Origin: Bacillota bacterium
Lineage (GTDB): Bacteria > Bacillota > Thermincolia > Thermincolales > UBA2595
Assembly: GCA_021847735.1 (NCBI GenBank)
Contig: JAJZQD010000014.1
Location: 1-40,015 of the forward strand
DNA: 40,015 bases
Direction of reading: 5' to 3'
Shown here: one piece after another, positions 1 through 40,015 of the stretch
Layout of the letters: each line of letters begins with the position of its first letter
Position numbering within the stretch: position 1 is the stretch's first letter
Notes under the pieces: generated by a model
What the model was told of the DNA's origin: nothing
Seen by the model: the letters and a program-made list of their open reading frames with translations, nothing else
Databases searched by the model: none
Position numbers and translations under genes: made by a program

Positions 1-117
1 TTATCCCAATTCCAAGACTCCACCTTCTAGAAGGTGGAGTTTCCACTTTTCTGCTTCAGTGGGGGTAGAGTCCCCCACTGAAGTTTCGATGTTCAGCTTT
101 AGCTGAACGAGTTCACT
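1..117 (-). repeat. Triple-hairpin 117-bp direct repeat, copy 1
   Basis: Identical base for base to 5425-5541 and in the same orientation. It holds three consecutive inverted repeats: a perfect 24-bp palindrome (17-40), a 12-bp stem with 6-nt loop TAGAGT (54-65 with 72-83), and an 8-bp stem with 2-nt loop (91-98 with 101-108). On the minus strand it follows the dedicated hydrogenase tatA and supplies its stop codon (113-115). There is no T-tract after any hairpin, so it is not a standard terminator, but it would cap the 3' end of the operon mRNA. The left limit is unknown because the repeat touches the window edge. Stacked hairpins recall IS200/IS605-type ends or palindrome-associated elements; that link is inference. 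Confidence 0.9.
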
Positions 118-289
118 TCTCTCCGGAGGCTTCCTCTTTTAAATCCTTGCTTATTTCAGTGGCAGCCTTCTTAAATTCATTAATACTTTTGCCTAAGGAT
201 TTGCCAATATCGGGCAGTTTACCGGGGCCAAAGATTATTAACGCTATCACCAGAATTAGAATAATTTCAGGAATTCCCAAACCCATCAT
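113..289 (-). CDS. tatA: Twin-arginine translocase subunit TatA, hydrogenase-linked
   Basis: A 58-residue protein: short N-terminus (MMGLGIPEII), one membrane helix to about residue 20, the hinge FGPGKLPDIGKSLG typical of TatA/E, then an amphipathic charged helix ending EEASGEK. TatA oligomerises in the cytoplasmic membrane to pass folded Tat substrates. Start is the first of two tandem ATGs, with a G-rich SD (AAGGGGGG) just upstream. It is the last gene of the hydrogenase operon, which encodes two Tat substrates (small subunit and FeS protein), so it is probably a dedicated export factor; a second tatA lies at 18721-18939. It is short for TatA, and its stop codon TGA lies inside the 117-bp repeat, suggesting that element insertion trimmed the 3' end. 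Confidence 0.9.
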   Translation of the reverse strand: MMGLGIPEIILILVIALIIFGPGKLPDIGKSLGKSINEFKKAATEISKDLKEEASGEK

Positions 290-333
290 ATTAATTCCCC
301 CCTTACTTAATAAATTCGGAAAACGAAATGCTA

Positions 334-1212
334 TTAAGCCGCCAGCAAAACTACGTATCTGAGGAAAAACCCGCCAAACAGCACCAACAATGCAGAAATC
401 AGGGCCAGCTTACCGGTTGCCTCGTTATGGCGCTGTAAGTTGTACCTTTGAATGCTCAACGGCAGTAACAGGCCTACCAGGATGAAGCCTACCCAGAAAA
501 ACACCGCATAACTGCCAAACATCAGGTTCTTCACTAACCCTGCTGCTCCTGAAGAAAAGAGCAAAGCGGCAAACAACAGAGCCACCACTGCTAATTCAAT
601 TTTGATTAACAGATTGTCTCCCTTTTCCAGGCGGGCAATGACTTTGCTATCTACAGTGCTGCTAAAGGCTATGATGACCATGATTGCCGCTATCCCGGTG
701 GACGTAGCCGACAAGACGAAAAGCACCGGCAGCAGCGGGGTATCTGCCCATACAGGTTCGGAAGTAGCTGCCAATAGCACCCCGGTGTAAACAGCTATCA
801 ACAACGCGAAAGGCATTCCGACAATCCCTATTTTTCGGCGGAGATTATCATTCCCGGATTTAGATAACCACATCAGCGGGTAGGCAATGCCGCAAATTAG
901 GATAAAACCGACCAGCAGCCAGACACCTAGGGACATTGCCGAACCGGGCTGAAAAATAAGGCCCTTGTTCAGCGGACCGTTCTGAAACATTAGGTGCCAA
1001 AACTTCAATGGTTTGCCGAGATCCAGAAGCAGCATTAACATCCCTAGGCAGATGGGACCCAGCACCACGTAAGAGCCTATTTCCGCAACATGCCTGTACT
1101 TACCTTTACCGACGATATCTGCGATTACCGCTATGTAGTAAGCGGCTGCGCTCATACCACCCAGAAATAAATACAAGGCGATGGAAAAACCCCAGTTTAG
1201 CTCATTAGTCAT
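334..1212 (-). CDS. NrfD/HybB-type membrane subunit of [NiFe] hydrogenase
   Basis: A 292-residue polytopic membrane protein with about eight or nine hydrophobic helices and no haem-binding pattern, matching the NrfD/PsrC/HybB family, which passes electrons between a periplasmic FeS partner and the quinone pool. The N-terminus (MTNELNWGFSIALYLFLGG) is typical of the family. Its start overlaps the 3' end of the FeS gene by 8 nt, indicating translational coupling. With small and large subunits plus this FeS/NrfD pair, the complex resembles E. coli hydrogenase 2 (HybOABC), so the likely role is H2 oxidation coupled to menaquinone reduction or the reverse. Menaquinone biosynthesis genes occur in this window. 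The subgroup of hydrogenase cannot be fixed by eye. Confidence 0.88.
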   Translation of the reverse strand: MTNELNWGFSIALYLFLGGMSAAAYYIAVIADIVGKGKYRHVAEIGSYVVLGPICLGMLMLLLDLGKPLKFWHLMFQNGPLNKGLIFQPGSAMSLGVWLLVGFILICGIAYPLMWLSKSGNDNLRRKIGIVGMPFALLIAVYTGVLLAATSEPVWADTPLLPVLFVLSATSTGIAAIMVIIAFSSTVDSKVIARLEKGDNLLIKIELAVVALLFAALLFSSGAAGLVKNLMFGSYAVFFWVGFILVGLLLPLSIQRYNLQRHNEATGKLALISALLVLFGGFFLRYVVLLAA

Positions 1213-2080
1213 CTTTATTCACCCCTTTTGAACCGGCGACGGCCTCTTCATCGGCCTTAAAGATATTACGCAACGGCGATGAAACAAGGAAGCCGGCCAT
1301 TGCCAAACCGCTAAACCACTTTAGCAGTGAGTCACCTGTGGCAGGTTTTGGCTTACCTGGAATACCGTTGGCACCTGGTTCCTCTGGCATTACATAAATC
1401 ACTTTCAGACCACCCAATTCCTTTTGCCCGTAAACGACCGCATTGGGAGCGCCGTTTGTTTTAAGCAGTTCAACCCGTTTTTGGGCTTTGGCCATCAAGT
1501 CGTCGTAGTTGCCAAATTCTATTGCCCCTGCAGGACAAGCCTCCGCGCAAGCCGTAATTTTGCCTTCCCCCAAGCGTTTCTCACAGAAGGTGCATTTTCT
1601 GGCTGTCCCTGTTTCTTCGCTCTTGCCTGGAACTTTAAAAGGACACGCCAGTACACAATACCCGCACCCAATACAGGTTTCCTGATCAATCAGGACAATT
1701 CCGTCATCCCTTTTACGGGCAGCCCCCGTAGGGCACACGGCTACACAACTGGCCTGGTTGCAGTGCATACACTGAATTTTCGTGTTGTTCTTCAGGGATT
1801 TGTCTGTTGGCTGCCCGAATTTAACCGTGGTCCAGGTACTGCCATTTGTTACCGGCGAGTACTGGTAGGTATCCGGCAAACCGTTGGCCTTCTTACAGGC
1901 AATGGCACAGCTCAAACAACCGATACACTTCGACGAGTCATTCAGCATCGCCTTTGCCCCCAAGGCCGGAATTCCTGCCGGGGCATTTTGAGCGGCCGCG
2001 CCGGGGCTTATCCCGCCTACCAATGAACCGGCAGCCACTAAACCGGATAACTTTAGAAATGTTCTCCGGTTTATACCCAT
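1205..2080 (-). CDS. Tat-exported 4Fe-4S protein, HybA-like hydrogenase subunit
   Basis: A 291-residue protein from the ATG at 2080, which has GGGAG eight bases upstream; an in-frame GTG at 2098 is less likely. It starts MGINRRTFLKLSG, a clear twin-arginine signal, followed by a hydrophobic stretch. Four cysteine groups follow in the order of the DmsB/HybA/NrfC family: CIGCLSCAIACKK, MHCNQASCVAVCP, CIGCGYCVLACP and CTFCEKR...ACAEACP, fitting four [4Fe-4S] clusters. A C-terminal hydrophobic segment (WFSGLAMAGFLVSS) probably anchors it in the membrane, as in HybA. It should wire the hydrogenase small subunit to the NrfD-type protein encoded immediately downstream, whose start it overlaps. Confidence 0.9.
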   Translation of the reverse strand: MGINRRTFLKLSGLVAAGSLVGGISPGAAAQNAPAGIPALGAKAMLNDSSKCIGCLSCAIACKKANGLPDTYQYSPVTNGSTWTTVKFGQPTDKSLKNNTKIQCMHCNQASCVAVCPTGAARKRDDGIVLIDQETCIGCGYCVLACPFKVPGKSEETGTARKCTFCEKRLGEGKITACAEACPAGAIEFGNYDDLMAKAQKRVELLKTNGAPNAVVYGQKELGGLKVIYVMPEEPGANGIPGKPKPATGDSLLKWFSGLAMAGFLVSSPLRNIFKADEEAVAGSKGVNKDD

Positions 2081-2100
2081 ATTTCTCACTCCCTTCACAA

Positions 2101-2568
2101 CTAGTTTAAACTAGCCGAATCGTGTATTTCACAAATAACAAGATCAATTATCCGGGGTACCAGGGATGCCAGGTCGGGGGTCAGTTCCATCCCCCATGAA
2201 ATGTCTTTTGGTTGAATTCCGATAATGACCGTTTCCGGACAGCGGTCTAAAAACCTGGCAATTTTCAGGGTGTCAAAGAGGTCTACCTGATGTAAGGAGG
2301 TTTTGTGTTCCCTCAACTGACCCTTTACTTCATCGGCATTAAAGCGAAATACTGTGCCCGGCCGATCCCCGGCATCAATAGCATCTACGATGATAAGCTT
2401 GTCGGCTTCTTCAATAACTTCCAGCAAATCGATGCCGGAAACGCCTCCGTTGACCAGCTTAACATTGTTCGGCAGAAGCATTCGTTCCATTGCTCCGATT
2501 ACATGTACACCTATACCCTCATCCTTTAGTAAAACATTACCAACGCCGAGAATTAATATCCTGTTCAT
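2101..2568 (-). CDS. Hydrogenase maturation endopeptidase (HyaD/HybD family)
   Basis: A 155-residue protein from the ATG at 2568, preceded by GGAG six bases upstream; another in-frame ATG lies at 2580. It begins MNRILILGVGNVLLKDEGIG, the family signature. The nickel-sensing acidic residues (DEGIG, VDAIDAG) and the conserved histidine (TSLHQVDL) are all present. These enzymes remove the C-terminal peptide of the large subunit after nickel insertion; the large subunit encoded just upstream has such a 15-residue tail. No hyp accessory genes are in the window, so the rest of maturation must be encoded elsewhere. The gene lies between the large-subunit gene and the FeS gene, in the same orientation. 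Confidence 0.93.
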   Translation of the reverse strand: MNRILILGVGNVLLKDEGIGVHVIGAMERMLLPNNVKLVNGGVSGIDLLEVIEEADKLIIVDAIDAGDRPGTVFRFNADEVKGQLREHKTSLHQVDLFDTLKIARFLDRCPETVIIGIQPKDISWGMELTPDLASLVPRIIDLVICEIHDSASLN

Positions 2569-2598
2569 GTTTTTCTCCATAGTCCCCGTTATCGTTGA

Positions 2599-4146
2599 CT
2601 AGATTACCCTGAATTTTAATATTTCGTTGGTTTCCGGATGAATCAAATGGACAGCGCAGGCAATACAGGGATCGAAGGAACGGACAATCCGCACAACATT
2701 GAGGGGATTCTTGGGGTCAGGTACAGGCGCCCCAATCAAAGCCTGCTCAACAGGTCCCTTTACTCCTTTGTCGTCCCTGGGCGAACAATTCCACGTGGTC
2801 GGGACAACACACTGGTAGCGTTTACTCTTTCCGTTTTCGATTTCCACAAAGTGTCCCAGCGCGCCTCTGGCAGCCTCAACAAGGCCCATGCCCTTACCGG
2901 ACTGAGGTACTGCTTTTTCGTTACATACCGGCTTGCCTGGCTTTAATTCACCCAGCCAGTTCAACATTCCCTCAGCCACCATTTTGCATTCATAAGCCCT
3001 GGCTGCATGACGGGCTACTGCCGAAGGCCACGCTCCGACCTTGGTCACCAGGTCCATGAACCCTTTGTCCTGGGTTACCAGCATCCTGGCCAGAGGACCG
3101 ACTTCCATAGGTTGATTGTCATATCTGGGAGCCTTAAGCCATGAATAGGCACCTTCTTTGGTTGGTTCCGGGTTTGTCTCACCCTCTGATGGGTGTTTCC
3201 CTGTCCCACTGTCCTTGTACCATGAATATTTAACATATTCTGCAATCTTATTCGGGTCGAGGGGGTTTACCTGGCCAATATTCCCGCCGAAAATAGTCCC
3301 TGATTTCAGGAAGCGGTTGGTGTAATCGCCGGATTTCCCCTGGTCGAAGTTCCCGTAAGCGAGGAAATTACCGCATCCGAAACCAATTTTGGCATCATGA
3401 ATCGGCTTAAGTGGCCCGGTGCCAAAGAGTAGAACATCCTTCAAGTAAACATTATTGACAAAATCGATCAATTCCAGGAGACGGCTGCGGAATGCAGCAA
3501 TCCGGTCCGGCGTCGGTTGAATCGTAACTCCGCCGGCGACAAAGGTGGTATGGTGGGGCATTTTGCCGCCGAAAATGGCCAGCATTTCCTGTCCCTTTTT
3601 CCGCATCTCCAGAGCCTGAATATAATGGTATACGGCTGTTGTGACTATTTCAGGGTCGTTGACGCAAAACTGGTCCGGGTTGTACCGCGGGGTTAACGGT
3701 GAAGTGTCACCCGTTTTGACCAATCCCACTATCTTATCCTTAACCTTAAGTAGTTCCGGGCTGCTTCCCTTGTACCCGGCTATTGCCATTATATCCAGAT
3801 AATCGAGGGCGGCCAGATGATAGAAATGTAGAATATGAGAAGCTACAAAGTTACTACCTGCCACCAGGTTCCGGATAATCCGCCCGTTATCAGGCACTTC
3901 TGCGCCAAAGGCCATGTCAAGGTTCTGAACTGAAGCATGGGCGTGTTCAGCCGGGCAGACTCCGCAAATACGCTGAGTAATAACCCCGGCATCACGGGGG
4001 TCTCTGCCCTCTAAAATCACCTCAAACCCACGCCAAAGAGTTCCTGCAGCTCTAGCATCGACGACTTTTCCACCGTCTACTTCCACTTCAATTCTTAAGT
4101 GACCCTCAATCCTGGTGATAGGGTCTATGACAATCTTTTGTGCCAA
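2599..4146 (-). CDS. [NiFe] hydrogenase large subunit
   Basis: A 515-residue catalytic subunit starting at a TTG with an AAGGGGG SD eight bases upstream. The proximal nickel motif RICGVCPAEHA (Cys61, Cys64) and the distal motif DPCIACAVH near the C-terminus provide the four cysteine ligands; neither position is selenocysteine. The residues after the last His (LIHPETNEILKFRVI, 15 aa) are the predicted maturation peptide removed by the protease encoded downstream. ITRIEGHLRIE at the N-terminus is the other family hallmark. Only 3 nt separate it from the small-subunit gene. Together with Tat-exported partners, this is a group 1-type respiratory uptake hydrogenase facing outward. Confidence 0.97.
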   Translation of the reverse strand: MAQKIVIDPITRIEGHLRIEVEVDGGKVVDARAAGTLWRGFEVILEGRDPRDAGVITQRICGVCPAEHAHASVQNLDMAFGAEVPDNGRIIRNLVAGSNFVASHILHFYHLAALDYLDIMAIAGYKGSSPELLKVKDKIVGLVKTGDTSPLTPRYNPDQFCVNDPEIVTTAVYHYIQALEMRKKGQEMLAIFGGKMPHHTTFVAGGVTIQPTPDRIAAFRSRLLELIDFVNNVYLKDVLLFGTGPLKPIHDAKIGFGCGNFLAYGNFDQGKSGDYTNRFLKSGTIFGGNIGQVNPLDPNKIAEYVKYSWYKDSGTGKHPSEGETNPEPTKEGAYSWLKAPRYDNQPMEVGPLARMLVTQDKGFMDLVTKVGAWPSAVARHAARAYECKMVAEGMLNWLGELKPGKPVCNEKAVPQSGKGMGLVEAARGALGHFVEIENGKSKRYQCVVPTTWNCSPRDDKGVKGPVEQALIGAPVPDPKNPLNVVRIVRSFDPCIACAVHLIHPETNEILKFRVI

Positions 4147-4149
4147 CTG

Positions 4150-5256
4150 TTACACCCCCTTGTTTTGAGATTTGTCTTTGGCTTTATCTTTAGTTTTTTC
4201 GTTGGCCAGGTAAATCCCTCCGGCAGCTGCGGCAGCCCCGGCTACAGCACCGCCAAGGCTGGCCCCGAAGGTGCCGATAGCGCCTGTGCGCTTGTCTGTT
4301 TCCGCCGCCTTAATCGTTTTGGCCACCTCGGGTATCGCTTCATAAAGGGGTGTTTGGGGAAAGGTAGGCTCCACACAGCCTGCACACGGGGAGCCGGCGG
4401 AAATACAGAAGTTGACCCCGCTGTTCCATAAACGGTGCGGGCAGTCCGCCGAAGTTATCGGCCCCCGGCAGCCTTTGGCGCCCATACAGCCTTCAATATC
4501 CGGAAGTTCTTCACCCAGGTTTTTAATAAATTGGCCTTGCTCATATCCTCCCCGCCGTGGGCAGTTTTCGTGAATCAGTCTGCCGTAGAACAGTTTAGGC
4601 CTGTTATACTGGTCTAAGGCCGGAACCTGTCCAAACAGTAAAATATTGACTACTGTACCAACCAGCCAGTCCGGATGGGCCGGGCAGCCGGGAATATTAA
4701 CTACAGTACCCCCGATAACGTCTTTCAAACCTTTACAGCCGGTGGGGTTGGGCCCGGCAGCGGGAACTCCTCCAAAGGAAGCGCAGGTTCCCAAGGCCAC
4801 TTTGTAAGCCGCACCTTCGGCCACTTTTTGAACCATACTCAGGAAGGTTTTCCCACCAATCTTGCAGTAAATACCGTCATCCTTAGTGGGAATAGCCCCT
4901 TCCACAACCATTACATATTTGCCCTTAAATTGCTTGATGGCATCGTCCAGACCCTGTTCGGCCACTTCGCCGCTGGCGGCCATCAGTGTCTCATGGTACT
5001 TGACAGAAAGCCTGTCCAACACCAGTTCGGCCACTGACGGGTAGTTGGAGTTGGCAAAGGAGACAGTGCATCCGGTGCATTCCGCCCCATGCAGCCAAAT
5101 CACGGGCAGCTTTTTTGAGGCCACCTGTTCCAGGGCGCTGGCGATTTGAGGTACATACATCTCTGAGAGCCCTAGCAGTACTGCAATGCTGGAACTGTAC
5201 TTTATAAAATCCCTTCTGCTGAATTCTTTCTTAAACATCTTTTCCAGTTCAAACAT
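4150..5256 (-). CDS. [NiFe] hydrogenase small subunit with Tat signal
   Basis: The chosen ATG at 5256 has GGAGG 13 bases upstream; an upstream ATGATG pair at 5292/5289 has no SD but cannot be excluded. From 5256 the protein is 368 residues and its twin-arginine motif SRRDFIK falls near residue 14, as usual for Tat signals. Proximal-cluster ligands are in AECTGCT, GTCASFGG and PGCPAHP; later His/Cys residues (HENC, GCMGAKGC, ADCPHR, SPCAGC) supply the distal and medial clusters. A C-terminal hydrophobic helix (roughly the last 45 residues, rich in Gly/Ala) is followed by a Lys/Asp-rich tail and would anchor the enzyme to the membrane. It is the first gene of the sigma-54-type operon. Confidence 0.95.
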   Translation of the reverse strand: MFELEKMFKKEFSRRDFIKYSSSIAVLLGLSEMYVPQIASALEQVASKKLPVIWLHGAECTGCTVSFANSNYPSVAELVLDRLSVKYHETLMAASGEVAEQGLDDAIKQFKGKYVMVVEGAIPTKDDGIYCKIGGKTFLSMVQKVAEGAAYKVALGTCASFGGVPAAGPNPTGCKGLKDVIGGTVVNIPGCPAHPDWLVGTVVNILLFGQVPALDQYNRPKLFYGRLIHENCPRRGGYEQGQFIKNLGEELPDIEGCMGAKGCRGPITSADCPHRLWNSGVNFCISAGSPCAGCVEPTFPQTPLYEAIPEVAKTIKAAETDKRTGAIGTFGASLGGAVAGAAAAAGGIYLANEKTKDKAKDKSQNKGV

Positions 5257-5424
5257 GAAATCATAGACACCTCCCTGCTTTTTTTTCATCATTAAAATAA
5301 AAACGGGTTAACTGACTTGTTATGCCACCGCCTTTCAGGCACTAAATTCCCGGAGTAACAAGGTAACCCATTAGCAGTCGGGCTCTAACAACAATGTTCT
5401 CCCCGGAATTTCGGCCTTTTAGGT
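5257..5424 (-). other. Distal leader of the hydrogenase operon
   Basis: This stretch lies between the triple-hairpin repeat and the chosen small-subunit start. Its first 36 bases downstream of the alternative ATG at 5292 could be coding. The rest is AT-rich close to the gene and contains no second recognisable promoter; I searched for TGG-N9-TGC and TTGACA/TATAAT patterns on the minus strand. It would therefore be transcribed as untranslated RNA from the promoter at 5570-5585. No terminator or known riboswitch was recognised. Confidence 0.5.
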
Positions 5425-5541
5425 TTATCCCAATTCCAAGACTCCACCTTCTAGAAGGTGGAGTTTCCACTTTTCTGCTTCAGTGGGGGTAGAGTCCCCC
5501 ACTGAAGTTTCGATGTTCAGCTTTAGCTGAACGAGTTCACT
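5425..5541 (-). repeat. Triple-hairpin 117-bp direct repeat, copy 2
   Basis: An exact copy of 1-117. Hairpins are at 5441-5464 (perfect palindrome), 5478-5507 (12-bp stem, 6-nt loop) and 5515-5532 (8-bp stem, 2-nt loop). It lies between the sigma-54 promoter and the first hydrogenase gene, at about +18 to +134 of the predicted transcript, so the operon mRNA would carry the same structure in its leader as at its 3' end. The two copies are 5,424 bp apart and bracket the whole six-gene operon; recombination between them would delete it. No transposase gene is nearby. Confidence 0.9.
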
Positions 5542-5569
5542 GCCTAATAATAATCTAAACTATTATCTA

Positions 5570-5585
5570 TGCAAAATCCATGCCA
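5570..5585 (-). promoter_or_regulatory. Sigma-54 (-24/-12) promoter of the hydrogenase operon
   Basis: On the minus strand the sequence TGGCATGGATTTTGCA matches the sigma-54 consensus TGGYAYR-N4-TTGCW at every defined position, with the GG and GC doublets at the required spacing. The predicted start of transcription is near 5559. The gene upstream encodes a sigma-54-dependent activator in the same orientation, which supports use of this promoter. It sits upstream of repeat copy 2, so the leader of about 270-300 nt includes the triple hairpin. Confidence 0.82.
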
Positions 5586-5615
5586 TGCGAATACCGGGGG
5601 TTTCCACGGTTGTGT

Positions 5616-5719
5616 TGTATATTAAATATACAGTGAATACCCTGAGCCTTGAGTATTGGCTTAAGTCTGTTTGAAATGTATACTTTCTTTACATGTAAGT
5701 TTTATACTACACTTGTAGT
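5616..5719. promoter_or_regulatory. Inverted repeats, candidate activator-binding (UAS) region
   Basis: Three short dyads lie upstream of the sigma-54 promoter: TGTATATT-A-AATATACA (5616-5632), the palindrome TTACATGTAA (5689-5698) and ACTACA-CT-TGTAGT (5706-5719), at about -57 to -160 relative to the predicted start site. Upstream dyads at such distances are typical binding places for sigma-54 activators. Which of them, if any, is bound cannot be told from one locus. The rest of 5542-5722 shows no gene. Confidence 0.45.
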
Positions 5720-5722
5720 TTA

Positions 5723-7927
5723 TTATTCTGACTGGGCAAGACCGTACTTCTTAAGTTTTTGGTACAACGTTACCCTCGTAATTCCCAATAGCTTGGCAGC
5801 CATGACTTTGTTGTTTTTTGTCCTCTGAATAGCCTCTACGATTAACTGGCGTTCCACCTCTCTGACGGTGTCCTTCATGGGCTTGAGTTCAATGGCCGAG
5901 GGGTCGCGCCCGAGGGCTTGAATATGGGGAGGGAGGGTATCTGGGCGGACAACATTGCCTTCAGCCAGGAATTGCGCCCGCTCAATAATGTTCTCCAGTT
6001 CCCGCACGTTACCCGGCCAGGAGTACTTTAACAGCAATTCCATCGTCTCTTCGGAGAAGACCTTCGGGGAAACGTTCTTTTCTCTGGATATTTTTTCAAC
6101 GAAGTACCCTATCAGCAGCGGGATATCCTGATTACGCTCCCTAAGGGGCGGAACATACAATGGTAAAACATTGAGACGGTAAAACAGGTCAATCCTGAAC
6201 TTTCCTTCGGAGATTAGTCTGCGGAGGTCCTTATTGGTTGCCGCGATTACCCTGACATCAAATTTGATGACCCTGGTCCCGCCCACCCGTTCAAACTCCC
6301 TTTCCTGGAGAACTCGTAGGAGTTTGGCCTGCATGGTTAGGGGGAGGTCCCCGATTTCGTCAAGCAGCAGGGTGCCCCCGTTGGCCAGTTCAAATTTCCC
6401 CGGTTTTCCACCCTTACGGGCGCCGGTAAAGGCGCCTTCTTCATATCCGAAGAGCTCCGATTCCAGCAGCAGTTCAGGTAATGCTGCACAGTTTATCGCT
6501 ACAAAGGGTTTTTTACTGCGGGAACTGATATTATGGATGGCCTGGGCTACAATTTCCTTGCCGACCCCGCTTTCTCCCTGGAGCAGAACTGTGGAATTGC
6601 CGACAGCCGCTTTTTCTGTAACCTTTTTGAGATTAACAATAATGGGGCTTTCTCCTATAATGGTATCCAGAATGTACCTGCTTGCCTTTGGGAGATTAAG
6701 CCGGTCGCGGTAGTATTCAATTTCTCCGCGGGACTTGGCCAACAAATACGGCAGACACATGTCCGTTTCGGCCAGACCCTGGTACACCGCAATCGCCTTT
6801 TCCCGGCACGTTTCATAACCGCACGACCCGCAGTTCAGTTCATCTTCGGGTGTGGTCTTGTAGGTATGTTTCAGGATTTCCTTAATCTCCTTTTCCGTCG
6901 GAAAAGGCAATATAACTGAGCGGTCAATAAATTCCCGGCTCAGGTCCAGGCTTGGCAGTTTTTCGCTGAGTTTGGGACGTAATTTATGGGAATACTGCAG
7001 TACCAGCTCTTTACGGGAAAACAAATCAATGTCGGTATCAATTTCGGGACCGTCAACACAGCCTTTGCAAAAAAGGATGTCCAGAAACCCGGGCGCAATT
7101 TTACCCTGGCTGAGGTTCTGAATTACCTCAACACAGTCGTCTTTACCTTCAATGATAGACAGTTCCGGAATAATTTCCCCTTCCAGCCCCAGGTTCTTTA
7201 ATAACCCGCCGGAAACCGGAAAAATCCTCGGCAAAACCTGTCCGGCTTCCTTTACAACATCTTTCTTCGGTTCCAGTTTAATGTCGTGTTCCTCGAACAT
7301 GCATTTTAACTCTCTGAAGGTCAGGACTGCATTAACCAAATTGCGTTTATCACTGCGGGACTCCTCTTTTTTGGCCACACAGGGACCAATAAAAACTACC
7401 TGGGCATATTTATTCTTCCTGCGTACATATTTGGCTGTTGCCATTACAGCTGAATCGATGGGCGCCAGCATCGGGATAAGGTTGGGGTAGTGACGTTCGA
7501 TCAGGCCGACTACGGCCGGACAGTACGAAGAAATCACCGTACCGGGGTGTTTGCTTAGATAGTCTTTATACTCTGGTACCGTGAGTTTGACCCCTATGGC
7601 AACCTCTTCCACGGAACTAAAACCGAGTTTGATTAGGGCGGAAACCATTTCCCCGGCCTCTATCCCGGGGAAGGCGGCAGGAAATGAAGGGGCCAGCATG
7701 GCCACTGTTGTCTGGGTCTTTAAGTAAACCCTGACCGAATCCATATCGCGATTATCAATTTTTTTAGCCTTTTGGGCACAGACCCTCACGCAGTTGCCAC
7801 AACTGATACACCGGTCATCCACAATTACGGCCTGGCCGTCTTCAACCTTGATGGCTTTGGCCGGACAATTGCGGATACAGGAATAACAGGTCTGGCACTT
7901 TTCCTGGATTGTAACCACTACACCCAT
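5723..7927 (-). CDS. Sigma-54-dependent activator with [FeFe]-hydrogenase-like sensor domain
   Basis: A 734-residue protein. Residues 1-60 hold two ferredoxin-type clusters (CQTCYSCIRNCP, CISCGNCVRVC). Residues about 75-320 resemble the H-cluster domain of iron-only hydrogenase: SSYCP (Cys136) for TSCCP, GPCVAKKEE (Cys183) for MPCxxKxxE, and FCKGCVDGP (Cys287/290) for the third motif. The usual proton-transfer cysteine is Tyr, and the last motif is CxxC rather than CxxxC, so catalysis is unlikely and sensing is inferred. A further four-Cys FeS motif follows (CGSCGYETC...C391). The AAA+ domain has Walker A GESGVGKE (451-458) and the sigma-54 loop GAFTGA (498-503), then a Fis-type helix-turn-helix at the C-terminus. 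No REC or PAS domain is evident. It lies directly upstream of the sigma-54 promoter of the hydrogenase operon. Confidence 0.93.
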   Translation of the reverse strand: MGVVVTIQEKCQTCYSCIRNCPAKAIKVEDGQAVIVDDRCISCGNCVRVCAQKAKKIDNRDMDSVRVYLKTQTTVAMLAPSFPAAFPGIEAGEMVSALIKLGFSSVEEVAIGVKLTVPEYKDYLSKHPGTVISSYCPAVVGLIERHYPNLIPMLAPIDSAVMATAKYVRRKNKYAQVVFIGPCVAKKEESRSDKRNLVNAVLTFRELKCMFEEHDIKLEPKKDVVKEAGQVLPRIFPVSGGLLKNLGLEGEIIPELSIIEGKDDCVEVIQNLSQGKIAPGFLDILFCKGCVDGPEIDTDIDLFSRKELVLQYSHKLRPKLSEKLPSLDLSREFIDRSVILPFPTEKEIKEILKHTYKTTPEDELNCGSCGYETCREKAIAVYQGLAETDMCLPYLLAKSRGEIEYYRDRLNLPKASRYILDTIIGESPIIVNLKKVTEKAAVGNSTVLLQGESGVGKEIVAQAIHNISSRSKKPFVAINCAALPELLLESELFGYEEGAFTGARKGGKPGKFELANGGTLLLDEIGDLPLTMQAKLLRVLQEREFERVGGTRVIKFDVRVIAATNKDLRRLISEGKFRIDLFYRLNVLPLYVPPLRERNQDIPLLIGYFVEKISREKNVSPKVFSEETMELLLKYSWPGNVRELENIIERAQFLAEGNVVRPDTLPPHIQALGRDPSAIELKPMKDTVREVERQLIVEAIQRTKNNKVMAAKLLGITRVTLYQKLKKYGLAQSE

Positions 7928-8042
7928 CAGTAAACACCCCGACTTTCATGCCGTATCCCGCTATGAGCGCGCGCTGCTGTACTACATACCTTGGCCTTTG
8001 CCAACAATTTGGCCAGGTTTTATTATTTCCTGTAATACAACA

Positions 8043-8064
8043 AAAGGCAGGAACCCCTGCCTTT
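8043..8064 (-). terminator. Hairpin, candidate terminator
   Basis: A 9-bp stem (AAAGGCAGG with CCTGCCTTT) and 4-nt loop, followed on the minus strand by the T-rich run TGTTGTATT. It lies between the hypothetical gene at 8180-8722 and the sigma-54 activator, so it may back up the stronger terminator at 8111-8143 or attenuate read-through into the activator gene. Confidence 0.5.
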
Positions 8065-8110
8065 GAATACTACTGATGTAATTCGCCAAATAATGATGTT
8101 TTCCTCCCGG

Positions 8111-8143
8111 AAAAAAATAGAATTCTCTATAGAATTCTATTTT
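8111..8143 (-). terminator. AT-rich rho-independent terminator
   Basis: A 12-bp inverted repeat (8114-8125 with 8132-8143, loop TCTATA) followed on the minus strand by a run of seven T (8117-8111, partly overlapping the stem). It comes directly after the stop of the hypothetical gene at 8180 and would end the ybaB-hypothetical transcript before the sigma-54 activator. Confidence 0.65.
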
Positions 8144-8179
8144 AGGCAAGAAATTATTAATATGATAGGCAGCAGGAGT

Positions 8180-8722
8180 TTAGCCGCGTTCACCTGCTCC
8201 CCTTTTTCGGTCGTATCTAAGTTCCGGGCCCTGTTTTTCATTGGAAGTTTTTTTTTCCTGTTCGTCTTCAGGTACTTCGGTGCTTTCACCCCCTGCGGCC
8301 TCCACCGGCGGATTACCTTGCCCTTGCGGGGAAGCTCCGGCCTGGCTGTTTAACATACTAAAGAGTGATAACAATAGGTTCGGATTAATTTTCTTTTTGG
8401 CTGCAAGGCCGCCTAACAGACCCATCAAGTCCGGCTGGCCTGAACCCTGGTTCTTTAGCAGTCCGGACAAGGTGTCGACCAGGGACTGCTGCCCCGCCGC
8501 CCCACTGTTCCCCTCCGTTGAACCGGTGATTTCTTTGAAGCCGTTCTCCGGGCTGCCGTGAACAACACTCATAATACTGAGCACATTAAACAAGCCGAGA
8601 AAGCCCAGCATTAGATTCGGGGTTAATTTATGATCTGTCTGCCTGTCTAACAGTACCATGAGTTTATCTACCAGATGCTTGCCTTTATCCTGGGGCCCAA
8701 GCAGATCCGATAAGTCGTCCAA
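8180..8722 (-). CDS. Hypothetical protein, low-complexity
   Basis: A 180-residue protein starting at a TTG with a strong AAGGAGG SD seven bases upstream. I recognise no family. Visible are two similar hydrophobic segments (KLTPNLMLGFLGLFNVLSIM near residue 32 and KINPNLLLSLFSMLNSQ near residue 111), each led by a K-[LI]-[TN]-P-N motif, so the protein looks like an internal duplication of about 80 residues. The C-terminal 50 residues are a charged Gln/Glu/Gly-rich tail. There is no signal peptide or cysteine pattern. The gene follows ybaB by about 40 bp and ends at a strong terminator, so the pair is probably co-transcribed. Confidence 0.7.
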   Translation of the reverse strand: MDDLSDLLGPQDKGKHLVDKLMVLLDRQTDHKLTPNLMLGFLGLFNVLSIMSVVHGSPENGFKEITGSTEGNSGAAGQQSLVDTLSGLLKNQGSGQPDLMGLLGGLAAKKKINPNLLLSLFSMLNSQAGASPQGQGNPPVEAAGGESTEVPEDEQEKKTSNEKQGPELRYDRKRGAGERG

Positions 8723-8762
8723 TCCGCCACCTCCTTAATATTTTGTTTGCTTTGGCTGCTGT

Positions 8763-9089
8763 TTAAAATAATCCCGGCATATTGGGAATGTTCAGCCCCC
8801 CCGTAACTTTGTTCATTTCCTGGTTAGCCAGGTTTTTTGATTTTTCCAGAGCCTTGTTGACCGCAGTTACCAAAAGTTCCTGTATAACTCTTGAATTGGC
8901 CGGGTGTATAATTCCCGGATCAAGGACAATATCGATGATTTCCTGCCTGCCGTTGGCCACAACCTTTACCGACCCGGCGTCAACTACCTCTTCGACACGC
9001 ATATTTTTTAGTTCTTCCTGGGCTTGCGCCATATCGTTTTGCATTTTCTGGGCCTGCTGCAGGAGTTTGCCCAACTGTCCTTCAAGCAA
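8763..9089 (-). CDS. ybaB: YbaB/EbfC family nucleoid-associated protein
   Basis: A 108-residue protein, the usual length, starting at a TTG with an AAGGGGG SD eight bases upstream. It begins with the family helix LGKLLQQAQKMQNDMAQAQEEL, then the central sheet (VVANGRQEIIDIVLDPGII) and a C-terminal helix with a Gly/Met/Pro-rich tail (GGLNIPNMPGLF). YbaB dimers bind DNA and often sit between dnaX and recR; neither gene is in this window, so here it is detached from its usual neighbours and paired with a hypothetical gene. Confidence 0.93.
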   Translation of the reverse strand: MLEGQLGKLLQQAQKMQNDMAQAQEELKNMRVEEVVDAGSVKVVANGRQEIIDIVLDPGIIHPANSRVIQELLVTAVNKALEKSKNLANQEMNKVTGGLNIPNMPGLF

Positions 9090-9194
9090 TTTTATTGCCC
9101 CCTTAACTTGTTTATAACTAACATTATTAAACTATATTCAGATCGATACCATAAGTTTCACGTTCTGTGACCTTTTTTAATATATATTTGCTTA

Positions 9195-9221
9195 ATAAAA
9201 AATAGGGATGCTTTCGCATCC
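9195..9221 (-). terminator. Rho-independent terminator
   Basis: A 6-bp stem GGATGC/GCATCC with a tetraloop (9206-9221), followed on the minus strand by CTATTTTTTATT. It lies downstream of the 9262-9525 gene and ends the larA-containing transcript before ybaB. Confidence 0.7.
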
Positions 9222-9261
9222 AGATTTACATAGTGTCTCTCCGCCTCTGTTGTTATCTTTT

Positions 9262-9525
9262 TCATTCTAGTATCTTCACCTGATGCGGAAAATTATTGAC
9301 TATTTTTCTTACTTCGGGCATGTTGTGAGGAGTTGCGTATAAAGCCACCACGCCCTCCCTGGCGTTGATTGGTGAAATAAAAACCAGGTGGCAGTACGCC
9401 TCCATAATTTTTGTAAAGAAATGGACCTGGTGCGCTTCCATTTGCACCCTGATGCAGGTTGACGGGTCAACCAAATCCGCCAGGAACCTGCTTACACACC
9501 CGTCGCCCCGGTAATGCCGGACCAT
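9262..9525 (-). CDS. DUF4911-like small protein
   Basis: An 87-residue cytoplasmic protein starting at an ATG with a GGGGGAGGG SD that overlaps the end of larA; the genes are 2 nt apart. The sequence (VQMEAHQVHFFTKIMEAYCHLVFISP, then VVALYATPHNMPEVRKIV) suggests a small alpha/beta domain and resembles DUF4911 proteins, assigned from memory of the family pattern only. Function is unknown. It is the last gene of a three-gene run (unknown, LarA, this one), so a role around the LarA-family enzyme is possible but unproven. Confidence 0.6.
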   Translation of the reverse strand: MVRHYRGDGCVSRFLADLVDPSTCIRVQMEAHQVHFFTKIMEAYCHLVFISPINAREGVVALYATPHNMPEVRKIVNNFPHQVKILE

Positions 9526-9527
9526 AT

Positions 9528-10802
9528 TTAACCCTCCCCCGGTTGAGGTACTGTTATCCCACCCCAGGGTATAACCAGCACCCTGGCTTCGCTGCCTTTT
9601 ATTTCACACGCCGTGTTAACGGCCGCCTGCAAAGATTCGTAAGGTTCAAAAAAGAGTTTGCGCACCGTCGCTGGAAGCAAACCGGAAACCCAGAAAATAC
9701 GGGCCTTTTTGACCGCCCCTGCTAGGAAGGCCGCTTTATGCCCCCCCAGGACAAATTCCCGCCGGCTTCTTCCCTCTATGTCTCCGGGACTTGATGCCTG
9801 GTTCATCCACTCTTCAAACACAGGATCCCCGAGTCCCTCGGGGCATTTGGCCGCTACAATTATAATACCTCCGTCCTTAACGGCCTTCAAGGCGTTTTGC
9901 ACGGTTTTTTGGGCCTGGTATACCGTGTTGTCTTTTGGCTCCCCGCCCGGAGAAACTATTACGATGTCCGCGGCTTCCGTTATTCTTACCCGGTACATCT
10001 TTTCGGCTGCAATACAACCTACCCTGTGGGCATCTATAGGGTCGCCAGCCACCAGGTGCACTACCTGGCCGGTCTCGTTTATCACCACATTAAGGATAAA
10101 GCCCAGATTGGCAATCCGGGCAAACTCTTCCATATCATGGCGGACAATATTTTCTTCCAGCAGCCCAGGACCGCTTTCCCCAAGGGTGCTAAGCCGGTGA
10201 TTATGTTCAAGGGCGGAATGACTTGCCGCTCCCACAGCAACAGCCTTGACTCCTCCTGTATACCCCGCCAGCTGATGAATCTCAATATTGCCGAGGGCCA
10301 CAACCAGGTCTGCCTGGGCTAGCGGCACTGATACCTCAACAGGGGTTCCCCTTTTAGTAATCCCTAACAGCGTATACCCCGTTTCCCTGCTGTGAAAACA
10401 CCTTACCTGCCCATAAAGCGGCCCTAGCAAAGCCGCTTTTTCCTGTTCGGTAACAGGGCGGTGGTTACCAATCCCAATTATAACGGTAACAGAATCCTTT
10501 GAAATTCCGGCCTCTTCCAACTCGCCAAACAGGACCGGCAGTATCAGGTGAGACGGGAGCGGCCGGGTACGGTCGCTAATCACCACGACAGCCTTTCGGA
10601 CCCCTCGGGCCAAAACCCTCAGAGGCTCGGAATTAACCGGGCACCTCAGGGAACCAATTATCTCTTTGTTCAAGTCATCCACAGGGGTTTGAGAATTGGG
10701 CCTTACCTCCCCTAAAAACCGGCACTGGGGAATATTGGCCCAGATATCTTCGTTTCCGTATCGCAGGCAGATATCCACAGCCAACTTCTTCCCCCCCGTC
10801 AA
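9528..10802 (-). CDS. LarA-family (nickel-pincer) racemase/epimerase-like protein
   Basis: A 424-residue protein of the LarA (lactate racemase, DUF2088) family. Hallmarks are DRTRPLP (77-83), GNHRPVT (112-118) and HQLAGYTGGVKAVAVG, in which His176 and Lys186 match the LarA histidine and the lysine that binds the pyridinium-dithiocarboxylate nickel cofactor. Family members isomerise different 2-hydroxy acids, so the substrate is not predictable. The cofactor genes larB, larC and larE are not in the window and must be elsewhere if the enzyme is active. Its start overlaps the upstream small gene by 4 nt (ATGA), indicating translational coupling. Confidence 0.85.
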   Translation of the reverse strand: MTGGKKLAVDICLRYGNEDIWANIPQCRFLGEVRPNSQTPVDDLNKEIIGSLRCPVNSEPLRVLARGVRKAVVVISDRTRPLPSHLILPVLFGELEEAGISKDSVTVIIGIGNHRPVTEQEKAALLGPLYGQVRCFHSRETGYTLLGITKRGTPVEVSVPLAQADLVVALGNIEIHQLAGYTGGVKAVAVGAASHSALEHNHRLSTLGESGPGLLEENIVRHDMEEFARIANLGFILNVVINETGQVVHLVAGDPIDAHRVGCIAAEKMYRVRITEAADIVIVSPGGEPKDNTVYQAQKTVQNALKAVKDGGIIIVAAKCPEGLGDPVFEEWMNQASSPGDIEGRSRREFVLGGHKAAFLAGAVKKARIFWVSGLLPATVRKLFFEPYESLQAAVNTACEIKGSEARVLVIPWGGITVPQPGEG

Positions 10803-11098
10803 AGCAAAGGCTGCTGGCTGGATTTAACCAGCGGAGAGAATTTAAGTTCAATTCCCCCATCCATAATCAGGAGAAGGGTTTGGTCGCTGTTGACCGGGCC
10901 GACCCTGTAAATCTCTTCTTCCTGGAGCAGCAGTTCCCCCGTGCCTGACGTCAGGATTAACCTGTCAGCACTAACCTGGCGGGCATCATTTACAATCATA
11001 CTGAAAGAACTGGACAGTTCGCTACCCATATGGCCTGAGACGGCCAAGGGCTTGACCTGTTCAAAATAACCCTGAAATCTGGTAAGCCGTACACCCAT
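10799..11098 (-). CDS. Hypothetical protein upstream of LarA-family gene
   Basis: A 99-residue protein from an ATG with a perfect AGGAGG SD six bases upstream; a longer reading from a TTG at 11158 lacks a usable SD. I do not recognise it. It has no cysteine, signal peptide or membrane helix and looks like a small mostly beta protein (SADRLILTSGTGELLLQEEEIYRVG, LLLIMDGGIELKFSPL). Its stop overlaps the start of the LarA-family gene, so the two are translated together. Confidence 0.7.
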   Translation of the reverse strand: MGVRLTRFQGYFEQVKPLAVSGHMGSELSSSFSMIVNDARQVSADRLILTSGTGELLLQEEEIYRVGPVNSDQTLLLIMDGGIELKFSPLVKSSQQPLL

Positions 11099-11167
11099 GT
11101 TCTGCCTCCTTACAACTGACTTACCATTAGTTTTGCCACTAAATAAACATATATGCAAACCTCCGCG

Positions 11168-12016
11168 CTACTTATCGGCCACAAGGTAACCATTATCGAG
11201 AATAACTTTCTTCCCTTCCCAGCCCAGGGCAAAATCCACAAATTCCTTGGCCGCGCCCTGGGGCTCACCCTTTGTAAGCAAATATAGATTTTTAATCAGG
11301 GGATATTTCCCATTTTGGTAGTTTTCCACAGTCGGCAGCCTACCGTCAAGGGACAGTGGTTTAATCTTCTGGTCGTCGGCTTTGATTGCCCCCATGTCAG
11401 TCCACCCTATGGAATCCCTGATAGAGGTAATTCCCTCGTTCATGGCCAGAAAGTTCTTGAGAATAACTGCCTCGGGAGGAATACCAAGATTTGAAAACCC
11501 TTTAATATACTTATCCACCACCACCCTTGTGGCCTGTCCCCGCTCCCCAATCAGGACAACAATTTTCCTGTCAGGTCCACCCACCGAACTCCAGTTGGTA
11601 ATCCGACCGGAAAATATTCCCCTCACCTGCTGACTGCTAAGGCCAGAGATTGGTGTCGACGGGTTGACGGCAAAAACAACAATTGTTTTGGCATATAAAG
11701 TCTGCTGCAACCCGGCCTCACCTTGGGTTTTGTTAATCGGGAGAGAGTCCAGGCCAATATCGAGATTGCCTTCCAGGGTGTTTCTTATGGTATCTTCTGT
11801 ATCTAAAGATGCGGGTATCTCGATAGCTACATCTTTATGCTTTTCCATATATACATCCGCCAGTTTCCCAAGCAGCGGGATATTGGCCCCAGTGCCGCCA
11901 ATAGTCAACTTTTCCTTCCTGGGCACGGTAAGGGTACCGGCCTGCTGGTGGCTGCCGCAGCCAGCAGAAAACACCAGTGCAATCAGGGTTAAGGATGCAA
12001 CTAGCCTGGAAAACAT
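11168..12016 (-). CDS. PstS-like phosphate/anion-binding lipoprotein
   Basis: A 282-residue secreted protein with a signal peptide (MFSRLVASLTLIALVFSAGC) ending at a cysteine that could be lipidated, although the lipobox is atypical with Ser at -3. The mature part begins with the PBP-like fold signature KLTIGGTGANIPLLGKLADVY and contains INKTQGEAGLQQ, VFAVNPSTPISGLSSQQ and IFSGRITNWSSVGG, typical of PstS-type (PF12849-like) binding proteins. No pstC/A/B genes are adjacent; the gene stands alone between the LarA-type cluster and a diguanylate cyclase. It may act as an orphan sensor or scavenger rather than in a transporter. ATG start with a GGAGG SD. Confidence 0.82.
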   Translation of the reverse strand: MFSRLVASLTLIALVFSAGCGSHQQAGTLTVPRKEKLTIGGTGANIPLLGKLADVYMEKHKDVAIEIPASLDTEDTIRNTLEGNLDIGLDSLPINKTQGEAGLQQTLYAKTIVVFAVNPSTPISGLSSQQVRGIFSGRITNWSSVGGPDRKIVVLIGERGQATRVVVDKYIKGFSNLGIPPEAVILKNFLAMNEGITSIRDSIGWTDMGAIKADDQKIKPLSLDGRLPTVENYQNGKYPLIKNLYLLTKGEPQGAAKEFVDFALGWEGKKVILDNGYLVADK

Positions 12017-12063
12017 GCTTCACTCCTCCGTTCCGGGTAATTGATGTTTACTTGCGGAAAGTG

Positions 12064-12240
12064 TCAGGTAAGGCTGTCCTCGTCTACTGCGTTTAAAAAC
12101 ACGTCAACAATCTGGGGATCGAAGTCGGTACCTTTACCCCGGATAATCTCTTCCCTGGCCTCAGCAAAGGTTCTTGTCGACCGGTAAGGCCGGTAAGAAG
12201 TCATGGTGTCAAAACTATCAGCAATCTTCAAAATCCGCAT
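12064..12240 (-). pseudogene. Remnant of HD-GYP domain C-terminus
   Basis: About 58 codons ending at 12064 read MRILKIADSFDTMTSYRPYR, then REEIIRGKGTDFDPQIVDVFL, which is the last part of an HD-GYP phosphodiesterase domain. The HD and GYP motifs and roughly 100 upstream residues are missing. It overlaps the 3' end of the diguanylate cyclase gene in another frame, so a former GGDEF-HD-GYP protein appears to have suffered an internal deletion with a change of frame. The fragment has no own start signal and is unlikely to be functional. Confidence 0.75.
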
Positions 12241-13840
12241 AATAGAGTACAACCTTGTTTTTACTGATATATTTCGCCTTATAAAGAGCATCGTCCGCCA
12301 GTTTGATTAAATCATCCTTATTACTGGCATTGTCCGGGTAAGAAGCTATACCAAGAGATACAGTAACCTTGCCGTTAGGCTGCCCCTCTCTCCCTACAAA
12401 GGGATATCCCTCCACGGCAAGCCTGATTCTCTCGCCTACGTCATAAGCGTCTAAGGCGCCGGTGTTCACCAGAATTACGGCAAACTCTTCCCCGCCGTAT
12501 CTGGCAGCAATGTCCACAGACCTTATGCTGCCGGCCAGGAGTTTCGCGATTACCTGCAAAACTTTGTCACCGGCCGGATGACCAAGATTGTCATTATAAT
12601 GCTTAAAATAATCTATGTCCAGGATAATCAGGGAAAGCGCAGAACCGGTGCGTTCCGCCCGCTGGATTTCCTGGGCTATCCTTTGCTGAAAGAACCTGTG
12701 GTTATATAAACCGGTTAACCCGTCGACAGTAGCCAGGTGTTCGGCCTGATCCAGCCTTTCTTTGATACGTTCGGCCATAAAGTTAATACCGTTACCCAGT
12801 TCGCCGAATTCGTCCCTTGTAATAACCTCAATTTTTTGGGTAAAGTCCCCCTGCGTTATGGCCTTGGTAATCCGCATCATGGTTTGCAGCGGCCGTACAA
12901 GTACCTTGGCAATTAAGGTAGCACAAAGGAAGACCAGAAGCATCGCCAGCAAAGTGGTACGCACAATATCCATGGATATGCCTTGCTTAATGGCAATTAA
13001 ATCATCGTTGGGGACCATTATCGAAATCAGGCCCCTGCTTCCAATTGTGCGCCAGACATTTATATAGTCCATGTCGTTCCAGACAATACGGGTAGGCACC
13101 AGTTTATTACCTTGAGAGCTGACAGTGATATCCCGAAGAACCTGGAAGGCCAGAGCAGGTTCCAGGGTTGAAGCCACTACAGTCCTGTCTAAGATAAGGG
13201 TAATCTCCACGCCCTCTCTTTTTTTGATGATATCCAGTTCTTTTTCACCAATATGCCTGTCCAGCAACAGCACCGGGCCCCTATAGTTCACCCCTGAACT
13301 GGAGTGCACCGGTGTAATGGCATATATCTCCAGCCCATTTTCAGAGACTGCCAGGGTTGACGTTGTAATACCTGCCAAACCCTTTTTTATCAACGGGGCA
13401 GCATCCTCATGAATCTTTGGGGAATTGGCAACCTGGACCAAAATCTGCCCGTTTCTGTCAAATATAATAATTTTTTGCTGCCTGGAAACCTGTTTGGAAT
13501 CAACCAGAATTTCATAGAGCTTCCGTTTATCGCCATTTTTCAGAGCCTGCTCAATTTCCACAGAATCCCCAAGCAAACTGGCGTAAGTTACGAGTGTCTC
13601 TCTTTCCTCTTCCACACTCTGGATAGTGGAGTTCAGAACCGCAACTGCCCTGCGTACCTCCATCTGCTCGATCTTTTCACTTATTTTGTTAATCACAAAA
13701 TAGGACAATGAGGCCACAACAATTAGCATCACAACAAAAAACGGCACAAGAATTTTAATACCAACACTTACACTCATGTTGGTTTCGCTAAAAGCCACGA
13801 TTTTCTTTAAGGTTTTTTCGGACATTCTCTGACCAACCAC
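12218..13840 (-). CDS. Membrane diguanylate cyclase (Cache-like, HAMP, GGDEF)
   Basis: A 540-residue inner-membrane protein; the GTG at 13840 is taken as start, with an ATG five codons in as alternative. A membrane helix at about 30-50 is followed by an extracytoplasmic sensor region of some 230 residues, Cache-like in position, then a second helix at about 285-310, a HAMP region and a GGDEF domain. The active site is GGEEF (449-453), and the product-inhibition I-site RSVD lies five residues before it. So the protein should make c-di-GMP under feedback control in response to an external signal. It ends just after the GGDEF fold (KNKVVLYYADFEDC), where an HD-GYP remnant begins in another frame, suggesting loss of a former phosphodiesterase half. 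Confidence 0.9.
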   Translation of the reverse strand: MVGQRMSEKTLKKIVAFSETNMSVSVGIKILVPFFVVMLIVVASLSYFVINKISEKIEQMEVRRAVAVLNSTIQSVEEERETLVTYASLLGDSVEIEQALKNGDKRKLYEILVDSKQVSRQQKIIIFDRNGQILVQVANSPKIHEDAAPLIKKGLAGITTSTLAVSENGLEIYAITPVHSSSGVNYRGPVLLLDRHIGEKELDIIKKREGVEITLILDRTVVASTLEPALAFQVLRDITVSSQGNKLVPTRIVWNDMDYINVWRTIGSRGLISIMVPNDDLIAIKQGISMDIVRTTLLAMLLVFLCATLIAKVLVRPLQTMMRITKAITQGDFTQKIEVITRDEFGELGNGINFMAERIKERLDQAEHLATVDGLTGLYNHRFFQQRIAQEIQRAERTGSALSLIILDIDYFKHYNDNLGHPAGDKVLQVIAKLLAGSIRSVDIAARYGGEEFAVILVNTGALDAYDVGERIRLAVEGYPFVGREGQPNGKVTVSLGIASYPDNASNKDDLIKLADDALYKAKYISKNKVVLYYADFEDC

Positions 13841-13961
13841 ACAAACACCACCATGAAGAAAAACTATAGATAAATATACTATTTCTATTGCCAGTTTCCA
13901 ATTCCTTTAAATCCATCTCTCTTATTAGGACTAAATCGCGATATGATAATAAAAGCACGAA

Positions 13962-14070
13962 GCCCGTTTGACCGAGACCGGAGGCGTACCGACTTGTACG
14001 TCGAGGACATCGGTGAAACGGGCAAAGGACGGGGCCGTTGACGCTTTAGCGGCTTCCGGATTCCGGCCTA
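13962..14070. other. GC-rich structured intergenic element, unassigned
   Basis: Between two c-di-GMP genes lies a sequence much richer in GC than its AT-rich flanks. An outer inverted repeat GCCCGTTT-G-ACCGA pairs with TCGGT-G-AAACGGGC (13962-14023); inside it is a smaller dyad around CGTAC...GTACG. A second part (14024-14070) contains CGC-TTTA-GCG and CCGG-ATT-CCGG. It does not match the c-di-GMP-I riboswitch core as I know it, has no convincing reading frame and lacks a T-tract. It could be a dispersed intergenic repeat or a structured RNA; I cannot assign it. Confidence 0.5.
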
Positions 14071-14081
14071 AATTTTTTATC

Positions 14082-15002
14082 CTAAACCCCCTGGGTAATT
14101 TTCACGGCATTTCTACCCGAACGCTTCACATTATACATAGCTTTATCCGCCAGCTCAATAAGGGTTTTCGCCGATTCAGCGTGTTCCGGGCAACAGGCGA
14201 TACCCACACTGACTGTTACACTGATATATTCTGCCCCATCATCCTCGCTGGTCGGAAATTTTGTTTCCTCCAGGGTCTTCCTTAAACGCTCAACCAATAG
14301 AAATGCTTTTCCGGAATTAGTATCTGAAAGTAACAGCACAAACTCCTCACCGCCCACCCGGGCCACCAAGTCTGTTTTTCTGAGCCGGTTTTGCAGAAAA
14401 CGAACAAACTGAACCAGTACATAGTCACCGGCGCTATGGCCGTAATTGTCATTCACCCTCTTAAAGAAGTCAACGTCTAACAGCGCCAGCGTAAAAGGCC
14501 GGCCCGTCCTTTTAACCCGGTGAATCTCCTCCTCCAGGCGTTCGTTAAAATACCTGCGGTTAAAAGCATTGGTCAGTTCGTCCCGCATGGAAAGTTCGTG
14601 AAAGCTGGCCATCCTTTGAATAATAACTTCTACCCTGGCCAGTAGTTCCTGCATGGCGAAGGGCTTTGTAATATAGTCATCCCCGCCAATCTTCAGACCG
14701 GCTATCTTGTCTTCAATATTGGCCCTGGCAGTCAAAAAGATTATGGGAACCTGTTTAAGCCGGCCGTGGGATTTAATCCATTTGCAAAACTCGTACCCGT
14801 CTAAATCTGGCATAATAATGTCCAGAATAATTAAGTCCGGTGTAACTTCATTAAGAAGCATTTTGGCCTCGGCAGAATGCTTGCACGGAATAACCCCGTA
14901 CCCGTTATCATAAAGGTAGTCCTGAAGCTGGTTAAGAGTTAGACAGTTATCTTCAATAACCATAATTTTTTTACTGGTGTCAGAAGGACCAAATGCTGTC
15001 AT
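14082..15002 (-). CDS. Response regulator diguanylate cyclase (REC-GGDEF)
   Basis: A 306-residue soluble protein from the ATG at 15002, with GGGGG eight bases upstream. The receiver domain starts KKIMVIEDN and has the phospho-acceptor Asp61 in LIILDIIMPDLDGYEF, plus TAR and KPF motifs (FLTARANIED, YITKPFAMQELL). The GGDEF domain has the active-site GGEEF (217-221) and an I-site RKTD just before it. This is the PleD-like layout with a single receiver, giving c-di-GMP synthesis under phosphorelay control. No histidine kinase is adjacent, so its partner is encoded elsewhere. It lies upstream of the membrane cyclase, separated by the GC-rich element. Confidence 0.93.
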   Translation of the reverse strand: MTAFGPSDTSKKIMVIEDNCLTLNQLQDYLYDNGYGVIPCKHSAEAKMLLNEVTPDLIILDIIMPDLDGYEFCKWIKSHGRLKQVPIIFLTARANIEDKIAGLKIGGDDYITKPFAMQELLARVEVIIQRMASFHELSMRDELTNAFNRRYFNERLEEEIHRVKRTGRPFTLALLDVDFFKRVNDNYGHSAGDYVLVQFVRFLQNRLRKTDLVARVGGEEFVLLLSDTNSGKAFLLVERLRKTLEETKFPTSEDDGAEYISVTVSVGIACCPEHAESAKTLIELADKAMYNVKRSGRNAVKITQGV

Positions 15003-15103
15003 TAGCACAACCCCCAGCTAAATCCAAATTATCTTACTATTTCGCCGGTAATCTTCCTTTTCCTGCTAAACAATGGAAATTGTTATGAGTTTCCACTTGA
15101 AAG

Positions 15104-15133
15104 CAAAAAAACAGGCCGCACAAAATCAGCCTG
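15104..15133 (-). terminator. Rho-independent terminator after yedF
   Basis: On the minus strand CAGGC and GCCTG form a 5-bp stem (15112-15116 with 15129-15133) with a 12-nt loop, followed by seven T (15111-15105). It comes right after yedF and would close the long menaquinone-tat-selB-yedF transcript before the response regulator gene. Confidence 0.6.
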
Positions 15134-15155
15134 CCTAAATCCCAAAGGGCCGTTT

Positions 15156-15740
15156 TTACAATGAAATAACCTTATTCGCATTACTCATTGTCTCTAGGAT
15201 AGTATACATGTTAGTCATCTGGCCCACACATAGTTTGGCCTTGATTTTGAAGTAGTCAAGGCAGGTTCCGCATGACAGTATTTCCACACCCCGCTTCTCC
15301 AGGTTCATTAGATGCTCCAGGACCGGTGAATTCTCACATGTCAGGTAAACACCGCTGTTAACAAACAACATGCTTTGGGGAAGGCCATCACTTTCGACAA
15401 GGGCAAACATAAAACTTTTCATCAAAATTTCCCCTAATTCTTTGCTGCCATGCCCCATTTCCGATGAGGAAACAAAAATTGCAGTATTCCCGGTCTCGTG
15501 CTCTTCCGTATGTAAAGATGTCTCCTTTTTAGTGATCTGAATGTAATATTCGTTCCCTTTTTGCTGCACATCTGCCTCGCAGCCCAAACCCCTGGCCAAC
15601 GTCAACAGGTTGTCCTTTGCCGCATCGTTGTCGACAATTGTTGTCACCGACCCTTTGGTAATTGCCTCCAGCACTTTTTTGGTATTGACCACCGGTATTG
15701 GGCAGGACAAGCCCCTGGCATCAATGATTTGAGATTCCAT
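15156..15740 (-). CDS. yedF: Selenium metabolism protein YedF (TusA + DsrE-like)
   Basis: A 194-residue protein from the ATG at 15740, with AAGGAG eight bases upstream. The N-terminal 75 residues are a TusA/SirA-like domain starting MESQIIDARGLSCPIPVVN with the conserved CPxP cysteine (Cys13). The C-terminal part is DsrE-like (TAIFVSSSEMGHGSKELGEI, then VEILSCGTCLDYF). This two-domain arrangement is the YedF family that co-occurs with selenium genes, and a selB gene lies 12 bp upstream, which strongly supports the assignment. The exact chemistry, possibly handling of reduced selenium or sulfur, is not established. Confidence 0.92.
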   Translation of the reverse strand: MESQIIDARGLSCPIPVVNTKKVLEAITKGSVTTIVDNDAAKDNLLTLARGLGCEADVQQKGNEYYIQITKKETSLHTEEHETGNTAIFVSSSEMGHGSKELGEILMKSFMFALVESDGLPQSMLFVNSGVYLTCENSPVLEHLMNLEKRGVEILSCGTCLDYFKIKAKLCVGQMTNMYTILETMSNANKVISL

Positions 15741-15752
15741 AAACACCTCTCC

Positions 15753-17660
15753 TTAATATAAGACTCTTTTATCGTCTGTGCGCCTGGTTACCTTTTCTTT
15801 GTCAAAGTAATTCATAATAGGGAGGGCGAATTTCCGGGAAGTCTGCAAAAGGTCCCGGGCCTCCCCGAGGCTTATCTGGCCGTTCTCCGCCAGAAACCGG
15901 ACTACGGAATCCCTGGCCTTGTCGAGATTTTTCCGGTGTATCAGTATACTGTCCTCAAGCTTTACCAGAATCTGTCCATTGATGAAATAATTAAGAATCT
16001 CTTCAGAGTTAGCCTGGTTAAGCTTATATTCCGAGTTTATTTCCTCCCACCCGGGTGTCTGAAGGCCGCTTAAGAGGAAGGTTTCTTCTATTTTTTGAAA
16101 CATCTGCCTCTGATTGGGCAAAGGACCGGGTTCAAACCCATATATCGCTATATTTTCTCCCACTACCCTGATAACGCCGTCTGCCCCGTACATCTCCATC
16201 AGGGCATTAAATAATTTATTATTCAGGCCGGGAAAATGCTTGCTTCTGATTTCTTCTTTTGACATACCGGTCCGCAGCGGGAATGCCCTGTGATGCTTTT
16301 CGAGGGTGCCGCTAAGTTCCACCGATTTCTGGTCATATACGGCATTAAGAATATAATTCGGCTTGCTGTCAACGAACAATTCTCTGATCAGACCGCCAGA
16401 TACCAGCTTTCCGACGGTAGTTCTGGTAATCCCTTTATCTAAACTCAGACCGCGCACAATGTCTTCGTAAGTAAAGACCGTTTGCCGCGAAGTGGCCATT
16501 ATTTGCTGAACCAGATCTTCGGGATCACCTTTTTCCTTTGTCCTTAGGTTTTCATTTACTGCCTGGTTAAAACGCTTCCTCTTAGGAGGAAGCGGGTCAA
16601 TCACCTTTCCCCCGCCGATAGTGCGCATAGGGGAATAAGACCTGATGACCAGCCTATCACCCCTGGCTGCAACTGTTGGCAGTTCACATTCAAGCTGGGC
16701 AAGCCCGGTCTCTCCCGGAGACAGTTCTTCAGTCTCCAAAAGGATGACTCTGGCCAGAATTTCCGCCGTACCAATGTGAATCCTTACCCTTGCCCTGTTA
16801 ACCAGCGGTTTTTCCTCGGTTGACAGTAGTTTGAGGCGAATGTCCAGGCGGTGTGTCGGTTTAAGCAGGCCAGGCGTCGCTAAAACACTGCCCCTCGCAA
16901 TTTCCTCACACTCAATACCGGCAAGGTTTACCGCTACTCGCTGCCCGGCTTCCGCGGTCTCTACCTTCTGGCTGTGGACCTGCAATCCTCTGACACGAGC
17001 CTCAAATTCCTCGGGCATGATTTCAACCGTATCCCCGACACGCAGCCTTCCTTCCACTAAAGTCCCGGTCACCACAGTTCCGAAACCCGTTACAGAAAAC
17101 ACCCTGTCCACAGACATCCGGGCCTGACCCGTAACCGGCCGCTCTTGTAAATTGCCGGCTACCCGGTCAATCAACTCGGTAAGTTCCCTGATGCCCCTGC
17201 CTGTTAATGCGGAAACCTCTGCCACCGGAGCATTTTCCAGCACAGTCCCCTGTACCAGTTCCCTGGCTTCCTCCCTGATTAACTCAACCCAATCCTCCTC
17301 CACCACATCAACCTTGGTAATTACGATGATACCCTCAGGAATCTGGAGGAGGTCAATAATCCCCAAATGCTCCCTGGTTTGTGGCATAATACCTTCGTCG
17401 GCCGCCACAACCAACAGGACCATATCTATGCCACCAACTCCGGCCAGCATGTTTTTGATAAACCTTTCATGACCCGGAACATCCACTACACCGGCCATCA
17501 CCCCGCCGGGCAGCCTAAAAGGGGCAAACCCGAGTTCAATAGAGATACCCCTCTCTTTTTCCTCTTTCAGACTGTCGGTGTCCTTTCCGGTGAGCGCTTT
17601 GACTAGCACGGTTTTACCGTGGTCAACGTGACCGGCGGTCCCTATAATGAAATGTTTCAT
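15753..17660 (-). CDS. selB: Selenocysteine-specific elongation factor SelB
   Basis: A 635-residue protein from the ATG at 17660, preceded by GGAGG at seven bases. The N-terminal GTPase starts [16 protein letters not shown] (G1), with DVPGHERF (G3) and ITKVD (G4). EF-Tu-like domains 2 and 3 follow, then a long C-terminal region of winged helices that in SelB bind the SECIS hairpin of selenoprotein mRNAs. The product delivers Sec-tRNA to UGA codons at the ribosome. selA, selD and the Sec tRNA gene are not in the window, nor did I find a selenoprotein here; both hydrogenase active-site motifs use cysteine. It sits 20 bp after tatC and 12 bp before yedF. Confidence 0.97.
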
Positions 17661-17683
17661 CAAACGGCCTCCGCAAACAGCGT

Positions 17684-18715
17684 CTATTCGTCGTTCTTAT
17701 TACCACGTTCCACTATATTCCGGTATATATCTTCAAGGCTTTTGTCTTTCGCTTCGGTCTGCGCTTCGGTCTGCGCTTCGGTGTGTGTTTCGGTCTGCGC
17801 TTCGGTCTGCGCTTCGGTGTGTGTTTCGGCCTGCGCTTCGGCCTCCGGATTTACATTCAGAGTCACAGCAACACTCTCTCCCGCGTCTACCACAGTGCTA
17901 CCCCGGTCATCTTCCACAGCAATTTCCGAAGACTTCCCTGCAGCATTTCTGTTACTACTCTCTATGAGTTCCACGGCATTTTGGTTGCCCTCCGGCAGCT
18001 TAACCTTTTTGGGTCGGACAAGGTAAGATACCCAGATACTTATTTCGTAAAGCAAGTATATAGCCAGAGCCATCACAGACTGGCTGAACATATCAGTGGT
18101 AGGTGTAGCCACGGCTGCAATCACAAAGGCCGCCAGGAGGACCCACTTCCTCTTGGATGCAAGATACTTAGGGCTCATCAAACCTATACGGACAAGGAGC
18201 AATATGACTAACGGCAGTTCAAACATAATCCCGAAGGGAATCAAAAACCAGAGGGCAAATGACAGGTATTTACCCAGAGATAACATCGGGGTTAACCCCT
18301 CACCGCCAAAACTCAAAAGAAACTGCACCCCGTATATAAAAACGGTATAGTACCCAAATACTATCCCACCTATAAACAGTATTACGGAAAGCGGTACAAA
18401 AATCCTAATATACCGTTTTTCGGTGGCATGCAGGGCAGGCAAAACAAACTTCCATATCTGGTAGGCGATAACAGGCAGTGCTAAGACCAACCCAGCGAAA
18501 AAAGCTATTTTAATTTCCGCTGTCAAGGCCTCAGTTGCGCCAATATACACAAGCTTGTAATGTAAATCGCTAACAGGTTTAATCAGTATTCGCATGATGT
18601 CTTCCCTGATGAACCAACCGGCAATTGAACCCGGTATGATGGAAATCAGGCTGATTATCAGGACACGGCGCAGAGCTTCCAGGTGGTCCAGAATTGACAT
18701 GGGTTTGTCTGCCAT
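17684..18715 (-). CDS. tatC: Sec-independent translocase subunit TatC with repeat tail
   Basis: A 343-residue membrane protein from the ATG at 18715, which has an AGAGGTG SD at six bases; an in-frame GTG three codons earlier is possible. The first 240 residues are ordinary TatC: MSILDHLEALRRVLI at the N-terminus and six membrane helices. It forms the twin-arginine receptor together with TatA. The remaining 100 residues form a cytoplasmic tail rich in Glu, Ala, Gln and Thr, built of EAQT-type tetrapeptides coded by a 12-bp tandem repeat (17757-17840). Such a tail is not needed for TatC function. It follows tatA closely and precedes selB by 20 bp. Confidence 0.95.
   Translation of the reverse strand: MADKPMSILDHLEALRRVLIISLISIIPGSIAGWFIREDIMRILIKPVSDLHYKLVYIGATEALTAEIKIAFFAGLVLALPVIAYQIWKFVLPALHATEKRYIRIFVPLSVILFIGGIVFGYYTVFIYGVQFLLSFGGEGLTPMLSLGKYLSFALWFLIPFGIMFELPLVILLLVRIGLMSPKYLASKRKWVLLAAFVIAAVATPTTDMFSQSVMALAIYLLYEISIWVSYLVRPKKVKLPEGNQNAVELIESSNRNAAGKSSEIAVEDDRGSTVVDAGESVAVTLNVNPEAEAQAETHTEAQTEAQTETHTEAQTEAQTEAKDKSLEDIYRNIVERGNKNDE
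17757..17840. repeat. 12-bp tandem repeat inside tatC
   Basis: Seven 12-bp units in the order A A B A A B A', where A is GTCTGCGCTTCG, B is GTGTGTGTTTCG and A' differs from A by one base. The unit is a multiple of three, so changes in copy number keep the frame. The A-A-B triplet repeats as a 36-bp higher-order unit, pointing to recent expansion. The repeat codes for EAQT/ETHT tetrapeptides in the cytoplasmic tail of TatC. Confidence 0.95.
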
Positions 18716-18720
18716 TTGAT

Positions 18721-18939
18721 TCACCTCTGGCCGGATTTATTATTATCTTTTTCGTCACCTTTTGTTTCATCGCTGCCGGAATCGGATTCAGAACTTTTGG
18801 TACCGCTTCTGAAATTTGACAGCATTTCACCGAAGGCTCGCCCGATATCAGGTAATTTTTTAGGGCCGAAAATAATCAGTACAATCACCAGTAATACAAT
18901 TAATTCCATCGGGCCAAGGTTGAAAACTCCAAAATACAT
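18721..18939 (-). CDS. tatA: Twin-arginine translocase subunit TatA/E, general
   Basis: A 72-residue protein from the ATG at 18939, placed eight bases after an AAGGAGG SD; an upstream in-frame start would put the SD inside the gene. One membrane helix ([20 protein letters not shown]), the FGPKKLP hinge and an amphipathic helix ([16 protein letters not shown]) are followed by a Ser/Asp/Glu/Lys-rich tail. It lies 5 bp before tatC, forming the core translocase pair. This is the second TatA in the window, the first belonging to the hydrogenase operon. Confidence 0.93.
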
Positions 18940-18996
18940 GTCATATACCTCCTTATAGCTTTTATGGAGCATTCTGGCTAATAATATTTCATTAGG

Positions 18997-20076
18997 CTAA
19001 TAATATTTCATTATTTCATATTTAGTATTCCGCTGAGCCGGCTTGTAACCTGCGTCGAAGATACTACTAATTATTTCATCTATGGGAACCCTGTAACTAA
19101 CTCCGGCCGCCCTGACTACATTCTCTTCCAGCATTGTGCCGCCGAAGTCGTTGGCACCAAAGCTTAGGGATACCTGGGCCATCTTTGCCCCCTGGGTCAC
19201 CCACGAGGCCTGGATGTTAGGTACGTTATCAAGAAGCAATCTGGACACGGCCAGAGTTTTTAGGTAGTCAATACCGGTCGCTGTTTCCCCGCCGAGGTCA
19301 GTATTGGACGGTTGGTAACTCCAGGGAATAAAAGCCCTGAAGCCCCCAGTCCGGTCTTGGGCATCCCTGACCCTAATAAGGTGCATGACCCTTTCCTCGA
19401 GGGTCTCCACACTGCCAAACATCATGGTGGCCGTAGTCTTCATACCCAGTTCGTGGGCGGTGGTCATGACTTCCATCCATTCTTCCCAGGTAATCTTGTG
19501 CGGGCTGATGTACTTCCTGACTCTATTGTCCAGGATTTCCGCACCGCCTCCGGGAATGGAATCCAGACCGGCCGCCTGTAATGTTTGGATTACTTCGCGC
19601 ACCGGTAATCCGGAAAGGCGGGAAAAATGCGCAATCTCCGGCGGGGAAAAGGAGTGAACATGAATATCGAAACGCTCTTTGATTGCTTTAAGCATGTCCA
19701 CGTAGAATGAGAGAGGCAGGTTGGGATGAAGTCCCCCCTGCATTAGAATCTGAGTTCCCCCACACTCCTGTGTTTCCCTGATTTTAGCAAATATCTCCTC
19801 ATTTTTCAAAACGTAGGCATCCGGGTCGTCTGCCGACCGATAGAAGGCACAGAACCTGCACTTAGTCTGGCAGACATTTGTGTAATTAATATTACGGTCA
19901 ATGACAAACGTAACAACTGGTTCAGGATGTATTCGTTTCTTCACGGAGTTTGCCGCTAGACCCATTAAGACTAACTGATCTGATTTTAACAAGGCAACCC
20001 CGTCTTCAAGGCCAATTCGTTCACCGGCAACAGCCTTCTCCAGGATTTTTAAAACTAAATCAGCCAATTTTTTCAC
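18997..20076 (-). CDS. mqnC: Cyclic dehypoxanthinyl futalosine synthase MqnC
   Basis: A 359-residue radical-SAM enzyme with the cluster motif CQTKCRFCAFYR, conserved GGTQILMQGGLHPNL and GLDSIPGGGAEIL, and a C-terminal KPAQRNTKYEI. It catalyses the cyclisation step of the futalosine route to menaquinone. The GTG start at 20076 overlaps the end of mqnA by 17 nt, so the two are coupled. It is distinguished from MqnE, encoded two genes upstream, by motif details and by both being present together, as expected for the pathway. The next gene downstream is tatA, after a gap of 57 bp. Confidence 0.95.
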   Translation of the reverse strand: MKKLADLVLKILEKAVAGERIGLEDGVALLKSDQLVLMGLAANSVKKRIHPEPVVTFVIDRNINYTNVCQTKCRFCAFYRSADDPDAYVLKNEEIFAKIRETQECGGTQILMQGGLHPNLPLSFYVDMLKAIKERFDIHVHSFSPPEIAHFSRLSGLPVREVIQTLQAAGLDSIPGGGAEILDNRVRKYISPHKITWEEWMEVMTTAHELGMKTTATMMFGSVETLEERVMHLIRVRDAQDRTGGFRAFIPWSYQPSNTDLGGETATGIDYLKTLAVSRLLLDNVPNIQASWVTQGAKMAQVSLSFGANDFGGTMLEENVVRAAGVSYRVPIDEIISSIFDAGYKPAQRNTKYEIMKYY

Positions 20077-20911
20077 CCCAGATATTTAGCTTAACCCGCT
20101 CCTTTATCAACCCGCTTTTATAAGCATAGTCGTAAAAAGTGAGGATGGCTTTCTGTTCTGTTTCACCAAATTCGTACTGGATAGTTTGAAAATACTCCTC
20201 CAAAACCTTTTGGGGTAAAGCCGTTTTGGTTTTAGCTTTTTCAATGAGGGCCGGAATGTTGGCGAAACCGTAATTCTTGGCTTCAACAAAAGCCTGGCTG
20301 ATAAACTTGATGTCTTCCGGGTGTTCTTCAACAAACTTCCTGTGGATTACCCAAAGGGCATAAATCATTTTCTGACCCGTAAATTCATGCCAGGCCCGGC
20401 CCAGGTCCGTTACAAAAAGTGATTTGCGGCCCCAATTAAGGTCCCCTGCCCTGGTTATCAGGGCGTCGTCGCCAATAAGCAGGGCCGCGTCAGCTTTCTT
20501 GAGCATCTGATGTAAGCCGGGTTTTTGCACAGAATATTGAACCTGAATCTGGTAATAATGCTCAAACAATATTTTCAGCAGGGCAACGGAAGTCGCCGAA
20601 GAACTTGGCAGGCAAACCTCAAGTCCGTCAAGCTCGGTTACCGGAACTTTGCTAAAAAGCAGAATACTTTCCACGTTACAGTCTGCACTGATAGAAAGGT
20701 TAGGCAGAATCGTGGCAATATCGCTATGCCGGGCATACTCAATAGATGATATAGGTGTGATATCCAGTTTTCCGTCAATGAACATTTCATTGAGTTTGGT
20801 AGGAGGGCCTTTCACCATTTTTGCCTCAAGAGGCACGTGCCCGTTTTCAATGGCATAGTAAACAGGTAAACAGTTGATATAGTCAACCTGGCCGAGCCGG
20901 ATTTTTTTCAC
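20060..20911 (-). CDS. mqnA: Chorismate dehydratase MqnA
   Basis: A 283-residue protein of periplasmic-binding-protein fold but without a signal peptide: KKIRLGQVDYINCLPVYYAI at the start, then FIDGKLDITPISSIEYARHS and VCLPSSSATSVALLKIL. This matches MqnA, which dehydrates chorismate to 3-enolpyruvoylbenzoate, the first step of the futalosine pathway. MqnD has a similar fold, but the N-terminal VDYINCLPVYYAI and the location between mqnE and mqnC favour MqnA. It starts at a GTG one base after the mqnE stop and overlaps mqnC. No mqnB or mqnD gene was found in the window. Confidence 0.92.
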   Translation of the reverse strand: MKKIRLGQVDYINCLPVYYAIENGHVPLEAKMVKGPPTKLNEMFIDGKLDITPISSIEYARHSDIATILPNLSISADCNVESILLFSKVPVTELDGLEVCLPSSSATSVALLKILFEHYYQIQVQYSVQKPGLHQMLKKADAALLIGDDALITRAGDLNWGRKSLFVTDLGRAWHEFTGQKMIYALWVIHRKFVEEHPEDIKFISQAFVEAKNYGFANIPALIEKAKTKTALPQKVLEEYFQTIQYEFGETEQKAILTFYDYAYKSGLIKERVKLNIWGEKIG

Positions 20912-20912
20912 T

Positions 20913-22016
20913 CTAAAAACCCTCCTCCAGGATATTATAAAGGGTATCCCTTTCCGCCGGGATGCGCCCTGCAGCTTTAACCATTCTCACCATCTGCAGT
21001 TTTGTCAGCGACTGACCCGTGTCAGCCCCAGCGGCATGGGTTATTTTTTCTTCAACTACGGTACCGTCGATGTCATCGACCCCAAAGGCCAGTGATACCT
21101 GGGCCAGCTTCGGGCCTATCATAATCCAGAAAGCCTTGATGTGGTCAAAGTTGTCAAGCATCAATCTGGCCACAGCCAATACCTTTAAATCTTCGTATCC
21201 GGTACTACGGCTTAATCCCTGGTCCTCCAGCCCGGTATTTTTAGGGTGGAATGCCAGGGGGATGAAAGCAAGGAAACCCCCTGTCCTGTCCTGTAGTTCC
21301 CTTAACCTGATGAAATGGTCAACCCGTTCTTCCACAGTTTCAATATGCCCGTACAACATAGTGGCGTTTGTCCTCATGCCAAGCCGGTGTGCAGTTTCGT
21401 GAACCTCCAGCCACCTGTCGCCGCTGATTTTCTTCTCACAAATCCGGTCTCTTACCCGTTGGGAGAAAACCTCCGCGCCGCCGCCGGGCAGGGAGTCCAA
21501 ACCCGCTGCCATGAGCCGCCGCAGTACTTCCTCGAAGGAAATTTCCTCAGTCTGGGCAAAATAATCAATTTCCACAGCGGTAAAAGCCTGAATCACCACC
21601 TTGGGCAAGGCCCGCCGGACTCTCCTGAGCATTTCCTCGAAGTACTCCAGCTTTAGGTCTGGGTTCAGACCTCCGACAATGTGCACCTCAGAAATCCCTT
21701 GGCCCCTGCATTCCAGGGACTTAGCCTCTACCTCTTCTAGGGTCATGGTGTAGGCTTCCGGGTCATCGGCTTTCTTGCCAAAGGCACATAGCTTGCAGAG
21801 ATTGGCACAGATATTTGTATGGTTAATGTGCCGGTTAACAATAAAATAGGCATAGTCCCCGTTTTTTCTCCGGCGTATTAAATCGGCCATATAGCCAATC
21901 GTCAATAATTCGCTGGATTCCATAAGCCTAATACCGTCTTCCCTGCTGAGCCTGTCCCCTTTTTCAACTTTTTCTACTATATCCAAAAGTTTGCTGTCTG
22001 TAAGCAGCTTGTTCAT
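20913..22016 (-). CDS. mqnE: Aminofutalosine synthase MqnE
   Basis: A 367-residue radical-SAM protein from the ATG at 22016, with AGGAGG six bases upstream; a longer reading to 22088 would overlap ubiX by 50 nt and lacks support. Motifs are CANLCKLCAFGK for the cluster, SEVHIVGGLNPDL, and GLDSLPGGGAEVF. The product joins 3-enolpyruvoylbenzoate to SAM to make aminofutalosine. The CAFGK variant and the HIVGG motif separate it from MqnC. The gene is part of the mqnE-mqnA-mqnC block. Confidence 0.93.
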   Translation of the reverse strand: MNKLLTDSKLLDIVEKVEKGDRLSREDGIRLMESSELLTIGYMADLIRRRKNGDYAYFIVNRHINHTNICANLCKLCAFGKKADDPEAYTMTLEEVEAKSLECRGQGISEVHIVGGLNPDLKLEYFEEMLRRVRRALPKVVIQAFTAVEIDYFAQTEEISFEEVLRRLMAAGLDSLPGGGAEVFSQRVRDRICEKKISGDRWLEVHETAHRLGMRTNATMLYGHIETVEERVDHFIRLRELQDRTGGFLAFIPLAFHPKNTGLEDQGLSRSTGYEDLKVLAVARLMLDNFDHIKAFWIMIGPKLAQVSLAFGVDDIDGTVVEEKITHAAGADTGQSLTKLQMVRMVKAAGRIPAERDTLYNILEEGF

Positions 22017-22038
22017 CCTAATCCTCCTGACTCTTACT

Positions 22039-22650
22039 CTAACCTTCCCACCTCTTAAAAAGGTTATGTTCCACATTAAGTAAATCAAACACTTTGCCTA
22101 CAACAAAATTAGCAAGGTCATCAATTGTTTGCGGTTTCTGGTAAAAAGCCGGGGCAGCCGGGACAATGTGAACCCCTGTCCGGGCTAAATCCAGCATATT
22201 CTTCAGGTGTATCGCATTAAAAGGTGTTTCCCTCGGTACGACAACCAACGGGCGGCGTTCTTTGAGCATCACGTCGGCGGCTCTTTCCACCAGATTCCCG
22301 GACGCCCCGGCAGCAATACCGGACAGGGTGGACATTGTACAGGGAATAACAATCATCCCGTCCGTTTTGTTAGAACCACTGGCTATACATGCTCCGATAT
22401 CTCGATAATTGAAATACTTAATCTTTGCCGGTCCACGCCGGTTCAGGCAGGCCAGTACATCCCGCACAAAGTCCGGGTCGTCGAGGGGCGGTAAGTCCCA
22501 TAACAATTCCTCCCGGAGCACCCTAAGACCAGGTTCTGTTACGGTGAGCAGTATATCATGATTCAGGTCCAGCAGTGCCAGAAGCATATTGCGAGCATAT
22601 ATAGCTCCACTTGCTCCTGTAACCGCTACAATAAAAGCAGCCATTCTCAC
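22039..22650 (-). CDS. UbiX-type flavin prenyltransferase (MqnL-like)
   Basis: A 203-residue flavoprotein starting IVAVTGASGAIYARNMLLAL, with GSNKTDGMIVIPCTMSTLSGIA, RAADVMLKERRPLVVVPRETP and a C-terminal PAFYQKPQTIDDLANFVVG. All are hallmarks of UbiX/Pad1, which makes prenylated FMN for UbiD-type decarboxylases. In futalosine-pathway bacteria the paralogue MqnL serves the MqnM decarboxylase, and the neighbours mqnE and ubiA fit this role. No UbiD-like partner is in the window. The GTG at 22650 is taken as start; an ATG two codons later is also possible. Confidence 0.93.
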   Translation of the reverse strand: MRMAAFIVAVTGASGAIYARNMLLALLDLNHDILLTVTEPGLRVLREELLWDLPPLDDPDFVRDVLACLNRRGPAKIKYFNYRDIGACIASGSNKTDGMIVIPCTMSTLSGIAAGASGNLVERAADVMLKERRPLVVVPRETPFNAIHLKNMLDLARTGVHIVPAAPAFYQKPQTIDDLANFVVGKVFDLLNVEHNLFKRWEG

Positions 22651-22659
22651 ATCACCCGC

Positions 22660-23556
22660 CTAAATGGAAATCCTGGCCCCAAACATGATATCGGCAAGGG
22701 TAAAAACAAACATTAAAACACTGAGGATACCGTTCATATTAAAAAAGGCGGCATTAATTTTGCACAAATCGGTTGGCGAAACCAATGAATGTTCGTAAAT
22801 GAAAATACCCGCAGCGATAATTACGCCAACCCAGTAAAAATAGCCCAGGTGCAGGGTCAAACCGGCCCAACCGAGGAAAAGTACGGTGAGTGTATGCAAT
22901 ATGGATGACCCCGTCAAAGCCGTTTTTAAACCAAATTTAGCCGGAATAGAATACATTCCCTGAGCATAGTCAAATTCATAATCCTGGCAGGCGTAAATCA
23001 GGTCAAACCCCGCCACCCAGGTTAATACGGCAAGTCCAAGCAGGACAGCCGGAAACTCAAACCGCCCCGTCACCCCTACCCAGGCTCCTGCCGGGGCTAG
23101 TCCGTCCGCCAGTCCCAGCACCAGGTGACATGTCCATGTAAACCTCTTAGTATAAGGATAAACCGTCAGAACCAAAACTGCAATAGGCATGAGTTTGACA
23201 GTCAAAGGAACACTCTGGTGCAGTGGATTTAACTGCCATGCCGAAACCAACAGTAAAGCCCATGAAGCGGCAACGTACAGCCAGACCTCAGGAACTGACA
23301 GCAGCCCCAATGGTATAGCCCGGTTGGCTGTACGGGGGTTGCGGGCATCTATATGCCTGTCTATCAAACGATTTAAGGCCATGGCGGCCGTTCTGGCGCC
23401 TACCATGGCCAAAGTAATCCAAAGTAGTTGATATCCCGAAGGGATACCCTTGCTCGCCAAAAAGGCTCCTAAATATGCAAAGGGCAAGGCAAAAATCGTA
23501 TGTTCAAATTTAATCATTTCTGAAAAGTGCCGGACCCTTTTAAATACCATATCCAT
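22660..23556 (-). CDS. UbiA-family polyprenyltransferase (MqnP-like)
   Basis: A 298-residue membrane protein with about eight or nine helices. The first aspartate motif is NRLIDRHID (residues 62-70) and the second lies in YACQDYEFDYAQGMYSIP; both bind prenyl diphosphate through Mg2+. The start (HFSEMIKFEHTIFALPFAYLGA) is typical of the UbiA/MqnP group. By context it prenylates the naphthoate-type intermediate of the futalosine pathway. It lies 17 bp after the menG fusion gene and 9 bp before ubiX. Confidence 0.92.
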   Translation of the reverse strand: MDMVFKRVRHFSEMIKFEHTIFALPFAYLGAFLASKGIPSGYQLLWITLAMVGARTAAMALNRLIDRHIDARNPRTANRAIPLGLLSVPEVWLYVAASWALLLVSAWQLNPLHQSVPLTVKLMPIAVLVLTVYPYTKRFTWTCHLVLGLADGLAPAGAWVGVTGRFEFPAVLLGLAVLTWVAGFDLIYACQDYEFDYAQGMYSIPAKFGLKTALTGSSILHTLTVLFLGWAGLTLHLGYFYWVGVIIAAGIFIYEHSLVSPTDLCKINAAFFNMNGILSVLMFVFTLADIMFGARISI

Positions 23557-23573
23557 CCCATACCGCCTCTCTC

Positions 23574-25148
23574 TTACTCCTTGGTTGCCGCCACCGAAGA
23601 AACGGGGGCTGCCAAAGGCTTTACTCCCAGGTGTACGGAAACCACGCCGCCGGTAAGTTCGTAAAAGGTGGCTTCCTGCAGCCCCTGACGGGTAAACTCG
23701 TCACGCAATTCCTTTTGGTGGGGAAAAGCCTTCCACGAGTTGTGCAAATACCTGTACGGCCCCTCGGTCCCCACACCAAGTTTTCCAAGGAAGGGAACCC
23801 ACTTATTAAAATAAAAGTTATAAACCTGCTTAAACACCGGAACCGTAGGCTTGCTAAACTCGAGGCAGACAACCCGCCCCCCCGGCTTTACGACCCGGGC
23901 CATCTCCCGGACAGTCTTTGGCATGTCCGGGACATTCCGAAGACCGAATCCAATTGTGGCTGAATCAAAGGTATTATCAGGGAAGGGAAGCTCCATAGCA
24001 TTTCCCTGGACATATTCAACATTATTTTCATATGATGCGCCTTTTAGAGCCTCTTTCGCGATATCCAGCATTTCCTGGCAGAAATCAAGACCTACGACCT
24101 TGCCTGTAGGCCCGACCTTTTTTGCCAGTTCCCTCGTTATCATTCCTGTCCCGCAGCATACATCAAGAACAGTACCGCCGGTCTCAAGCCCTGTCTGTTC
24201 TACTGTAAACTTTCTCCAATACTTGTCCTGGTTCAAACTAAGGACTGTATTAAGAGTATCATATTTTTTAGCGATAGCCGAAAAAATGGAATGTACATAC
24301 TCTTCCTTATCTTTATATTCTACGGGAACAATCATATCCCCAATCTGCCTCTGGTCAGGGTCTTGGCTTCGTCCGATTTTTTTTGCGGGCACAGGCAGTT
24401 CCCCATTTTGTATTATTACCAGCAACTCTTCCAGCCCGTCTCTCCCTTCCCCTTCAGGCAATTCCTCCAGGGCCTTGCGGGCCTTGTCGAAATACGGGCC
24501 GGCCATTACAGGGTCCAGGCTGCGTTCAAGGATCCCATAAGCCATGCCAAAATTGCGGCCAAAATCCGCCAGTCTGGTCACTTCAACCTGCGGTGCCCCG
24601 GCAAGCATGCCGGCTATCCTGGCCGAACCCTCGGTAAGCAGGGCGGTTTCCTTTTCTATTACTGTCATGGCCAGATTCACATCAGCCATTAGGCGATTAG
24701 CGTTCTTTTTCCTTAGCAGCGCACCATGATTAATTTCAGCAATGATGTTTGAAAGGGGGCTTAGAAACTCCAGAATCTGTCCTTCACAAAGCCCGGTAAA
24801 ATACCAGCCGTACAGGTAATCCCCGACCAACACCGGGAATTGCGCCCCATCTCTCGGATCTAAACCTGCCACTGGCTGAACCCTTTCATCGGGAATCCTC
24901 AAATGAATGCTGGAAGCCTGGTAGATAAGCTGAATAACACTTGCCAGATAGATGAGTTTTTCCCCGCTGTATTTAAAAAGTCTTCCAGAAAACAAAACCA
25001 GGGCCGGATGCAAGTATTTCTGCAGTGACTCAAGATCGAAATGGGCGAACTTGCTCAGGTGCCCGGGTTTAATTTTTAAAGCCTTTTCTATTTTCTGGTC
25101 CACGGAGTTTAAATCCAATCGGATCAATTCCAGGAATCCCGCAGCCAT
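23574..25148 (-). CDS. menG: Degenerate polyprenyl synthase-like domain fused to MenG/UbiE methyltransferase
   Basis: A 524-residue protein from the ATG at 25148 (SD AGGGGG). Residues about 45-250 follow the trans-polyprenyl diphosphate synthase pattern (HPALVLFSGRLF, LVGDYLYGWYFTGLCEGQI, FGRNFGMAYGILERSLDP). However, the first aspartate-rich motif reads IHLRIPDE where active enzymes have HDDxxDE, and the second reads ILERSLD where they have xxDDxLD, so this domain should be inactive. Residues about 275-510 are the SAM-dependent methyltransferase: YDTLNTVLSLNQDKYWR, VLDVCCGTGM, LDFCQEMLDIAKEAL, GFGLRNVPDM, which methylates demethylmenaquinone. It is the first gene of the menaquinone operon. 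The dead domain may bind the prenyl substrate or pair with an active synthase; that is inference. Confidence 0.9.
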   Translation of the reverse strand: MAAGFLELIRLDLNSVDQKIEKALKIKPGHLSKFAHFDLESLQKYLHPALVLFSGRLFKYSGEKLIYLASVIQLIYQASSIHLRIPDERVQPVAGLDPRDGAQFPVLVGDYLYGWYFTGLCEGQILEFLSPLSNIIAEINHGALLRKKNANRLMADVNLAMTVIEKETALLTEGSARIAGMLAGAPQVEVTRLADFGRNFGMAYGILERSLDPVMAGPYFDKARKALEELPEGEGRDGLEELLVIIQNGELPVPAKKIGRSQDPDQRQIGDMIVPVEYKDKEEYVHSIFSAIAKKYDTLNTVLSLNQDKYWRKFTVEQTGLETGGTVLDVCCGTGMITRELAKKVGPTGKVVGLDFCQEMLDIAKEALKGASYENNVEYVQGNAMELPFPDNTFDSATIGFGLRNVPDMPKTVREMARVVKPGGRVVCLEFSKPTVPVFKQVYNFYFNKWVPFLGKLGVGTEGPYRYLHNSWKAFPHQKELRDEFTRQGLQEATFYELTGGVVSVHLGVKPLAAPVSSVAATKE

Positions 25149-25211
25149 CAATGTACCCCCTAAGAAATTTTAACTTAATATATATTCGTTGCACCAAAAA
25201 TAAATCCTCCC

Positions 25212-25252
25212 CTCGAATACAGATTTCACAAAAATAGGTCAGAATATTCGAG
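25212..25252 (-). other. Inverted repeat in the menG leader
   Basis: An 8-bp inverted repeat CTCGAATA...TATTCGAG with a 25-nt spacer lies about 65 bp upstream of the menG-fusion start. It could form a leader hairpin or bind a protein. I saw no T-tract and no known riboswitch core. The surrounding 25149-25309 stretch holds no gene and no promoter that I would call. Confidence 0.35.
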
Positions 25253-25309
25253 AAAATGCGATTTGCTCCGCCCTGCGGCTCCACGTGTTCTGAGGTAAAG
25301 TTGGCTAAC

Positions 25310-25349
25310 GAACAAAACAAATTCTGCCCGCCGAAATGCGGGCAGAATT
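25310..25349 (-). terminator. Rho-independent terminator after HD-GYP gene
   Basis: A 12-bp perfect stem (25320-25331 with 25338-25349) with a 6-nt loop, followed on the minus strand by TTTGTTTTGTT. It lies downstream of the HD-GYP gene and separates it from the menaquinone operon. Confidence 0.8.
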
Positions 25350-25387
25350 AAGGTTGGTTTGCTGACCCTGACCACTAATCACTCGTC

Positions 25388-26425
25388 TCAGTCTGATTCG
25401 TAAGCAATGACCTCGGTAATGAACACAGTGGGGTTTTCCGACAAATCCACCATCTCACCGTCAGCGTACACTACAGGCCTCATGGGAAAGTCGGCGTTTT
25501 GGGCGATGACTTTTGCCACCACACCATTGTTTAGCTTGACTGTAGACCTAATGGGAAACGCGACTACACTATTCAAAAACGCCGACGTTAAACTCCTGTC
25601 AAGGGTGATGCCGGCCTGGGCCCACAGCAGTTCACCGGCCTCATATATTGGCAGCCTGCGGCGGTAACCCTTTTCACGGATAATTGCTGTATAAATATCA
25701 GCGATAGCCACAATCCGGCTGAAATGGGCAATGCTGTTAACCTTGATACCATTTGGATAACCACTGCCATCAAGCCTTTCATGGTGCTGCAAAGTTATAT
25801 TAAGGGCATGCTTGTTCACCCCGTCAATGTTTTTCAAAATGTCATAACCAAACTGCGGGTGTTTCCTGATAAGTTTTAATTCGGAGTCATTAAGTTGAGT
25901 AGGTTTGTTCAAAATTTCCCTGGGGATAAGGAATTGACCTATATCATGAACCAGGGTGCCAAAACAAAGGAACCTCATATCAAGTTTATCCATACCGAGA
26001 GATTTGGCAATGATAATGGACAGGATAGAAACATCCACCATATGTTCCAAAATGGAATTCTCGGCCGCTTTCATCCTAACCATTTCAGCAAAAGGTGTCT
26101 CATTGACAACAATCTGTTCAACCAGTTCCTGGGCCACTTCGTTGACAAGATTAACATCAAAAGACTTACCCAAAATAGTTTTTTCCTTGACAGTTTCCAA
26201 TTGCCTGACAATTTCCTGAAAAACCTTTTGGGGCCCCTGTTCCTTTAAAAACTGGCTGCCTTCATCAGTCACCCATAACCTCTTGGCCCCCGCATTCCTT
26301 AGGGCCGTAATGGATTTTTCGTCAAGGACATTGTCCTTATCCAATAATAGGGTTCCCTGCATATTTAGCACTGGCTTAGCAAGCTTCATCCCGCTTAGCA
26401 CCTGATCGATAGGTAATGAAAACAA
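25388..26425 (-). CDS. HD-GYP domain c-di-GMP phosphodiesterase
   Basis: From a TTG at 26425, which has AAAGGGG seven bases upstream, the protein is 345 residues and starts FSLPIDQVLSGMKLAKPVLN, as many HD-GYP proteins do. A GTG at 26476 would add 17 residues. The N-terminal 100 residues are the small domain often found before HD-GYP. The catalytic domain has LVHDIGQFLIP (HD) and HHERLDGSGYPNG (GYP), so it should hydrolyse c-di-GMP. A C-terminal extension of about 70 residues (STVKLNNGVVAKVIAQNADF onward) is a small beta-rich region usual in this subfamily. It is flanked by its own terminator downstream and the MITE-like element upstream. No receiver domain. Confidence 0.9.
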   Translation of the reverse strand: MFSLPIDQVLSGMKLAKPVLNMQGTLLLDKDNVLDEKSITALRNAGAKRLWVTDEGSQFLKEQGPQKVFQEIVRQLETVKEKTILGKSFDVNLVNEVAQELVEQIVVNETPFAEMVRMKAAENSILEHMVDVSILSIIIAKSLGMDKLDMRFLCFGTLVHDIGQFLIPREILNKPTQLNDSELKLIRKHPQFGYDILKNIDGVNKHALNITLQHHERLDGSGYPNGIKVNSIAHFSRIVAIADIYTAIIREKGYRRRLPIYEAGELLWAQAGITLDRSLTSAFLNSVVAFPIRSTVKLNNGVVAKVIAQNADFPMRPVVYADGEMVDLSENPTVFITEVIAYESD

Positions 26426-26562
26426 AGCCACTACCCCTTTCTTAAACAGACTTACACTCAATAGTTTGACAAACACAGAGGTTTTTCCTGCTAATTATCA
26501 CAATAAATGCTAGAAAATACTAGTTAAGCTAAAACTTCAATGTTTTTTCCCTTAAAACCAAA

Positions 26563-26668
26563 GGGGCTGTCCTATAAAAGTCTCCATATTTTTTCTATCA
26601 TTTATCAAAAGGAATCCTCTTTGGTTTTCGCAAAAAAGGAAAGAGGCTGCCTCTTTTAAGACAGCCCC
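26563..26668. mobile_element. MITE-like inverted-repeat element, candidate
   Basis: A segment of 106 bp with ends GGGGCTGTC (26563-26571) and GACAGCCCC (26660-26668), extendable with mismatches to CTATAAAAG/CTTTTAAG. Ends of the form GGGGCTGTC-C are like those of some IS families (IS1182-like, from memory). It contains no gene and an internal dyad AGAGGC-T-GCCTCT. I see no clear target-site duplication. Alternatively it is simply a long hairpin terminator: T-rich sequence follows on the plus strand. It sits between hdrB and the HD-GYP gene. Confidence 0.45.
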
Positions 26669-26686
26669 CCATTTTTTAACCGTTTA

Positions 26687-27553
26687 TTAAATCAGGTTTA
26701 ACGACTGGAGCAGCGGCTTAGCGTCAACATAAAGCTTGTCAAAACCAAGTTTATCTAGGGGAATCCCCATGGCAAGACCAATTAACTGGGTAAAGTATAT
26801 AACAGGGATATTGAAATTAGTTTTATATTTCTTGTTGATTTGTGACTGGCGCATATCAAGGTTCATTTGGCACATAGTACATGCTACCACAATGGCTTTG
26901 GCCCCGGAATCCTTGGCCACTTGGAGAATATCACGGCCAGCCTTCCACACTGCATCCTGGTTGGTGAAACAAAGGGAAGCGCCGCAGCACTCGGTTTTAT
27001 AGGGCCAGTCAATGGACTCCACGCCAAGGGTACCCATTATCTTTTCAAGGGATGTGGGGTTTTCGGGGTCATCAAAGAAACCAAAAGTTTTCGGAGGCTT
27101 AACCAGGGCACATCCATAATAGTTTACTACTTTCAAGCCCTTTAGCGGCTTCTTGACAATCGAAGAATCAACCCTATCAAAAAACACTTCAATGAGGTTC
27201 TTTATTTTCATGTCACTGTCTTCAAATTTCTGCCCCAGGGCGTTCTCTATATGCTGTCTCATCTTGGGGTTTTCATTGAAGTCTTTCTGGGCCAGATAGT
27301 GCCTGACATAGCACGCCGGGCACGGGGCGGTAAACTCATCGCAGCCGCTGCCTTCGGCCTTCAATACGTTCCTGGCCGGCAGGGCAAAAGAGAGAAAATG
27401 CCCGGTACTATGGGCGGAGGTCCCCCCACAGCAGTTCCAGTCCGGCACCTCAACAATGTCAATCCCCAGGGGACCGCTAATAGCCTTGATTGATGTATCT
27501 AATTCCTTTGACGAACCGCTTAGACCGCAGCCCGGATAGTAAGATAGCTTCAC
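26687..27553 (-). CDS. HdrB-like CCG-domain protein
   Basis: A 288-residue protein with two complete CCG motifs: Cys9, Cys41-Cys42, Cys78/Cys81 (YYPGCG, NCCGG, CPAC) and Cys148, Cys189-Cys190, Cys225/Cys228 (YYGCAL, ECCGAS, CTMC). These bind the non-cubane [4Fe-4S] clusters of heterodisulfide reductase subunit B and related oxidoreductases. It lies 5 bp after the HdrC-like gene, so the two form an HdrCB unit, but no HdrA (flavin) gene is in the window. In non-methanogens such units serve other thiol or quinone redox tasks; the substrate is unknown. It starts at a GTG. Confidence 0.9.
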   Translation of the reverse strand: MKLSYYPGCGLSGSSKELDTSIKAISGPLGIDIVEVPDWNCCGGTSAHSTGHFLSFALPARNVLKAEGSGCDEFTAPCPACYVRHYLAQKDFNENPKMRQHIENALGQKFEDSDMKIKNLIEVFFDRVDSSIVKKPLKGLKVVNYYGCALVKPPKTFGFFDDPENPTSLEKIMGTLGVESIDWPYKTECCGASLCFTNQDAVWKAGRDILQVAKDSGAKAIVVACTMCQMNLDMRQSQINKKYKTNFNIPVIYFTQLIGLAMGIPLDKLGFDKLYVDAKPLLQSLNLI

Positions 27554-27558
27554 TCAAA

Positions 27559-28125
27559 TCACTCTCCAATCTTCTTGGCATAATCATAGAGTTTCTTTAT
27601 CTCATTCAGGCCCTTTACGTTATGTGGAAGGAGGTTAAGCTTGCCCTTAAGGAACATGGGTAAGCCAATATCGGTGTCCTGCAGCAGGTTGCCCGTCCCC
27701 AGGTTAAGACCGAGGGCCAGGCCAACTTCATATAGCCTTCCATGGTTTTTAATAGAATTCATAAAGGTCGTATGGAATACATGCATGTTCTTACCCTTAC
27801 CAACAATGCCCTTGTGATACGCCATGACCCTAAGGGTATCCATCAGTTTGGCTATATCGATATCCCTCGGGCAGCGGGTTGTACATGTGGCACAGGTAGC
27901 GCAGGTCTGAATAGTAAAGCTGTTAAGTACCTCGTCAATCAACCCGTCCTGAAGCATCCGCATAATCTGGCTGGGTGGGTAGTCCATCGTAAACTGCATC
28001 GGGCACCCGCCGGTACATTTCATGCATTGAAAACACTGACCGGGATTTTGGCCGCTTTCTTCTTGCAGTTTCCGCAGAAAATCTTTGTTCTTGTCTAATG
28101 TCTGCGTAACGTTAATCTCTCTCAT
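27559..28125 (-). CDS. HdrC-like 4Fe-4S protein
   Basis: A 188-residue protein with two ferredoxin-type motifs: CFQCMKCTGGCP (Cys31-41) and CATCATCTTRCP (Cys75-85), followed by a helical C-terminal domain. This is the layout of heterodisulfide reductase subunit C, which passes electrons to the CCG subunit encoded next. The ATG at 28125 has a GAGGGG SD. No membrane helix is present, so it is the soluble rather than the HdrDE-type partner. The gene begins this short operon; its upstream 240 bp hold only a weak hairpin. Confidence 0.9.
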   Translation of the reverse strand: MREINVTQTLDKNKDFLRKLQEESGQNPGQCFQCMKCTGGCPMQFTMDYPPSQIMRMLQDGLIDEVLNSFTIQTCATCATCTTRCPRDIDIAKLMDTLRVMAYHKGIVGKGKNMHVFHTTFMNSIKNHGRLYEVGLALGLNLGTGNLLQDTDIGLPMFLKGKLNLLPHNVKGLNEIKKLYDYAKKIGE

Positions 28126-28289
28126 CCCTAACCCCTCGCTTATCTAAATTCATATTTAAAAACTATTCTACGTTTTCAGAATAATTCCTCTTTTTGAAAA
28201 ACAAAAATCTGCAATTAGCTTAATATATGGCAAAAATCAACACAAAATCTTCCCGTCAATCAGGTCAACGCTTCACCCATAAAACGCGA

Positions 28290-28322
28290 AAACCCTACTT
28301 TACCTCTCGGCAAGTAAGGTTT
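28290..28322 (-). terminator. Weak hairpin after speD
   Basis: An 11-bp stem with one mismatch (AAACC-C-TACTT with AAGTA-A-GGTTT) around an 11-nt loop, followed on the minus strand by TTCGCGTTTTATG. It lies about 45 bp after the speD stop and could terminate speD. The rest of 28126-28366 is AT-rich and shows no gene. Confidence 0.4.
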
Positions 28323-28366
28323 CCGCTAGCCTTTGACATACGTCTCAGTACAAATAAATATCCCTC

Positions 28367-28753
28367 CTAAAGATTTACAGCCTCTTTCTCAGGAATTTTA
28401 TAAAGTATACCCCGTTGCGTTTCTTTGGCGTCGACTGATTCCGCCCCAAAATTTTCAGCCAGGAAGTTGCAGGCATCCCACGGGTTAACCTTGTCACCGC
28501 AGGTGAATACATCAACTGCCGCATATCCCAGCTCAGGCCAGGTATGAATTGCTAGATGAGATTCGGAAATTACCACTACTCCACTAACACCCTGGGGGCT
28601 AAACTTATGGAATACTACCTCACGTACTTCGGCACCAGCTTGCAGCGCAGCATTTACCATGATTTCTTCAACTTTGTTGATGTTGTTAAGAACTTCGAAG
28701 CTACATCCATAAATTTCAGCCAGAACATGCCTTCCCAAAGCGCTTATTGTCAT
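28367..28753 (-). CDS. speD: S-adenosylmethionine decarboxylase proenzyme
   Basis: A 128-residue protein from the ATG at 28753; a longer reading to 28834 gives an N-terminus unlike the family. The start MTISALGRHVLAEIYGC and the self-cleavage site ISESHLAIHTWPE are diagnostic: cleavage between Glu64 and Ser65 turns the serine into the pyruvoyl cofactor. FTCGDKVNPW supplies the conserved catalytic cysteine. The product is decarboxylated SAM for spermidine synthesis; no speE is adjacent. It has its own promoter at 28844-28871 and stands alone. Confidence 0.95.
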   Translation of the reverse strand: MTISALGRHVLAEIYGCSFEVLNNINKVEEIMVNAALQAGAEVREVVFHKFSPQGVSGVVVISESHLAIHTWPELGYAAVDVFTCGDKVNPWDACNFLAENFGAESVDAKETQRGILYKIPEKEAVNL

Positions 28754-28843
28754 CTTTGGTCTCTGCCCCCTTTTCAAAGAGTTTTGGAATTTAAACCCTA
28801 CAAATAAAAAATTTGCGAGGAATCTAAATTCCAATCAAATTCA

Positions 28844-28871
28844 ATTTTAGCACATTTGAACGGTTTGTCAA
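28844..28871 (-). promoter_or_regulatory. Sigma-A promoter of speD
   Basis: TTGACA (28871-28866), a 16-bp spacer and TAAAAT (28849-28844) on the minus strand. The predicted start site is about 85 bp upstream of the speD ATG. It also lies downstream of the FAH-family gene, showing that speD need not depend on rib-operon read-through. Confidence 0.65.
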
Positions 28872-28934
28872 TATAAATATTCCCTGAGTATATCCACGCC
28901 GTAAACCCTCTACCGATAAGGTTTAACCGGTTTT

Positions 28935-29699
28935 TTAGAGGACGTGGTTTTGCAAACCGCCAAGGCCTTCCACCACCACCTTTACTGTATCCCCCACGTT
29001 CATCGGTCCCACACCCTCCGGGGTTCCTGTTAAAATAATGTCGCCCGGCAGCAGGGTCATAATCCCAGTGATAAAGCTGACCAGCACAGGGACAGGAAAT
29101 ATCATGTTATGGGTATTCGAATCCTGCTTGACTACATTGTTAAGCAAAAGTTGGATTCTAAGGTTGCCGGGGTCAAGCTCGGTTTCAATCCAGGGACCAA
29201 GGGGTAGAAAAGTATCAAAACTTTTGGCCCTAGTCCACTGCCCGTCCTTTTTCTGTAAATCCCTTGCTGTTACGTCATTGGCACACGTATAACCGAGGAT
29301 AATGCCGCACGCCTGATCGGGGTTGATATCTCTCGCTTTTTTCCCTATTACGACAGCCAGTTCTCCTTCGTAATCCAACCGGGAAATTCTCTTCGGGTAT
29401 ACAATACCAGCTTCCGGACCGACTACTGCAGTAGAAGGTTTTAAAAACAAAACCGGCTCCTCGGGCACCCCGCTGATATCCCTTTTGAATTCGTCTATAT
29501 GAGCCCTGTAATTCAGTCCCACACAGACAATTTTTGACGGTTCACAAGGAGCCAGTAAATTAACTTCCCCCAAGTTATAAGTATTACCGCTAAAACGGAA
29601 ATGTTCATAAATTGACCCAGATATTTCCCGAATCCGGTCCCGCTCCTCCAAAACCCCATATTTGGCAGACCCGGCTGTAGAGAATCGAAGTATTTTCAT
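28935..29699 (-). CDS. Fumarylacetoacetate hydrolase family protein
   Basis: A 254-residue FAH-family protein. Metal-binding and core motifs are visible: [31 protein letters not shown], and [19 protein letters not shown] near the C-terminus. The N-terminal region includes [12 protein letters not shown]. The family includes oxaloacetate decarboxylases, acylpyruvases and isomerases of aromatic catabolism, so the substrate is not decidable. Its ATG overlaps the ribH stop by 4 nt (ATGA), which places it in the riboflavin operon as the last gene. A role linked to flavin metabolism is not known to me. Confidence 0.85.
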
Positions 29700-30169
29700 T
29701 CCGCCAGCCCGCTCAACAGGTTAGCCATTTCAATACCTGTAACGGCCGCATCCCATCCCTTGTTGCCGGCTTTAGCCCCCGCACGCTCAATGGCCTGCTC
29801 AATAGTGTCTGCGGTGATAATGCCAAATATCGTCGGCAGCCCGGAATCCATAGAGACCTTGGCAATTCCCTTGGATACCTCAGCACAAACATAATCAAAG
29901 TGAGGGGTCCCCCCCCTGATCACAGCCCCCAGGCAGATAACAGCATTGAACCTGCCCGACTTAGCCATGGTCTGGGCTACCAGGGGAATTTCAAAGGCCC
30001 CGGGCACCCAGGCAACCTCAATGTTTTCATCGTCTGCGCCGTGGCGTTTCAAGGCATCCAAAGCCCCTCCAAGAAGCTTGTTGGTAATAAACTCATTGAA
30101 CCTTCCTACTACAATACCGAATTTGTAGCCCTTGGCTATCAGTTTTCCTTCATAAACTTTGCTGCTCAC
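29696..30169 (-). CDS. ribH: 6,7-dimethyl-8-ribityllumazine synthase
   Basis: A 157-residue protein, normal length, starting at a GTG with an AAAGGAGG SD. Motifs: [17 protein letters not shown] at the substrate site, [31 protein letters not shown] with the conserved catalytic His, and [16 protein letters not shown]. It condenses the ribityl-aminouracil with dihydroxybutanone phosphate, the penultimate step to riboflavin. It follows ribBA by 16 bp and is coupled to the FAH-family gene. Confidence 0.97.
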
Positions 30170-30185
30170 GTTAACTTCCCCTCCT

Positions 30186-31394
30186 TTAATTATTGTTTAT
30201 GGACAGCATGTGCCCCAGTTTGGCTCTTTTGGTACTCAGGTAGAACTCATTGTCCTCTCCTGGCTGGATCTCTACCGGGACCCTCTCAACCACCTCAAGA
30301 CCATAGCCTTCCAACCCCGCTATTTTTCTCGGGTTGTTGGTCAGCAGCCTGATTTTTTTCAATCCCAGGTCGGCCAGTATCTGGGCCCCAATTCCATAGT
30401 CCCTGAGGTCTGCCGGGAAACCTAAAAGCTCATTGGCCTCCACAGTGTCTTTACCCATATCCTGGAGGTGGTAAGCCTTGATTTTGTTGGCGAGACCTAT
30501 CCCCCTGCCTTCCTGCCGCATATAAAGGAGAACCCCGCGGCCCTCCCGCTCAATCAATTTCATGGCGTGGGCCAGTTGGTCCCCGCAGTCACACCTGGCA
30601 GAACCGAAAACATCTCCCGTCAGGCATTCTGAATGAACCCTGACCAAAACCGATTCATCTGTGGCCACATCTCCTTTAACAAGGGCCAGGTGTTCCTTCC
30701 CATCAAGCTGGCTCTGGTATGCCACCGCGGTGAACTCCCCATACCTGGTGGGCAGCCTGGCCTCACCAACCCGCATTACGAGCTTTTCCGTGCGCCTGCG
30801 GTAATTAATCAGGTCGGCTATAGTTACTATCTTCAACCCGTGCTTTCCGGCAAAATCCAGGAGTTCGGGGACACGGGCCATCGTTCCGTCTTCTTTCATA
30901 ATTTCACAGATTACACCTGCCGGGTAAAGTCCGGCCAGTGTGGCAAAATCAATGGCCGCTTCCGTATGTCCGGCCCTGCGCAACACGCCGCCTTCTTTAG
31001 CCCTGAGGGGAAAGATATGACCGGGCCTGGCCAAATCAAAGGGTTTGGTTTGCGGGTCCAACAGGGTCAGGACGGTAACAGCCCGTTCGTGGGCGGAAAT
31101 CCCGGTGGTGGTTTTCCCTTTGGCATCTACCGAAACGGTAAAGGCTGTCTCCTGGGAATCTGTATTATTGTTAACCATGGCCGGAAGGTCAAGTTCTCTG
31201 CATCTGTCGGCAGTCAATGGTGTGCAAATCAGGCCCCGCCCGTGGGTGGCCATGAAGTTGACGGCCTCCGGCGTAACTTTTTCAGCTGCCATAACAAGGT
31301 CACCTTCGTTTTCCCTGTCCTCATCGTCAACAACCACGACCATTCTGCCCTGTCTTATTTCTTCAATGGCTTCTTCAAGAGTATTGAATTTCAT
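30186..31394 (-). CDS. ribBA: Bifunctional DHBP synthase / GTP cyclohydrolase II
   Basis: A 402-residue two-domain enzyme. Residues 1-200 are 3,4-dihydroxy-2-butanone-4-phosphate synthase ([51 protein letters not shown]). Residues about 205-402 are GTP cyclohydrolase II, with zinc ligands in [17 protein letters not shown] and [12 protein letters not shown] for catalysis. It provides both entry precursors of riboflavin. ATG start with an AAGGGGAAG SD. The order ribD-ribE-ribBA-ribH is the classical Gram-positive one. Confidence 0.97.
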
Positions 31395-31425
31395 GATAAA
31401 CTTCCCCTTCCTGGTGATACTGTTT

Positions 31426-32094
31426 CTATAAAAAACCGTTGCGGGCCAAGTATTCGAGGCTCAGTGAGCCGGTCTGGCCGTCGGTATTGTCATCTCCCTT
31501 TGCTCCCATGAGCCGCTCTACATACTTGCCGATAATATCCGATTCAAGATTTACCCTTTCTCCGGCTGTTTTATATCCCAGGGTAGTCAGTTTTGCGGTG
31601 TGGGGAATCAGGGATACTTGAAAAGTGTCATCATTGCAGTCCACCACCGTCAGGCTAGTGCCGTCAATGGCAATGGAGCCCTTTTTCACAACATATTTCA
31701 TCACTTCAGCCGGGCCTCTGATTTCGGTAAGGACCGCAATATCTTCTCTCCGCTGGCGGACAATGGTCCCAACCCCGTCGATGTGCCCGCTGACGATATG
31801 CCCGCCAAGCCTGTCCCCAACCCGCAACGCCCGTTCGAGGTTAACCCGGTCCCCAGGCTTAAGTTCTTCGAGGTTGGTTTTCCGCAAGGTCTCTGCCATC
31901 ACATCAACATCAAAAAACCGTACATTATGGCTTACTACCGTCAGGCAAATACCGTTTACGGCAATGCTGTCGCCGAGTTTAACGTCTTTTAAAACTACAT
32001 CTCCCTCGATAGTCAGCCTGGCCGAGTCAGAACCCAGCTGTATCTTTTTGACTTTTCCCATTTCTTCTATTATCCCCGTGAACAAGGTCAACAC
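31426..32094 (-). CDS. ribE: Riboflavin synthase alpha subunit
   Basis: A 222-residue protein made of two similar lumazine-binding halves: [11 protein letters not shown]...[13 protein letters not shown]...[10 protein letters not shown] and [10 protein letters not shown]...[14 protein letters not shown]...[10 protein letters not shown]. It dismutates two ribityllumazines to riboflavin. The GTG at 32094 is taken as start; a TTG three codons later would give the usual MFTGIIEE start and may be the real one, as no SD decides between them. It lies 20 bp after ribD and 31 bp before ribBA. Confidence 0.95.
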
Positions 32095-32114
32095 CCGCCC
32101 ATTCTTAATACCTA

Positions 32115-33218
32115 TCAGCTCCCGGTGTATTCCGGGTATCCCTCAATAAAGAAATCATCTCCTATTTGGCCCCAGTTAATTTCCGTCAGCCGGACGGCCT
32201 GGTCCATCAGGGCCTTGCCTAACCCGCCCACCGGGCCTGGCGCCTGGCTCCCTCCGATAATTTTGGGGGCAATAAAGGTCAGTATTTTATCAACAAGCCC
32301 GGCCTCCAGAAATGAGGCGGCGACTTCTGCCCCGCCTTCCACCAGCAGGCTGGTAATCTCCATTTCTCCCAGCTTGCTCATCAGTTCCCGCAAATCAACC
32401 CTGCCGTGCAGGTCCAAAGATGTTCTCATTATCTTAGCTTTGCCGGAGGAAAGCAATTTAATCCTGTCCAGAGGAGCTTTATCGGTCATCACGAGACAAG
32501 TTGAAGCCTCCGACTCCTGGGTGATTACCTTGGCCTCTGCCGGTGTCCTGGCCTGGCTGTCAAGAATTATCCTGATCGGGTCACGCCCGCCGCCAGGCAG
32601 CCTGCAGGTAAGGGAGGGGTTATCAGCTAACACGGTGTTGACCCCTACCAGTATAGCGTCATACAAGTCTCTTAGTTGGTGAACCCGTTCCCGGGCAGCG
32701 GGCCCTGTAACCCATCTGGCGTGGCCGACACTGGTCGCTGTCTTGCCATCCAGGGTCATTGCAGTCTTCAACAGGACAAAGGGCTTTCTGGTGGTTATAT
32801 ATTTTATAAATATCTCGTTCATACGCCGGGCTTCGTCCTCCAAAAGCCCCACGTGAACCTCCAGGCCGGCTTCTGTCATCCGTTTTATGCCCCTGCCCGA
32901 CACCAGCGGGTTGGGGTCTTTTAAAGCCACATAGACGTCAGCGATACCGGCAGCAATCACCGCTTCGCTGCAGGGTGGGGTCCGCCCATAGTGCGAACAC
33001 GGCTCAAGGGTAACATACAATGTCGCCCCTTTGGCATGTTCACCCGCTTCATTCATGGCATGAACCTCGGCGTGGGGGGTCCCGGCTTTTTGGTGGTATC
33101 CCTTACCAACGATTTCCCCGTCTTTAACAATTACTGCCCCTACCATCGGGTTAGGGCTTGTCCGGCCCCTGGCCTGTTCGGCCAGTTCCAGGGCCAGCCT
33201 CATGTACTTTTCGTGCAT
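32115..33218 (-). CDS. ribD: Bifunctional deaminase/reductase RibD
   Basis: A 367-residue enzyme. The N-terminal deaminase carries the zinc motif HAEVHAM and LEPCSHYGRTPPCSEA; the C-terminal reductase begins with PFVLLKTAMTLDGKTATSVG and has LLVEGGAEVAASFLEAGLVD for NADPH and substrate binding. It performs the second and third steps of pyrimidine processing to riboflavin. ATG start with AAAGGA 11 bases upstream. It is the first gene after the FMN riboswitch and its intrinsic terminator. Confidence 0.97.
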   Translation of the reverse strand: MHEKYMRLALELAEQARGRTSPNPMVGAVIVKDGEIVGKGYHQKAGTPHAEVHAMNEAGEHAKGATLYVTLEPCSHYGRTPPCSEAVIAAGIADVYVALKDPNPLVSGRGIKRMTEAGLEVHVGLLEDEARRMNEIFIKYITTRKPFVLLKTAMTLDGKTATSVGHARWVTGPAARERVHQLRDLYDAILVGVNTVLADNPSLTCRLPGGGRDPIRIILDSQARTPAEAKVITQESEASTCLVMTDKAPLDRIKLLSSGKAKIMRTSLDLHGRVDLRELMSKLGEMEITSLLVEGGAEVAASFLEAGLVDKILTFIAPKIIGGSQAPGPVGGLGKALMDQAVRLTEINWGQIGDDFFIEGYPEYTGS

Positions 33219-33240
33219 GGCTGAAGTGTTCCTTTCACGG

Positions 33241-33275
33241 TAATAAAATAGCCCTGAAGCTATACACTCCAGGGC
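33241..33275 (-). terminator. Riboswitch-controlled terminator before ribD
   Basis: A 9-bp stem GCCCTGGAG/CTTCAGGGC (33275-33267 with 33259-33251, one G-U pair), 7-nt loop, then TATTTTATTA on the minus strand. Its 5' arm can pair instead with CTTCAGGG at 33424-33417, the 5' edge of the FMN aptamer, so aptamer folding would release the arm and permit termination. Confidence 0.8.
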
Positions 33276-33300
33276 AGCATGACAAAGATAGGCGCAAAAA

Positions 33301-33427
33301 CGCTCCTTCTCCCATCCAGACTCTACTGTCGGCTCCGGAATCGCACCGGATCAACCAATTCCAGGCTCGCGGGCTTATCTAAAAAAGAATTACCGCCGGT
33401 AAGGAATTTCACCTATCCCTGAAGGTA
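33301..33427 (-). ncRNA. FMN riboswitch (RFN element)
   Basis: The minus strand shows the conserved RFN blocks in order: AGGGATAGGTGAAATTCC, TTACCGGCGGTAA, AAGCCCGCGAGCC, GATTCCGGAGCCGACAGTAG and AGTCTGGATGGGAGAAGGA. The closing P1 helix is CCTTC (33425-33421) with GAAGG (33309-33305). It precedes ribD and the terminator at 33241-33275, so FMN binding should switch the rib operon off at the level of transcription. Confidence 0.97.
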
Positions 33428-33455
33428 CAGCTGTATAATTTTGTCGCTAAAAACA

Positions 33456-33484
33456 ATTATATTCACTTTCCCGATTAGTGTCAA
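33456..33484 (-). promoter_or_regulatory. Consensus sigma-A promoter of the rib operon
   Basis: TTGACA (33484-33479), a spacer of exactly 17 bp and TATAAT (33461-33456) on the minus strand, a perfect match to the consensus. The predicted start site near 33449 is about 22 bp before the FMN riboswitch. It lies just beyond the stop of the small coiled-coil gene, which is read in the same direction. Confidence 0.9.
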
Positions 33485-33494
33485 GAAAACCTAT

Positions 33495-33776
33495 TTACTG
33501 GTGAATTTGCTCCAATTCCTTTTCTTTTTCTTTAATCTGGTTTTCGATATTGGTTACTGCCTCACACTTCTCCTTAATCTTGGCCTCGTCGATGCTGCCA
33601 TCTGTCAGCATTGTATACACGAGAATACCGATATCCTCAAAGGCGCTTCTTTTCTTTTTTTGCAGCGAGTCAATTTCCAGCTTCACCTTTGTGGTGTCAA
33701 TCATCTCTTTGGATTTGGCGCCAATAGTACTGACACCCTGTTCCAAGCCGTCTTTTAGCTTATCAAAGAAACCCAT
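33495..33776 (-). CDS. Small coiled-coil protein, hypothetical
   Basis: A 93-residue protein from the ATG at 33776, with GGGAGG about eight bases upstream; the open frame extends further upstream but without a start signal. It begins MGFFDKLKDGLEQG and is nearly all helical, with a Lys/Glu-rich heptad-like C-terminal half (IENQIKEKEKELEQIHQ). It resembles the N-terminal part of a common Firmicutes coiled-coil/zinc-ribbon family, but has no cysteine pair for a zinc ribbon after the helix. Function unknown. It ends right at the rib promoter. Confidence 0.75.
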   Translation of the reverse strand: MGFFDKLKDGLEQGVSTIGAKSKEMIDTTKVKLEIDSLQKKKRSAFEDIGILVYTMLTDGSIDEAKIKEKCEAVTNIENQIKEKEKELEQIHQ

Positions 33777-33893
33777 GTTTAATTCCTCCCAACATTTCAA
33801 TCTAACAAAACTATTCCACAAAAGCCGGTGAATTCCTTCCAGTCTAAACCAATGTTGTCCAAACTCCCTAAATCGCAAACTAGATAGAATACG

Positions 33894-33935
33894 AAAAAAA
33901 GACAGGCCCACACTAACTAGTGTGGGCCGCTTTTT
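33894..33935. terminator. Bidirectional terminator after the SLH-protein gene
   Basis: A 10-bp perfect stem GGCCCACACT/AGTGTGGGCC with loop AACT (33905-33928). On the minus strand a seven-T run (33900-33894) follows; on the plus strand GCTTTTTG follows. It lies about 26 bp after the stop of the large surface-protein gene. Confidence 0.9.
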
Positions 33936-33954
33936 GTCTCGTATACTATGAAGT

Positions 33955-36900
33955 TTAGATGAACTTGGCCTTAGCAAGCATATTCTTGATCATTACCGCC
34001 GATTCGGCCCTGGTGCTGTTACCGGCCGGTGTGAAGGCGCCATTGGTGTTTCCTTTGATGATGCCGTTTTTGGCGGCAGCGGCGACCACTGTCCTGGCCC
34101 AGGAATCGATTTTCGCCCCGTCTTTGAACTGGGCTATGTACTGGCCGGTTTCCTCTGCCGTAACAGATGTATCCTGCCCGGCAACCTTCAGGGCTTGTAC
34201 TACCATAGCCGCTACTTCTTCCCTGGTTACAAAGGCGTTGGGCTTGAAGGTCCCGTCGGTATAACCCTTGATAACACCTGCATCAACTGCCGCGCCTACG
34301 GCCCCCGCGAACCAGTCACCGGCTTTGACATCACTGAATACCGCTTTGGACGCATTGGACTCTATACCCAATGCCCTGACAATCAGGGTGGCGAACTGCG
34401 CCCTGGTTATTTTGTTTTCAGGGGCATAAGTGCTGTTGGTGATGCCTGTGATAATCATTTTGGAAGCCAGCGAATTTATGTCGTCTTTAGCCCAATGGGT
34501 GCTGACATCGGCAAAACTCTTGCTGTGCTGCACCACAGTATAGGTACTGTTGGTTTTCCGTTTGATGACAGCCACATTTTTGCCGTTTTCCACCGTAAAC
34601 TGGGTAGGCACCGGCGACAGGGTGCCGTCTGCGTTGAGTACTGCTCCCACCGCCAGGTTGGCGTTAACCGGTGACGGAAGAATAATACTTCTGTTCACAT
34701 AGCTGTTAAAACCATTGATTTCTATAGTTTTGCCCGCTGCTGTGCCTTCCACCTTAAAATCAACAGGAGTTACCAACTGGGTCAAACCATTCTGGCTGGC
34801 ATACCGCTGAATTGTGGCAGTTTGCCCTGCGGTAGCTTGTGCAATGACAATGTTTAGTGTGACATCTCTGGCCGGGACTCCCAGTTGTTGGGCGATATTT
34901 GCTATATTGATTTCCTGGCCCGGCAGGGTATACGAACCGTTAGAAGCCTCAATTTCCATAGAAGCATCCTTGTTGACAAGGGCTGTCACGATATCACCTG
35001 GAATTTCGGCCTTTACTACATTGGCGGCGGCATTCACAGGAATCACCACGATGCTGCCAACCACACTCTGGCTGATAGTATTTATTACCGTGGAAGAATT
35101 TAGGGTAACAGTTGCCGTCGAACGGTTGTTATCTGTTCCCAATGAAGTTCTCGTTGCATCGGTAGGTAGAGATACTTTATTATCTGCAGGCTTGGTTGCT
35201 ACAGGAGTAACCGGGTTCGTATTCGATGATGAACTCCCCGAACTCCCTTCCGTCTGGCGTTGGGTCACTGTATACCGGCTAAAGTGGTTAACATCAAAGG
35301 TCAGTGTTTTGGCGCCTACATCCAAGTATACGTCGCTGGCTACCCCAGTATAGGAACTGCTACTAATATTGACAGCTTGAAAAGGAACATTCAGCATCGT
35401 GACTGAGGCGCCTTTTTCAGCCAGGAACGTGGCTGTTTCGGCATTTACTTCAACATAATACTGGCTGTTTTCGCCACTGACTATGTTGATATCCAGGGCA
35501 GCCAGGTCATTGGTATCTTCCATAAAGTTTAAGCCGGGATTAAATTCAATACTTCCATATTCACTACGGGTGAATGTAATGGCTTGTTCAGTTTCGTACA
35601 GGTCATTAAACTCGCTCAAATCAGGAGTAGATGTCACATCAGCCAGCGGAATGTATATGCTGACAATAGCCATTTTGCCTGCCGCGTTTTGGAATGCCAT
35701 TGGTCCTGTTGACGCAGTATAATCCGTGCTGCCGTCTTCCGAATAGAGTTTAACTGCAAGAGTCCCGGTCGGCAGGGTGGTGTTATCGGGGTTATATACT
35801 GTTTCCGAAATATTCAGGGTACCCCCGGTAATGGTATCCAGTACGTAATAGTAAGGCCCTGAATAAGTCATGTCGTTTACTACCGGTTTTGCAGGCTCAA
35901 ACCCGTTTGGGCCCATGACTCCCAATGCTACCCTGACTTGACCGTCCGGTATGCTGAGTCCGGAAAGCGATACCCCCAGGGAGTCTCCGTCAAAGTAAAC
36001 ATGGTCTGTGTCACTATCTGTGAAGGTAATGGTTGGCGCTCCCGGAGCAAAGTCCTGAATCGTCAGCACTGCGGTGCTCTGGTCGCCGATTTCGACTCCG
36101 CCGGATGGGTTACTGAGGGTCAGATTAACTGTCTCGCTGCCCTCGGTCAGTGCGTCGGTCACAACAGGAACGGTAAAGATTTTCGGATTCGCGTCACCGT
36201 CAGCAAAATAAACCGTCCCGACAGTGGTTATATAGTCCAGCCCTGCCGTGGCCGTGCCGTCACCGGTGCTATAAACCGCGCTGACCACCCCGTCGCTGCC
36301 GCCGGTGCGGGTGACTGTAACAGTTGCCACACCGGCGTTCTCCGCTACACTGTAAATGGCTGCGCTAAACTGCAGCCGGCCTGGCTGAGCAATCTCATCG
36401 TCATTAATGGTCAAAACCGCGGTGCTCCGGTCACCGAGGCCGGCGCCGCCCGTGGGGTCACTGAGAGCCAAAGTAACAGTCAGGTTACCTTCAATTAAAT
36501 CATCGGGTATGATCGGTATGGAAATCGTTTTGGGGTCTGTATCGAGGTTATCGAAGAACACCGTTCCCGTTGTATGAGTATAATCCCTTCCGGGTACTGC
36601 TGTATCGCCGCCGTCACCGGTGGCATAGACAACACTAACCACCCCGTCGCTGCCGCCGGTGCGGGTAACAGTGACTTCGGCAAAGCCGTCGTTTTCGGCC
36701 ACAGGGTAAGTGGGCGCACCGAACTGCAAGTGTCCGGGGAGCAGGGGAAGTGTCCCAATGAACTGTCCTCGACTTTCCGGAACATATCCAACTGCAATTG
36801 AATTTACAGTAATAGTTCTGGAAGCAGCATCAATGACAAAAACCGAACCGTTAACTTCGCCCTTAGTATTGGTAACATAGATGCTGGCACCGGTTGGGTC

Positions 36901-37791
36901 GATGGATATCCCACAGGGGCTGTCTGCCGGGTCTGGCATGTATATTGTGTCAAAGACGGTATTTGTATCAGCGTCTATAACCGAAACAGAAGGAGGATTT
37001 GCCCCATTAGCCACATATACATAGCTTCCGTCGGGGCTAACTGTCACTCCAAGCGGATAATCGCCGACCGTTGCTATTGATGAAATAACCTCATCCGTAG
37101 CTGTGTTAATAACTGAGACGATACCAGGAGAGTTATCCCTGTTTGTCACATATGCTTTGGTCCCATCAGGGCTAAAGCACACGTCGTAAGGGCTTGTCCC
37201 AACATTTATTGTTTTTGATACAGTATTTGTTGCCGCATCTATAACAGATACGTTATTGTTGCTATAGTTTGTAACGTAAATCTTGGTGCCGTCAGGGCTC
37301 ACCGCGACACCCCTCGGGCTAGCCCCGGCTCCCGTATTTACTGACGCATATACGGTATCATCGACAGTGTTTATCACAAAAACCGAGTCGCTATAACAGC
37401 TTGGCACATATGCCCAAGGTGAGACAGGGTTGCAGGCAACTGCATAAGGTCCGGGGTTAGAGCCTGTAATTAAGTCTATGGTAGTGGAAACGGTATTACT
37501 TGCGGAATCGACCACAGACACGGTGCCGTCACTGAAATTAGCGACATATACTTTTCTCCCGTCAGGGGTAATCCCTACCCCTTTGGGGGCACTTCCCACC
37601 GGAATGGTTTCAACTACAGTGTTGGTTGAGATATTGATTTTTGATACAGTACCGTCATTGTTGGCTATATAGGCAAAAGTTGGCGGCGCCACTGCCCCGG
37701 CAGGTACTGCAAAAGCGAACTGTGTCAGTATCAGAATCAGCGATAAAGCTATACTTGTCCACTTCTTTCTTCCGTCTCTGGTAATAGTCAT
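33955..37791 (-). CDS. Secreted YVTN beta-propeller / Calx-beta / SLH surface protein
   Basis: A 1,278-residue protein from the ATG at 37791 (AAAGGGG SD). A signal peptide (RRK-type n-region, hydrophobic core, end near AGAVA) is followed by seven YVTN-type blades between about 40 and 335 (YVANFSDGTVSVVD, YVTNYSNNNVSVID and others), enough for one propeller. Two Calx-beta domains follow (about 350-470 and 475-580), each with VTVTRTGGSDGVVS. Next come less clear beta-sandwich regions, a Ser/Asn/Thr linker near 875, and three SLH repeats at the C-terminus (FADVSTHWAKDDI, FSDVKAGDWFAGAV, FKDGAKIDSWARTV). SLH repeats anchor proteins to the pyruvylated cell-wall polymer, so it is displayed outside; adhesion or scaffold roles are plausible. 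It is monocistronic. Confidence 0.92.
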   Translation of the reverse strand: MTITRDGRKKWTSIALSLILILTQFAFAVPAGAVAPPTFAYIANNDGTVSKINISTNTVVETIPVGSAPKGVGITPDGRKVYVANFSDGTVSVVDSASNTVSTTIDLITGSNPGPYAVACNPVSPWAYVPSCYSDSVFVINTVDDTVYASVNTGAGASPRGVAVSPDGTKIYVTNYSNNNVSVIDAATNTVSKTINVGTSPYDVCFSPDGTKAYVTNRDNSPGIVSVINTATDEVISSIATVGDYPLGVTVSPDGSYVYVANGANPPSVSVIDADTNTVFDTIYMPDPADSPCGISIDPTGASIYVTNTKGEVNGSVFVIDAASRTITVNSIAVGYVPESRGQFIGTLPLLPGHLQFGAPTYPVAENDGFAEVTVTRTGGSDGVVSVVYATGDGGDTAVPGRDYTHTTGTVFFDNLDTDPKTISIPIIPDDLIEGNLTVTLALSDPTGGAGLGDRSTAVLTINDDEIAQPGRLQFSAAIYSVAENAGVATVTVTRTGGSDGVVSAVYSTGDGTATAGLDYITTVGTVYFADGDANPKIFTVPVVTDALTEGSETVNLTLSNPSGGVEIGDQSTAVLTIQDFAPGAPTITFTDSDTDHVYFDGDSLGVSLSGLSIPDGQVRVALGVMGPNGFEPAKPVVNDMTYSGPYYYVLDTITGGTLNISETVYNPDNTTLPTGTLAVKLYSEDGSTDYTASTGPMAFQNAAGKMAIVSIYIPLADVTSTPDLSEFNDLYETEQAITFTRSEYGSIEFNPGLNFMEDTNDLAALDINIVSGENSQYYVEVNAETATFLAEKGASVTMLNVPFQAVNISSSSYTGVASDVYLDVGAKTLTFDVNHFSRYTVTQRQTEGSSGSSSSNTNPVTPVATKPADNKVSLPTDATRTSLGTDNNRSTATVTLNSSTVINTISQSVVGSIVVIPVNAAANVVKAEIPGDIVTALVNKDASMEIEASNGSYTLPGQEINIANIAQQLGVPARDVTLNIVIAQATAGQTATIQRYASQNGLTQLVTPVDFKVEGTAAGKTIEINGFNSYVNRSIILPSPVNANLAVGAVLNADGTLSPVPTQFTVENGKNVAVIKRKTNSTYTVVQHSKSFADVSTHWAKDDINSLASKMIITGITNSTYAPENKITRAQFATLIVRALGIESNASKAVFSDVKAGDWFAGAVGAAVDAGVIKGYTDGTFKPNAFVTREEVAAMVVQALKVAGQDTSVTAEETGQYIAQFKDGAKIDSWARTVVAAAAKNGIIKGNTNGAFTPAGNSTRAESAVMIKNMLAKAKFI

Positions 37792-37849
37792 TTGTTTTTC
37801 CCCTTTCAACGAGTATTCGGTACAAGAATGTTAAAAAGCCACCCCCCAA

Positions 37850-37879
37850 ATTATACAACTGTACCCTAATCTCAGTTAA
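37850..37879 (-). promoter_or_regulatory. Candidate sigma-A promoter of the SLH-protein gene
   Basis: TTAACT (37879-37874), an 18-bp spacer and TATAAT (37855-37850) on the minus strand. The -10 is perfect and the -35 is a four-of-six match. The leader to the ATG at 37791 is about 50 nt. Confidence 0.55.
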
Positions 37880-37985
37880 GGCTGTAATTTACATAACCAT
37901 AAGAAAATTGTAACATTCCACCTACCCCAAAAAATATCACCTAAAAGAATGATTTTTCGACAAGTTGTTTCAGTCTACAAATACA

Positions 37986-38011
37986 AAGAACCGCCAAAAT
38001 TGGCGGTTCTT
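37986..38011 (-). terminator. Hairpin terminator after the LuxR-type gene
   Basis: A 12-bp perfect stem AAGAACCGCCAA/TTGGCGGTTCTT with a 2-nt loop, 20 bp after the stop of the regulator gene. The minus strand continues TGTATTTG, only moderately T-rich beyond the TTCTT end of the stem. Confidence 0.65.
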
Positions 38012-38031
38012 AAGAAACGGGTTTATTCAAT

Positions 38032-39117
38032 TTAAAGCGAAAACATCTTTGAAATCAATTCTGTTCTGGACTGGACGCCGGTTTTTAAGAATATGTTGTG
38101 GACGTGGGTTTTTATAGTATTAACACTCAAGAACAACTTGGTGGCCATCTCCTCGTTAGACTTGCCGTCAGCCAGCAGCCTGGCAATATCCTTTTCCCTT
38201 TTACTCAACCTGTCTAACAGGGACACATTTAGTCTTTGCATATTAGGGGTACTGGGCGGGCTTACCACTATAAAGATAGGGGATCCGTCTATGGCATCTT
38301 TGCGGGCAAAAACATGAAACAACCGTTTCCCCACGGGAGTGTTCAGATTTAAAGAATATGCCCATGGAGCAGTGTGGTCACTGTCACATTCGGCAGTGCC
38401 AACTTTTCGACAGCATACCTTTAACTGTTCTAACAGTTCACTTTCGGCTGTGTAACTGTTAGAATTATTAATCAGGTTTTTGGCAATGTCATTGATATAT
38501 AGCAAGTCATACTGGAAATTGAAGATGAAAAACGCTTCATCAAAGAATTCAAAAACCTGGCTTAACCCCGTCTTTAAAATTTCGTTCTCCTGTACCAGCC
38601 TTAAATTTCTAAAAGCGGTACTTAGGTGGCGGCCCGCAAGCTGCAGGGCTTTCATCTCCCAGTCTTGAAAATCGCGCTGCCGCTTGTTGCGGTGAAGCGA
38701 TATTTCCCCCACCAGTTTGTTCTCATCGAATACCTGCACACATGCTATATAATACATACCGTTTTTTAGGAGAAAATCCGCCCTGTGTTCGTTCTTTTCC
38801 CATTGGGTGTAATCCAGGTAATCGGAACTCCGGTCCACCGCAGGAATTGTCTGTCCTTCAAAAACAGCTTTTTTGTATGCGTCAAGTGGTTCGTAGTGGG
38901 ATTTGTACTGTTCAAAAAGCCCCTCGCTCAAATCCTCGCTGTAGGAATCAACAAAATTTGTCCCCCGGGTTAGAAAAAATACCCCACTTTCGATGGGGAC
39001 AATCTTTCTCAACCCACTTAAACCCACCTGCTGGAGCTTTCTGAGGTTGGGCGCATTATACATGGTTTCAATAAGACTATTTAGTTGACTAAATGGCAGC
39101 TCGCTAAAGACCCCCAT
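38032..39117 (-). CDS. LuxR-family transcriptional regulator with GAF/PAS-like sensor
   Basis: A 361-residue protein from the ATG at 39117, with AAGGGG 11 bases upstream. The C-terminal 60 residues form a LuxR-type helix-turn-helix (LSKREKDIARLLADGKSNEE, LFLSVNTIKTHVHNIF). The rest looks like a GAF-like domain (about 30-175, with SGVFFLTRG and GEISLHRNKRQRDFQDWE) and a PAS-like domain (about 190-270, with AFFIFNFQYDLLYIND). No receiver domain is present, so it would sense a ligand or redox state directly. It is divergent from the MFS gene, with 79 bp between starts, and may control it. Confidence 0.82.
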   Translation of the reverse strand: MGVFSELPFSQLNSLIETMYNAPNLRKLQQVGLSGLRKIVPIESGVFFLTRGTNFVDSYSEDLSEGLFEQYKSHYEPLDAYKKAVFEGQTIPAVDRSSDYLDYTQWEKNEHRADFLLKNGMYYIACVQVFDENKLVGEISLHRNKRQRDFQDWEMKALQLAGRHLSTAFRNLRLVQENEILKTGLSQVFEFFDEAFFIFNFQYDLLYINDIAKNLINNSNSYTAESELLEQLKVCCRKVGTAECDSDHTAPWAYSLNLNTPVGKRLFHVFARKDAIDGSPIFIVVSPPSTPNMQRLNVSLLDRLSKREKDIARLLADGKSNEEMATKLFLSVNTIKTHVHNIFLKTGVQSRTELISKMFSL

Positions 39118-39132
39118 TATTTTTTTCACCCC

Positions 39133-39161
39133 TTGGAACTTTGCCTCTAGGAATGTATAAT
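39133..39161 (+). promoter_or_regulatory. Sigma-A promoter of the MFS gene
   Basis: TTGGAA (39133-39138), a 17-bp spacer and TATAAT (39156-39161) on the plus strand. The predicted start of transcription near 39168 leaves a leader of about 29 nt before the MFS ATG. The promoter overlaps the 5' region of the divergent regulator gene. Confidence 0.75.
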
Positions 39162-39181
39162 TATGATAAATTCTTCCCGAT

Positions 39182-39194
39182 AGGAGATTCTCCT
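39182..39194 (+). promoter_or_regulatory. Inverted repeat over the MFS ribosome-binding site
   Basis: AGGAGA-T-TCTCCT is a perfect 6-bp dyad with a one-base centre, lying 2 bp before the MFS start codon. Its left arm contains the best SD (AGGAG). It could be an operator for the divergent LuxR-type regulator or could sequester the SD in RNA, though a one-base loop cannot close a full RNA hairpin. Confidence 0.4.
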
Positions 39195-39196
39195 TT

Positions 39197-40015
39197 ATGT
39201 TTCGACATAACCGTAAAAATTTTTACATATTGTTAGTTGACGTTATCGCTTTTTATGTTTTCTTTACACTATGGGATGTCAATACCGTTATTCCGGTATT
39301 CCTGGATAAACTGGGGAGTCCTTCCTGGACAATCGGGCTGGCCAATTCAATCAAACAGCTAGGTTTCATCATACCCCAACTGGTATTACTGCCGCATATA
39401 TATAAAATTGGCAGCCTTGTGCGCTTCATAAGAAAAGTGCTGTTTGTTAACAGGCCCCAACTCGTAGCCTTTTTAATACTTTTACTCTTGCTGAAACCGG
39501 GTAAGCCGATGGTTATTGCATTTATAATTTCCTTTGCGGTTTTAAACTTCGGTGAAGGTCTGACCCTCCTCCCCTGGATGGACCTTTTGGGCAGGACAGT
39601 TCAACCAAATACCAGGGGTAGGTTTTACGGCGCTGTTCAGGTCTTGTCCGGTTTGGCCGCTTTAGGTTCGGGGTATGTAATTTCTAAGTACATAGAAAAC
39701 ACCGGTTACCCCTTTCCGGTTAATTTTGTTTTAATATTCGGCTTGGGTTCAGTTATCATCCTGCCGTCCCTGTATTTATTCAAAATAGCCGAAGACCCGG
39801 TATTACCGGAAATTTCATTCCGCCCAAACTGGAGGATATCAGCAGTAAACTGTTTTAAAAACAAAGAGTTTATCCTGATGCTTGTTGTACAGATTCTAAT
39901 TAGTGCCGATGCCCTGGCCCTGCCGTTTTACATTATCATGGTCAGACACAGGTTTGCGTGGCTGGCCTCATCAACCGGTACATACGTATTTTTGAGCATT
40001 ATCGGTGGAAGATCG
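39197..40015 (+). CDS. MFS transporter, partial at right edge
   Basis: The only plus-strand gene. The frame is open from the ATG at 39197 to the window end (273 codons) with no stop, so it is cut by the window rather than broken. The N-terminus (MFRHNRKNFYILLVDVIAF) leads into repeated hydrophobic helices, with loops such as LGRTVQPNTRGRFYG, where an arginine-rich loop between helices is typical of the major facilitator superfamily. Several helices are visible in the part seen. The substrate is unknown. It has its own promoter and is divergent from the LuxR-type regulator. Confidence 0.8.
   Translation, partial: MFRHNRKNFYILLVDVIAFYVFFTLWDVNTVIPVFLDKLGSPSWTIGLANSIKQLGFIIPQLVLLPHIYKIGSLVRFIRKVLFVNRPQLVAFLILLLLLKPGKPMVIAFIISFAVLNFGEGLTLLPWMDLLGRTVQPNTRGRFYGAVQVLSGLAALGSGYVISKYIENTGYPFPVNFVLIFGLGSVIILPSLYLFKIAEDPVLPEISFRPNWRISAVNCFKNKEFILMLVVQILISADALALPFYIIMVRHRFAWLASSTGTYVFLSIIGGRS

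Follow-up and report, generated by a model that had tools for sequence, protein, structure and literature searches.

In heterodimeric prenyl diphosphate synthases, a catalytic subunit is combined with a dead subunit that is devoid of the DDxxD motif and controls the length of the product (PMC7839719). The hexaprenyl diphosphate synthase HexA/HexB of Micrococcus luteus (PDB 3aqb) and the plant GPPS small subunits follow this scheme, with product length set by a small, dead partner of the catalytic subunit (PMC7839719), and their small subunits are separate proteins that are not fused to a quinone methyltransferase. In Bacillus subtilis, the non-catalytic subunit HepS (PF07307; PDB 9kp1 chain A), a trans-prenyl-synthase fold without Asp-rich motifs, is encoded directly upstream of the gene for the demethylmenaquinone methyltransferase MenG, in the operon hepS-menG-hepT (PMC12903253). 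The locus described here shares with B. subtilis the dead prenyl-synthase fold, its position upstream of MenG and an intact HepT in the genome. However, its HepS-like domain is fused to MenG, stays under the PF07307 cut-off and is much closer in sequence to catalytic synthases than the Bacillus protein, and HepT is not adjacent. The MenG part is intact, scores over the NCBIfam cut-off and lies within a futalosine-pathway cluster, but the usual MenG/UbiE form is a stand-alone protein of about 240 amino acids. Since Bacillus is already known to encode dead component-I subunits beside menG, the locus is less novel than was implied, and its new feature is the fusion alone. A search of the openly licensed literature found no described HepS-MenG fusion, which is not proof of absence.

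Architecture of the fusion and lost catalytic residues

The window, that is, the whole stretch of 40,015 nucleotides that was analysed, covers positions 1 to 40,015 of contig JAJZQD010000014.1 (assembly GCA_021847735.1), a metagenome-assembled genome of the order Thermincolales that is 62% complete. Its features discussed here are collected in Table 1.

Table 1. The fusion gene, its parts and the neighbouring menaquinone genes (positions in the window; residues of the fusion protein)
Feature	Position	Strand	Basis or remark
HepS-like/MenG fusion gene	23574..25148	-	ATG at 25148; in-frame TTG at 25151
Ribosome-binding site AGGGGG	25156..25161	-	7 nt before ATG; read from the sequence
HepS-like, catalytically dead trans-prenyl-synthase domain	24402..25148	-	About residues 2-250, core 2-215; PF00348/TIGR02748, profile match to 9kp1_A, AlphaFold and Foldseek, tree
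Degenerate first Asp-rich motif, HLRIPDE for HDDxxDE	24885..24905	-	Alignment to HepT and PDB synthases
Conserved GDYLYG motif	24807..24824	-	Alignment including HepT
Degenerate second Asp-rich motif, ERSLD for DDxLD	24513..24527	-	Alignment to HepT
Interdomain linker	24315..24401	-	About residues 251-279; low pLDDT in both models
MenG (demethylmenaquinone methyltransferase) domain	23619..24314	-	Residues 280-511; PF01209 271 bits, NF001243 270 bits
MqnP/UbiA prenyltransferase	22660..23556	-	17 nt downstream of the fusion; order conserved in genomes of the taxonomic order
UbiX flavin prenyltransferase	22039..22650	-	Profile match
MqnE aminofutalosine synthase	20913..22088	-	Over cut-off; TTG frame start
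MqnA/MqnD-type menaquinone biosynthesis protein (VitK2_biosynth)	20060..20911	-	Profile match
MqnC cyclic dehypoxanthinyl futalosine synthase	18997..20076	-	Over cut-off

The fusion is read from a single uninterrupted frame of 525 codons, counted from the TTG. The ATG one codon further in appears the likelier start, because it is preceded by a ribosome-binding site and the relatives begin at the same place. The C-terminal half is an intact MenG, scoring above the NF001243 equivalog cut-off of 235 bits, and residues 7-217 match the polyprenyl synthetase family PF00348 (38.6 bits, cut-off 27) and score 60.7 bits against TIGR02748 (HepT), far under the equivalog cut-off of that model. The linker between the halves falls where the separate genes of relatives meet. 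An AlphaFold model of the N-terminal domain (pLDDT 87.7, pTM 0.87) returned polyprenyl synthases when compared with the PDB by Foldseek, with query TM-scores of 0.62-0.75. The full-length model, built on an alignment of only 10 sequences, is of low confidence (pLDDT 68, pTM 0.52), and therefore no statement is made on the arrangement of the domains.

In the alignment to HepT, the His and the last Asp of the HDDxxD motif are kept and the first two Asp residues are lost (HLRIPD), the second Asp-rich motif is degenerate too, and the IPP-binding GGKRxRP reads LQKYLHP. The RRG that follows the first motif, the Lys in KTA, the Gln preceding the second motif and the GKxxGxDL region in its entirety are missing as well. 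The attributes of an active HepT-type synthase, two DDxxD motifs and an IPP-binding GGKR, are not found in this domain. The GDYLYG motif is retained, with its Gly invariant and its Asp and Tyr near-invariant in HepS, solo and fused proteins, and is common to HepT too; the surviving residues, this motif included, look structural. The first-pass annotation of this DNA had proposed, from the letters and the translated frames, a prenyl-synthase fold that has lost both Asp-rich motifs joined to an intact MenG, and all three elements are borne out.

Relationship to HepS and conservation of the fusion

The distribution of the domain was followed across the phylum. Among 399 genomes searched, 106 contained a close MenG match; for 89 of these the genes around menG were read, and for 12 Bacilli the match coordinates served instead. 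The dead domain occurs as a separate gene of about 210-290 amino acids directly upstream of menG in 40 of the 89, several of which show a 4-bp overlap between the two genes, and as the fusion in 10. In the 12 Bacilli, a PF07307 HepS gene is adjacent upstream of menG. No HepS-like gene was present at this place in the other 39 neighbourhoods read, 6 of which carry HepT just downstream of menG instead. Several of the genomes with a separate gene resemble the window further in that speD immediately precedes, and mqn/ubi genes immediately follow. Further fusions were suspected in G364, G376, G073 and other genomes with long open frames at menG. The frame examined in detail (G364, L160) proved to be separate overlapping genes, and G073 and G376 each show HepS as a match of its own upstream. 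Taken together, the gene neighbourhoods indicate that the fusion derives from HepS-like and MenG parts that other Firmicutes keep as neighbouring separate genes.

Assignment of the dead domain to HepS is supported by the family more than by the window's own copy, which scores 14.1 bits against PF07307 (E 0.036), under the cut-off of 30, and better against catalytic synthases than against HepS. The same model matches 16 of 28 family members at E<=0.01 (best 3.7e-7); separate-gene members of two genomes reach or exceed its cut-off, among them the solo protein adjoining menG in G254, which exceeds it at 30.1 bits. A profile of the family hits B. subtilis HepS, whose structure is solved (9kp1_A), at 4.8e-8. 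The tree, whose branches are long, places the separate and fused domains together with Bacilli HepS and apart from HepT and FPP synthases (support 99/93), and a p-AU of 0.065 does not strictly reject a grouping of the family with HepT instead. By hhalign the family aligns far better to HepT than to Bacilli HepS. This greater likeness to HepT than to the fast-evolving Bacilli HepS fits a less derived small subunit. The survey identifies, in Firmicutes beyond the classical Bacillus group, a wide family of dead prenyl-synthase subunits encoded upstream of menG, most of which the curated HepS model does not detect.

The fusion itself is real and conserved in the order. It is present at full length and without internal stops in 9 of 9 genomes of the family and in 10 of 10 of the order and class, with orthologues 57-73% identical to the window's protein, which rules out a missing stop codon or an assembly error as its origin. 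The fused domains form a single clade (support 99/94), consistent with one fusion event. Pairwise dN/dS is 0.03-0.12 for MenG where computable and 0.08-0.17 for the dead domain, which is therefore under strong purifying selection and not a decaying pseudogene. With a model that matches prenyl synthases and a fusion of full length in all ten genomes, neither an unrelated N-terminal structure nor a missing-stop artefact, the two outcomes that the first-pass annotation had named as contrary to its reading, applies here. Six of the relatives (L018, L019, L020, L021, L022 and L040) carry a second, unfused MenG in other surroundings, 50-54% identical to the fused one and over the MenG cut-off in all three that were scanned (L018, L020, L040).

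The proposed HepT partner and the role of the fusion

The search for an active prenyl synthase called for in the first-pass annotation found an intact HepT-type synthase in the same genome, on contig C101 (L001:1139-2212) and not on that of the window. It has orthologues of 75-78% identity in all four relatives whose HepT contigs were compared. A strong HepT-type match was found in 29 of 30 genomes searched, nearly all of which have the dead domain adjoining or fused to menG; the exception (G007) is 75% complete. In most of the 29 this synthase is the sole one of its type, accompanied by a weaker match that is FPP-synthase-like. When distance trees of the HepS-like and HepT proteins were compared for co-evolution, the partial r was 0.19 (p 0.06), a value that is no more than suggestive. 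The genome of the window also encodes an FPP synthase (C19) and a second HepT-like synthase (L002:1402-2379, contig C158). As judged by eye, the latter adjoins genes for a UbiA-like membrane protein and a geranylgeranyl-reductase-like oxidoreductase, and it perhaps serves another isoprenoid.

The 40 genomes in which the domain occupies the hepS position as a gene of its own, the matches to PF07307 and B. subtilis HepS and the intact HepT elsewhere lead us to read the gene, with a probability of roughly three in four, as a HepS-type (component-I) non-catalytic subunit of a heterodimeric trans-polyprenyl diphosphate synthase fused to MenG, with the HepT encoded elsewhere as its partner. In this model, the N-terminal domain would pair with the HepT of contig C101, which would supply both Asp-rich sites, and would stabilise the dimer and shape the tunnel by which menaquinone tail length is determined. 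Attachment of the tail would then fall to the neighbouring MqnP/UbiA enzyme, and the MenG half would carry out the final SAM-dependent methylation. The fusion would fix the HepS domain and MenG at 1:1 and may hold tail synthesis and ring methylation within one complex. Binding to HepT, control of chain length and any channelling are steps that we infer from the comparisons above. Against this reading count the closer likeness of the window's own domain to catalytic synthases, the position of HepT on another contig and the presence of the second HepT-like synthase in the genome.

An extension of this model, which we regard as tentative and rather doubtful, is that the domain, besides serving HepT as its HepS subunit, would act as a scaffold: the fusion would recruit HepT and MqnP/UbiA into a menaquinone-finishing metabolon, channel either the prenyl diphosphate or the prenylated quinone among HepT, MqnP/UbiA and MenG, and thereby couple tail length to ring methylation. 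The conserved operon with MqnP directly downstream agrees with such a complex, and complex formation would explain more easily why two non-consecutive steps are joined. However, that these steps are not consecutive, the middle enzyme being a separate membrane protein, also counts against channelling through the fusion.

The prenyl-synthase fold family has a hydrophobic product tunnel, and the substrate of MenG bears a polyprenyl tail. A dead domain covalently linked to MenG, with its active-site residues gone, could thus be a module that binds the lipid tail, offers demethylmenaquinone to the methyltransferase and serves no prenyl synthase any more. We consider this improbable, since 40 genomes encode the domain separately at the hepS position and MenG works there without covalent attachment, a HepT-type partner is kept in nearly all carriers, and six relatives possess a MenG that is not fused. 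Of the two roles suggested in the first-pass annotation, that of a regulatory subunit of a heptaprenyl synthase is therefore favoured and well supported, while the holding of the demethylmenaquinone tail finds no specific support. Finally, a recently inactivated HepT copy, fused to MenG by chance and now a decaying or merely structural remnant, would agree with the profile likeness to HepT but is very improbable for a domain that evolves at a dN/dS of 0.08-0.17, is free of stops in 10 of 10 genomes and is widespread as an intact separate gene.

To our knowledge, there is no settled explanation for the Bacillus gene order hepS-menG-hepT. A natural fusion argues for HepS and MenG working in one place, and it allows the reason for the position of menG between the two hep genes of Bacillus to be tested.

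Other genes of the window

In the menaquinone cluster downstream of the fusion, the true start of MqnE is probably further in than the TTG of its frame. A pair of HdrB/HdrC-like genes (26687-28125) adjoins the cluster and may form a redox module linked to quinones; its HdrB-like member is similar to the membrane-anchor subunit of 8-methylmenaquinol:fumarate reductase (167.7 bits, under the cut-off of 500). One gene (5723-7927), located upstream of an operon for a NiFe hydrogenase (334-5292), combines an iron-only hydrogenase large-subunit C-terminal domain, a sigma-54 activator and a Fis-type HTH in a single protein, which is likely a hydrogenase-like sensor regulator. At 33955-37809, the window encodes a surface protein of 1284 amino acids with a beta-propeller, Calx-beta and three SLH repeats.
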